Shown in pieces: positions 1 through 38,506 of a stretch of 38,506 bases of DNA. The stretch covers positions 1 to 38,506 of the forward strand of contig REEG01000120.1 in assembly GCA_007695195.1 (NCBI GenBank), written 5' to 3'. How positions within the stretch are numbered: the stretch's first letter is position 1; each line of letters begins with the position of its first letter. The stretch comes from Gemmatimonadales bacterium (lineage in GTDB: Bacteria; Gemmatimonadota; Gemmatimonadetes; Longimicrobiales; Gaopeijiaceae). The notes under the pieces were generated by a model. The model was not told where the DNA came from. It was given only the letters and a program-made list of their open reading frames with translations, and searched no databases. Position numbers and translations under genes: made by a program.

Positions 1-2
1 CG

Positions 3-1310
3 GACCTCTTCCAGTACGGGGTCGAGGTGGCCGACGGGTGGGCCGGATGGGCCGGGTTCCGCGTTCTCTTTCCGCTGAACGAACCGGAGCGGATGGATGA
101 GGCGGCGTCCTTCCTCGGTGCATCCTACTTCCGCCTCCTGGGCCCCGGCCACGTCTACGGCCTGTCGGCACGGGGAATCGCCGTGGACACCACCGGTGAG
201 CGGGAGGAGGAGTTCCCGGACTTCCGCGAATTCTGGCTCGTCCGTCCCCAACCCGGAGACAGGACGCTGACCTTCTGGGGACTCCTGGACGGGCCGTCCC
301 TCACCGGCGCCTACCGCTTCCGGCTGGCCCCCCACGGACACCGGGACCTCGACGGGCTCGGGAATGCGGAGGTGTCGGTGGTGGAGGTGGAGGCGCACCT
401 CTTCGCCCGTCGGGACGTGGCGCGCCTCGGCGTGGCCCCCCTCACCAGCATGTTCCTCTTCGACGAGAATCGGGGGCGGGACTTCGATGACGTGCGCCCC
501 CGGGTCCACGACTCGGACGGCCTACTCATGCTCACCCGCTCAGGCGAGTGGATCTGGCGGCCGCTGAGCAATGGACCGGGGCTCCGGGTGTCGTCGCTTC
601 GGGACGTGGACCCCCGCGGCTTCGGACTCCTTCAGCGGGAGCGACGCTTCGACCGCTACCTGGATCTGGAAGCCAGGTACCATGACCGCCCCAGCCTGTG
701 GGTCGAGCCTCTGGACGAGGGGTGGGGCGGCGGCGGGGTCGAGCTGGTGGAAATCCCCACGGACTCCGAATTCCTGGACAATGTGGTGGCCTACTGGGCG
801 CCGGATGAGCCCTTCCGCGCCGGCGAGGAGCGAAGCTACCGGTACCGCCTGGTGAGCTTCGACCACCGGCTCCCTGAGCCGATTCTGGGTCCGCTCGTGG
901 AAGAGCTGGAGGCGGAGGTCCGTCCGGGGCGCGTGATTCGCTACCGGCACGGCTGGGACACCCTGCCAGGCGAGGCGGACCCGCCTCCCCGCAGCCGGCG
1001 ACGATTCGTGGTGGACTTCGAGGCGCCTCAGGGACCGGGCGGCCAGGGGGGTGCCACCGGATCCACTTCTGTGACCCCTCCGGCCGCGACGACGCCGGCC
1101 GGCACCCTTCCGGAGATCCGGCTTCAGGCCTCCGCCGGGCAGGTGGAGGGCGCCCGGGTCGAGCCCCTTCCGGAGCGAAGTGGCGGCTGGCGGGTAACCT
1201 TCGCTCTGGACCCGGGAGAGTCGCCGGCGGACATGCGCCTGTTCCTCACCCGGGACGGCCTGCCCATCACCGAGACGTGGAGCTACCTCTGGATCCCGGA
1301 TCATGACTGA
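3..1310 (+). CDS. opgG: Glucans biosynthesis protein G (OpgG/MdoG), 5' truncated
   Basis: This is the C-terminal three quarters of an OpgG/MdoG family protein, the periplasmic factor that works on the beta-1,2-glucan backbone made by OpgH in osmoregulated periplasmic glucan synthesis. The frame is open to the window edge, so the start and signal peptide are missing; the GTG at 27 lies inside conserved sequence and is not the start. Family blocks seen in order are a GAYRFRL segment, the APLTSMFLF block, RPRVHDSDG, GEWIWRPL, GFGLLQRERRFDRY and RPSLWVEPL. The stop at 1308-1310 overlaps the opgH start by 8 nt, consistent with the usual opgGH operon. A Gly/Thr/Pro-rich stretch near 1040-1110 separates the main domain from a C-terminal Ig-like domain. 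Family assignment is very secure. Confidence 0.95.
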   Translation, partial: DLFQYGVEVADGWAGWAGFRVLFPLNEPERMDEAASFLGASYFRLLGPGHVYGLSARGIAVDTTGEREEEFPDFREFWLVRPQPGDRTLTFWGLLDGPSLTGAYRFRLAPHGHRDLDGLGNAEVSVVEVEAHLFARRDVARLGVAPLTSMFLFDENRGRDFDDVRPRVHDSDGLLMLTRSGEWIWRPLSNGPGLRVSSLRDVDPRGFGLLQRERRFDRYLDLEARYHDRPSLWVEPLDEGWGGGGVELVEIPTDSEFLDNVVAYWAPDEPFRAGEERSYRYRLVSFDHRLPEPILGPLVEELEAEVRPGRVIRYRHGWDTLPGEADPPPRSRRRFVVDFEAPQGPGGQGGATGSTSVTPPAATTPAGTLPEIRLQASAGQVEGARVEPLPERSGGWRVTFALDPGESPADMRLFLTRDGLPITETWSYLWIPDHD

Positions 1311-3183
1311 TCGGTCCCCTCCGCAGCCTTGCCCCCGGCGGACCCTTCCCCGGGCTCTTCCGGCCATGGCCCTTCGCCGTGCCGGAATGGTGCTGGCGGT
1401 GTCGGGCACCACGGTGGCCGGGGCCCTTCTCATGCTGGGCATCATGGCCGGAGACGGACTGACCCTTCTCGAGGCAGGGATCCTGGCGCTCTTCGCCCCG
1501 AGTTTCGCCTGGATCTCCCTGGCCTTCTGGAACGGCGTCGCGGGCTTCTCATTGCAGCTCCTCCGGCTGGACCCCCTGACCCTGGAACGGCGACCCGCAC
1601 CGGGGAAGGTCGGGGAAGGGAGTGCTCCGCTCCGGTCCCGGGTGGCCCTGGTCATGCCCACCTACAACGAGGACCCGGAGCGGGTGGTGGCCGGACTCCT
1701 GGCCTCGCTGGACGCTGCCGCCTCCACCGGGCACGGAGAGGCATTCGAGGCCATTCTCCTGAGCGACACCTCGGACCCTGCCATCGGCCGGCGGGAGGAG
1801 GAGTTGGTAGCAGGCCTCCCCATCCGGTACCGGCGCCGCCCCGCCAACACCGGGCGCAAGGCCGGGAACATCGCCGAGTTCTGCGACCGGTGGGGAGCCG
1901 AGTACGATCTCATGGTCATCCTGGATGCCGACAGCCTCATGGGCGGTGACACCGTGGTGGAGCTGGTGCGCCGGATGGAGGCGAACCCCGGAGTCGGCCT
2001 CATCCAGACCGTTCCGATCCCGGCGCGCCAGGAGACGCCCCTGGGCAGGTTCGTCCAGTTCGCCTCGGCCCTCTACAGCCCCATGCTGGCGGCGGGCCAG
2101 GCCTTCTGGCAGGGAGACGCGGGAAATTACTGGGGCCACAACGCCATCCTGAGGGTGGAGCCCTTCTCCCGCCACGCCCGCCTCCCCGTCCTCTCGGGGG
2201 CGCCGCCTCTGGGCGGCGAGGTGCTGAGCCATGACTTCGTGGAGGCTGCGCTCCTGCGCCGGGCCGGGTGGCAGGTGGTGCTGGCGGCGGATCTCACCGG
2301 TAGTTGGGAAGAGGTGCCGGGAAACCTGGTGGACTTCGCCGTCCGGGAACGGCGTTGGGCCCAGGGAAGCCTGCAGCACCTTCGGCTTCTGGGCGTCGGC
2401 GGGTTCCACCCGGTGAGTCGTCTCCACCTTCTTCTGGGTGCCGTGAACTACCTGGCCTCGACCCTGTGGCTCCTCCTTCTCCTTCTCGGGACCGTCTACG
2501 TGCTGGCGCCGGGAGGGCACGGTCCCATGGTCATGGAGTCGCTCCCCGGATCGGGGTTGGGAGAAGGGATCCTGGATCGACTCGGGGCAGGGTGGCTATC
2601 CCTTCTCGGCGTCACGGCGGTGATCCTCTTCCTCCCCAAGGCGCTGGGAGTCGTCCTGGCTGTCCTCCGCCGACGCCGGGAGTTCGGGGGCGCAGTGCGT
2701 CTCGCCGCCGGAGCTCTGTTGGAGACGGTCCACAGCATCGTCATGGCGCCTGTCATGATGCTCTGGCACACCGCCTTCGTGGGCGGCGTCCTGGCCGGAC
2801 AGAACGTGACCTGGGGGCCGCAGATCCGTGAAGGTCGGGCCGTGGGGTGGCGCGAGGCCCTCCGGCGATCCGGATGGATGAGCGCCGTGGGCATGGCCTG
2901 GGCGGCGGCCATTGGGGTCCTGGCGCCCCTCTTCCTTCTCTGGATGTCCCCCATCCTGGTGGGCCTGGTGGCAGCGCCCGCTCTGGTTCGCCTGAGCGGG
3001 ATTGCCTCCTGGGGCGATAGATTGAGGAGAATGGGCCTTCTCCACACACCCGCGGAGCGGACGCCGCCTCCGGAACACCGTCTTCGGACCTTCCCACCGC
3101 CCTCCGACAGCTCTCCCTCCTCGCTCCGGACCGAACTGCGTATCCATGCGGAGCGTTCTCCCATCCCGGCCCACACGCCATGA
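1303..3183 (+). CDS. opgH: Glucans biosynthesis glucosyltransferase H (OpgH/MdoH)
   Basis: This inner-membrane GT2-family enzyme polymerises glucose from UDP-glucose and passes the chain to the periplasm. The 626-residue product has two N-terminal membrane segments (about 25-85), then a cytosolic GT domain: PTYNEDP at 119-125, the DAD metal/nucleotide motif at 208-210, the SHDF acceptor-site motif at 309-312 and RERRWAQG at 348-355. Hydrophobic segments follow to about residue 570, ending in a Pro/Ser-rich tail. It is clearly shorter than the roughly 850-residue enterobacterial enzyme, mainly because the N-terminal cytoplasmic extension is missing. The ATG overlaps the opgG end by 8 nt. Its own stop overlaps the next gene's ATG (3180-3183, ATGA), tying the glucan genes to the following pterin-type cluster. 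Confidence 0.95.
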   Translation: MTDRSPPQPCPRRTLPRALPAMALRRAGMVLAVSGTTVAGALLMLGIMAGDGLTLLEAGILALFAPSFAWISLAFWNGVAGFSLQLLRLDPLTLERRPAPGKVGEGSAPLRSRVALVMPTYNEDPERVVAGLLASLDAAASTGHGEAFEAILLSDTSDPAIGRREEELVAGLPIRYRRRPANTGRKAGNIAEFCDRWGAEYDLMVILDADSLMGGDTVVELVRRMEANPGVGLIQTVPIPARQETPLGRFVQFASALYSPMLAAGQAFWQGDAGNYWGHNAILRVEPFSRHARLPVLSGAPPLGGEVLSHDFVEAALLRRAGWQVVLAADLTGSWEEVPGNLVDFAVRERRWAQGSLQHLRLLGVGGFHPVSRLHLLLGAVNYLASTLWLLLLLLGTVYVLAPGGHGPMVMESLPGSGLGEGILDRLGAGWLSLLGVTAVILFLPKALGVVLAVLRRRREFGGAVRLAAGALLETVHSIVMAPVMMLWHTAFVGGVLAGQNVTWGPQIREGRAVGWREALRRSGWMSAVGMAWAAAIGVLAPLFLLWMSPILVGLVAAPALVRLSGIASWGDRLRRMGLLHTPAERTPPPEHRLRTFPPPSDSSPSSLRTELRIHAERSPIPAHTP

Positions 3184-4205
3184 ATCAGACTCGAGCCTTC
3201 TGGGTCACCGCCCCGGGCACCGGGGAACTCCGCCCCGCCACCGTCAGGGATCCCGGCCCAGGCGAACTCCGGGTGCGGACTCTCTTCTCGGGGATCAGTC
3301 GGGGGACGGAATCGCTGGTCTTCCAGGGGCGGGTGCCTGAGAGTCAGTGGGATCAGATGCGGGCTCCCTTCCAGGCCGGGGAGTTCCCGGGCCCCGTTCG
3401 CTACGGCTACCAGAACGTGGGCCGGGTGGATGCGGTGGGAGAAGGGGTCGAACCCCGGCTCTGGGGCCGCGCCGTTTTCTGCCTCTTCCCGCACCAGGAG
3501 GCCTATGTGGTTCCAGCCGGGGCGGTGATCCCCCTCCCCCAGGGGCTCCCGCCGTCCCGGGCCGTGCTCGCCGCCAACATGGAGACGGCGGTGAACGCCG
3601 TCTGGGACGCAGGTCCCTCGGTGGGTGACCGGATCGTGGTCATCGGAGCCGGCGTCGTGGGCCTCCTCATCGCCCGACTCTGCCGCCGGATTCCCGGCAC
3701 CCGGGTGCATCTGGTGGACCCTGCGCCGGAGCGCCGGGAGGTGGCGGAGCGGTTGGGCCTTCCGCTGGTCACGTCGACCAAGCGCCTTCCCGGCTCGGTG
3801 CGGGATGCGGATCTGGTCATCCACGCCAGCGGTAATCCGTCCGGACTTGAGGGCGCGCTGGACCTCCTGGGTCCCGAGGGCACGCTGGTAGAGGTGAGCT
3901 GGTTCGGCGATCGCCCCGTCTCCCTTCCCCTGGGAGGGAACTTCCACTCCCGCCGCCTGACGATCCGCAGCAGCCAGGTGGGTCGATTGTCTCCCGACCG
4001 CACACCGCGCTGGGACCATGGCCGACGCATGGAGTTGGCCCTTCGCCTCCTGGCTGGAGACCCGGATCTGGACGGCCTCATCAGTGGGGAGTCGCCCTTC
4101 CGGGACCTCCCCACCGTCATGTCCCGCATTGCCGGTGGGGAGGACCCGGGCGTGCTCTGCCACCGGATCCGCTACGAAGCCAACGAGGGGGTGGTGGCGC
4201 CGTAG
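3180..4205 (+). CDS. Medium-chain (MDR) dehydrogenase, BchC-like, lacking zinc ligands
   Basis: This 341-residue MDR-superfamily oxidoreductase has an N-terminal GroES-like domain and a Rossmann fold with GAGVVG at 156-161, followed by an acidic residue typical of nucleotide binding. The position that carries the catalytic zinc Cys in alcohol dehydrogenases reads GIS-RGTE (S40), and the GHE motif reads GYQ (76-78). The catalytic zinc site is therefore absent. BchC (bacteriochlorophyllide dehydrogenase) and related proteins share this GISxGTE pattern, so a zinc-independent dehydrogenation or reduction is more likely than classical alcohol dehydrogenase activity. The start overlaps the opgH stop, and the next gene begins 49 nt after this one ends. 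The context (PTPS homologue, glycosyltransferase, RibD reductase) suggests it modifies a side chain of a pterin-like product; the substrate is unknown. Confidence 0.85.
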
Positions 4206-4240
4206 AGCCGGCCACCCCGTGAACCCCCAACACCCCTCTC

Positions 4241-4245
4241 AGGAG
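4241..4245 (+). promoter_or_regulatory. Ribosome binding site fixing the PTPS-homologue start
   Basis: AGGAG sits 9 nt before GTG at 4255. It decides the start, because the open frame extends far upstream inside the preceding dehydrogenase gene without any homology. Confidence 0.65.
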
Positions 4246-4254
4246 TCACCATAC

Positions 4255-4653
4255 GTGTTCAGTCTCAATGTCCGGGACCACTTCATGATCGCCCACAGCT
4301 TCCAGGGCGAGATCTTCGGCCCGGCGCAGAACCTTCACGGCGCCACCTATGTGGTGGACGCTACCTTCCGGAGAGCCGAACTCGATGAGGACGGGCTCGT
4401 GGTGGACATCGGGCTGGCGGCCGAGGAACTCAAGGGCATCTTGACGGAGCTGAATTACCGTAACCTGGACATGGTGCCGGAGTTCGAGGGTCGGAACACC
4501 ACCACCGAGTTCCTGGCCCAGGAGATCTTCCGGCGACTCCGGGCCCGGGTGAAGGCCGGCGCGCTGGGAGAGGGTGCTCGGGGCCTCCACTCCATCTCCG
4601 TGCGCCTGAACGAGTCCCACGTGGCCTGGGCCTCGTACGAAGCGGAGCTTTGA
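4255..4653 (+). CDS. Divergent 6-pyruvoyl-tetrahydropterin synthase/QueD homologue
   Basis: This 132-residue T-fold protein starts at GTG 4255. Family features are present: MIAHSF with His14 at the first zinc-ligand position, LHG with His28, VVDIG at 49-53, the TTTE block with Glu85, and a C-terminal NES segment with Glu120 where the family anchors the pterin ring. Residues expected in active QueD/PTPS are replaced. The catalytic Cys four residues before HGH is Ala24, the second His of HGH is Ala30, and the catalytic Asp-His pair appears as Asn67-Tyr68. The fold and pterin pocket are probably kept, while canonical triphosphate elimination or side-chain chemistry is probably lost or changed. 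The stop overlaps the proposed start of the glycosyltransferase gene. Annotation pipelines would call it 6-carboxytetrahydropterin synthase, which may mislead. Confidence 0.85.
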
Positions 4654-6770
4654 GCGCAGGCCACCGCCACCGGCAAAGCCCGGATCCGCCCCCACCCACG
4701 GGCCCCTGGCACCTGGTGGTGCCGGGGCCCGTGGGTCAGCGCACCGGTGGCTACCTCTACGACGCCCGCATGCGGGACGAGTTTCTCCGTCGGGGTTGGG
4801 AGATGCCTGTCCATGAGCTCCCGGGCCGGTTCCCCGCCGCCGATCCCGCAGCCAGACAGTCCATGGCGCGCACGCTGTCGGCGCTTCCCACCGGAAGCCG
4901 GGTGCTGCTGGACGGCCTGGCCTTGGGTGGACTGCCCTGCGAGGCGGCCGTACAGGCCCGCCGCCTCCGGCTCGTGGCCCTGGTGCACCACCCGCTGGCC
5001 CATGAGGCGGGGCTCCCGGCGCACCTGCGCCTCCGGTTCGGTCTGACCGAGCGGGAGGCCGTGCGCCACTGCATGGGAGTGGTGGTCACCAGCCCGTTCA
5101 CGGCGGAGCGGGTCCAGGCGCTGGGCGTCCCACCGGAGCGGATCAGGGTCGCCCCCCCGGGGACGGAGCCGGCGCCCCTGGCCTCGGCTCCGCTCCGGGC
5201 TCCTGCCTTCGGAAACGAGGCGCAGGGGCCCATGCACCTGGTGTGCGTGGGGTCGCTGGCGCCCCGGAAGGGGCAGGACATCCTGGTGGAGGCCGCCGCC
5301 CGGATGGAGGCTTCAGGGTGGACCCTGACCCTTGTGGGAAGCCTGGAGCGGAACCCGGCCTTCGCCCGGGAGGTGGTGCGGCGAATCCGGGAACTCGGCA
5401 TGGAAGATCGGATCCGGGTCTCCGGCGAGCTCGACCATGAGGCGCTGGAACGCCTCTACCGGCAGACCACCCTCCTGGTGGTCCCGTCGCTCTACGAAGG
5501 CTATGGAATGGTGGTGACCGAGGCGGTGGCGCGGGGGATTCCGGTGCTGGCCACCGATGGGGGAGCCCTTCCCCATACCCTTCCCGCGGGCTCCGGAGTG
5601 GTGGTCCCCGCCGGAGACGCCGCCGCACTGGGTCGCGCGCTGGACCAGCTTCTGGAAGCCCATGGCGCCCGTTCGGACCATCCCGGGGCGGCTCGCTGGC
5701 GGGCCCTGGTGGAGGAGGCCCGTCACTGTTCCGACCGGCTCCTCGACTGGCCCGAGGCCGCCTCGGTTCTGGCGGAAGCCCTGGCATCGCTGGACTCCAT
5801 GGAGGGGGCCCGCACGTCGGCCATGCCCTTCGCTCCGGAGCCCCCCCATGCGTCCGGGTCCGCCCACAGTCCCGACCCGTCCCGGGCACAGGCGTCACCA
5901 GACCCGGCAGACGCCACCTTCGACGCCGACTGGCTCAGCCTTCGCGAGCCTGTGGACCACCGGTCCCGAGCCGAGGGATTGCTCCCCGACCTGGTGGATT
6001 GGTGGCGCACCCGGATGGCCCATCGCATCGTGGATCTGGGCTCCGGGACCGGATCGAACCTGCGGTATCTGGCTCCTCGACTCCCGGGGTCCCAGCGATG
6101 GACCCTGGTGGATCACGACCCGGACCTCCTGGCCCGGGTCCGTCGGCCCACTCCATCCGGGACCTTCCACATCCGCTCGCTGGATCCCGTGGTGGCGGAC
6201 CTGGCCGGTCGGGGCCTTGAGTCGGTGGCCCGAGCCGACCTGGTCACCGCCTCCGCACTCCTGGACCTGGTGTCGAGGGAGTGGCTCGGGCGATTGGTGC
6301 AGGCGTGTCTCGAGGCGGGAGCGGCGGCCCTCTTCGCCCTCTCCTACGACGGAACCGTCCGGTGGTCCCGGGCCGCCGGAACGCTGGACACGGATGGCGG
6401 CGATGTGGAGGGCGGAACGAGGGTCAGCGACAGATGGATCCTGGACGCCGTCAACCGGCACCAGCACCGGGACAAGGGGACGGGGGGAGCGCTGGGTCCC
6501 CGGGCCGCGGAAGAGGCGGCCCGGCTCTTCCGTGGGGCGGGGTATCGATGTCGCCTCCTGCCGACTCCCTGGGTTCTGGGCTCCGCAGATGCATCGCTGG
6601 TCGGTGAACTCGTTGACGGTTGGGCCCGAGCGGCCACCGAGGTGGCCCCCGGACGGGCCGATGCCATCCGACGCTGGGCACGCCTCCGCACGAAACAGGT
6701 CGCCGCCGGAGAGGTTCAGGTCTCGGTGGGCCATCTGGATCTGCTGGCTCTCCCGCCGGAGGCCGGGTGA
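4650..6770 (+). CDS. Fusion: GT4 glycosyltransferase plus SAM methyltransferase
   Basis: This 706-residue two-domain protein begins with a GT4/GT-B glycosyltransferase (about 20-380). It has a Gly-rich N-terminal loop (GQRTGGY), the GSLAPRKGQ donor-domain block at 201-209 and the EX7E pair E283/E291 in [14 protein letters not shown] Pro/Ala/Ser-rich linker (about 385-425) leads to a class I SAM methyltransferase whose motif I is [10 protein letters not shown] at 461-470. No signal peptide or membrane segment is seen, so it is likely cytosolic. The proposed TTG start overlaps the upstream stop (TTGA, 4650-4653) and its ribosome site (GGAG at 4644) is poorly spaced. Homology begins near residue 20, so in-frame GTG codons near 4716 are alternatives. 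The fusion suggests one small acceptor is both glycosylated and methylated. Confidence 0.88.
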
Positions 6771-6801
6771 AGGGCCTGACGGGTCTACCGGAAGACCACC
6801 G

Positions 6802-7794
6802 GTGAAGAGCCGGTGGGGACGAGCGGGCCTTCGGTGGCTCCCGGGCCTGCTGGTGCTGGTGGGGATCCTCTACTGGCTCGGCGGCGCCGGACTGGGAGAT
6901 CGTCTCCGGAATCTCTCGCCGGGGTGGGTGCTGGTGGCCCTCCTCCTCTCGGTCCTGCAGGTGGTGATCTCGGCCTGGCGGTGGCGATTCACGGCGGCCC
7001 GACTGGGAATGCGCCTCCCCTTTCGCCGGGCCCTGGCGGAGTACTACCTGGCGGGCTTCCTGAACCAGGTGCTCCCGGGCGGCGTGGTGGGAGACGTGAC
7101 CCGTGCATGGCGCCATGCCGGCCGGGATGTGCGTGCAGGCCGGGCCTTCCGGGCGGTGATCCTGGAGCGGGCATCGGGACAGGTCATCATGACCGGCGTG
7201 GCGCTGGCCTCCCTGGTCCTCATGGTGTCCACCATGGTGGGCGGCGGGAGCGCAGCGGACGGTGAGATCCTTCGGGGATGGCTGGTCACCGGAGCGGTGG
7301 CGGTAGCATCGCTGGGGGTCGTGGGGGCGGCGGCATACCGCTTCCTGCACCGACGTCTGCGCGCGGAGATCCGCCGCGCACTCCTGGGCCGCCGTGCCCT
7401 TCCGGTGCAGATGGTGACATCGGCCCTGGTGGTAGCAAGTTATCTGGCCGTCTACCTGGCCTCCGCTCGCGCCGTGGGCGTGGAGACGCCGGTGAGCGTT
7501 CTCCTCCCCCTGGTGGCGCCGGTCCTGGTGGCCATGCTCATCCCCCTCACGGTGGCGGGCTGGGGAGTCAGGGAGGGTGCGGCGGCGCTGGTGTGGGCCG
7601 CGGTGGGTCTCGGCGCCGCCGAAGGGGTGGCCATCTCGGTGGCCTACGGGCTCCTGGTCCTGGTCTCGACGCTGCCGGGTGGGCTGGTCCTCCTGTGGGG
7701 CCCCGTCAGCCCTGGTGGTTGGAAGCCCCGGACCGGAGATCCAGATCGAAGAGCACGTCGGAGCCCAGGCGAAAGATCCGGGTCCGAGGCCTGA
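6802..7794 (+). CDS. UPF0104/lysylphosphatidylglycerol-synthase-type integral membrane protein
   Basis: This 330-residue polytopic protein resembles the flippase-like LPG_synthase_TM family (UPF0104, YbhN-like): about seven to eight hydrophobic helices, a conserved AEYYLAGFLNQVLPGGVVGDVTRAWR block early on, and a late GWGVREGA segment. It lacks the cytosolic aminoacyl-transferase domain of true MprF, so lipid aminoacylation is not expected. Transport or flipping of a lipid or the pathway product is an inference. I chose GTG 6802, 31 nt after the preceding stop, because the frame upstream has no family sequence. The last 89 nt run over the 3' end of the convergent creatininase/RibD gene, and the Arg/Ser/Gly-rich C-terminal tail lies in that overlap. 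Confidence 0.82.
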   Translation: MKSRWGRAGLRWLPGLLVLVGILYWLGGAGLGDRLRNLSPGWVLVALLLSVLQVVISAWRWRFTAARLGMRLPFRRALAEYYLAGFLNQVLPGGVVGDVTRAWRHAGRDVRAGRAFRAVILERASGQVIMTGVALASLVLMVSTMVGGGSAADGEILRGWLVTGAVAVASLGVVGAAAYRFLHRRLRAEIRRALLGRRALPVQMVTSALVVASYLAVYLASARAVGVETPVSVLLPLVAPVLVAMLIPLTVAGWGVREGAAALVWAAVGLGAAEGVAISVAYGLLVLVSTLPGGLVLLWGPVSPGGWKPRTGDPDRRARRSPGERSGSEA

Positions 7795-9340
7795 GCGCCC
7801 CCTCCATCCGGCGGATGGGAGGAAGGGTCAGGGCGGGGCGTCCGGAGCCCATGAGGAGGGGCGCCACGGTGACGTGGAGGCGGTCAAGCGCCCCCGCCTC
7901 CAGGAAGTGGGAGACGGTCGTTCCGCCACCTTCCACCAGGATCCGTGAGAGACCCCGGGCACGGAGGACCCGGATCACCTCCCCAGGATCGAATCGTCCG
8001 TCGGCGTCGGTGGGAAGGGATACCCGCTCCACGCCCGGCTCCCGGGAACCACCGGAGGTCTCCACCGAAGCGGCGGGAGCGCGGTGGCGGCCGGGCGATG
8101 CGCCTTCGCCGCCATCATCTTCTGCGGCCACAAGGTGGAGGGTGGGCGCAGCGCCGTCCCGGAAGATCCGGAGCGTTTCCGGAAGCCGGCACCTGGGGTC
8201 CAGCACCACCCGGACCGGATTCGAGCCCGGCACCCGCCGTACGGTCAGTCGGGGGTCGTCGGAGAGGGCGGTACCGGCTCCCACCACCACGGCGTCCACC
8301 AGGGCACGCAGGCGGTGGAGGCGCACCAGATCCTCTTCGCCGGTGACGTAGTGGGAATGGCCCTCCTCGGTGGCGATCCGTCCGTCCAGCCCCTGCCCCA
8401 ACTGGCCCACCACGAAACGGGCGTCGGCCATGAGGGGCAGGAAGAGTTCGGAGAGGGGATCATCTGCGGGAGCCCCCCTCGCAGGACCGGTCCCGAGGGC
8501 GACGCCGGGCCCGGCGTCACTGGACCGGGACCCGTCCAGCGGGGCCCGCCTCCCTTCCAGACGATCCAGGGGGAAGGCCCTGGCGTCGCGCAGGACGGCG
8601 GCCAGCCGAGCCCCCCAGAATTCCACCATCGTCCGACCCATGGCGGCGTCGGCCAGGGTGGCGTCGCCGGTGAAGCCCAGCGGATTCAGATCTCCGGCCA
8701 GCCAGGCGAATCCCGCCGCCCCTTCCGCCGAAACGATCTCCAGAGAGGCCTCGAGTTCCTGGGCCAGGGAAGGCCCCGGACGAAGCTCGTCCGTTCGGAC
8801 CAGGTCGGGTCGGAGGTGAAGCATCATGGCGGTTTCCACGGCCCCGCCGTGGAGTCCGTGTCGCCACTCCCCATCGGGAAGCTCCACCGAGGGCGGGCGG
8901 CCGAACCGGGGGTAGTGGACCGGGATGACCAGGAGTCCCGCCTCGGCGCGGAGGCGGAGGGCAGCACCTTCCAGGGCATGCCGGTTGCCACCGTGGGTAT
9001 TCAGGATCACCAACCGCCGTCCGCCCGACGCGGCAAGGCGTCGTCCCATCCGGACCACCCAGTCCGTCAGGAGATGGGCGGGAACGCTCAGGGTGCCGGG
9101 GAAGCCCTCGTGCTCCAGACTGGCCCCCACCTCCAGCGCCGGCAGATGGACCAGGGGGAACTGGGACGGGAGGTGCCGCTCGGCCTCCGAGACCAGGCCG
9201 GCGGCGATGACGGCGTCGGTGGAGAGGGGCAGATGGGGGCCGTGCTGCTCCGTGGCCGAGACGGTCCACAGGACCACCGGGTCCGAGGCGGCGAGGCGTG
9301 CCGCCTCGGGCCAGGTCAGCTCTCCCCAGACCCGGCTCAT
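7706..9340 (-). CDS. Fusion: creatininase-family amidohydrolase plus RibD-type reductase
   Basis: This 544-residue protein has an N-terminal creatininase domain (1 to about 255). Its metal ligands are intact by motif: E31 and H33 in TEQHGPH, D42, H116 in NTHGGN and E169 in HGGAVE. A low-complexity linker (about 262-300) precedes a RibD_C/dihydrofolate-reductase-like domain with LDGRIAT, HRLRALVDAVVVGAGT, DDPRL and a late LVEGGG nucleotide-binding motif. There is no RibD deaminase domain. In archaeal riboflavin/F420 synthesis, the creatininase homologue ArfB deformylates FAPy-ribose phosphate and the reductase ArfC acts next; by analogy this may catalyse both steps. I chose ATG 9340, which overlaps the FkbM stop (ATGA), because the longer frame upstream shows no domain sequence and reads through the preceding gene. 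Confidence 0.9.
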   Translation of the reverse strand: MSRVWGELTWPEAARLAASDPVVLWTVSATEQHGPHLPLSTDAVIAAGLVSEAERHLPSQFPLVHLPALEVGASLEHEGFPGTLSVPAHLLTDWVVRMGRRLAASGGRRLVILNTHGGNRHALEGAALRLRAEAGLLVIPVHYPRFGRPPSVELPDGEWRHGLHGGAVETAMMLHLRPDLVRTDELRPGPSLAQELEASLEIVSAEGAAGFAWLAGDLNPLGFTGDATLADAAMGRTMVEFWGARLAAVLRDARAFPLDRLEGRRAPLDGSRSSDAGPGVALGTGPARGAPADDPLSELFLPLMADARFVVGQLGQGLDGRIATEEGHSHYVTGEEDLVRLHRLRALVDAVVVGAGTALSDDPRLTVRRVPGSNPVRVVLDPRCRLPETLRIFRDGAAPTLHLVAAEDDGGEGASPGRHRAPAASVETSGGSREPGVERVSLPTDADGRFDPGEVIRVLRARGLSRILVEGGGTTVSHFLEAGALDRLHVTVAPLLMGSGRPALTLPPIRRMEGALRPRTRIFRLGSDVLFDLDLRSGASNHQG

Positions 9341-10083
9341 GACTCCCCTCGCACCCGGCGGGCATAGAGGTCTCCCGACGGTGCGGCGCCGGCCCCTTCC
9401 CGGAGCCAGGCAACCGCTCCATCCGCCGAACACCACCGGGAGAAGAGAAAACGTCGCCCCTCCCCGGACACGGCGTTGAACTCGTACTCTCCCAATTCGG
9501 TCAGTCGCTCCACGCACGCCACCGCCACCTCCAGCGACCCGGCCACGAACTCAAAGGACAGCGCCTGCAGGGGCCGCGTCAGCCCGGCCAGGACCCGGTC
9601 TTCAAACCCCTCCACGTCCACCTTGCAGAAGCGCGGCTCGCCGTGCTCCCGAATGAGCTCGTCCAGGGTGGTGACGGGCACCTCCACCTCCCGGTTCCAG
9701 CGAACCCGGCGAAAGCCCGGATTCGTGCGCCGGATCTGCTCCGTCCACCCCCGGTCCAGGGTGGACACGGTGGGGTTGCCGGGGCTCACGGCCAGCGACG
9801 CCGAACCGGTGGAGGGACCGGCGGCCCGGGGCACGATCACCACCCCGGGCCGTCGCCCCACCAGGCGCCGGAGCCAGGGAAGAAGGCGGGGGTTGGGCTC
9901 CAGCGCCACGACCCGGGCCCCCAGCGCCGAAAAGGCCGCCGTTCGGTCTCCCAGGTGCGCTCCCACATCGAATACCAGGTCATCCGGGCCCACGAAGGGC
10001 CGATAGAGTTCACGGAGCGCCCCCTGGCGTCCCGGACGCCAGTAGATGAAGAGGGAGCGAAGGAGACCCCACCACGCCTTCAT
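9337..10083 (-). CDS. FkbM-family SAM-dependent methyltransferase
   Basis: This 248-residue methyltransferase has motif I in VFDVGAHLGDRT (about 37-48), the acidic ribose-binding residue in ALEPNP, and the FkbM hallmark FCKVDVEGFED followed by LSFEF. FkbM enzymes O-methylate hydroxyl groups on sugars and polyketides, so a sugar carried by the locus product is a reasonable substrate, though unproven. Its start overlaps the stop of the CBS gene, and its stop overlaps the start of the creatininase/RibD fusion (both ATGA), so the three minus-strand genes are translationally coupled. A second, distinct FkbM protein is encoded at 28675-29706. Confidence 0.9.
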   Translation of the reverse strand: MKAWWGLLRSLFIYWRPGRQGALRELYRPFVGPDDLVFDVGAHLGDRTAAFSALGARVVALEPNPRLLPWLRRLVGRRPGVVIVPRAAGPSTGSASLAVSPGNPTVSTLDRGWTEQIRRTNPGFRRVRWNREVEVPVTTLDELIREHGEPRFCKVDVEGFEDRVLAGLTRPLQALSFEFVAGSLEVAVACVERLTELGEYEFNAVSGEGRRFLFSRWCSADGAVAWLREGAGAAPSGDLYARRVRGES

Positions 10084-10622
10084 TCAGAATCGGCCAGATG
10101 GTCCAGGATATCACTGTTGGTGACGATCCCCACCAGTTGGCCGTTGTCCACCACCAGGACCCGGTGGATCTTCCGGTCCCGCAGGATTCGAGCGAGATCC
10201 TGGAGGGTGGCCTCGGGGGGAATCATGACTGGATTGGTGCTCATGATGTCGGCGACCTTGTACCCGTCGAAGAGCTTGTCGGGCACCTCCTGGATCCGTG
10301 AGCGGACGTCCACGAAGCCACCGCCGGGTGTGACGTAATAGGCAAAGAACTCCCCCTCCACCGGCGGATCGAGAAACCCGGTCTCCTCCGCCGGCGCTCC
10401 CCGCGCCATGCCCCAGCGCATGGCCTCGGGCACCTCTCCCATCTCCCGCGCCAGATGCAGCACGTCGCGGACAGTGACGATCCCCACCAGCGCCTCATCG
10501 GCATCCACCACCGGAGCACCTGTGATCCCCTTCCGATCCAGGAACTCAACCAGATCGGCCACCGAGGATTCAGGCGATACAGTCGCCACCTCCGTCTTCA
10601 TCAGATCTCTGACCATTGTCAT
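10080..10622 (-). CDS. CBS-domain pair protein
   Basis: This 180-residue cytosolic protein contains two CBS motifs: an N-terminal VRDLMKTEVATVSPESS to VGIVTVRDVL, and a C-terminal VADIMSTNPVMIPPEAT to VGIVTNSDILDHL. A roughly 50-residue insert containing EGEFFAYYVTPGG separates them. CBS pairs usually bind adenosyl nucleotides and act as energy or SAM sensors; no catalytic domain is fused here. It is the first gene of the coupled CBS-FkbM-creatininase/RibD set, with an AAGAGG ribosome site just before ATG 10622. A regulatory role over the set's SAM- or nucleotide-using enzymes is possible, but co-transcription with unrelated genes is also common for CBS proteins. Confidence 0.9.
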   Translation of the reverse strand: MTMVRDLMKTEVATVSPESSVADLVEFLDRKGITGAPVVDADEALVGIVTVRDVLHLAREMGEVPEAMRWGMARGAPAEETGFLDPPVEGEFFAYYVTPGGGFVDVRSRIQEVPDKLFDGYKVADIMSTNPVMIPPEATLQDLARILRDRKIHRVLVVDNGQLVGIVTNSDILDHLADSE

Positions 10623-10870
10623 GGCGTCCTCTTGGTTGGAGCTTCAGAGGGCCTCCTCACCCCGGAGGCCCTGTGGGGGGCGGCCAGCGTCGCCCAGGAC
10701 GTGGGCGCCTCCCTGAAGATGGCGCAAAGGCCGTGCCCGGGGCCACCCTGCCTCCAGGACCCGATTCGACGACCATGGATCTCCGGCCCCGTCCGGTGGA
10801 TATGACCGGATGCAGGACGTTGAATATGACCCGTTTCAGGGCTTGTGATCCTGACCCCAGACCGAGGAGA

Positions 10871-11977
10871 ATGTCCAACATCATGATGCAAACAACCCTC
10901 TTTCCCGGCCGGTACGTGCAGGGAGACGGCGCCGTGTCCCGCCTTGGAAGCGAACTCTCGCGCCTGGGCCGGCGGGCCCTCCTCCTCGCCGACCCCTTCG
11001 CCCGCGACAACCTCCTGGATCGCATGGATCTCACCGGCGACCACGGCGTGGAATTCCACGTGGAGGGCTTCGAAGGGGAGTGTTCGGATCCTGAGATCCG
11101 ACGTCTGGTGGGAGTCGCTCGGAACCAGGGGACGCAGGTGGTGGTGGGATTCGGTGGCGGCAAAACCCTGGATACCGCCAAGGCCGTAGCCCACGAACTG
11201 GAGGTCCCGGTTGCGGTGGTCCCCACCATCGCGTCCACCGATGCCCCCTGCTCGGCCCTCTCGGTGATCTACACACCCGAGGGTGAGATGGAGCGCTACC
11301 TCATCCTGCCCCGCAACCCGGACCTGGTCCTGGTGGATACGGGAATCATCGCCCAGGCCCCGGCCCGATTCCTGGTGGCGGGAATCGGCGATGCGCTGGC
11401 CACCTGGTTCGAAGCCGACGCCTGCGAACAGAGTTGGGCGGCGAACCTCTCCGGAGACCGGGGATCGGTCACCGCCTTCGCACTGGCCCGGCTCTGCTAC
11501 GACACCATCCTCGAATACGGCCAGGCCGCCGTGGTCTCGTGCCGGGAACAGGTCGTCACGCCGGCGCTGGAGCGGGTGGTGGAGGCCAACACCCTCCTGA
11601 GCGGGTTGGGCTTCGAGAGTGGCGGGCTGGGCGCGGCCCACGCCATCCACAACGGACTCACCGTTCTGGAGGCCACCCACGGGTCCTGGCACGGAGAGAA
11701 GGTGGCCATCGGGGTGCTGGCCTCGCTCTTCCTCACGGACAAGCCCCGGGAGATCCTGGACGAGGTCTACGATTTCTGTGAGGAAGTGGGCCTCCCCACA
11801 ACCCTGGCGGAGATCGGTCTGGGCGAGGTCACCGACGAGGAACTCATGCGGGTGGCGGAGCGGGCCTGCGCCGAGGGCGAGACCATCCACAACGAGCCCA
11901 TGCCCATCGTCCCCCGAGCCGTGCATGCGGCGCTCCGGGCGGCGGATGCCGAGGGACGGAGACGAACGGAGACTTAG
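10871..11977 (+). CDS. Glycerol-dehydrogenase-like iron/zinc-dependent alcohol dehydrogenase
   Basis: This 368-residue protein is close in length and layout to GldA (about 367). The N-terminal block PGRYVQGDGA matches GldA. The NAD-binding loop GGGKTLDTAK is at 95-104, and metal ligands appear as D174 (GIGDALATW), H257 (AAHAIHNG) and H274 (SWHGEKVA). GldA oxidises glycerol to dihydroxyacetone with NAD+; related enzymes include hydroxyethylphosphonate and glycerol-1-phosphate dehydrogenases, but the HAIHNG and HGEKVA blocks favour GldA. An AGGAG at 10865-10869 is close to ATG 10871. The in-frame ATGs at 10883 and 10886 would begin exactly like GldA and are good alternatives. It is divergent from the CBS gene, with 248 nt between them in which I see no clear promoter. 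It stands alone, with no dihydroxyacetone kinase nearby. Confidence 0.85.
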   Translation: MSNIMMQTTLFPGRYVQGDGAVSRLGSELSRLGRRALLLADPFARDNLLDRMDLTGDHGVEFHVEGFEGECSDPEIRRLVGVARNQGTQVVVGFGGGKTLDTAKAVAHELEVPVAVVPTIASTDAPCSALSVIYTPEGEMERYLILPRNPDLVLVDTGIIAQAPARFLVAGIGDALATWFEADACEQSWAANLSGDRGSVTAFALARLCYDTILEYGQAAVVSCREQVVTPALERVVEANTLLSGLGFESGGLGAAHAIHNGLTVLEATHGSWHGEKVAIGVLASLFLTDKPREILDEVYDFCEEVGLPTTLAEIGLGEVTDEELMRVAERACAEGETIHNEPMPIVPRAVHAALRAADAEGRRRTET

Positions 11978-12089
11978 GACCAGCTCCCGAACTCTGCGGG
12001 CCCATTGAACATCTGCCGGATTCGGTCCGTAGGGGAGGAGACGTGGGGTGGACGGAAGCACCCCGGCACCGCACCTTGCCTCGCCGACA

Positions 12090-12118
12090 GGGCCCGGCCG
12101 GCAGGTCTCGCCGGGCCC
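12090..12118 (+). terminator. GC-rich hairpin after the alcohol dehydrogenase
   Basis: A 9-bp perfect stem (GGGCCCGGC with GCCGGGCCC) encloses an 11-nt loop between the alcohol dehydrogenase and the ABC exporter genes. There is no T-tract after it, so termination is only suggested; it may also affect the leader of the exporter operon. Confidence 0.3.
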
Positions 12119-12187
12119 GGCGGGGGGTAAGCCGCACCCTCTCCGAAGTGAATTCCGCTGCCCTCGGGCCCTCCTCCGGGAAATGCC

Positions 12188-13462
12188 ATGGATCTCCGAC
12201 AGATCTGGACCCTGTACCGCCACGAGATCCGTTCGGCGCTCCGGGAACGGAGCATCCTCCTCACCAGCATCATCCTCCCCGTGGTCATGTACCCCACCCT
12301 CCTCTGGGTGGGGTTCACGGGATTCTACTTCCTCGAGGGCCAGGCCGAAGCCATGAGCACCCGGATCGGGGTGACCTCCGTTCCCGAGGTGCATGAACCG
12401 CTGGTGGACTCTCTGGCCGCCAACCCCCGCATCGAGATCCTGGAGTGGACCGACGATGAACGGGCCGCGGCGGCGGAGATCGTACGCGGTCGGATGGAAG
12501 CCCTTCTGGAGCCCATGCCACCCCGGGACGCAGGCGAAGCACTGGACGGGAATCGGACCATCCGGATCCTCTACACCGAGGTGCGGGAGGGTAGCCGATC
12601 GGCCCGGGCCCGGATCGAGGATGTGACCAACGCACACGGCGCCGACTGGATCACGGAGATCCGGAGGGATCTGGGCGTATCGGACACGGTCTGGGCCGAC
12701 TACGCCGTGGTCATGTCCGATCAGGCCAGCGCCGAAGACGTCACCCGCTTCCTCCTGGCCATGATCGTCCCCCTCCTCACCCTCATCATGGTGGCGCTGG
12801 CCGCCTTCTATCCTGCCATCGATGCCACGGCGGGCGAGCGGGAGCGGGGAACCTGGGAGACGCTCATGACGGTGGCCGCCCCGCGAAGTACCGTGGCCAC
12901 GGCCAAGTATCTCTACGTGGCCACCTTCGGCGCCGTAGGCGGACTCCTGAACCTGGCGGCCCTGGCGCTCTCCATCCGATGGATCCTATCGCCCATGACC
13001 AACGGGGTGGGCGAGGAACTCAGCCAGGGTGGAGTTCCCCTCTCGGCCATCCCGGTGATCCTGGCGGGAACGGCCCTTCTGGGCCTCTTCGTCGCCGCCG
13101 GGATGCTGGTCTTCGCCGTCTTCGCCCGGGACTTCAAGGAGGGGCAGTCCATGATCACCCCCTTCTACATCGTCATCCTCATGCCGGCCCTCTTTCTCCA
13201 GTCTCCCAACCTGGAGTTCACCACCGGTCTGGCCGCCGTCCCCATCGTCAACGTGGCCCTTCTGCTGCGGGGCGCCATCCTGGGCGATATCCCCTTCCTG
13301 TCGGGACTGGTGACCCTCATCTCCATGGGGATGGCGGTGATCGCCGCCGTGGCGCTGGCCCAGTTCGTCATGCGCCGGGAGGAAGTCCTCCTCGGGAGCG
13401 GCCAGGGCGGACTCTGGAACTTCCTGACCCGCACCCTCCGTCAAGGGAGGAATGGCTCGTGA
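12188..13462 (+). CDS. ABC-2 type exporter permease, NatB-like
   Basis: This 424-residue permease has a single N-terminal membrane helix (about 22-48), a roughly 150-residue extracytoplasmic domain, and a C-terminal block of about five helices starting near residue 190. The ERERGTWETLMT motif before the second helix of that block is typical of NatB/ABC-2 permeases. NatAB systems export Na+ in Bacillus, but relatives move varied substrates, so the substrate is unknown. It is the first of three overlapping genes: its stop overlaps the GTG of the ATPase gene. The upstream 210 nt contain only the hairpin noted separately. The ATG is supported by the start of the family sequence; the ribosome site is weak. 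Confidence 0.9.
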   Translation: MDLRQIWTLYRHEIRSALRERSILLTSIILPVVMYPTLLWVGFTGFYFLEGQAEAMSTRIGVTSVPEVHEPLVDSLAANPRIEILEWTDDERAAAAEIVRGRMEALLEPMPPRDAGEALDGNRTIRILYTEVREGSRSARARIEDVTNAHGADWITEIRRDLGVSDTVWADYAVVMSDQASAEDVTRFLLAMIVPLLTLIMVALAAFYPAIDATAGERERGTWETLMTVAAPRSTVATAKYLYVATFGAVGGLLNLAALALSIRWILSPMTNGVGEELSQGGVPLSAIPVILAGTALLGLFVAAGMLVFAVFARDFKEGQSMITPFYIVILMPALFLQSPNLEFTTGLAAVPIVNVALLLRGAILGDIPFLSGLVTLISMGMAVIAAVALAQFVMRREEVLLGSGQGGLWNFLTRTLRQGRNGS

Positions 13463-14250
13463 CCGATCCGTTCGTTGAGACCCGAAACCTGACCAAGACC
13501 TTCTACGAGGAGAGCCGGGGCGAGGTCCGGGCCGTGGACAGCGTCGACCTGACCTGCCGGAGTGGCGAGATCCTTGGGCTCCTGGGGGCCAATGGAGCCG
13601 GAAAGACCACCACGCTCCGAATGCTCTCCACCGTTCTGCGTCCCACCTCCGGTGAGGCCTGGGTCATGGGACACGAGGTCAGAAAGGATCCGGAGCGGGT
13701 CCGTGAGAATCTGGGCTTCTATTCGGCCAGCACGGCGCTGTATCCCAAGATCACGGCCCGGGAGACCCTGCGCTTCTTCGCCCAGGTGAACCGCTTCCCC
13801 CGCGAGCGCATCGAGGCCCGGATCGAGGAACTCATCGACCGGTTTGGAATCGGGGACTTCGCCAACAGCCGGGTCGAAAAGCTCTCCAGTGGGATGAAGC
13901 AGAAGGTCTCCATCGCCCGCACCGTGGCCCATGACCCTCCGGTGCTGATCTTCGACGAGCCCACGGTGGCACTGGACGTCCTGAATGCCATCGAACTCCG
14001 TCAGATCATCGGCCGGCTTCGGGACGAGGGAAAGGCCATCCTCTTCTCGACCCACATCATGAGCGAGGCCGAACAGCTCTGCGATCGGATCGCCATCATC
14101 CACCAGGGACGGATCCTGGCCGTAGGTACCCTGGATGAATTGAGGAAATCCACCGGCCATCACTACCTGGAAGAGATCTTCGTCCACTTCGCCCGGGTAC
14201 GGGATCCCAGCGAAGCCGAGGTGGAGAGCCTCCGTCGGGATCGCCCATGA
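13459..14250 (+). CDS. ABC transporter ATP-binding protein, NatA-like
   Basis: This 263-residue ATPase energises the two flanking permeases. Walker A is GANGAGKT at 43-50, the signature is LSSGM at 142-146, and Walker B with the catalytic Glu is VLIFDEPT at 162-169, followed by a switch His in FSTHIMSEAE. The GTG start at 13459 overlaps the upstream stop (GTGA) and has a strong GGGAGG ribosome site at 13445-13450. The stop overlaps the ATG of the next permease (14247-14250). The signature is LSSGM rather than LSGGQ, which is common in NatA/ABC-2 ATPases. One ATPase flanked by two different permeases suggests a heterodimeric membrane unit. Confidence 0.93.
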   Translation: MTDPFVETRNLTKTFYEESRGEVRAVDSVDLTCRSGEILGLLGANGAGKTTTLRMLSTVLRPTSGEAWVMGHEVRKDPERVRENLGFYSASTALYPKITARETLRFFAQVNRFPRERIEARIEELIDRFGIGDFANSRVEKLSSGMKQKVSIARTVAHDPPVLIFDEPTVALDVLNAIELRQIIGRLRDEGKAILFSTHIMSEAEQLCDRIAIIHQGRILAVGTLDELRKSTGHHYLEEIFVHFARVRDPSEAEVESLRRDRP

Positions 14251-16328
14251 GGCTCACCGTTCCCATCCGCGCGGTCTTCGGCCTGGAGATCCGCACCCTG
14301 CTTCGGGACCCGCGGACCCTCCTCATCTCGGTGGTCCTCCCCATCGTTCTGATTCCGGCCATCCTCATCGCCGGCGACTGGATCGAGTCCCGGGAGGCCC
14401 GGGCCACCGAGGCGCTGAGCTTCCGGGTGGCGGTGGAAGGTGACCGGGTCGATCTCGCCCGGGCCCTCCTCCTTCGGGTGGGCGACGAAACCCCACCGGG
14501 AGCGGGCAGGGACCCCACCTCGCGGTTCCAGTTCGTGGATCTGGAGGAGCCCGGTGAGGCGCTGGCCGACGCCCGCATCGACGTGGTCCTCCACGCCATG
14601 GACTACGGTACGTGGATGCGTGGGGTCGAGGACGGGTCGGTGGACCCCGGTCCCGGTGGACCGCCGGGGGAATTCGATGGAGCGCCTCGGCTACAGATCC
14701 TCTTCCACTCGGACCGGACCAGCTCCCGGGAGGGGGCGCAGGCCCTTCGCCGCCACCTTCTGGACATCCGGGAGGTCCGTCGTGACTCCATCCTCCTGGC
14801 GGCGGGATTCCCGGTCCCCACCGACGAAGTGCTGGTTGTGGAGAGCGTCAATGTGGCGCCCCCCGAGGCCATGGAAGGAGCGCAGTTGGGGCGGTTTCTC
14901 ACCCTGATCCTCCTGGGCCTCATGACGCTGGGGGGGTCCGCCATCGCCACCGATACCCTGGCGGGGGAGAAGGAACGCGGGACGCTGAACACCCTGCTCA
15001 CCTCGGCGGCCCGTCGGCAGGAGATCATCACAGGGAAGCTCCTGGCCATCATGGCGGTGGCCTTCGCCATCGCCCTGATCCAGATCCTGAATCTCTGGCT
15101 CTTCCTGGGTCTGGGGATCGTGGATGTGGGAGGTGCGCTGGCCGTCCGGATCCCGCCGGAGGCGGCGCTCCTTCTTCTGGTGCTCTATCTCCCGGCGGTG
15201 GCGCTGGTATCGGGAGTGTTGCTCCTGACCTCGGCGTACGCCCGGAGCTACAAGGAGGCTCAACTCTACCTGACCCCGGTCCTCCTGGCCCTGGTCCTTC
15301 CGGCCGCAGTGCCCATGCTGCCGGGGATCTCCCTTCAGTCGGCCATCCTCCTGGTCCCCATCGCCAACCTGGGGGTGGCGGTCCGGGACCTCCTCATGGG
15401 GGACATCCATATCCCCTCAGTCATGACGGCCTGGGCGGTGACGGCACTGGCCGCGACGTGGGTCACCCGTCGCTGCGTCCTGGCCATCCAGGATGAAAAC
15501 CTCCTTCTGGGCGACCGATCCCAGGAGGAGCATACTGGCGGGGAGGGGCTCTTCCGGAAACAGGTCCTGGTGTGGGTCCTGGTTCTCTGGGGGGTGAAGA
15601 TCCTCTGGGACTTCAACATCCCGGTCCAGGACCTGCGGTGGGCGTCCCTTCTGGGCGTTGGGCTCGTCTTCGGGCTCTTCCCGCTCGTGGTGATCCGCCG
15701 CTTCCGTCTGGAGCCGCGGCGGGCGTTGGCTCTCAGAATGCCCCATCCCGGGGTGTGGGCCGGGGTGCTTCTGGGCGTGCCGGCGGGGATCCTCACCGTC
15801 CTGGGCGTCTTCCAACTGGTGGACACGGTGGTGCCGGTCCCCACGGAGATGATGGAGAGCCTGGGGCAGGCGTTGACGCCCGAGGCCATCCCGGTCTGGC
15901 AGCTCCTCATCTTCGTGGCGTTGGTCCCGGGAATCACCGAAGAATTAACCTTCCGTGGGGTGGTGCTCTACGGCCTCCGGCGACGCTTCGGGCCCGTCGC
16001 GCTGGCGCTGGTGGTGGGCCTCATCTTCGGCATCTTCCACTTCTCCCTCTTCCGGATCCCCACCACGGCCACGCTGGGGGTGATCCTTACGGCCGTCACG
16101 CTCCTCACCGGGTCCATCCTTCCGGCCATGGTCTGGCACACCCTGAACAACGCCGCAGCGGTCCTGGCCAGTCGGGACATGCTCCCTGGAATCGACTCGG
16201 AGTGGTTGGCGGAGGGTGTGGGCTGGGGGTGGAGCGTCAGTGGACTGGTGGCCCTGGGCGTTGCCTTCGCCGTCATCTGGCGGTTCCGCACTCCGTATCC
16301 GGAGGTGGGCCCGCCCAGGGTGGGGTGA
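14247..16328 (+). CDS. Fusion: ABC-2 permease plus CPBP (CAAX-like) intramembrane protease
   Basis: This 693-residue membrane protein has an N-terminal NatB-like permease (about 1-400) with one leading helix, a large extracytoplasmic loop, the KERGTLNTLLTSA motif and about five helices. Several more helices lead to a CPBP/Abi domain (about 540-660). The three CPBP motifs are intact: EExxxR as E565-E566-R570, the FxxxH-type His H598, and HxxxN as H631/N635. CPBP proteins include Rce1-type CAAX proteases and bacteriocin-immunity proteins. Joined to an exporter permease, the domain may process or protect against the exported molecule. It ends the natB-natA-natB/CPBP operon. The architecture has been seen in other bacteria, so it is informative but probably not unique. 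Confidence 0.9.
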   Translation: MRLTVPIRAVFGLEIRTLLRDPRTLLISVVLPIVLIPAILIAGDWIESREARATEALSFRVAVEGDRVDLARALLLRVGDETPPGAGRDPTSRFQFVDLEEPGEALADARIDVVLHAMDYGTWMRGVEDGSVDPGPGGPPGEFDGAPRLQILFHSDRTSSREGAQALRRHLLDIREVRRDSILLAAGFPVPTDEVLVVESVNVAPPEAMEGAQLGRFLTLILLGLMTLGGSAIATDTLAGEKERGTLNTLLTSAARRQEIITGKLLAIMAVAFAIALIQILNLWLFLGLGIVDVGGALAVRIPPEAALLLLVLYLPAVALVSGVLLLTSAYARSYKEAQLYLTPVLLALVLPAAVPMLPGISLQSAILLVPIANLGVAVRDLLMGDIHIPSVMTAWAVTALAATWVTRRCVLAIQDENLLLGDRSQEEHTGGEGLFRKQVLVWVLVLWGVKILWDFNIPVQDLRWASLLGVGLVFGLFPLVVIRRFRLEPRRALALRMPHPGVWAGVLLGVPAGILTVLGVFQLVDTVVPVPTEMMESLGQALTPEAIPVWQLLIFVALVPGITEELTFRGVVLYGLRRRFGPVALALVVGLIFGIFHFSLFRIPTTATLGVILTAVTLLTGSILPAMVWHTLNNAAAVLASRDMLPGIDSEWLAEGVGWGWSVSGLVALGVAFAVIWRFRTPYPEVGPPRVG

Positions 16329-16488
16329 ACAGGCACCGGCGTGGTCAGGACCCGGCGGCGAGCTCAGCTTCCGGCCGGGGCCGGGGCTGGGGTACGGCGG
16401 CCCACCTGCCGAAACTTCAACTCAGGTATGTTACCCGGCTTCGTCCGGAATCCGAGTCTGCGTCACTGTCCGAACAAGGTGCCGTTCT

Positions 16489-17727
16489 GTGAGCCATCCC
16501 CCGGAAACGGAGTCCCCGAACCTCTTCGTGGCCCGGCAACCCATCCTGGACCGGGCCGGTCGCCTCTACGGCTATGAACTCCTCTTCCGGTCGGGCTTCG
16601 AAAACGTCTTCTCGTCCGACGATCCGGACCGGGCGGCCGAGGAGACCATCGGCGCCGGCCTCATCGGCTTTGGACTGGACTCCTTGGTTGGCGACAGCCT
16701 GGCCTTCATCAACGTCACCCGGGAAGTTCTCCTGGGCGAGACGGTTCGCCTGCTCCCCCCCGACCGGGTGGTGCTTGAGATCCTGGAAACGGTGGAACCG
16801 GACCCGGAGGTGGTGGAAGGGTGCCGGGAGCTCCGTGCCCTGGGTTACCGCCTGGCCATGGACGACTGGGAGGGGATGGAAGATCGCCGCCCCCTCCTCC
16901 CCCTTGTCGACCTTGTGAAGCTGGATGTGCTCGGAGTCGACCTCTCCAAGCTCGATGCGGTGGCCGACCTGGGCCGGGCCAGTGGACGTCCCTTCCTGGC
17001 GGAACGGGTCGAGGAGCGCGACGGTTGGAAGCGGATGTTGGAGTTGGGCTTCCGATGGTTTCAGGGGTTCTACTTCTGCAAGCCCCAGATCGTCGCCGGT
17101 CGTCGCCTGGAAGGGCACGCCACCAGCCGCCTCCAACTCCTGAACGCCATCGCGAACGAGGATCTGGACTTCCGGCGCATGGAAGGCATCATCGAGCAGG
17201 ACGCCGCCCTCTCCACCACCCTCCTGCGGTACCTGAACTCCGCCGCCTTCGGCTGGCGCCACCGGGTCGAAACCATCGGCCATGCCCTGCAGATCCTGGG
17301 CGAGACCACTGTCCGCCGCTGGGCCATCATGGCCACCATGGTCCAACTCGGTCGACGGCAACCGGCCGAGCTCGTGCGGAATTCCCTCCTCCGTGCCCAC
17401 TTCATGGAAGGACTGGCTGCCGAATCCGCACCACCCATCCGCGCCTACGACGCCTTCCTGGGTGGACTCCTCTCCAGCCTGGACGCTCTCACCGGACTCC
17501 CCATGGACGAGGCCGTGCGGTCGGTGACCCTGCCTCGAGAGGTGGAAGCGGCGCTCCGGAACCGGGCAGGACCCGTCACGGACCTCCTCCTCTATGTCCG
17601 TGCCTTCGAGCAGGGTCGCTGGGACGAGGCCGAGGGGATCGCCATGGCCGCCGGTCTCCGGGATGCCCCCATCCAGGAGCTCTACGCCTCGGCGGCGGAG
17701 CGGGCGCGGGCGGTGTTCGGGGCATGA
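16489..17727 (+). CDS. EAL-like/HDOD signalling protein (YuxH-type)
   Basis: This 412-residue protein combines an N-terminal degenerate EAL domain with a C-terminal HDOD domain. The EAL signature reads YELLFR at 29-34 and the DDFG-type motif reads DDWEG, so c-di-GMP phosphodiesterase activity is unlikely. The HDOD part (about 210-400) has LLNAIANED, the IEQDAALSTTLLRYLNSAAFG core and an ETTVRRW segment. Such YuxH-type proteins are regulators of motility or signalling networks. I chose GTG 16489 because the family sequence begins at residue 11 and AAGGTG lies 8 nt upstream. The last 152 nt overlap the 3' end of the convergent TPR lipoprotein gene. Confidence 0.9.
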   Translation: MSHPPETESPNLFVARQPILDRAGRLYGYELLFRSGFENVFSSDDPDRAAEETIGAGLIGFGLDSLVGDSLAFINVTREVLLGETVRLLPPDRVVLEILETVEPDPEVVEGCRELRALGYRLAMDDWEGMEDRRPLLPLVDLVKLDVLGVDLSKLDAVADLGRASGRPFLAERVEERDGWKRMLELGFRWFQGFYFCKPQIVAGRRLEGHATSRLQLLNAIANEDLDFRRMEGIIEQDAALSTTLLRYLNSAAFGWRHRVETIGHALQILGETTVRRWAIMATMVQLGRRQPAELVRNSLLRAHFMEGLAAESAPPIRAYDAFLGGLLSSLDALTGLPMDEAVRSVTLPREVEAALRNRAGPVTDLLLYVRAFEQGRWDEAEGIAMAAGLRDAPIQELYASAAERARAVFGA

Positions 17728-19180
17728 GGAGGCGGTAACGGAAGGCATCGGCGGCTCCCTCCACCTCAACCTCGAACCCTTGCGCCTCATGGGGAGCCGG
17801 AGCTTCGAGCCGGATCTCACGGGTCGTCCCCTCTCCTTCAGGCCCGAAGAACTCGAATTGCAGCTCCACCGGGTCTCCCGGCGCCGCGGCATTCCCCACC
17901 ATCCGTCCTTCCACCCGCACTCCACCGCCGACCGATCGAAGCGTCAGCCCTTCCAGGAGCACGGGAAGTGCATCCACCCCCTCCAGCCCGGCCAGGGCCG
18001 CCGCCTCGTCGCCCAGTTCCAGGTGTGCCCTAGCCAGGATCAGGCGAACAGTTTCGTTGAGGGGATCCACCGATTTCCCTTCCTCGCCCACCTCCACCAG
18101 CCGTTCCCATTCCTCGGCGGCGAAGAGGGCGTTGAGATAGTTGAACCAGAGATCCCGGGAGTGCGGCCGAGCCTCCACCAGTGCCCGGAAGGCCTCCGCC
18201 GCCCTGGTGGGGTTTCCGGTACGAAAGAGACGGACCCCCAGGTTGAATCGCTGCGCCTCTTCCAGCCCGTCCCGCCCCAGAAGGGACTCGTAGATCTCGC
18301 CCGCCTCCCCATCCCGGCCCTGTCCCTCGAGAGCCATGGCCAGATTCTGCCGGAGCGCCGGATCATGGCTGTCCCCCCGCCGGGCCATGCGCCCCCGGAG
18401 GAGTTCTTCCGCCTCCGCATAGGAGCCGGTGAGAAGGAGGAGTTCGACCAGGGAATCCTCCAACTCGTCGCGCTGCTGTTCCCGGTGGGCTTCCTCGTCG
18501 AGGGAGAGGGTGCGGGTCACCGGGACCCGATTGAGGCCGTCCAGCGCCCTGCGGTACAGAGCTGCGGCCTCCGCTGATTCTCCCTCGCCGGTGAGGAGCA
18601 GAGCCAGATTCCGGTGGGCTTCGGGGCGGAGGTCGTGGAGGATGACGCTCCCTGCCCAGGCCTCTCGCGCCTCCTCGACCCTTCCCTCGGCATAGGCTTC
18701 GGCGCCTCGATTGAAGGCCTGCGCCCAGGCGGCCTCCCGCTCCGGCTCTACCTGCAGGGCATACGCCGGATACCGGGCCTCGGCTTCCAGGAAGTGGCGG
18801 TCGGCACGTGCGTAATCCCCGACCCGGGCACCGGCCACGCCGGCCAGGAAGTGGTGGATGGGGTTGGCGGGATCCGCCTCGATCCCCGCCAGGGCCTGCT
18901 CCAGGGCCCGCTCGGGTTCGTCGGCCCGGAGATAGAGGGTGGCGGTCTGGGAGAAGCGCGTCTCCACCGGCGGTGTGCCCGGTGGAAAGACAACCCCCGT
19001 GGGCGAGACCACCGGGCCCACCGGCGTGCCGGCAGCCCCCGCTCCGCAGCCCACGAGTCCACCCACGAGTCCGCCAATGGCGAGGAGAACCAGGAAGGTG
19101 GGGACGTTGCCTGGACCGGCCGATCCGTCCGCCTCCCCCGTTGACCGCAACACAACGGAAATTCTCCGGAGAAGGGGCAT
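17576..19180 (-). CDS. TPR-repeat lipoprotein
   Basis: This 534-residue protein carries a hydrophobic signal and a lipobox LVGC with Cys45, so it is probably an outer-membrane-anchored periplasmic lipoprotein. Helical TPR units run from about 75 to 400 (ALEQALAGIEADP, AREAWAGSV, EAHRNLALLLTGEGE, AEAFRALVEARPHSRD). A beta-rich domain follows to about residue 482. The final roughly 50 residues are Pro/Arg/Gly-rich and read antisense through the HDOD gene, so the conserved protein likely ends near 17730 and the tail may be an eroded stop. The start is uncertain: ATG 19180 has no ribosome site, and GTG 19153, with GGAGA upstream, gives a signal peptide of more usual length. It lies 6 nt after the TonB-like gene and probably works with it at the envelope. 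Confidence 0.85.
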   Translation of the reverse strand: MPLLRRISVVLRSTGEADGSAGPGNVPTFLVLLAIGGLVGGLVGCGAGAAGTPVGPVVSPTGVVFPPGTPPVETRFSQTATLYLRADEPERALEQALAGIEADPANPIHHFLAGVAGARVGDYARADRHFLEAEARYPAYALQVEPEREAAWAQAFNRGAEAYAEGRVEEAREAWAGSVILHDLRPEAHRNLALLLTGEGESAEAAALYRRALDGLNRVPVTRTLSLDEEAHREQQRDELEDSLVELLLLTGSYAEAEELLRGRMARRGDSHDPALRQNLAMALEGQGRDGEAGEIYESLLGRDGLEEAQRFNLGVRLFRTGNPTRAAEAFRALVEARPHSRDLWFNYLNALFAAEEWERLVEVGEEGKSVDPLNETVRLILARAHLELGDEAAALAGLEGVDALPVLLEGLTLRSVGGGVRVEGRMVGNAAAPGDPVELQFEFFGPEGEGTTREIRLEAPAPHEAQGFEVEVEGAADAFRYRLLMPRTPPAPAPPPRRRAPGWGHPGDRRPWRSPRPRPSDPARRHGHRGGGP

Positions 19181-19186
19181 GATGCG

Positions 19187-20233
19187 CTACCAGAACGAGA
19201 GCCAGAAGATGACGGCCGTAGGGACCCGGAAGCCGTCCTCCCGGGCCGGACTGAACGAGACCACCCGTTCGAAGAGCTCCAGGGCCGAGCGGTCCAGCTC
19301 GGCTTCACCACTGGACCGGTTGATCTCGGCCCACTCCACGGAGCCCCGTTCGTCGATCCAGATGGCGACGCTCATGGTTCCCCGCGGGCCCTCCCCGGCG
19401 TGGGGCGAACCGAATCGCCGTTCGAGAAACTCACCCACCTCAACGGGATTGCGAACCAGGATCCAGTTCGAGGGCGAGGTAATGGCCAACTCGGGCCGGA
19501 GAGCCGAGAGTCGTTCCAGGTCCAGGATCTCTTCCCTGGTCAGGCGATCGTCAAGCTGCTCCGTGAGCTCGCTTCGGAGACTCCGGGCATGACCGTCTCC
19601 CCCGTTGCCCACGTCTCCGTCCCCCTCCCGCCCAGGGAGCGCGGAGTCGGAGAGTTCGGACTCGGATCCGGGAGAAGCGGGGTCCCTCCACCCCCCTGCC
19701 GGGAGGCTGAGTTCCGGCCGCAGGTCGGCCAGTCGGTGGAGATCCGCTTCCGGCCGTCCGGTCGTCCGGCCCCACCCGCTGCCGGGACCCCCGGACGGGC
19801 CGACGGAGACCGCGTCACCCGTTTCTCCGGCGACATCAGCCCGGTGGCTGTCGGCCTGCGGTGCCGCAGCGCCTTCCACTGAAGCGGCGGGGTCGACGGA
19901 GGTGAGAAGGGGAGATGCTCCTCCGTCAGGATCAACCCGTTCGCCTCCACTCTCCCATCCGCTGTCCCACCCCTCGGGATCCGACCCGAAGGCCACCACC
20001 TGGATCCCAGGCCCAACTCCGGAACCTCCGGGAGCAGCGGCGGACCGGATCCAGTCGGGAGAGAAAAGCAGGAGCGCACCGTGCAGCGTTGCCGCCAGGA
20101 TCAGGGATCGGTTCAGGAGCAGGGGCGACCGGGCCTTCAGGCGTTCGTTCGCCGTCGCCGAGAGACGTTCGTGTATTGCGGCGAAGGACTGCGACGAGCC
20201 CTGGCGGTCGTGCGCGCTGGACGTGTGCTGCAT
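19187..20233 (-). CDS. TonB-family energy transducer-like protein
   Basis: This 348-residue protein has a short cytosolic N-terminus, one membrane anchor (about 43-57, LILAATLHGALLLF), a long low-complexity Gly/Ser/Asp/Glu-rich periplasmic spacer (about 65-240) and a TonB_C-like domain from about 262. The C-terminal domain shows SVAIWIDERGSVEWAEI, then SALELFERVVSFSPAREDG, matching the family's pattern of a predicted beta-strand, a Gly-rich turn and an F-P-A segment. TonB transduces proton-motive force to outer-membrane receptors, but no ExbB/ExbD is nearby and the spacer is not the usual Pro/Lys type. It may be one of the many TonB_C proteins of uncertain coupling. The TPR lipoprotein follows after 6 nt on the same strand. 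Confidence 0.8.
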   Translation of the reverse strand: MQHTSSAHDRQGSSQSFAAIHERLSATANERLKARSPLLLNRSLILAATLHGALLLFSPDWIRSAAAPGGSGVGPGIQVVAFGSDPEGWDSGWESGGERVDPDGGASPLLTSVDPAASVEGAAAPQADSHRADVAGETGDAVSVGPSGGPGSGWGRTTGRPEADLHRLADLRPELSLPAGGWRDPASPGSESELSDSALPGREGDGDVGNGGDGHARSLRSELTEQLDDRLTREEILDLERLSALRPELAITSPSNWILVRNPVEVGEFLERRFGSPHAGEGPRGTMSVAIWIDERGSVEWAEINRSSGEAELDRSALELFERVVSFSPAREDGFRVPTAVIFWLSFW

Positions 20234-20469
20234 GGACGGGAGTTCAGGAGATGGCTCGAACCCCTCCGGTACCGGCAGGGGGCCACAGCGCTCCCATGCG
20301 CCGGGGCTCAGGTCAGGCTAAGGGATGGGATGCGAACCTGCAACTTACTTGCGGGGCTGTACGCCTGGTGAAAGCTTTCCCGCCATGGACCCTGTTTCCC
20401 GCTATCTCGGGGCCCTTCTGGCAGCAGCCACGCTGATCTTCCTGCTGGGGCACACCTGACGGGGAGATC

Positions 20470-22131
20470 TCAGGAGGTCAGCGCCCCGCGAACGGCCCGT
20501 GCCAGCTCATGGATCCGGTATGGCTTGTTCAGAAGGGTCCGGATCCGGACCCCCTCCGGAGCTCGCCCCAACAGATCTCCTGCGAACCCGGAGGTGAAGA
20601 GGACCCGGAGTCGAGGGAAACGCTCCACGGCCAGCCGGGACATGGCCACACCGTCCATGGTTCCCGGCATGACGATATCGGTAAAGAGAAGGTCGATGTG
20701 GGCTTCCTCCTGCTCGAGGATGTCCAGGGCTTCGTCTGCGCGGGAGGCCTGGACAACGGTGTACCCGAGGCTTCGAAGCTGAAGTGCAACGCTTCGGAGA
20801 ACCTCATCGTTGTCTTCCACCAGGAGCACGGTCTCACTCCCGCCTCGGGCATCCCCGGACTCGCAAAACTCATCCGGCGTTTCGGCCTCGTCTACGGCCA
20901 GGGGAAGATACAGGCGAACGCTGGTGCCCTCCCCGGGGCGACTGTGAAGGGTCAAATGCCCCCCGGACTGGGTCACGAAACCGTACACCATGCTCAGTCC
21001 CAGCCCCGTACCATGTCCGGGTCCCTTGGTGGTGAAGAACGGTTCGAGGACCCGAGCCCGGTGTTCCGGCGTCATTCCGCATCCGGAGTCGGTGACCTGG
21101 ATGAGTACGAAGCGCCCCGGGTTCGCCCGGGGGTGGAGCAGGGCCTGGTTCCGATCAAGCACCACTTCGCGCACGCTGATGTTCAGCAAGCCCCCGTGGG
21201 GCATGGCATCCCTGGCATTATTGGCCAGATTCACAAGACTCGATGCAAGCTGTTCCGGATCGACGTTGATTCGCGGAAGGTCGGTTTCCAGGTGGAGGCG
21301 GATCTCCACGTCCTCGCCCAGGGTGCGGCGGATGAGTGCAAGGGTCTCCTGCACCGCGTCGCCCGCATCGGTGGGACGGGGGGCGAGAGGCTGCCGCCGG
21401 GCGAATGAGAGGAGACTGCGGGTCAGAGCGGCCCCGCGCGATGCCCCCTCCAGCGCGGCTTCGATGAACTCGTGGGCATCATCGGTGAGGTCGGGTTCGA
21501 GCTTCAGGAGCTCCAGGTACCCGTAGATGACGCTCAGGTAGTTGTTGAAGTCGTGGGCCAGTCCGCCGGTCAGCTTCCCCAGGGCCTCCATCTTCTGGGT
21601 CCGGCGCACATGCTCCTCGGTCTGGACGCGACGGGTGATCTCCGACAGAACCGTGACCCGTCCACCGGGACCGGACCGATGGGTCTTCACCGACGCGATG
21701 CGCCCGTCCTTCGATCGGAGAATGAATTCCCGGCCATCGGAGCGGCCGTGCAGCCGAACCAGCAATCGGAGGAAGCGCTCCTCCGTCTGGTCGGCAGGGA
21801 TCTCCAGGCCGCCACGGGCCAGAGTCTGGGTGAGAAGGTTCCTGAGGGTCGTTCCAGGACGGAGAAGGTCCTTCACTTCGGGCAGGAATTCTCGGATCCG
21901 CTGGTTCGTGAGAACGATGCGGCTTGCACTATCCCACAGGATGATGCCCTCTCCCAGCCGGTCCAGGACCCCGTCCAGAGCGGCAAGGCCGGCGCCGGCG
22001 TCGGCGTCGGGCCGCCACCGACGCTGGACCAGATCGCCGTTTTCTTGAACCCCGGTCCAGCCGTTGATGACCGTATCGGTTGAGTGGGAACCCACCTCCC
22101 TGTTCTGGCTCGATCCATTCATCCGGTTCAT
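20470..22131 (-). CDS. Hybrid sensor histidine kinase with C-terminal receiver domain
   Basis: This 553-residue soluble kinase has a PAS-like domain (about 50-165), an HisKA domain with the phospho-acceptor H193 in LAHDFNN, an HATPase domain with N305 in NNARDAM, DSGCGM and GTGLGLSMV, and a receiver domain with phospho-Asp D485 in FTDIVMPG and the conserved Lys536 in NKPYR. No membrane segments are seen, so it senses a cytosolic signal. I chose ATG 22131 because GAGG lies 5 nt upstream; a longer frame to 22209 adds 26 residues without homology. It is divergent from the small protein/HDOD pair. No DNA-binding partner is adjacent, so phosphotransfer to an unlinked regulator is likely. Confidence 0.93.
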   Translation of the reverse strand: MNRMNGSSQNREVGSHSTDTVINGWTGVQENGDLVQRRWRPDADAGAGLAALDGVLDRLGEGIILWDSASRIVLTNQRIREFLPEVKDLLRPGTTLRNLLTQTLARGGLEIPADQTEERFLRLLVRLHGRSDGREFILRSKDGRIASVKTHRSGPGGRVTVLSEITRRVQTEEHVRRTQKMEALGKLTGGLAHDFNNYLSVIYGYLELLKLEPDLTDDAHEFIEAALEGASRGAALTRSLLSFARRQPLAPRPTDAGDAVQETLALIRRTLGEDVEIRLHLETDLPRINVDPEQLASSLVNLANNARDAMPHGGLLNISVREVVLDRNQALLHPRANPGRFVLIQVTDSGCGMTPEHRARVLEPFFTTKGPGHGTGLGLSMVYGFVTQSGGHLTLHSRPGEGTSVRLYLPLAVDEAETPDEFCESGDARGGSETVLLVEDNDEVLRSVALQLRSLGYTVVQASRADEALDILEQEEAHIDLLFTDIVMPGTMDGVAMSRLAVERFPRLRVLFTSGFAGDLLGRAPEGVRIRTLLNKPYRIHELARAVRGALTS

Positions 22132-22401
22132 CTGCACCTCGGCGCACTCTGACGGGCGAAAGCGGCTCAGGGGTAACGACCACTGACACTGTCCCGGGGG
22201 TATCGGCATGTGGACCGAGGAGTTGACCCCACCGCTTCGCCGTCAACACTCGGCCAAGCAGTTGTGCAAAAGGGGTGGCGCAATTGAATGCGTTCCAGCA
22301 ACTTTTCACTCAAGCCTTCAGCCCAACTGGTCGATACTCCAGCAGTAACCGGAACAACCGCCCTGCCATCCTGCCACGAGCCCCGCAAGGAGCATCGGCT
22401 C

Positions 22402-22767
22402 ATGCCGCTCAGACCCATTGACGCTCTGGAACCGGGAGTCGTGCTGGCTGCTCCTGTGTATGACGACGCCGGCCGCCTGCTCATCCCGGAGGGGCGCCCC
22501 CTCACCGAGCGGCAGATCCAGCGTCTCTCCGGATGGGGTGTTCACGAGGTGGATGTTGCGGAACCCGAAGCGGAAGAAGAGGAGCTGGTGCTGGATCCGG
22601 AGCTTCTGGCGAGGGCGGAAGAGGTGGTAGCACCCCGCTTCGCCCTCCAGCCCATGGAGCACCGGCTCGTCCGGGAGACCCGAGCGTTGGCTGTGCTCCA
22701 GTGGGCCACGAAGGAGTCACGGAGCGTACGCTCTCACTCCTCGACCGGGGGAGGACCGAAACCATGA
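22402..22767 (+). CDS. Small acidic protein coupled to an HDOD gene
   Basis: This 121-residue protein starts at ATG 22402 after AAGGAG at 22387-22392. The first half (LRPIDALEPGVVLAAPVYDDAGRLL, then a GRPLTERQI segment) resembles the short N-terminal domain found before HD-GYP domains, a small beta-rich module ending in LSGWGVHEVDV. An acidic linker and a predicted helix follow (about 55-100). The stop overlaps the ATG of the next HDOD gene (22764-22767), so the two are translationally coupled and probably act together. I do not recognise a named family with certainty, and no catalytic motif is visible. It may be the separated N-terminal module of an HD-GYP/HDOD-type regulator. Confidence 0.8.
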   Translation: MPLRPIDALEPGVVLAAPVYDDAGRLLIPEGRPLTERQIQRLSGWGVHEVDVAEPEAEEEELVLDPELLARAEEVVAPRFALQPMEHRLVRETRALAVLQWATKESRSVRSHSSTGGGPKP

Positions 22768-23624
22768 AGGGCTCTCCCCACTCCCTCATCGACGGCCTGG
22801 GATCGCTGGCTTCGCCGCCGGCCATCCATCAGGAGCTGATGCGGGTCATCGCCCGTCCCACCAGTAGCGCTTCAGACATTGCCGACGTCATCGGCCGGGA
22901 CCCGGCACTTTCCGCTTCGCTTCTGCGTCTGGTGAACTCGTCGTTCTTCGCCTTCTCCCGACGCATCGACGACCTGGGGACGGCCGTCATGGCGGTGGGT
23001 GTGAGCCAGATCCGGGACCTGGCTCTGGCCACCTCCGTCATCTCCCTCTTCCGGGACGTACCCGCCGAAGAAGTGAGCATGGAGGATTTCTGGAAGCATT
23101 CCCTGGCCACGGCAGTTGGAAGCCGGGTGCTCGCTTCCATGCGCCAGGAATTCAATGTCGAGTCCCTCTTCCTCGCCGGTCTCCTTCACGATCTGGGACG
23201 CCTGGTCCTCTTCCTTCGAGCCGGGCAAATGATGAGTCGGTCCATCCGGGAAGCCCGGGACCGAGGTGTGGCCCTGCACCAGGCCGAAGCCGAGGTCTTC
23301 GGCTTCCACCATGGGGACGTGGGCCAGGCGCTCATGGAGCGGTGGAATCTGGAAGAGCTCTTCGGTGAGGTGGCGGCGTACCACCACGCTCCACTGCAAT
23401 CCGAGCGCTTCCCCCTGGAAACCGCCACCGTCCACGCCGCCGACGTGATCGCCAACCTGCTGCGGTGGGGTCACTCGGGAGCGCCGGTGGCAGCGCCCGT
23501 CTCGCCGCGGGCCTGGAAGCTCCTGGGGGTCAAGGATGATCAGATCCCGGCCCTGCTGAGCGTCATCGGTCGCCAGTGGGAAGACGCGGTGGACGGGATC
23601 ATTCCAGCGAGCAGGGCCGCCTGA
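22764..23624 (+). CDS. HDOD-domain signalling protein
   Basis: This 286-residue protein consists almost entirely of an HDOD domain. It has IGRDPALSASLLRLVNSSFFA near residues 43-65, AVMAVGVSQIRDLALATSV, an HD-like LAGLLHDLGRLVLF, and FHHGDVGQALMERW. The HD pair in LLHDLG is present, although HDOD domains are generally regarded as non-catalytic or of unclear activity. A GGGGGAGGA ribosome site at 22747-22754 supports ATG 22764, which overlaps the upstream stop. Together with the YuxH-type protein at 16489 and the hybrid kinase across the divergent promoter region, it forms part of a signalling-rich stretch. Its output partner cannot be told from sequence. Confidence 0.92.
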   Translation: MKGSPHSLIDGLGSLASPPAIHQELMRVIARPTSSASDIADVIGRDPALSASLLRLVNSSFFAFSRRIDDLGTAVMAVGVSQIRDLALATSVISLFRDVPAEEVSMEDFWKHSLATAVGSRVLASMRQEFNVESLFLAGLLHDLGRLVLFLRAGQMMSRSIREARDRGVALHQAEAEVFGFHHGDVGQALMERWNLEELFGEVAAYHHAPLQSERFPLETATVHAADVIANLLRWGHSGAPVAAPVSPRAWKLLGVKDDQIPALLSVIGRQWEDAVDGIIPASRAA

Positions 23625-23735
23625 GTCGGTTCGGGAACGCCCTCCTCCTCTGCCGCCTTCCTTCGCCCCCCCCCGAGGCGCGCGCCCCCCGCCGTTGCCG
23701 AAACCCGTCTCCGATCTCGGGTGTCTCCTTGTCCG

Positions 23736-23764
23736 TTGACGGTCCAGCCTGTAGCGTCTGTAGA
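23736..23764 (+). promoter_or_regulatory. Putative sigma70-type promoter for the His-rich/TonB receptor genes
   Basis: TTGACG at 23736-23741 and TGTAGA at 23759-23764 are separated by 17 nt, 30 nt before the ATG of the His-rich protein. The -35 box is a good match and the -10 box partial. Confidence 0.4.
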
Positions 23765-23793
23765 ACCTCAAGCGCTTCTTCGGCCACCCTGGA

Positions 23794-24201
23794 ATGCTGC
23801 GACACTCCCTCCTCCTGAGGAAATTCACGGCGACCCTCGCCGCCGTGATCCTGGCCTTCTCCATGTTGGCGGAGGGGACGGGAGTCTGCCCGTGCGAGGG
23901 GCATGACGGGATTCAGCAACATGGGCAGATGGCCCATGGGAGTCACGATTCCCATGGTCACCACGGGGGCGAGCCGGACGACGGACCCACCGGCTTCGAA
24001 GATTGTCGCCTCCTCTGTCCCCTGGTGGGGGCCTCCGACCCGCCCCAGATAGCCGAAGCCGCGCCGCTTCCCCTCCCCACCGCTTCGGTGGAGTCGGCTC
24101 CCCGTCCTGCGGGATCCGTGGAAGTGGTGCGCCTCACCCTCCGTCACCACTTCCTCCCGCCCCCCCTCGCCCCTCCCGGGCACCAGACCTTCCAAGCCTG
24201 A
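23794..24201 (+). CDS. His-rich secreted protein, putative metal-binding
   Basis: This 135-residue protein has an N-terminal signal-like helix (about 8-26) followed by CPCEGHD and a His-rich stretch (HGQMAHGSHDSHGHHGG, about 43-59). A Cys pair (DCRLLC) follows, then a Pro/Ala-rich C-terminus. Cys/His-rich small exported proteins of this form often sit beside metal-related TonB receptors and bind copper or zinc; the metal is a guess. The TonB-dependent receptor starts 129 nt downstream on the same strand. A candidate promoter lies just upstream. The product would be periplasmic if the signal is cleaved near residue 26. Confidence 0.7.
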   Translation: MLRHSLLLRKFTATLAAVILAFSMLAEGTGVCPCEGHDGIQQHGQMAHGSHDSHGHHGGEPDDGPTGFEDCRLLCPLVGASDPPQIAEAAPLPLPTASVESAPRPAGSVEVVRLTLRHHFLPPPLAPPGHQTFQA

Positions 24202-24330
24202 CAGTCCCTGGCCCGGGTGCCTCTTCAGGTACCCGCAAGGGCCAGGTCCATCCGCCGCCACCGTCCCAATGCATGGGTTCGTGGTGTGACGGCTGTTCAC
24301 CCCTTGAAGTGTCTGCACGGGAGCACATCC

Positions 24331-26616
24331 ATGTCCAATCGGTCCGCGTCATACCCACCCTTCGCCGGGACGCCTCGTCTGTTCCTGGCGCTGGGCATTC
24401 TTCTCCTGTCGATCCTGGCGACCCTCCCCACCCATCTGCTGGCCCAATCCGGGTCTCTCGAGGTCCGGGTCGTGGACGACACCGACCGTCCCCTGGGATC
24501 CGCCACCGTCCAGGTGGAGGGAACCACCCTGGGCGTCTTCACCGGTGCCGACGGCGTGGCCAGACTCTCAGGCGTTCCCGCCGGGGACCGGGAGATCCTC
24601 GTCCGTCGCCCCGGGCACGAGACCCGGCGGATCCCGGTCCGTGTGGAAGACGGAAGGACCATAGAGGTCCGGGTGGTCCTGGGAGAGGCTCCGTTCCAAC
24701 TCGAGGGAATCCAGGTGCAGGTGCTTCGGCCGGACCTGCGCCCGGACCTGCGCCTCGATGAACGGGAGATTCAGGAGGCAAACCCCCAGGATGTGGGGGA
24801 CATCTTCCGGTCACTCCCCGGACTGGACGCCATCCGGCGGGGCGGGCTGGGGATGGATCCGGTGGTCCGCGGGCTTCGGGACACCCAGGTGGGCGCCTAT
24901 GTGGACGGTATGCGGACGCTGCCGGGCGGCCCCGGGGGGATGGACACCTCCCTGTCCCACGTGGACCCCAGCGCCGTCCGAAGCGTGGAGGTGGTGAAGG
25001 GTCCATACGCCCTCACGTGGGGCGCCGGCAACCTGAGTGCCGTCCGGATCGAGACCCAGCAGGTTCCCCCTTCCGGATCCCGGCCCTTCGGAGGACGCAC
25101 CTTCCTGGGGTACAACGCCAATCTCGGGGCCACCGAGACCGGGCTCGAGATCACCGGCGCCGGCAGCCGCAGCGGATATGCCCTCTCGGGGGCGTGGCGG
25201 GAATCCGGGGACTACGATTCGGGCGGCGGGGTCGAGGTCCCGGGATCCTTCCGGAGTGGGGAGGTACGCGGGAGGTTCGCCTACCGCCCCACCCCCGCCT
25301 CCACCTTCACCGTGGCGGGGTGGCATCAGGCCCAGAGGGATATCGATTACCCGGGGCGCCCCATGGACGCGGAGTGGTTCGATACCTTCAATGGCTCGGT
25401 GCGCTGGGAGTATGCCCCTGCCGGCGGCGTGCTCCGGGGGCTGGACGCCATGGCCTACGTGTATTCCGTGGACCATGGGATGAACAACGACGCCAAGCCC
25501 GCCCCCATGCGGGTGGCCACCGTCTCTGATGTGGAGATGGTGGGCGGACGCCTCAGCGCTCTGGTGGAGCCCGGGCGGGACTGGACCTGGGAGGTGGGGG
25601 GCGACGGGTTCACAGCCCTTCACTTCGCCGAAGCCCGGCCGAGGAACCCGGATATGCCCCGTCGCCTCATCTGGGGTGACGTGCGGCTCACCTCGCTGGG
25701 CCTCTTTACCCGGGCCGAACGCCCCCTGGGGCCGTTCCAGGCCGCCGGTACCGTGCGTCTGGACGTGTTCCGCTCGGAAGCCGAGTCGGCGAGCCCCTTC
25801 TTCCTGGCCAATGTGACGGACGAGCTTTCCTCATCCGAGGAACGCCTCAGTGCCGCCGCCACCCTGAGCCTGCCGCTGGACGACGCCTGGTCCATTTCCG
25901 TGGGCGCCGGGTCGGTGGTTCGCCCCGGAGACGCCAACGAACGGTATTCGGACCGGCACGCCTCCAAGCGGTCTCAGGTGGGGGCCGAATTCATGGGCGA
26001 CCCATCCCTCCGGGCGGAGCGGAGCAACCAGCTCGATCTGTGGGTTGAGGCGAGGTATCCACGCTGGTCCGGTGAGTTCAACCTCTTCGTGCAGCGAATC
26101 GACGACCACATCAGCATCGAAGCCACCGATCTGACGCCTCGTGCCGCGCCCCGGGTCTTCCGCTACGTCAACGGCGAAGCATCGTACCGCGGCGCCGAGG
26201 CCGGCGCGTCGGTGCGGGTCACGCCCTCGGTGGTTCTCAGCGGCGCGGCGGCGTACCTCCATGGGCAGGAGGTTTCCCTGGATGAACCGGCCCTGGGCGT
26301 CTCGCCCCGACGAGCGGATCTGGCGCTCCGCTGGGACCCGCCAGGGGATCGTCGATTTGCGCAGATCTCCACCCGAATGGTGGCCCGGCAGGACCGGATC
26401 GCCGGGACCCGGGGTGAGATGGAGACACCGGGCCACACCCGGGTGGACCTGCAGGCGGGACATCCCTTCCCCGGTGGCTTCATGGTCCGGGTCGGCGTGG
26501 AGAACCTCTTCGACCGGGAGTACCACAACCACCTGAACGCTGTGGATCCCTTCTCCCGAACCCCCGTTCCCGAGCCCGGGCGGGTGGCCTTCGCCCGGGT
26601 CAGTGTGAGCTTCTGA
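24331..26616 (+). CDS. TonB-dependent outer-membrane receptor
   Basis: This 761-residue receptor has a signal peptide ending near residue 38 (LLAQS), a CarboxypepD_reg-like beta-sandwich (about 42-115), a plug domain (about 140-245, with YVDGMR and VEVVKGPYALTWGAGNLSAVRIET) and a beta-barrel ending in Phe (VSVSF). The PGGPGGMD loop in the plug is Met/Gly-rich. It imports an unknown ligand; a metal such as copper is plausible because the His-rich secreted gene precedes it. The length fits vitamin, metal or siderophore receptors rather than SusC-size proteins. GTG/ATG choices further upstream lack a signal peptide; ATG 24331 has GGGAG 7 nt before it. No ABC or inner-membrane transporter follows. 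Confidence 0.9.
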   Translation: MSNRSASYPPFAGTPRLFLALGILLLSILATLPTHLLAQSGSLEVRVVDDTDRPLGSATVQVEGTTLGVFTGADGVARLSGVPAGDREILVRRPGHETRRIPVRVEDGRTIEVRVVLGEAPFQLEGIQVQVLRPDLRPDLRLDEREIQEANPQDVGDIFRSLPGLDAIRRGGLGMDPVVRGLRDTQVGAYVDGMRTLPGGPGGMDTSLSHVDPSAVRSVEVVKGPYALTWGAGNLSAVRIETQQVPPSGSRPFGGRTFLGYNANLGATETGLEITGAGSRSGYALSGAWRESGDYDSGGGVEVPGSFRSGEVRGRFAYRPTPASTFTVAGWHQAQRDIDYPGRPMDAEWFDTFNGSVRWEYAPAGGVLRGLDAMAYVYSVDHGMNNDAKPAPMRVATVSDVEMVGGRLSALVEPGRDWTWEVGGDGFTALHFAEARPRNPDMPRRLIWGDVRLTSLGLFTRAERPLGPFQAAGTVRLDVFRSEAESASPFFLANVTDELSSSEERLSAAATLSLPLDDAWSISVGAGSVVRPGDANERYSDRHASKRSQVGAEFMGDPSLRAERSNQLDLWVEARYPRWSGEFNLFVQRIDDHISIEATDLTPRAAPRVFRYVNGEASYRGAEAGASVRVTPSVVLSGAAAYLHGQEVSLDEPALGVSPRRADLALRWDPPGDRRFAQISTRMVARQDRIAGTRGEMETPGHTRVDLQAGHPFPGGFMVRVGVENLFDREYHNHLNAVDPFSRTPVPEPGRVAFARVSVSF

Positions 26617-26649
26617 TGGGGCAGGCAGGGGCGGTGGGGAGCGGGTGGA

Positions 26650-26820
26650 TCAGGACGATGACGGAGGCGTCACCGACTCCGGACGGCAGAGGTACTTTCG
26701 GTCCGATCCGGCCCGCCCGCACTTGCGGCACACGAAGTGAGCAGGAAGGACGCGGCGAAGGTACTTGTCCCACTTCTTGAGCCGCTTCTTTCGGGACCAG
26801 TCGCATAGGGTCTTGGCCAT
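26650..26820 (-). CDS. 56-residue four-Cys (zinc-ribbon-like) protein
   Basis: This short minus-strand gene encodes MAKTLCDWSRKK, a basic helical segment, then HFVCRKCGRAGSDRKYLC and a short tail. The four cysteines are C6, C31, C34 and C45, with a CxxC knuckle in the middle. The pattern matches small bacterial proteins that begin MxKTLCDWSK and end with a C-K-P-like motif; I recall them as conserved hypothetical proteins, but could not check. The Arg/Lys content suggests nucleic-acid contact. There is no good ribosome site, and a run of TTCGGT-type hexamers lies 74 nt upstream of the ATG. It lies 131 nt after the end of the glycosyltransferase gene on the same strand. Confidence 0.7.
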   Translation of the reverse strand: MAKTLCDWSRKKRLKKWDKYLRRVLPAHFVCRKCGRAGSDRKYLCRPESVTPPSSS

Positions 26821-26893
26821 GGGGTCGGAGGGGGATGGGCTGAGGGGGAAGGACGGAGTCGGAGGTGGCGTGCGTGTGGGCGTCGCCTCCGAC

Positions 26894-26935
26894 TTCGTTT
26901 TCGTTTTCGGTTTCGGTTTCGGTTTCGGTTTCGGA
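26894..26935 (+). repeat. Hexamer tandem repeat (TTCGGT/TTCGTT)
   Basis: Seven consecutive hexamers are present: two TTCGTT, four TTCGGT and one TTCGGA. They lie between the glycosyltransferase stop and the start of the 56-residue protein. Because the unit is a multiple of three, copy-number change would alter spacing rather than reading frame. Confidence 0.9.
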
Positions 26936-26951
26936 CGAATCTCAAGTCACC

Positions 26952-27728
26952 TCAGGATGGAGCCAACCCGGGTGGGTGCGCCCCGCCCCCGGGCTCCACC
27001 CTCTTCCCGATCCGGGGCGACTTGCCGGCGAAGCGGGCCTGCTCGTCCAGCAGGCGCTGCGGGAGGTGGGCGTTATGGCGGGAGTAGATGGACGGCCCTT
27101 CTACCCGGATGGTTCGGATGAGACCGCGTCGGCGCGCCACCGCCACCCGGTCCAACCCCTTCTCGTGACACCAGCGGGCGTACCTGGCGTCGGCCATGGT
27201 CTCCCCTCCGGTAAGCTCGTGGTGGGAGGGGAGATTCCGGCCCCGCACCAGCATGGTGCCCGTCCCCAGTTGATCCACGTAGCGGCTGTGGCGCAGGGAC
27301 CTGGCATAGTGGAAGAGCCGTCTGCGACGGGTCCAGAAGAGGATCCGACGCTGGGCCAGGATGCTTCCGTGAACGCCGAAGACCCGCCCCTCCCAACCCA
27401 ATCGACCGGCTTCGGCTTCCAGCGAAGCACAGTAGTCCGGGGCGTAGATGAGATCGTCGTCCACGAGAAAGACCCGGTCGTCGGGGCCGGGGCGGGGGTA
27501 GAACTTGCCCAGCGCCTTCACGTCCCGCTCCGGCAGCACGGGAATCACATTGTCGTACCGACTGAGCCATGGGGGCACCCCGTCGTATTCGTTCAGGACC
27601 AGGTGGAGTTGGTCCACCTGCGGCGCCAGCGAGGCTACGGCCCGAGGGAGGGACTCGGACCGGGCCGGAAAGGTGGCCATGTGGGCGCGCCGGATGGAGG
27701 GACCGGACGGGCTTGCGGGCTCGGCCAT
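26952..27728 (-). CDS. GT2-like glycosyltransferase
   Basis: This 258-residue cytosolic protein has an N-terminal nucleotide-sugar domain: RRAHMATFPARSESLPRAV at the start, a strand with LHLVLNEYD, and the DDD metal motif in VFLVDDDLIYAPDY. The pattern is like small GT2-type glycosyltransferases that add a sugar to a surface glycan, with a C-terminal acceptor region containing GTGTMLVRG and a late ETMADARYARWCHEKG segment. I chose ATG 27728, which lies 2 nt after the stop of the preceding glycosyltransferase gene. A frame upstream would add 35 residues but overlaps that gene. It is the last gene of the minus-strand glycan operon. The acceptor and donor are unknown. Confidence 0.82.
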   Translation of the reverse strand: MAEPASPSGPSIRRAHMATFPARSESLPRAVASLAPQVDQLHLVLNEYDGVPPWLSRYDNVIPVLPERDVKALGKFYPRPGPDDRVFLVDDDLIYAPDYCASLEAEAGRLGWEGRVFGVHGSILAQRRILFWTRRRRLFHYARSLRHSRYVDQLGTGTMLVRGRNLPSHHELTGGETMADARYARWCHEKGLDRVAVARRRGLIRTIRVEGPSIYSRHNAHLPQRLLDEQARFAGKSPRIGKRVEPGGGAHPPGLAPS

Positions 27729-27730
27729 GG

Positions 27731-28678
27731 TCAGATGAGCCCCCGGAAGCGCTCCGGGATCCGGATCACCGGGTCGCCGGGAATCATCCCAGGCTTGTTC
27801 AGGGCGTAGGGGGGCCGGACCCAGCTCTGCCACCGCCGGGCTCGGTCAAAGTAGGCGTCCCCGTCCCGGGGCTCGGACCCGGTGATGATCTCGAAGAGGC
27901 GCCGGCGCCTGTTCAGGTGCCCTCCCCACCCGGTCTTCTGGCGATCGCTGTCGCCCACCTTCCCATGGGCCAGCGCCTCGTCGGCCATGCCCAGATGGAA
28001 GACGAAGAGGTTGGGGTCGATGCGGAAATTCCGACCCTTGATGCGGTGCATCCCCGAGCCCCAGGTGACCGGCGCCGTAGCCACCACCGGCTTGGTGTAG
28101 CGAGACGAGACGTGGGCATAGGCCCGCTGCTCCAGGATGGGGCGCTCCGGATCCAGGGGGTCTTCCTGGTCCAGGTGTTGTCCCACATCCAGCCCGAGCC
28201 CCGACAGGGTGCGGGGAAGGCGCGGGCGGGAGGCGAGGTACGTGCCCAGATCCATCCCGAGGCGCGGGTCCACCACCAGGAACTCGTCCACGTCGCAGAC
28301 GATGAGCACGTCGTAGTAGTGGAAGAGGCCGTCGGCAATGCGCGACATGACCCGGGCGCGACGGCGCATGGCCGCCACCCGCCCCAGGGGGGTGTGGGGA
28401 AGGCGCAGGACGCTGCGCCCGGCATGGCTCTCGGGCAGGTTCTGGTCGTGCCCATCCAGGATGGGGACCAGGTTGTCCGGCCCGCAGATTCGGCCGTAAT
28501 GGGCAATCCACCGCTTCAGGAAGAAGTCGTCGTTCCGGCAGGTGGTGACGGCACAGATGCGGAGGTGCCGGCCGGTTCCGACGCCGTCGGCGCTGTCGCC
28601 TCCCTCACCGGGCCCATGTGCCTCGGTCCTGGTCACGCCGCGCGCCGCTCGGACCGTATCGCCATCCCTCCCGGTCAT
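27731..28678 (-). CDS. GT92-like/GT2-type glycosyltransferase
   Basis: This 315-residue protein shows ICAVTTCRNDDFFLKRWIAHY followed by a strand and VLIVCDVDEFLVVDP. That is the layout of the Glyco_tranf_2_4/GT92-type family, where a DxD-like motif (CDVDEF) coordinates the metal. Further on are GSGMHRIKGRNF and FHLGMADEALAHGK. A poorly conserved Gly/Arg-rich N-terminus (about 1-38) precedes the domain. ATG 28678 overlaps the stop of the FkbM gene (ATGA), so the two are coupled. It most likely adds one sugar to a surface polysaccharide. The N-terminal tail is unusual and could mean the true start is a little downstream. Confidence 0.82.
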   Translation of the reverse strand: MTGRDGDTVRAARGVTRTEAHGPGEGGDSADGVGTGRHLRICAVTTCRNDDFFLKRWIAHYGRICGPDNLVPILDGHDQNLPESHAGRSVLRLPHTPLGRVAAMRRRARVMSRIADGLFHYYDVLIVCDVDEFLVVDPRLGMDLGTYLASRPRLPRTLSGLGLDVGQHLDQEDPLDPERPILEQRAYAHVSSRYTKPVVATAPVTWGSGMHRIKGRNFRIDPNLFVFHLGMADEALAHGKVGDSDRQKTGWGGHLNRRRRLFEIITGSEPRDGDAYFDRARRWQSWVRPPYALNKPGMIPGDPVIRIPERFRGLI

Positions 28679-29706
28679 GTGCGCCCCCCTCCCGCCTCGC
28701 TCCCGCGGGGCCCGTGTCCGGCTCGTCCGGCTCCGGCCCCGGGGAGGAGATCCCATGTGGGAGGAAGCCAGGGCGGACGCTGGGCGGAGCCGAAGCCCGT
28801 CCCCTCTCCCCGGACCATCACCACATCGGTGTGGAATCGCCCGGAGCGCCCGGCCACCAACTCTCCCAGCGACGGTAACGGCCGGAGCTGATCCCTTCCC
28901 CGTCGCCGCTCCGGGACGAAGAGCCGGAACCCCTCCAGCATGTCATCCACCTCCGATATGGAGGCTCCCGCCGCCTCCATCAGCTCGCGGTCCACCTCCA
29001 CATACCCCACCGCCAGCGGTGCCGCCGCCACAGTCCGGGCCATCCCGCGAAGGACGAAGGACTCGAACCCCTCCACATCGATCTTGAAGACCAGGGGACC
29101 GTCCAGCGGCCCCGGCCCGGTCAGCCCTCCCACCAGGGTATCGATGCGGGTGGCAGGGACCTCCACGCGCTCCCTCTCTCCCCCGTCCTCATGGCCCGCG
29201 AATGCCCGGGTCCGGCCACTCCATCGGGGCTCGAGCCAGAGCGAGGCCAGCTCCCGATCATCATCGCCGGCGATGGCGTGGTGGAGGTGGATAAGCGATG
29301 TGTCGGGATGCGCGTCCCTCGACCGCTCCAGGTGGGGAAGGATGCGGGGATTCGCCTCCACTCCGAGGACGCGGGTCGCCGGGGGATAGCGGAGCGAGAA
29401 GAGGCACTCCCCGTAATTGGCGCCCACATCCAGGCAAACCGCCGGTTCCAGGTGCACGGTGAAGTCACGCCAGAACCGGATGTGGCGCGCCGTTCGGCGG
29501 CGAGCGAAGTCCAGAGCAATCTTGTGAAGCGCCCGTTGGTCATGGGGATCGATGGAGAGGGAGGCCTCGAAGTCCGGGTACGGGACCCACTCCGGTCGCA
29601 GCGTGCCGTACCGGCGGCGCAACAGGACGTGCATCTTCACGGCGCGGATGGCGTGCTCCACCGACTTCCCCGCCCACTTCAGGACCCCACCCACTCCTCC
29701 GGACAT
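28675..29706 (-). CDS. FkbM-family methyltransferase
   Basis: This 343-residue protein has motif I in CLDVGANYGECLFS (about 91-104), VLGVEANPRI, and the FkbM block FKIDVEGFESFVLRGM. The C-terminal roughly 60 residues are Gly/Arg/Pro-rich and poorly conserved. FkbM enzymes O-methylate sugars, and the flanking glycosyltransferases suggest a surface glycan target. The ATG at 29706 lies 1 nt after the YrbL-like stop, and the stop overlaps the next glycosyltransferase start. It is distinct from the FkbM protein at 9337-10083, which is shorter and in a different operon. Confidence 0.9.
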   Translation of the reverse strand: MSGGVGGVLKWAGKSVEHAIRAVKMHVLLRRRYGTLRPEWVPYPDFEASLSIDPHDQRALHKIALDFARRRTARHIRFWRDFTVHLEPAVCLDVGANYGECLFSLRYPPATRVLGVEANPRILPHLERSRDAHPDTSLIHLHHAIAGDDDRELASLWLEPRWSGRTRAFAGHEDGGERERVEVPATRIDTLVGGLTGPGPLDGPLVFKIDVEGFESFVLRGMARTVAAAPLAVGYVEVDRELMEAAGASISEVDDMLEGFRLFVPERRRGRDQLRPLPSLGELVAGRSGRFHTDVVMVRGEGTGFGSAQRPPWLPPTWDLLPGAGAGRAGHGPRGSEAGGGRT

Positions 29707-29707
29707 G

Positions 29708-30301
29708 TCAGCGACCCCCCTTGAGCCATGAGTGCAGCCGGCGGCCCGCCCTGGCCAGGCTCAGCCGGTTCGCCAGTCGGCTCATGGGGCGGAGCGAGAG
29801 CAGGTTCTTCTCGCCCAGGCCATCGATGAGCACGAGACGCTCTTCCCCACCCCACCACGCCAGAACCAGGTTCAATGGCTTGAGATCGCTTACCACGATG
29901 TGATGTCGCGCCAGGAGACGGATCATGGCGTCCACCTGCGGCACCAGGTGGGATGCAGGTCCCATTCGCTCCACCAGGTGGTGGAGGGTCGGTGCCAGCT
30001 CTCCGGCCCGATCCACCATCCGCTCCACTTCGACCCCCATTCCAAGGTCCGTCTCCACGAGCCCGTGGAAGGGTGCGACGATGGGCGGGTCATTGGAGAT
30101 GCGACTCCGGAGGACCAGATATTCGGTGAGTTCGATGCCGTGGGACTTGTAGCTGCCGTATCGACTGGAGAGACGGACTCGCCACGGGGGCCGGTTCGAC
30201 GGCTTCACCACCTTGATGAGCCGGTCGGGCCGCAAAGGGTGCCGGTACACCAGCCGACGGGCACCGGAGGCTTCCGGCGACTGAGCCGATAGGACAATCA
30301 T
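29708..30301 (-). CDS. YrbL-like small kinase-fold protein
   Basis: This 197-residue protein matches the YrbL/PhoP-network family layout: LVYRHPLRPDRLIKVVKP near the start with a Lys that could bind ATP phosphates, a central EVERMVD segment, then HHIVVSDLKPLNLVL as the catalytic-loop-like motif and LVLIDGLGEKN in place of DFG. This is a reduced protein-kinase/WaaP-like fold. In other bacteria YrbL is of unclear function; here, next to FkbM and glycosyltransferases, phosphorylation of a surface sugar is plausible. The catalytic Asp of VVSDLKP is present. ATG 30301 is 65 nt after the GGDEF gene's stop on the same strand. Confidence 0.8.
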   Translation of the reverse strand: MIVLSAQSPEASGARRLVYRHPLRPDRLIKVVKPSNRPPWRVRLSSRYGSYKSHGIELTEYLVLRSRISNDPPIVAPFHGLVETDLGMGVEVERMVDRAGELAPTLHHLVERMGPASHLVPQVDAMIRLLARHHIVVSDLKPLNLVLAWWGGEERLVLIDGLGEKNLLSLRPMSRLANRLSLARAGRRLHSWLKGGR

Positions 30302-30366
30302 TCCGAAGGGTAGATCCGCGTGGGAGGCGGATCAAGGAGGCCCCGGGCATTTGGCTGCAGGCGCTG

Positions 30367-31701
30367 CTACCCACCGGGATCGGCGGAAGGAAACGGAACG
30401 GCGCTGGAACGGGTGGAGGTGGGTTTCGGGAGGGAAGGCGTCCCGGGGTCGGAAGGCGACCCCGAGACGGCCTCCAGGTGCAGGGCCCGACCGTCTTCCT
30501 GCTCACGAGCGCGTCGCATGGCCGATTCGGCCTGGGCAAGGAGGGCCCGTGCGTCGTTGGAGGTGGGACGACCGGCCACGGCCCCCACCGTCAGCGACAG
30601 GTTTTCGCCTCCTACGTTGACCCGGTCCCGTATATGTTTTCGTAGGGAGACCAGGACGATCCGGGCCTGTGCCAGGTCGGTCTCGGGAAGAAGGACGGCG
30701 AACTGGTCCGGCCCCACCCGAGCCAGGCGATCGAGGCGCCGGAACCGTCTGTGGAGCACCCGGCCCACGTCCCTCAGAATCCGGTCACCGGCCAGGGGAC
30801 CCAGCGTCTCGTTCAACTCCCTGAACCGGTTCAGATCCAGGAGCGCCAGAGCCACCGGACGACCGTAGCGCCGCGCGCGGCCCAACTCGGCGCTGGTGTC
30901 GGCCAGGAAGCTCTCCCGGTCCATGAGACCGGTAAGGGGATCGGTGCGGCACCATCCGCTGCCCATTCGCCGCTCCCGGATCTCAGCCACTACCCACCCG
31001 GCCACGGTGAGGCCCAGCCCCAGGAGAAGGGCATCGGTGAAGAGCCAGAGGCCCTCCGGCATGGGGCCGGCCAGATCCCGACGAGCCCAGGCGTAGGTGG
31101 CCACGGCCACCCAGGCCATGATGATTCCACCCCATCGACCTGTGGCCCATCCGGCCGCCGCCGCCGGGATCAGAAAGAGGAGGTGGGGCGACATGAGATC
31201 AGGGCCCAGATCGGCCAGGAGCGCCAGGGGGCCAAGACTCCCGATGGCCACGCCCAGCCAGATGACCCGGGACGCAGGGGAGCGAATCGAGCATGGGCTC
31301 CAGGGGGTCCGGCGTGGGCGTCCACGGAGGCCGCGATTCCATCGGACGTGGAGTACCGCGCCCATCGCCACCACGGCCAGACACGCCGGGACTGCCCAGC
31401 GCGGCGTCGTCAAGCCCAGGCCGGAGGGCGTGAACACCACCGCCGGAAAGAGGAGGTGCCCGGGCAGCGCCACTGCCAGATAGGTAATGGCCGCCCGTTC
31501 GAGCCGCTCCGTCGCTCTATTGAATTCCAGATCGGCGGCCAGGAAGATGAGCGCTCCCAGCGCCGGCGTGACGGTAGGAAGAAGGTCACCAAAGAACGCC
31601 TCAACCAGGAGGAGCCGCACCCACAGGAAGCCCACGCCGGTCCCGACGGCCAAGACGGTGAGGGCCCGGAGCATATGGTGGGAGAGTGGCCGGCGATCCA
31701 T
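30367..31701 (-). CDS. Membrane-anchored degenerate GGDEF protein
   Basis: This 444-residue protein has about six to eight N-terminal membrane helices (about 11-240) and a C-terminal GGDEF-like domain starting with TDPLTGLMDRESF. The signature reads GPDQF at 330-334 in place of GGDEF, so the second Gly and the Glu are lost; the preceding metal Asp segment is LLDLNRF. Diguanylate cyclase activity is therefore unlikely, though c-di-GMP or GTP binding as a regulatory domain is possible. It is the first gene of the minus-strand operon with the YrbL-like, FkbM and glycosyltransferase genes, suggesting control of glycan modification. I chose ATG 31701; there is no strong ribosome site, and the frame upstream to 32067 has no homology. 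A Pro/Ser-rich tail ends the protein. Confidence 0.85.
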   Translation of the reverse strand: MDRRPLSHHMLRALTVLAVGTGVGFLWVRLLLVEAFFGDLLPTVTPALGALIFLAADLEFNRATERLERAAITYLAVALPGHLLFPAVVFTPSGLGLTTPRWAVPACLAVVAMGAVLHVRWNRGLRGRPRRTPWSPCSIRSPASRVIWLGVAIGSLGPLALLADLGPDLMSPHLLFLIPAAAAGWATGRWGGIIMAWVAVATYAWARRDLAGPMPEGLWLFTDALLLGLGLTVAGWVVAEIRERRMGSGWCRTDPLTGLMDRESFLADTSAELGRARRYGRPVALALLDLNRFRELNETLGPLAGDRILRDVGRVLHRRFRRLDRLARVGPDQFAVLLPETDLAQARIVLVSLRKHIRDRVNVGGENLSLTVGAVAGRPTSNDARALLAQAESAMRRAREQEDGRALHLEAVSGSPSDPGTPSLPKPTSTRSSAVPFPSADPGG

Positions 31702-32026
31702 GGGGATAGGCTGGGGGGTGGCAGCTAGAGGTGGCAGCGTCGCCCGACCCGGGAGCCCCCTGGACGGGAGATGCGTCGGGTAGAGAGCACCAGCCAAAAT
31801 GCGAATCCGGATTCGCATTTCCGGTCCTGTTTCCCAGTATCGGCAGTGCAGCACGAACCGTGGAGGTGAAGGGGACGCGCTGAGCACCCTCTCTCGCTTG
31901 GCCCCCCTGGCTTGGGAGCAGGCCCGACCCTCGCCGGAGCGACCCTTCCCCCTTAGGATTCCAACCTTCGCACACACCTGCGGCGGCTCGAGCCAAGCTC
32001 CGCCCCCCCGTCCCCCCGATCCCACC
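31702..32026. other. Divergent intergenic region (325 bp)
   Basis: This stretch separates the GGDEF operon from the small lipoprotein gene. The only clear structure is the 24-bp palindrome described separately. I see no convincing -35/-10 pair and no RNA gene. Confidence 0.6.
31797..31820. promoter_or_regulatory. 24-bp perfect palindrome, candidate operator
   Basis: The sequence AAATGCGAATCC is followed directly by its exact reverse complement with no spacer. It lies 96 nt before the GGDEF start and 206 nt before the lipoprotein start, and is A/T-richer than its surroundings, as expected of a dimeric regulator site. Confidence 0.5.
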
Positions 32027-32512
32027 ATGCGCCGAACCGTTCTCCCCCTTCTGGCCCTGCTCCTCACTCTGGGTCCCGCAGCCTGTGTGACCTACACCCA
32101 GGTGGAACTGGACTCCCCTGGCCCCCTTTCCCCGACCCCCGGGGACGAAGTCAGGGTTCGTCTGGCGCCGGAAGAAGGGGAACGGCTGGCCCGCCGGACC
32201 GGGCGCCGTGTAGACACGCTGGACGGTCGGATCCAGGCCGGGGCACCTGTGGCCGACTCCCTCCGCATGATGGTGACCTGGGGCCCGGCCTGGGCCGGTA
32301 CACCGCTGGAAGGACGACGGGAAGAGGTGTCGCTTCCCCGATCCGGGATCCTGACCATTGAGCGCAAGGAGGTGTCGCGCTCCCGCACCGCCGTCCTCGG
32401 AGTCGCACTGGCGGCCACGGCGGTGGTCCTGTTTCGCTCCATCGGGAAGGAAGGGGACGGACAGAGCGGCGGACTTCCCCCGGACGCTCCGCCACCGCCG
32501 GTGGATCTCTGA
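32027..32512 (+). CDS. Small lipoprotein
   Basis: This 161-residue protein has an N-terminal signal of about 19 residues ending in the lipobox LGPAAC (Cys20), then a short beta-rich domain (about 35-115) containing SPTPGDEVRVRL and LPRSGILTIERKEV, and a hydrophobic C-terminal segment (about 123-138) before an acidic/Pro tail. It would be an envelope lipoprotein. I do not recognise a named family. It is divergent from the GGDEF operon and stands alone, with the hairpin terminator 72 nt after its stop. The second hydrophobic segment could be a membrane anchor or part of the fold. Confidence 0.75.
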   Translation: MRRTVLPLLALLLTLGPAACVTYTQVELDSPGPLSPTPGDEVRVRLAPEEGERLARRTGRRVDTLDGRIQAGAPVADSLRMMVTWGPAWAGTPLEGRREEVSLPRSGILTIERKEVSRSRTAVLGVALAATAVVLFRSIGKEGDGQSGGLPPDAPPPPVDL

Positions 32513-32553
32513 TCCGGAGCCGATGGCTGACCCGGGACGAATCTCTGATCCGG
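32505..32553. repeat. Two direct 13-bp repeats at the lipoprotein stop
   Basis: ATCTCTGATCCGG occurs at 32505-32517 and again at 32541-32553, a period of 36 bp, the first copy containing the stop codon. This looks like a small tandem duplication of the gene's end. Confidence 0.6.
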
Positions 32554-32583
32554 GATCGATCTGGATAGGGTCCCTACATAAAT

Positions 32584-32614
32584 GAGGGGGCCGGCCACAT
32601 GGGCCGGCCCCCTC
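32584..32614. terminator. Strong hairpin terminator between convergent genes
   Basis: A perfect 13-bp stem (GAGGGGGCCGGCC with its reverse complement) encloses a 5-nt loop. On the minus strand it is followed by an ATTTAT segment, so it most likely ends the susC-susD transcript; it may act on both strands, since the lipoprotein gene points toward it. Confidence 0.8.
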
Positions 32615-32654
32615 CGTTGTCCTTGAGCATCCGGGCCCCGAAGGACCCCGCCCA

Positions 32655-33923
32655 TCACGAGGCGATGTTGGGGTTGCTCAGGCGCTCATTGCGGGGAAGC
32701 GGGATGCAGGTGGTGCCACCGTACGCGTCACCCCGGCTGCTCAGCCCCTGCTCGAACTCGATCCCGTAGCGGAGCATGTCGCCGAGGCGGTGCCCGTCGA
32801 GCCAGAAGGTCCGGCGGCGCTCTTCGATGATGTCCTCGAGGCTGCCGTTTCCGGTGTAGGCCGGAAGCTCGAAGTGCTCCCGGATCTTGTTCAGCGCCTC
32901 CACCGCGGCGGATCCACCTTCCACCTCGGCGATGATGAACTGGGCCTCGATCCACGAGGCCAGCGGCATGTTCTCACTGTGGGAGGTGTACTTCTGCTGC
33001 TGGTGGAAGACGGTGGAGCCGTCCTCGCCCACCCCGTTGATGACGGACTGGACCCGGGTATCCGGCACTCCGTCCACTGTGAGATCCCGCAGATCGGGCT
33101 TCACCGCCAGACGGCGAGAGGTGATGGTGATGGAAGGCCACCGGTTCTCCCGACGAACCTGCGTCGACGAGAAGCCCACCTCCCGAACGAACCCGTCGGG
33201 GATGTTCCGGGCGTCGGCCAGTGCCCCCTGCTGGTCGCCCATGTTCAACCGGGCCCGAGCCCGGCCGATGAGCGCCATATTCCGGAGGCTCTGGTCCCCG
33301 GCGGCGTCGGCGTGGGGAAGCGCCCGAGTGAAGCGCTCCTCGGCGATCTGGAAGGTCTGGTTCCGGGTGAGGAGGGGACCACCGTCCACCGCCACCTCGC
33401 AGTGCCCCTCACCCAGGAGCAGGTATCCGTAGCCACCGTACGCCGAGAGTTCAGCCAGCTTCCGCTCCCGGTTCGGAACCGAGCCGTCCGGGAAGGCGCT
33501 GATCCGGCGATACCCGTCGTCGTTCAGGAACCGGGCCGTCTGCATGGGTGCCCAGTAGCCGAAGCCGTCGGCGGCCCGGCTGGTGGTGCAGCTACCCATG
33601 ACGTTGTCCAGTTCGTCGAGCCGGCTGTTCCAGATGTTGGTGTTGCGAAGGCCCGTGGTGCTCTCCACCTCCGCCGCCAGGATGCCTGCGGTGGTGACGA
33701 ACTGGGCGAAGGAGCACTCGAACTCTCCCAGCGCCGAGACCAGGATGGTGCGGGCCAGCGCCGGATTCTCGAACTCCGACTCGGTGGCGGAGCCGGGCAC
33801 GTCCACCTCCAGCAGACTGTCGCAGGCCGCAAGGGCCAGGGGTACGGCCAGGGCCGCCAGAAGTGCGCGTCCCGCCCGCCCTCCAAAGCCAGCCCTGCCC
33901 TTCCGTGTAATAGGATCCGTCAT
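32655..33923 (-). CDS. SusD/RagB-family outer-membrane lipoprotein
   Basis: This 422-residue protein is the surface-exposed substrate-binding partner of SusC. It has a signal with lipobox LAAC (Cys34 from this start), followed by DSLLEVDVPGS, and helical TPR-like segments (AEERFTRALPHA, LRNMALIGRARARLNMGD). The C-terminal RagB/SusD block has LASWIEAQFIIAEVEGG, ALNKIREHFELP and IIEERRRTFWLDGHRLGDMLRYG, which is diagnostic. An upstream in-frame ATG at 33959, with GAGG before it and 9 nt after the susC stop, would add 12 residues; I chose ATG 33923 because it gives a normal signal peptide and has GGAAGGGA upstream. There are no polysaccharide-degrading genes beside it, so the ligand is unknown. 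Confidence 0.92.
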   Translation of the reverse strand: MTDPITRKGRAGFGGRAGRALLAALAVPLALAACDSLLEVDVPGSATESEFENPALARTILVSALGEFECSFAQFVTTAGILAAEVESTTGLRNTNIWNSRLDELDNVMGSCTTSRAADGFGYWAPMQTARFLNDDGYRRISAFPDGSVPNRERKLAELSAYGGYGYLLLGEGHCEVAVDGGPLLTRNQTFQIAEERFTRALPHADAAGDQSLRNMALIGRARARLNMGDQQGALADARNIPDGFVREVGFSSTQVRRENRWPSITITSRRLAVKPDLRDLTVDGVPDTRVQSVINGVGEDGSTVFHQQQKYTSHSENMPLASWIEAQFIIAEVEGGSAAVEALNKIREHFELPAYTGNGSLEDIIEERRRTFWLDGHRLGDMLRYGIEFEQGLSSRGDAYGGTTCIPLPRNERLSNPNIAS

Positions 33924-33967
33924 GGGTTCATTCCCTTCCAGGCGATGTCGAATAGTCATGGTGGGCC

Positions 33968-36900
33968 TCAGAAGTTCAGGCGGAACGTGAGGACCGCGTT
34001 GGCCATGGGCGGCATCACCGTCTGGAAGATGGTGCTCTGATCCGCGATGCCCCGGGTCTCAACGTCCCAGATGACCGCGTCGCCCACGTCGGGGAAGATC
34101 TGACCGCTCCGGGGAGTGTTGAAGCCCTCCTGGCCGGTCCAGAGCATGGCCAGGTTCCGGGCCGCCAGGGATACGGACCCCCGGTTCGCCCCGATACGGC
34201 TCGCCAGGTCCGGCGACAGCGTGTAGGTAAGGGAGACCTCCCGGAGCCGGACGAAGCTGGCGTCGTAGGTCCCAAGCGGGTTGCGCCCGAAGGTCCGGTA
34301 CGCCGCCACGATGGGGTCGTCCCGGCGCACCGCCGACTCCATCACACCCACGCTGGTGATGGCGGCGGGGCCCGAGGAGTCGCGCTGGATGTTGCCGCCG
34401 GCGCCCTGGATGCTGGCGTACAGGCGGAAGGGCCCGAAGGTGAAGTTGTTGTTGATGCCCAGGTCCCAGGTGGGCTGGCTGTGGCCCCACCAGACCAGGG
34501 GAGCGTCGGCACATGGCATGGGGGCTCCACCCTGGTCCAGACCGGAGGCGCCGGTGCCGCCGTCGCAGAGAGCGGAGGTGATGTTCCCCGCCGCGTCGAT
34601 CTCGGCGGAGATCACCTTCTTCATGAAGACGTCGGCGATGGAGTAGCCCACCCGCTGCTGCACCTCACCGGTTCCGATGACATCCTCATCCCCCAGGTCG
34701 TCGATGCGGTTCTGGAAGTTTCCGATCTGGACACCCAGGTCCCAGTTGAAGTTGCCACGGTTCAGCACATTGGCGTCCACGGAGAACTCGTTCCCCCACC
34801 CGCGCACCAGACCGATGTTCACGATCTGGCCACCGGGGAAGCCCAGGGAGCGGGGGATGCCCCGGCTCACGATGGCGTTCCGGGTCCAGCGGTCGAAGCG
34901 GGTGTAGACGACGCTCAGGCGACCGTCCAGGAATTCGGCGTCGAAGCCTACCTCGATCTCCTCACCCCGCTCCGGCTCCAGCGCCGGGTTCCCGAAGGCC
35001 GACGGGACCAGACCCGGCTGATCCTGGTACCCGATCTGGGGCGAGAAGAGGCGGGAGGCGTCAAAGGTACCGGGCTGCTGTCCGGCGGCGCCCCAGGCAC
35101 TCCGGAGACGGAACTGGCTCACCCAGTCCAGATTCCAGAAGTCCTCTTCATGCATGACCCAGGTAGCGCTCACCTTGGGGTAGACGGCGGCGTCGAACTC
35201 GGTGCCGAAGGCGCTGTTGTCGTCCATGCGCACGGCACCGGTGAGGAAGACCCGGTTCCGCCATTCAAACTGCTGCTGCAGGTACACACCCACCGTGGCG
35301 TTCTCCACGAAGGACTCGGTCCCGTTCCGTGTGGACCCACCGGTGATGGTGGTGATGGGGATGGCGGGGAAGTTGGAGGCGGTGGCCCCCAGCGCCAGGG
35401 TCCGGGACCGATAGTACTGGAAGCCGAACGAGGTGACACCCACCAGCTCGTCCCGCAGGTTCCGCGTGGCTGAGCCGCCGTAGTCCAGGGTCACGAAGCG
35501 GGTCTGAACCCGGGAGACGGACTTGTCGCCCAGGCCCAGGGCACCGAAGAAGTGGGCATTCCCCTCAGGCATCCGGGGATAGAGGCGGGTGAAGAGCTCC
35601 TGATTCGAGTCGATCCCCGTCACCAGCCGGTGAACGAACCAGCTCGTGGGGGTGTGCTGGAACTCGATGCTCCCGGTGAACCGGTCGATGGCGGCCTTGT
35701 CCTCCACCTTCTCGAACTCCTCGGGAGGCGCCTGCCGCCAACCCCGGGTCCTGTTCAGGTTTGCCGGCGTGGACCAGTACAGATTCCCGAAGGGGTCGGT
35801 GGTGAGGCCCGACTGGGCCAGACGACGTTCGCCGTCCACGTACCCGACGCTGGTGCGGATGCTCAGCGACTCGAAGGGCAGGACGTCCAGGTTGGCCCGG
35901 AGGTTCGTGCGCTTGTCCCAGTTCCACGAGATGACGCCGGTCTCGTCGTGGCGGGTGGCGGAGAGGAAGTACCGCACCGCGTCCGTCCCACCGTTCATGC
36001 TGACGCTGTAGTTCTGGATGGCCCCATAGGTAAAGATGGGCCCGTTCCCGAAGTCCCTCTCGTACTCGTAGAGGTTGAAGCCCTCGAGCTCATTGGTATT
36101 GGGATTGATGCCCCAGCGGAGGCCGTGGCGCCCGGCGGGATCCCACAGCCAGTTGTACCCGTGCTGCACCGACACGTCGAAGTTGGCGTCGCCGGTGTTC
36201 CCCCGCTTGGTGATGATCTGGATCACACCGTTGGAGGCTTCCGTCCCGTAGAGGGTGGCGGCGGCCGGCCCCTTGATGATCTCGATGGACTCGATGGACT
36301 CGGGGTCCAGGTCGTTGAGACGGCTGACGCTGGAGCCGCCCCGCTGGCCGAAGCCCCGGTTGGGCCTGGAGTCCATGCGGACGCCATCGATATAGACGAT
36401 GGGGTCGTTGCTGAGCCCGATGCTCCCCGTCCCGCGGATCCGGATCCGCTGACCCGACCCCACCTGACCGGCGCCGGCCAGCATGGTGACGCCGGGGCTC
36501 CGGCCGCCGATGAGCTGGGAGACGTTGGTGACCGGGGCCACGGTGTTGATCTCCGACGCCGACAGCCGGTCCACCACGTTTCCGATGGCCCGACGCTGCG
36601 TCCCGCCCGCCGTTCCCGTCACCACCACCGCGTCCAGCGCCAATGCCTGCTCCACCAGGGCGATGGTCAACTCCACGGTCTGACCGGAAACCACCTCGAC
36701 TTCCTGGGAAGCGGGCCGGTATCCGAGGCGCTGCACCTCCACCGTCTGGGTCCCGGCGGGAACGTTGCCCAGGGTAACGCGACCATTGCTGTCGGCGAGG
36801 CCGCCGATCCCCACGCCGGCCACCGATACCTGGGCCGCCGCCAGCCCCTGCTGGGTGCGGGAATCGGTGACCCGGACGACGATTTCGCCCTGTATCTGCG

Positions 36901-37018
36901 CATCGACCGCGGCGGCACCGGGATCCGGCCCCACAGTCGTGGTCTCCATCGCGGCAAGGCTGGTGGGTACCACCAGTGCTGCGGCGAGGAGTGTTCTGAA
37001 GACATTTCTCGCGCCCAT
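33968..37018 (-). CDS. SusC/RagA-family TonB-linked outer-membrane protein
   Basis: This 1016-residue TonB-dependent transporter pairs with SusD in the outer membrane. It has a signal peptide (about 1-23), a CarboxypepD_reg-like domain (about 44-115), a TonB-box-like DAVVVTGTA segment, and a plug with SQLIGGRSPGVTM, the SusC signature YIDGVRMDSR and IEIIKGPAAATLYGTEASNGVIQI. A large beta-barrel follows, ending in Phe (FRLNF). Length and motifs are typical. A GAGAGG ribosome site precedes ATG 37018. A roughly 270-nt structured leader lies upstream, and susD follows closely. The pair imports a ligand that cannot be inferred from sequence, since no glycoside hydrolases, peptidases or sensor pair are in the window. 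Confidence 0.95.
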   Translation of the reverse strand: MGARNVFRTLLAAALVVPTSLAAMETTTVGPDPGAAAVDAQIQGEIVVRVTDSRTQQGLAAAQVSVAGVGIGGLADSNGRVTLGNVPAGTQTVEVQRLGYRPASQEVEVVSGQTVELTIALVEQALALDAVVVTGTAGGTQRRAIGNVVDRLSASEINTVAPVTNVSQLIGGRSPGVTMLAGAGQVGSGQRIRIRGTGSIGLSNDPIVYIDGVRMDSRPNRGFGQRGGSSVSRLNDLDPESIESIEIIKGPAAATLYGTEASNGVIQIITKRGNTGDANFDVSVQHGYNWLWDPAGRHGLRWGINPNTNELEGFNLYEYERDFGNGPIFTYGAIQNYSVSMNGGTDAVRYFLSATRHDETGVISWNWDKRTNLRANLDVLPFESLSIRTSVGYVDGERRLAQSGLTTDPFGNLYWSTPANLNRTRGWRQAPPEEFEKVEDKAAIDRFTGSIEFQHTPTSWFVHRLVTGIDSNQELFTRLYPRMPEGNAHFFGALGLGDKSVSRVQTRFVTLDYGGSATRNLRDELVGVTSFGFQYYRSRTLALGATASNFPAIPITTITGGSTRNGTESFVENATVGVYLQQQFEWRNRVFLTGAVRMDDNSAFGTEFDAAVYPKVSATWVMHEEDFWNLDWVSQFRLRSAWGAAGQQPGTFDASRLFSPQIGYQDQPGLVPSAFGNPALEPERGEEIEVGFDAEFLDGRLSVVYTRFDRWTRNAIVSRGIPRSLGFPGGQIVNIGLVRGWGNEFSVDANVLNRGNFNWDLGVQIGNFQNRIDDLGDEDVIGTGEVQQRVGYSIADVFMKKVISAEIDAAGNITSALCDGGTGASGLDQGGAPMPCADAPLVWWGHSQPTWDLGINNNFTFGPFRLYASIQGAGGNIQRDSSGPAAITSVGVMESAVRRDDPIVAAYRTFGRNPLGTYDASFVRLREVSLTYTLSPDLASRIGANRGSVSLAARNLAMLWTGQEGFNTPRSGQIFPDVGDAVIWDVETRGIADQSTIFQTVMPPMANAVLTFRLNF

Positions 37019-37298
37019 CGACTCACCTCTCAGATAAAGACATTGGATTTCCAGGTGGCGGGGAGGGGGTCGGCAGGGACCGCCTGAAGGCGGCCCCCGG
37101 AGACCGACGCGACTCGACGCCCAGGCATCCGGACGAGACGAAAAGCCTACAGCTTCGGGTAGGGCGCCCGCTGGCGCCCGCCGACCTATGTCCCCGCTGG
37201 GTCCGTCTCCTCCTCCTTACGGAGACTCCCTTAGGAGCCGACGTATGGTCGGAATCACGAACTGACCGAAGACTTCTTCCTGTCAGGATGCTGAGAAG

Positions 37299-37327
37299 GT
37301 AGTACGGCCGAATTAGTCACATGTCAA
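37299..37327 (-). promoter_or_regulatory. Putative susC promoter
   Basis: On the minus strand TTGACA (a perfect -35, 37327-37322) is followed after 17 nt by TACTAC (37304-37299), a weak -10. Transcription would begin near 37292, leaving a leader of about 270 nt before susC. Confidence 0.4.
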
Positions 37328-37420
37328 GTAACGGCGTCGTGGCCACCCCGCCTCCCTTCCCACCACGCCCTCCTCATCATCTCCAGGAATCCGGTCCAGG
37401 CATCCGGTCCAGGATTTTCG

Positions 37421-37449
37421 TTGACCGAGAGCGCCGGAGGCTTTATCGT
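37421..37449 (+). promoter_or_regulatory. Putative arsD promoter
   Basis: TTGACC at 37421-37426 and TATCGT at 37444-37449 are separated by exactly 17 nt, 126 nt before arsD. The -10 box lies inside the left arm of the inverted repeat. Confidence 0.5.
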
Positions 37450-37463
37450 AAAAAGACGATAAA
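37442..37463. promoter_or_regulatory. Inverted repeat overlapping the arsD -10 box, candidate repressor operator
   Basis: TTTATCGT, a 6-nt spacer AAAAAG, and ACGATAAA form a perfect 8-bp inverted repeat. Its position over the -10 box suits repression, for example by an ArsR-type protein encoded elsewhere. No regulator gene is in the window. Confidence 0.5.
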
Positions 37464-37575
37464 TGGGGCTGCCCGTTTCTCCGGGCGATCGATTTGCTCC
37501 CCATGCCATTCCGTCCTGGTTGCCCTCCCACCGGTTTGGTACTCTCTCACCCCCTCCGCCCAAGGAAGTCCAGAA

Positions 37576-37917
37576 ATGCCCCAGGTCCGAGTCTTCGACC
37601 CCGCCATGTGCTGCTCCACCGGTGTCTGCGGTCCGTCCGTGGATGCCCAACTGGTGCGATTCGCCGCCGATCTCGACTGGCTGAAGGAGCAGGGTGTATC
37701 GGTGGAGCGCTTCAACCTCTCCCAGGAGCCCGCCGCCTTCGTTTCCGATGCGGATGCCCGCTCCACCCTCCAGACGCAGGGAGAAGGGGGCCTTCCCCTG
37801 GTCAAGGTGGACGGCAAGGTGAAGAGCAGCGGGCGGTATCCCAGTCGGAAGGAACTAGCCGCCTGGGCCGCCGTGGAAGGCGGAGCGTCCGCACGCACGG
37901 CCCCGTCCCATCTCTGA
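37576..37917 (+). CDS. arsD: Arsenite metallochaperone ArsD
   Basis: This 113-residue cytosolic protein delivers As(III)/Sb(III) to the ArsA ATPase. The thioredoxin-like fold begins with VRVFDPAMCCSTGVCG, and the essential cysteines sit at C12, C13 and C18, exactly as in characterised ArsD. Further family blocks are LVRFAADLDWLKEQG, FNLSQEPAAFV and GLPLVKVDGKV. AAGGAAG at 37562-37568 supports ATG 37576. arsA follows after 53 nt on the same strand, giving an arsDA module. The gene is probably controlled through the promoter/inverted repeat upstream. No arsR, arsB/acr3 or arsC is visible, so the membrane transporter is expected beyond the window end. Confidence 0.96.
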   Translation: MPQVRVFDPAMCCSTGVCGPSVDAQLVRFAADLDWLKEQGVSVERFNLSQEPAAFVSDADARSTLQTQGEGGLPLVKVDGKVKSSGRYPSRKELAAWAAVEGGASARTAPSHL

Positions 37918-37970
37918 GCCCGCCATTGCCCGAGCCACCCGTTTTCCCAGTCCCCCCCACGGAGGGACCC

Positions 37971-38506
37971 ATGTCCGACCTGATTCCCGAGCCCACCCGC
38001 ATCCTCTTCTTCACCGGTAAGGGAGGGGTGGGGAAGACTTCCCTTGCCTGCGCCACCGCTATCCAGCTTGCCGATCTGGGCCGCCAGGTGCTTCTGGTGA
38101 GCACCGATCCGGCCTCCAATCTGGACGAGGTCCTGGGGGTGCGACTCTCGGCCGAGCCGTCGGAGATTCCGGCTGTTCCGGGACTCTCGGCGCTGAACAT
38201 CAATCCGGAAGAGGCGGCCGCCGCCTACCGGGAGCGGGTGGTGGGACCGTACCGGGGCGTACTCCCCGACGCGGCGCTGGTGAGCATGGAAGAGCAGCTG
38301 TCAGGGGCGTGCACGGTGGAGATCGCCGCCTTCGACGAGTTCTCCAAATTGCTGGGTGACCCTGAGACCACCCGCACCTTCCACCACGTGGTCTTCGATA
38401 CGGCTCCCACAGGGCACACCCTGCGTCTCCTGGAGCTTCCCGCCGCGTGGTCCAGCTTCATCGACGAGAATGTGGGCGGCACCTCGTGCCTCGGACCCCT
38501 GTCGGG
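37971..38506 (+). CDS. arsA: Arsenite-translocating ATPase ArsA, 3' truncated
   Basis: The window cuts this gene after 178 residues. The P-loop GKGGVGKTS is at 16-24, the DTAPTGHTLRLL motif (about 143-154) is the ArsA signal-transduction DTAP segment, and the metal-binding cysteines C114 (GACTVEIAAFDEF) and C173 are placed 59 residues apart, as in characterised ArsA. It powers As(III)/Sb(III) export with a membrane protein such as ArsB or Acr3. GGAGGG at 37961-37966 gives an ideal ribosome site for ATG 37971. Whether the full protein has one or two ATPase halves cannot be seen. It forms an operon with arsD. Confidence 0.95.
   Translation, partial: MSDLIPEPTRILFFTGKGGVGKTSLACATAIQLADLGRQVLLVSTDPASNLDEVLGVRLSAEPSEIPAVPGLSALNINPEEAAAAYRERVVGPYRGVLPDAALVSMEEQLSGACTVEIAAFDEFSKLLGDPETTRTFHHVVFDTAPTGHTLRLLELPAAWSSFIDENVGGTSCLGPLS

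Follow-up and report, generated by a model that had tools for sequence, protein, structure and literature searches.

A conserved gene cluster around an SCO6650-type PTPS homologue with a putative role in the biosynthesis of a decorated GTP-derived compound

The window analysed in this work, the whole stretch of 38,506 nucleotides from a Gemmatimonadales bacterium, carries a gene set which recurs in other bacteria far beyond chance. The conserved unit is real and almost certainly works as a single functional unit. With a probability of roughly 0.45, it encodes a mobile, conserved pathway for a GTP-derived 2-amino compound which is glycosylated and methylated and which many carriers would link to a phospholipid for export. 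We infer the chemistry and the product from the association of the genes, from residue patterns and from protein folds; the literature searched contained no description of the cluster.

Seven genes in two facing sets were found, by coordinates and by family models, at the positions, with the gaps and in the families assigned by the first-pass annotation. The plus strand encodes an MDR dehydrogenase without zinc motif (3180-4205; PF00107), a PTPS-fold protein (4255-4653; PF01242, 3e-26; GTG start, after a 49-nt gap), a GT4 glycosyltransferase fused to a class I SAM methyltransferase (4650-6770; PF00534 and PF13649; GT4 part at about 4650-5840, methyltransferase part at about 5895-6764) and, after a 31-nt gap, a UPF0104/LPG_synthase_TM flippase-like membrane protein (6802-7794; PF03706, 1e-38). 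The minus strand encodes a creatininase-family amidohydrolase fused to a RibD_C reductase (7706 to about 9340; PF02633, 2.4e-59; PF01872, 6.4e-38), an FkbM-family methyltransferase (9337-10083; TIGR01444, 2e-25) and a CBS-domain pair (10080-10622; two stretches of PF00571) whose gene overlaps that of FkbM. The start of the creatininase/RibD_C fusion was taken at about 9340; the start in the list of open reading frames, 9517, would extend it about 180 nt inside the FkbM gene. These seven genes are real, but several partners had been overlooked. Two are in the window, on the plus strand: mdoG, encoding an OpgG/MdoG-like periplasmic glucan protein (27-1310; 5' end truncated by the contig start; PF04349, 4e-134, profile matched from position 106), and mdoH, encoding an OpgH/MdoH glucan glucosyltransferase (1303-3183; NF003958, 689.7 bits against a cut-off of 419). 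The pair leads into the MDR gene, with a 4-nt overlap between mdoH and MDR, and the plus-strand unit therefore starts earlier than MDR. The others were found in relatives: an LtaS-like head-group transferase, a CDP-alcohol phosphatidyltransferase and a GTP cyclohydrolase II. Their genes may lie past the edge of the window, since it begins at a contig end.

The conserved co-occurrence on which the first-pass annotation had made its proposal depend was found. Ninety loci were mapped with family models (55 of them counted as wide-flank loci). The most constant genes were MDR (87 of 90 loci), PTPS, GT4 and the methyltransferase. Of the 80 loci with the complete foursome, 79 had it colinear on a single strand; the colinear loci came from Gemmatimonadota, Acidobacteria, Proteobacteria and Actinomycetota. 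Among 200 Gemmatimonadota genomes, 17 had the PTPS homologue and the identical 17 had the MDR (E <= 1e-30); all of these were among the carriers of the creatininase (18 genomes, E <= 1e-30) and of the reductase (19 genomes, E <= 1e-25). The CDP-alcohol phosphatidyltransferase (E <= 1e-12) and the cluster-type GTP cyclohydrolase II (E <= 1e-55) were each present in 16, namely the 17 PTPS carriers minus the window's own genome. In 200 genomes from the family of a Variovorax, PTPS was present in 10 and the phosphatidyltransferase in 6, all within those 10. Pairwise divergences of nine out of ten families (FkbM left out) co-varied, with rho values of 0.59-0.86. On a Streptomyces fungicidicus plasmid, a member of the SCO6650 clade lies beside ribA and the genes for MDR, the phosphatidyltransferase, GT4, the methyltransferase and the creatininase. 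As a point against the unit, the PTPS gene of L115 had none of the remaining families with it. The two facing transcription units, and the several partners that differ among lineages, would fit chance neighbours or several unrelated operons, but the colinearity and the matching profiles in both 200-genome samples make this extremely improbable.

The FkbM methyltransferase, present in 37 of the 90 loci and more weakly correlated in divergence with the core (rho 0.22-0.62), is a frequent accessory gene. The CBS pair, which had been counted as part of the gene set, is not conserved: its family model matched in 2 of 90 loci only, the window and L037, where it lies about 10 kb from PTPS, and no CBS gene adjoined FkbM within 8 kb of sequence from a genome of the same genus (G191, locus L139).

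Judging from its sequence, the PTPS homologue belongs to the clade of SCO6650 from S. coelicolor: it scored 92.2 bits with PF01242 (cut-off 22.4) and its closest PDB match was 3d7j (SCO6650, 8.6e-55 over 131 residues), the next one being at 4e-4. In alignments to 1b66 and to paralogues from its own genome, the second His of HGH (the third zinc His) was Ala30, changing HGH into HGA, and the catalytic Cys was Ala24, both in 90 of 90 loci. The Asp-His pair was mostly Asn-Tyr: its Asp was Asn in 77 and Asp in 3 of the 90 loci, and its His was Tyr (65), Phe (15) or Leu (10), never His. The two own-genome PTPS paralogues (L001 and L002) retain Cys, HGH and Asp-His. Glu120, present in all 90 loci, aligns with the conserved Glu of the canonical paralogues and is presumably the pterin-binding Glu. 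The motifs CxxxHGH, CxxxxxHGH and ExxHGH, given for COG0720 subfamilies in passages of PMC5041015, were absent from the SCO6650-clade consensus, which has FGPAQxxHGA instead. SCO6650-type homologues scored under the cut-offs of the QueD and 6PTHBS models; with the QueD equivalog TIGR03367 (cut-off 89.25) the window, Streptomyces and Agrobacterium proteins gave 42.8, 36.1 and 30.9 bits. From these residue patterns, the protein is not an ordinary PTPS or QueD, having the residues for neither chemistry. The PDB record of 3D7J calls SCO6650 an “uncharacterized protein”, and several annotated records name its relatives 6-carboxytetrahydropterin synthase.

These substitutions bear on a cyanobacterial-type biopterin or monapterin glycoside, in which PTPS would yield 6-pyruvoyl-tetrahydropterin from dihydroneopterin triphosphate, the MDR would replace sepiapterin reductase and GT4 would add glucose. 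A PTPS fold, a dehydrogenase and GT4 do occur together here, and PMC13259868 describes 2'-O-methylmonapterin and names biopterin glucosides among its references. Such a route is nevertheless improbable, given the uniform loss of the catalytic Cys and zinc His, the altered Asp-His pair and a cyclohydrolase of type II accompanying the cluster. SCO6650 itself is said, in work of Spoonamore and co-workers from 2008, to carry no zinc and to be inactive as a PTPS.

A dedicated GTP cyclohydrolase II was present in many of the mapped loci and in all 16 of the other Gemmatimonadota carriers sampled, on the same contig as PTPS in 14. Its three zinc Cys were Cys in the 30 readable of 31 sequences; the Tyr105 equivalent was Tyr in 29, Met in one (Streptomyces) and a gap in one (a fragment). 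In 12 named genomes, the cluster-type enzyme was found in 6, a short match in 1 and no match in 5. Neither this enzyme nor the phosphatidyltransferase was found in the assembly of the window's own genome, where the sole GTP cyclohydrolase II copy, 34% identical, lay on a different contig; the contig edge is the sole explanation offered.

The PDB matches of the amidohydrolase domain included the creatininase 3a6h, and a consensus built from 40 sequences retained the motifs EQHGpHLPLsTD, NsHGGn and HGGaxET, which we take to hold the metal ligands. Mycofactocin MftE was rejected as its identity (TIGR03964, 135.5 bits against a cut-off of 172). By analogy with the bacterial creatininase-family formamidase which, according to passages of PMC9478397, acts on a GTP-derived formyl intermediate, the protein is likely a formamidase. 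It may also be redundant or differently employed, because the Tyr in 29 of 31 GTP cyclohydrolases leads to the expectation of self-deformylation. The best PDB matches of the RibD_C domain were 6p8c and 2azn, and a Pfam scan of the fusion showed no deaminase domain and nothing beyond PF02633 and PF01872. Creatininase and RibD_C were fused in 3 of the 39 loci with both; in a Streptomyces locus (L114) the reductase was not found within its 24 kb. The proposal of a GTP-derived pyrimidine or pterin made in the first-pass annotation is partly supported: it gains from the dedicated GTP cyclohydrolase II, the deaminase-less reductase and the published formamidase, but not from the PTPS homologue.

The same three enzymes are all early riboflavin enzymes, and Sinorhizobium BrbF serves riboflavin (passages of PMC9478397), so that an alternative flavin supply might be imagined, with GTP cyclohydrolase II, a BrbF-like formamidase and the RibD reductase leading to flavins which the other genes glycosylate or export. 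This has little chance of being correct: a deaminase domain is missing from the reductase, inspection by eye of 25 recurrent neighbour families revealed neither a lumazine nor a riboflavin synthase, and the riboflavin-like genes are less constant than MDR, PTPS, GT4 and the methyltransferase.

Compared with the threonine dehydrogenase 2d8a, the MDR has GYQ in place of GHE and its Cys is replaced; a zinc-dependent MDR was therefore rejected, and the zinc-less assignment made earlier holds. GT4 and the methyltransferase share one open reading frame in the window only, being separate in the remaining 81 of 82 loci with both; the predicted structure of the methyltransferase had a pLDDT of 92.8.

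The phosphatidyltransferase of the relatives (PF01066, 2.7e-18) has a DxxDGxxAR...GARFDMExD motif, retained in a consensus drawn from 73 sequences; the gene was absent from 9 of 55 wide-flank loci and from 4 of the 10 Burkholderiaceae PTPS carriers. UPF0104 was present in 42 of 90 loci. In the wide-flank loci, UPF0104 (24), LtaS-like (24) and YceI (28) genes were all missing from the 9 loci without phosphatidyltransferase (Fisher p 0.003, 0.003 and 0.0007, with relatedness ignored). The LtaS-like protein had no PDB sequence match at E 0.01; its model has an LtaS-type alkaline-phosphatase fold and aligned best, in the first seven matches, with LtaS, LtaP and GacH (Z 20.2-21.4; for 2w5q, Z 21.4, rmsd 3.6, 273 aligned), and E231, D481 and H482 were invariant in 20 sequences. 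Plain sulfatases aligned almost equally (Z 18.6), and similarity of fold is therefore not enough to assign a reaction; the modelled enzyme may be a phospholipid head-group transferase. Its gene was divergent from OpgG in 10 loci. OpgG was present in 17 and OpgH in 21 of 90 loci (OpgH in 16 of the 55 wide-flank loci); many Gemmatimonadota and a number of Gammaproteobacteria have OpgG as part of the locus. In L004, L005, L118 and the window, OpgH is the immediate upstream neighbour of MDR, in the same orientation. A task for the flippase-like UPF0104 protein would follow from OpgGH and the lipid-handling genes.

With lipid head-group genes and OpgGH adjoining the core, the PTPS active site lost and the window itself without a GTP cyclohydrolase, the locus could serve to decorate the envelope or a glucan with an alditol phosphate or glycosyl phosphate head group, the relatives of PTPS, RibD and GTP cyclohydrolase having been recruited to unrelated chemistry and the product being no pteridine. 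We regard this as unlikely: the zinc-Cys GTP cyclohydrolase II accompanies all other Gemmatimonadota carriers sampled, pyrimidine reductases are the nearest matches of the reductase, and the core occurs in the Actinomycetota loci L114 and L120, where OpgG and OpgH were not found.

For the GTP-derived pathway, which we prefer, the following steps can be proposed. GTP would be opened by GTP cyclohydrolase II (the Streptomyces version may halt at the formyl intermediate), formate removed by the creatininase-family enzyme and the ribosyl chain reduced to ribityl by the RibD-type reductase; as this has no deaminase domain, the 2-amino group would be kept, giving a 2-amino ribitylaminopyrimidine. 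The SCO6650-type protein would use its conserved Glu to bind the pyrimidine or pterin; together with the zinc-less MDR it could build or oxidise the second ring or side chain in a reaction different from that of PTPS. GT4 and the SAM methyltransferase would decorate the pterin-like core. The phosphatidyltransferase may then couple a product hydroxyl to a CDP-activated lipid, UPF0104 may flip the lipid-linked product, and the LtaS-like enzyme may move the phospho-linked head group onto an acceptor outside the membrane, possibly the OpgGH glucan in loci that include these two genes. It is more likely than not that the product is a GTP-derived 2-amino pteridine or pyrimidine; given such a product, the odds of a lipid-linked stage are even, and, given lipid linkage, a glucan acceptor is a tentative suggestion from the gene neighbourhood. 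In its most complete form, and rather doubtfully, a ribityl-pterin glycoside would be joined to a phospholipid by the cluster's CDP-alcohol phosphatidyltransferase, flipped by UPF0104 and set by the LtaS-like enzyme as a phospho-pterin on periplasmic glucan or another envelope acceptor; bacteria of several phyla would thereby have a redox, light-absorbing or signalling group fixed outside the cytoplasm.

If correct, this would be a widespread, partly plasmid-borne pathway to a GTP-derived compound, and would give a metabolic place to the solved protein SCO6650 and its PTPS-fold relatives. It would further point to a way for a pterin-type molecule to cross and stay at the membrane; how pterins cross it is described as unknown in passages of a 2026 review (PMC13259868). 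With so few and well-defined genes, the set lends itself to direct expression and testing.

Among known systems, SCO6650 is of the same clade as the window protein. PTPS/QueD proteins (COG0720) share with it the domain and the aligned Glu but differ in the motif. As in the cluster, pterin and glycosyltransferase are joined in cyanobacterial biopterin glucoside synthesis; it uses true PTPS activity and GTP cyclohydrolase I, and we know of no lipid genes for it. LtaS/GacH/OpgB-type head-group transfer is resembled by the cluster enzyme with the LtaS-like fold, a membrane protein encoded in loci that also have the CDP-alcohol phosphatidyltransferase, with the difference that the LtaS-like gene is absent from the window. 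The archaeal Arf route (ArfA, ArfB, ArfC) and bacterial BrbF are alike in GTP ring opening, deformylation (in the bacterial case by a creatininase-family enzyme, as proposed for the cluster) and reduction by a deaminase-less RibD-type enzyme, whereas in the cluster a GTP cyclohydrolase II relative would open the ring, with PTPS-like, glycosyl, methyl and lipid steps to follow.

The gene cluster in the window reads as one of the pteridine biosynthesis type, and a lipid-linked pteridine as its product is the bolder reading. The source genome measured 3.92 Mb in 306 contigs, the window being bases 1-38506 of contig C305. The forward strand carried, from base 27, mdoG (OpgG; truncated by the contig start), mdoH (OpgH), an MDR dehydrogenase (3180-4205), the PTPS homologue (4255-4653), a GT4-methyltransferase fusion (4650-6770) and a UPF0104 gene (6802-7794); facing these on the reverse strand were a CBS pair (10080-10622), an FkbM methyltransferase (9337-10083) and a creatininase-RibD_C fusion (7706-9340). 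The first-pass annotation had assigned the seven genes from the MDR to the CBS pair to a candidate pathway for a glycosylated, methylated pterin- or pyrimidine-type compound, and ORF and family scans confirmed its gene set, coordinates and gaps throughout. Scanning the window for Rfam families and tRNA genes yielded no match. On the 3' side of the locus, the stretch 10616-14250 held a glycerol-dehydrogenase-like Fe-ADH (NF006941 above cut-off), an ABC-2 type permease gene and an overlapping ORF judged by eye to be ABC ATPase-like, and a weak second FkbM-like ORF (E 2e-10) was found at 28675-29706 on the reverse strand.

Relatives of the PTPS homologue were encoded by 228 stretches in a scan of one genome per species (84,980 species), of which the best 80 were retained as loci. 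These best 80 of 228 came from Gemmatimonadota, Acidobacteria and Gamma-, Beta- and Alphaproteobacteria, and among them the closest named relatives of the window protein were Gemmatimonadota. A plasmid search gave 20 further records, nine of which were analysed; the plasmid carriers included Streptomyces, Arthrobacter, Microbacterium, Methylosinus, Agrobacterium and a conjugative Neorhizobium plasmid. Family models were run on 90 loci: the best 80, the nine plasmid loci and the window (first 16 kb; a separate scan took in the entire window). Many of the 90 loci were truncated at contig ends, which bears on the following presence counts: GT4 89, MDR 87, methyltransferase (MT) 82, CDP-alcohol phosphatidyltransferase 73, RibD_C reductase 66, UPF0104 42, creatininase 40, FkbM 37, YceI 35, LtaS-like enzyme 33, GTP cyclohydrolase II 31, OpgH 21, OpgG 17, MT2 15, cytochrome b561 8 and CBS 2. 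The CBS pair was rejected as a pathway gene on this last count (2/90). The two fusions of the window were mostly local features: creatininase and RibD_C shared one ORF in 3 of the 39 loci having both, and GT4 and methyltransferase in one of 82, the window itself. For the methyltransferase model, the Foldseek matches listed were class I methyltransferases with TM of 0.6 or lower, and did not indicate the substrate.

The cluster core was plasmid-borne in L118 (Neorhizobium pNCHU2750c), L121 (Agrobacterium pAt), L116, L117 and L122, one of them typed as conjugative, and the patchy spread of the cluster fits this location. Reductase and lipid genes were not found by the family models within 24 kb in L118 and L119. 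A Streptomyces anthocyanicus plasmid (L115, 12001-12426) carried a PTPS homologue without the other cluster families, adjoining a MEKHLA-domain gene. Six Halomonas loci (L037, L040, L045, L054, L058 and L083) had a TenA/THI-4 gene adjoining YceI upstream of the cluster, and ten Variovorax loci (L018, L044, L048, L052, L063, L068, L070, L071, L072 and L082) encoded a membrane-like protein next to the reductase; one of these Variovorax proteins was scanned and gave no Pfam match at E 0.01.

The best PDB match of the PTPS homologue was 3D7J, Streptomyces coelicolor SCO6650 (8.6e-55), the next being at 4e-4. The SCO6650 structure reportedly lacks the zinc and the triad, and the protein is said to be without PTPS activity. 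In the alignment to the PTPS 1b66, the catalytic Cys was replaced by Ala24 and the third zinc His by Ala30 (both Ala in 90/90 loci), and the Asp-His pair was mostly Asn-Tyr, its His being retained in 0/90 loci. Glu120, aligning with the conserved Glu of canonical members, was present in 90/90. An ordinary PTPS or QueD was ruled out by cut-off scores, by the lost Cys and His and by motif alignments. With Glu120 kept and the Cys, zinc His and Asp-His pair replaced, the protein remains a member of the PTPS family, probably retains the pterin pocket and has lost the original chemistry. The subfamily motifs CxxxHGH, CxxxxxHGH and ExxHGH given in PMC5041015 were not present in this clade; the same paper terms the function of PTPS-V unclear. 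Two more PTPS-family genes about 1.5 kb apart were found in the same genome (L001 and L002, contig C59); both scored higher than the window copy on PF01242 and kept the Cys, HGH and Asp-His motifs, so that the window gene represents a third paralogue, and a divergent one.

One set of 200 Gemmatimonadota genomes was searched for six families. Seventeen genomes had the PTPS clade (E <= 2.9e-54; next match 4.7e-15), and the MDR occurred in exactly these 17 (E <= 1e-30). The creatininase (E <= 1e-30) was found in the 17 and in one further genome, at 1.7e-31 (18/200); for the reductase (E <= 1e-25) there were two further genomes, with matches at 2e-26 to 4e-27 (19/200, again including all 17). Sixteen genomes, the 17 minus the source genome of the window, carried the phosphatidyltransferase at E <= 1e-12, and the same 16 had the cluster-type GTP cyclohydrolase II at E <= 1e-55 (weakest 5.8e-92). 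The chance of all 16 phosphatidyltransferase genomes falling within the 17 of 200 was 1e-22, assuming independent genomes, which they are not. The cyclohydrolase shared a contig with the PTPS gene in 14 of its 16 genomes, 4 to 16 kb apart; in G136 its contig held the reductase and creatininase, and in G122 it lay on a separate contig. Among 200 genomes from the family of a Variovorax, 10 had the PTPS clade and 6 the phosphatidyltransferase, all 6 inside the 10. Core proteins co-diverged with rho of 0.59-0.86, FkbM more weakly (0.22-0.62).

In G191, a genome of the same genus, one contig (L127) carried, in order, the phosphatidyltransferase, GTP cyclohydrolase II, cytochrome b561, LtaS-like enzyme, OpgG, OpgH, MDR, PTPS, GT4, MT and UPF0104, and a second (L139) the reductase, creatininase and FkbM. 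The L127 contig (G191:C189) also appears among the 80 named loci as L004, with the same length and a 100% identical cyclohydrolase; the 80 named loci overlap the Gemmatimonadota genomes, and the two sets are not independent. Further Gemmatimonadota loci had a large part of the G191 set in varying order. Since the window starts inside OpgG, its upstream partners, not found in a scan of the entire window, may well lie off the contig end. The alternative is true absence; a search of the source genome found no cluster-type cyclohydrolase and no phosphatidyltransferase.

Fifty-five of the 90 loci, the window excluded, had at least 8 kb upstream and at least 9 kb downstream of the PTPS gene. The phosphatidyltransferase, whose catalytic motif is conserved, was present in 46, and all UPF0104 (24), LtaS-like (24), YceI (28) and creatininase (26) loci fell within these 46; none of the four occurred in the other nine (Fisher p of 0.003, 0.003, 0.0007 and 0.002 respectively, kinship ignored). 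The LtaS-like family profile gave no PDB match by sequence at E 0.01. For the predicted structure of the L043 protein (pLDDT 88), the best alignments were those to LtaS, LtaP and GacH, at Z 20-21; phosphoethanolamine transferases and sulfatases came next, at Z about 17-19. LtaS and GacH pass the head group of a phospholipid to an acceptor outside the membrane. The LtaS-like gene was divergent from OpgG in 10 loci. Gene content shows the pattern expected for a product that would become a phospholipid head group, be flipped across the membrane in lipid-linked form and then be handed on.

For the upstream chemistry, the three zinc Cys of the cluster cyclohydrolase were present in 30/30 readable sequences, including that of Streptomyces. 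Where the E. coli enzyme has Tyr105, 29 of 31 had Tyr, one was a fragment and the Streptomyces protein had Met; this single non-Tyr case (1/31) spoke against a creatininase just compensating for a Tyr-less cyclohydrolase. In SCO6655, a Met variant, the reaction reportedly halts at a formyl intermediate (work of Spoonamore and Bandarian). Sinorhizobium BrbF, of the creatininase family, strips the formyl group from the GTP-derived formyl intermediate, as shown in PMC9478397. The creatininase of the window scored under the cut-off for MftE, which was rejected. The reductase had no deaminase domain in a Pfam scan, and its top PDB matches were 6p8c and 2azn. Taken together, the cyclohydrolase, creatininase and reductase are similar to the archaeal pathway that leads to a 2-amino ribitylamino pyrimidine. 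Several points speak against the likeness: Tyr-type cyclohydrolases should work without a formamidase, the reductase was not seen in the Streptomyces locus by the family models, and the cluster-type cyclohydrolase was found in 6 of 12 named genomes (one more gave a short match). Five of the 12 (three Variovorax, Thiohalocapsa and Thiocapsa) gave no cyclohydrolase match at E 1e-20; this search may miss divergent types, since even a housekeeping cyclohydrolase was unseen in those five.

No description of the cluster was recognised among the open-access papers listed by the literature searches. Single members were already known, such as the structure of SCO6650, and SCO6655; a pteridine-type core combined with a phosphatidyltransferase, a flippase-like protein and a head-group transferase of its own is, as far as searched, undescribed.

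Follow-up and report, generated by a model that had tools for sequence, protein, structure and literature searches.

The window, a stretch of 38,506 nucleotides from a Gemmatimonadales bacterium (assembly GCA_007695195.1, contig REEG01000120.1, positions 1 to 38,506), encodes a 544-residue protein in which a creatininase-family domain is joined to a RibD_C reductase domain (Table 1). Pfam places Creatininase (PF02633) at residues 7-249 (E 1.9e-59) and RibD_C (PF01872) at residues 309-511 (E 5.1e-38), and finds no deaminase domain in the 544 residues. All five metal ligands (E31, H33, D42, H116 and E169) are there and do not vary when the protein is aligned with BrbF, MftE and further members of the family, and the RibD_C half carries LDGRIAT, DDPRL and LVEGGG. 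A preliminary description of this DNA was right on all three points: the ligands are intact, the motifs are intact and there is no deaminase. Judged by sequence, the two assignments are far beyond chance because each half has relatives that are 50-67% identical to it, some of them from other phyla.

An AlphaFold model, built from an input of 48 cluster sequences, predicts two domains that are well folded (mean pLDDT 85) and connected by a linker at about residues 266-295, of which residues 270-291 are modelled as disordered. In Foldseek searches, the best PDB matches of the creatininase domain were creatininases (3a6h and 1j2t), and those of the RibD_C domain were the archaeal pyrimidine reductases MthRED (6p8c) and MjaRED (2azn). 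TM-scores by target were 0.80 for MthRED and 0.79 for MjaRED; the longer, whole chains of bacterial RibD gave about 0.5.

Table 1. Features of the window around the fused gene.
Feature	Position	Strand	Basis
MdoG/OpgG periplasmic glucan protein, 5' end cut by contig edge	27..1310	+	profile match begins at 106 of 478
OpgH-like GT2 glycosyltransferase	1303..3183	+	
Zn-binding dehydrogenase, first gene of conserved convergent operon	3180..4205	+	
PTPS-fold protein, SCO6650 type, start approximate	4255..4653	+	PDB 3d7j, E 4.5e-54
GT4 glycosyltransferase fused to SAM methyltransferase	4650..6770	+	
LPG_synthase_TM / flippase-like membrane protein, convergent with fusion gene, start approximate	6769..7794	+	
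Creatininase-RibD_C fusion gene, 544 aa	7706..9340	-	open reading frame free of stops, Pfam, alignment, AlphaFold, Foldseek
RibD_C half without deaminase, about aa 296-540 of the fusion, stand-alone type	7709..8476	-	profiles, tree, fold
Creatininase-family half, aa 1-265 of the fusion	8546..9340	-	metal ligands, tree
FkbM-type methyltransferase, 4-base overlap with fusion gene start	9337..10083	-	

The fused gene belongs to a conserved cluster. Genes for the Zn-dehydrogenase, the PTPS homologue, the GT4-methyltransferase and the LPG_synthase_TM protein lie upstream and run convergently towards it, preceded by OpgG and OpgH, and an FkbM-type methyltransferase gene adjoins the creatininase gene in most clusters of Gemmatimonadota and Acidobacteriota. 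The conserved set consists of GTP cyclohydrolase II (GCHII), creatininase and/or RibD_C, an SCO6650-type PTPS, a Zn-dehydrogenase, a GT4, a methyltransferase, a flippase-like protein and a CDP-alcohol transferase. It recurs in four phyla, namely Gemmatimonadota, Acidobacteriota, Actinobacteria and Proteobacteria (Thioalkalivibrio, Vreelandella and Thauera), with GCHII beside or between the creatininase and RibD_C genes. Besides GCHII, the related clusters usually contain the CDP-alcohol transferase and often a sulfatase-like gene.

At the window, the SCO6650-type PTPS, Zn-dehydrogenase, GT4, methyltransferase and flippase-like genes stand in order, as in clusters of the Streptomyces coelicolor SCO6650-SCO6655 type. 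The PTPS-fold protein is an apparent orthologue of SCO6650 (PDB entry 3d7j). It reads LHGAT where working enzymes read GHGHN, and the Cys and one zinc-site His are missing; SCO6650 itself is reported to have neither zinc nor PTPS activity and to have kept a pterin-like site. The PTPS gene occurs in about 15% of the sampled Streptomyces-class genomes, with up to 72% identity to that of the window. Gene set and order are alike in the actinobacterial clusters, one of which (L114) reads PTPS-GT4-methyltransferase-flippase-creatininase-GCHII, an order that fits the numbering SCO6650-SCO6655, with SCO6654 as the predicted creatininase. The Streptomyces clusters differ in that their creatininase belongs to another subfamily, RibD_C is usually absent and their GCHII has Met in place of Tyr. 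A search of the literature on the cluster, SCO6650/SCO6655 and the creatininase-RibD fusion gave the BrbF paper (PMC9478397) as the sole relevant match.

Several other gene fusions were seen. GT4 and the SAM methyltransferase share one frame in the window and at L051, L052, L090 and L198, and are separate genes in most relatives. An OpgH-like glycosyltransferase and the cluster GCHII share an open frame of about 1000 residues at L040:1918-4962 and at L081, L039, L083, L076, L078 and L088, which links periplasmic glucan synthesis with the cluster pathway. Beside the cluster in Actinobacteria, a CDP-alcohol phosphotransferase is fused to a sulfatase-like domain (L118, L122, L123, L126-L128, L182, L184, L187, L190 and L199). 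GCHII is fused to the cluster RibD_C at L196:10917-12437 and L198:12799-14862, in two clusters that lack creatininase and whose GCHII keeps the Tyr. Elsewhere in the window, reading of the sequence suggests a further FkbM-like methyltransferase gene and, after it, a small kinase-like open reading frame at 28675-30301, apparently unrelated to the cluster, and an ABC-2 type permease, an ATPase and a permease fused to a CPBP-like protease domain at 12188-16328.

We compared the creatininase half with family models. It scored 137 bits with the MftE model (TIGR03964, cut-off 172), its best NCBIfam score, 77.5 bits with the creatininase model (TIGR04448, cut-off 235) and 18.4 bits with the ArfB model (NF033501, cut-off 180). 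The last model had no genome match at E 0.001 or below, and the scanned neighbours in the window include no mycofactocin genes. We rejected this ranking as a test of function, since a genuine BrbF ranks likewise (MftE 104, creatininase 65 and ArfB 31 bits). BrbF (S. meliloti SMc02977) is a creatininase homologue and a proven bacterial FAPy-nucleotide formamidase; we took its sequence from S. meliloti Ak57 (locus L111), recognised by the MarR and GTP-binding CobW-type neighbours as published (PMC9478397). Because this proven enzyme reaches only 31 bits with the ArfB model, a low score there does not refute a deformylase.

Phylogenetic analysis placed the creatininase half inside a group of 44 entries that contains BrbF (support 97/90), with creatininase and MftE outside; ArfB was represented by its HMM only, the tree holding no archaeal ArfB sequences. 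Grouping with creatinine amidohydrolases or MftE, a possible outcome raised in the preliminary description, was thus not observed. Within the BrbF-containing group, the cluster creatininases of Gemmatimonadota, Acidobacteriota and Proteobacteria form a clade of their own (100/100). The genome's own second creatininase copy falls outside the group, and the actinobacterial cluster creatininases form a separate subfamily (100/100). By its position in the tree the creatininase half is a member of the BrbF group, and by its profile score it is not an ArfB, so the ArfB label first given to it fails, while the idea of FAPy deformylation that came with the label gains from the BrbF grouping and the genome context.

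The half shares with BrbF the same metal ligands and a C-terminal F-W-DLNP-G-GNA/GDA region. However, the two are only 32-37% identical and stand in separate clades, and the window half has no MarR or CobW neighbours, being instead fused to or beside RibD_C in a cluster with GCHII and PTPS. Membership of the BrbF group does not always go with BrbF function, as Oant_3869, a protein of the group, did not complement a BrbF mutant (PMC9478397). We also noticed that the BrbF gene of Sinorhizobium sp. K101 (NZ_CP104131.1, L092:2840-3672) lies in two frames relative to S. meliloti, perhaps through a sequencing error. With archaeal ArfB (MJ0116), the half shares the creatininase superfamily and the FAPy deformylation proposed here; ArfB differs in being monofunctional and in being supplied by GCH III (ArfA).

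The RibD_C half resembles the archaeal ArfC reductases, its nearest relatives in sequence and fold. Like them it has a stand-alone fold without a deaminase, in contrast to bacterial RibD, which joins an N-terminal deaminase to the reductase. In the tree, a 100/100 branch separates it from canonical RibD and leaves ArfC on the same side, although the RibD_C halves form one clade of their own (99/97). The match to the ArfC model (TIGR01508) reaches 114 bits against a cut-off of 186, and ArfC is not fused to a creatininase domain. The earlier reading of this half as ArfC stands as to the side of the tree and the distance from RibD, with a score below the cut-off of the ArfC model.

The canonical ribD, the ribE-like riboflavin synthase gene and the single ribBA of this genome lie on another contig (C62), and the interpretation is corrected from riboflavin synthesis to an orphan pathway. 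A cluster GCHII was not found in a search of the genome assembly, whereas each of the nine other Gemmatimonadota genomes that we checked has both a canonical GCHII and one of cluster type. In a relative of the same genus (G161, L212), the cluster GCHII lies just past OpgG and is followed by the CDP-alcohol transferase. The window contig starts inside a truncated OpgG and contains neither gene, so the absence is most simply an assembly gap, with gene loss as the less simple possibility; the contig probably breaks before the GCHII gene. By comparison with G161, sulfatase-like, cytochrome b561-like, GCHII and CDP-alcohol transferase genes would be expected upstream of the window. We ruled out that genomes with the fusion have no GCHII, as in the others it lies on the contig of the fusion, some 10-15 kb off.

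FAPy is an intermediate of the GCHII reaction, which ends in the deformylated product. In Actinobacteria, the presence of creatininase follows a residue of GCHII, Tyr105 in E. coli RibA numbering. Across 45 actinobacterial clusters, a creatininase lies in or near the cluster in all 33 in which this Tyr is lost (replaced by Met, Leu, His or Gln) and in none of the 12 in which it is kept. One apparent exception, L185, has its creatininase about 14 kb from the PTPS gene, and genome-wide searches of all 12 Tyr-type genomes found either no creatininase or only MftE-like and unrelated ones. An independent-pairs test on the tree was not significant, with too few contrasts. As there were few independent evolutionary changes, the argument rests on biochemical logic and not on a p-value. 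Spoonamore et al. 2006 are said to have found that SCO6655, which has Met at the Tyr105 position, stops at the FAPy nucleotide, and that changing this Met to Tyr reportedly restored the normal product. Taken together, there is strong circumstantial evidence that the creatininase of Tyr-less actinobacterial clusters is a FAPy deformylase. Many of these clusters have no RibD_C, and deformylation and reduction are therefore no obligate pair.

For the creatininase subfamily of the window FAPy deformylation is only putative, because the partner GCHIIs keep the Tyr and the window's own copy is absent from the assembly. In the cluster GCHIIs of Gemmatimonadota, Acidobacteriota and Proteobacteria, Tyr105 is retained, and Ala or Ser replaces the canonical Glu53 beside the first zinc Cys. 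This change initially seemed a second correlate of creatininase (21/21). It was ruled out as such because a GCHII outside the cluster (G857) has it too, as does a cluster that lacks this creatininase (G950); it is thus a trait of the lineage and no evidence of FAPy release. The GCHIIs of Gemmatimonadota and Acidobacteriota (L038:9791-11245, minus strand, and relatives) also have an N-terminal region of about 180 residues without a family match.

We propose, at about even confidence, that the fusion is a bifunctional, ArfB-ArfC-like enzyme in a dedicated pathway from GTP to a pyrimidine. The cluster GCHII would convert GTP to the FAPy nucleotide, 2-amino-5-formylamino-6-ribosylamino-4(3H)-pyrimidinone 5'-phosphate. 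The N-terminal half, as a metal-dependent amidohydrolase, would remove formate from it, and the C-terminal half, as an NADPH reductase, would reduce the 2,5-diamino-6-ribosylamino product of that step to the 6-ribitylamino compound; with no deaminase, the 2-amino group would be retained. The PTPS-fold protein, Zn-dehydrogenase, GT4, methyltransferase and CDP-alcohol transferase may then modify the reduced compound, and the LPG_synthase_TM protein may transfer it across the membrane. The end product would be a putative pterin- or pyrimidine-glycoside, possibly lipid-linked or exported, and not riboflavin. The analysis itself shows the fusion, its predicted folds and intact motifs, the conserved cluster and the co-occurrence of creatininase with the GCHII residue in Actinobacteria; the two reactions and the order in which they run, the cofactor and the end product, like everything in this mechanism beyond the gene content, we infer from the protein families.

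This proposal best explains the conservation of GCHII beside creatininase and RibD_C across four phyla, the grouping of the creatininase half with BrbF and not with creatininase or MftE, and the tracking of GCHII Tyr loss by the actinobacterial creatininase. It also accounts for the nearness of the RibD_C half to archaeal ArfC in a genome with its riboflavin genes elsewhere, for creatininase-RibD_C fusions at separated places on the tree, and for the two direct fusions of RibD_C to GCHII in Tyr-type clusters without creatininase. The latter fit a RibD_C that acts directly on the deformylated product, and the creatininase-RibD_C fusion fits an extra step placed before RibD_C. Our confidence stays near even mainly because the GCHIIs of the window's lineage, with their Tyr105, need not stop at FAPy. 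Deformylation followed by reduction outside riboflavin synthesis had been the preliminary suggestion; it gains partial support from the genome context, the ArfB label had to be corrected, and the supply of FAPy in this lineage is the weak point.

The retained Tyr, required for deformylation, means that these GCHIIs may release the deformylated product themselves. The creatininase half might then cleave a different, later amide, such as that of an acyl or formyl group carried by a glycosylated intermediate, next to an ArfC-like reductase half, and the fusion would reflect membership of one pathway and not adjacent steps. A gammaproteobacterial cluster (L207) that has GCHII and RibD_C yet lacks a creatininase of this clade agrees with such a role, as does the diversity of creatininase-family substrates (creatinine, peptides, inosose derivatives and FAPy, going by family names). 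Nevertheless, in actinobacterial clusters the creatininase at the corresponding place follows the GCHII switch residue without exception, and BrbF is the relative of known function within the same supported group, so we consider this reading unlikely, although it is the most serious competitor.

Alternatively, the GCHII could make mainly the deformylated product, with the creatininase half as a salvage or proofreading deformylase that rescues leaked FAPy nucleotide. The formation of FAPy by GCHII en route favours this, as does the replacement of Glu53, which we take from the E. coli RibA annotation to lie in the GTP-binding segment; a fusion would also pass the rescued product on to the reductase. 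We regard salvage as improbable, since it gives no account of why almost every Gemmatimonadota cluster has kept the gene.

The fusion itself is real but sporadic. Only four of the 35 sampled entries with both domains are fused (the window, L036, which equals L080, L082 and L084), and in the remainder the two genes are adjacent, often with an opposite-strand GCHII gene between them. In the same-genus relative G161 (L072) they are two separate genes. Relative to G161, some 65 residues at the N-terminus of RibD_C have been lost from the window fusion, so that it is probably a lineage event and not a simple read-through. That the fusion is a recent accident or assembly artefact without functional meaning, the proteins working apart as in relatives, might be argued from its rarity, the split relative and this loss of an extension that the other fusions kept, but is improbable given that other genomes have fusions whose linker differs and whose reductase N-terminus is intact, that the creatininase tree requires three changes, and that both active sites are intact.

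Returning to the proposed bifunctional enzyme, we tentatively suggest, at somewhat less than even confidence, that the cluster encodes a third bacterial route from GTP to pyrimidines besides folate (GCH I) and riboflavin (GCH II). A modified GCHII would stop at the FAPy nucleotide, followed by a creatininase-family formamidase, an ArfC-like reductase, and then a metal-free PTPS-fold protein with glycosylation, methylation and CDP-alcohol enzymes that lead to an exported or lipid-linked glycoside; the second and third enzymes would be joined in Gemmatimonadota. This would connect three loose ends: the FAPy-producing GCHII and PTPS homologue of S. coelicolor, the bacterial creatininase-type FAPy formamidase, and a widespread unnamed cluster. 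The relation between the GCHII switch residue and creatininase offers a simple, testable rule for telling which bacteria divide the GCHII reaction over two enzymes, and hints at where the missing FAPy-forming enzyme (BrbG) might be sought in bacteria with BrbF. The compound that the cluster finally makes may belong to a new class of glycosylated pterins or pyrimidines.
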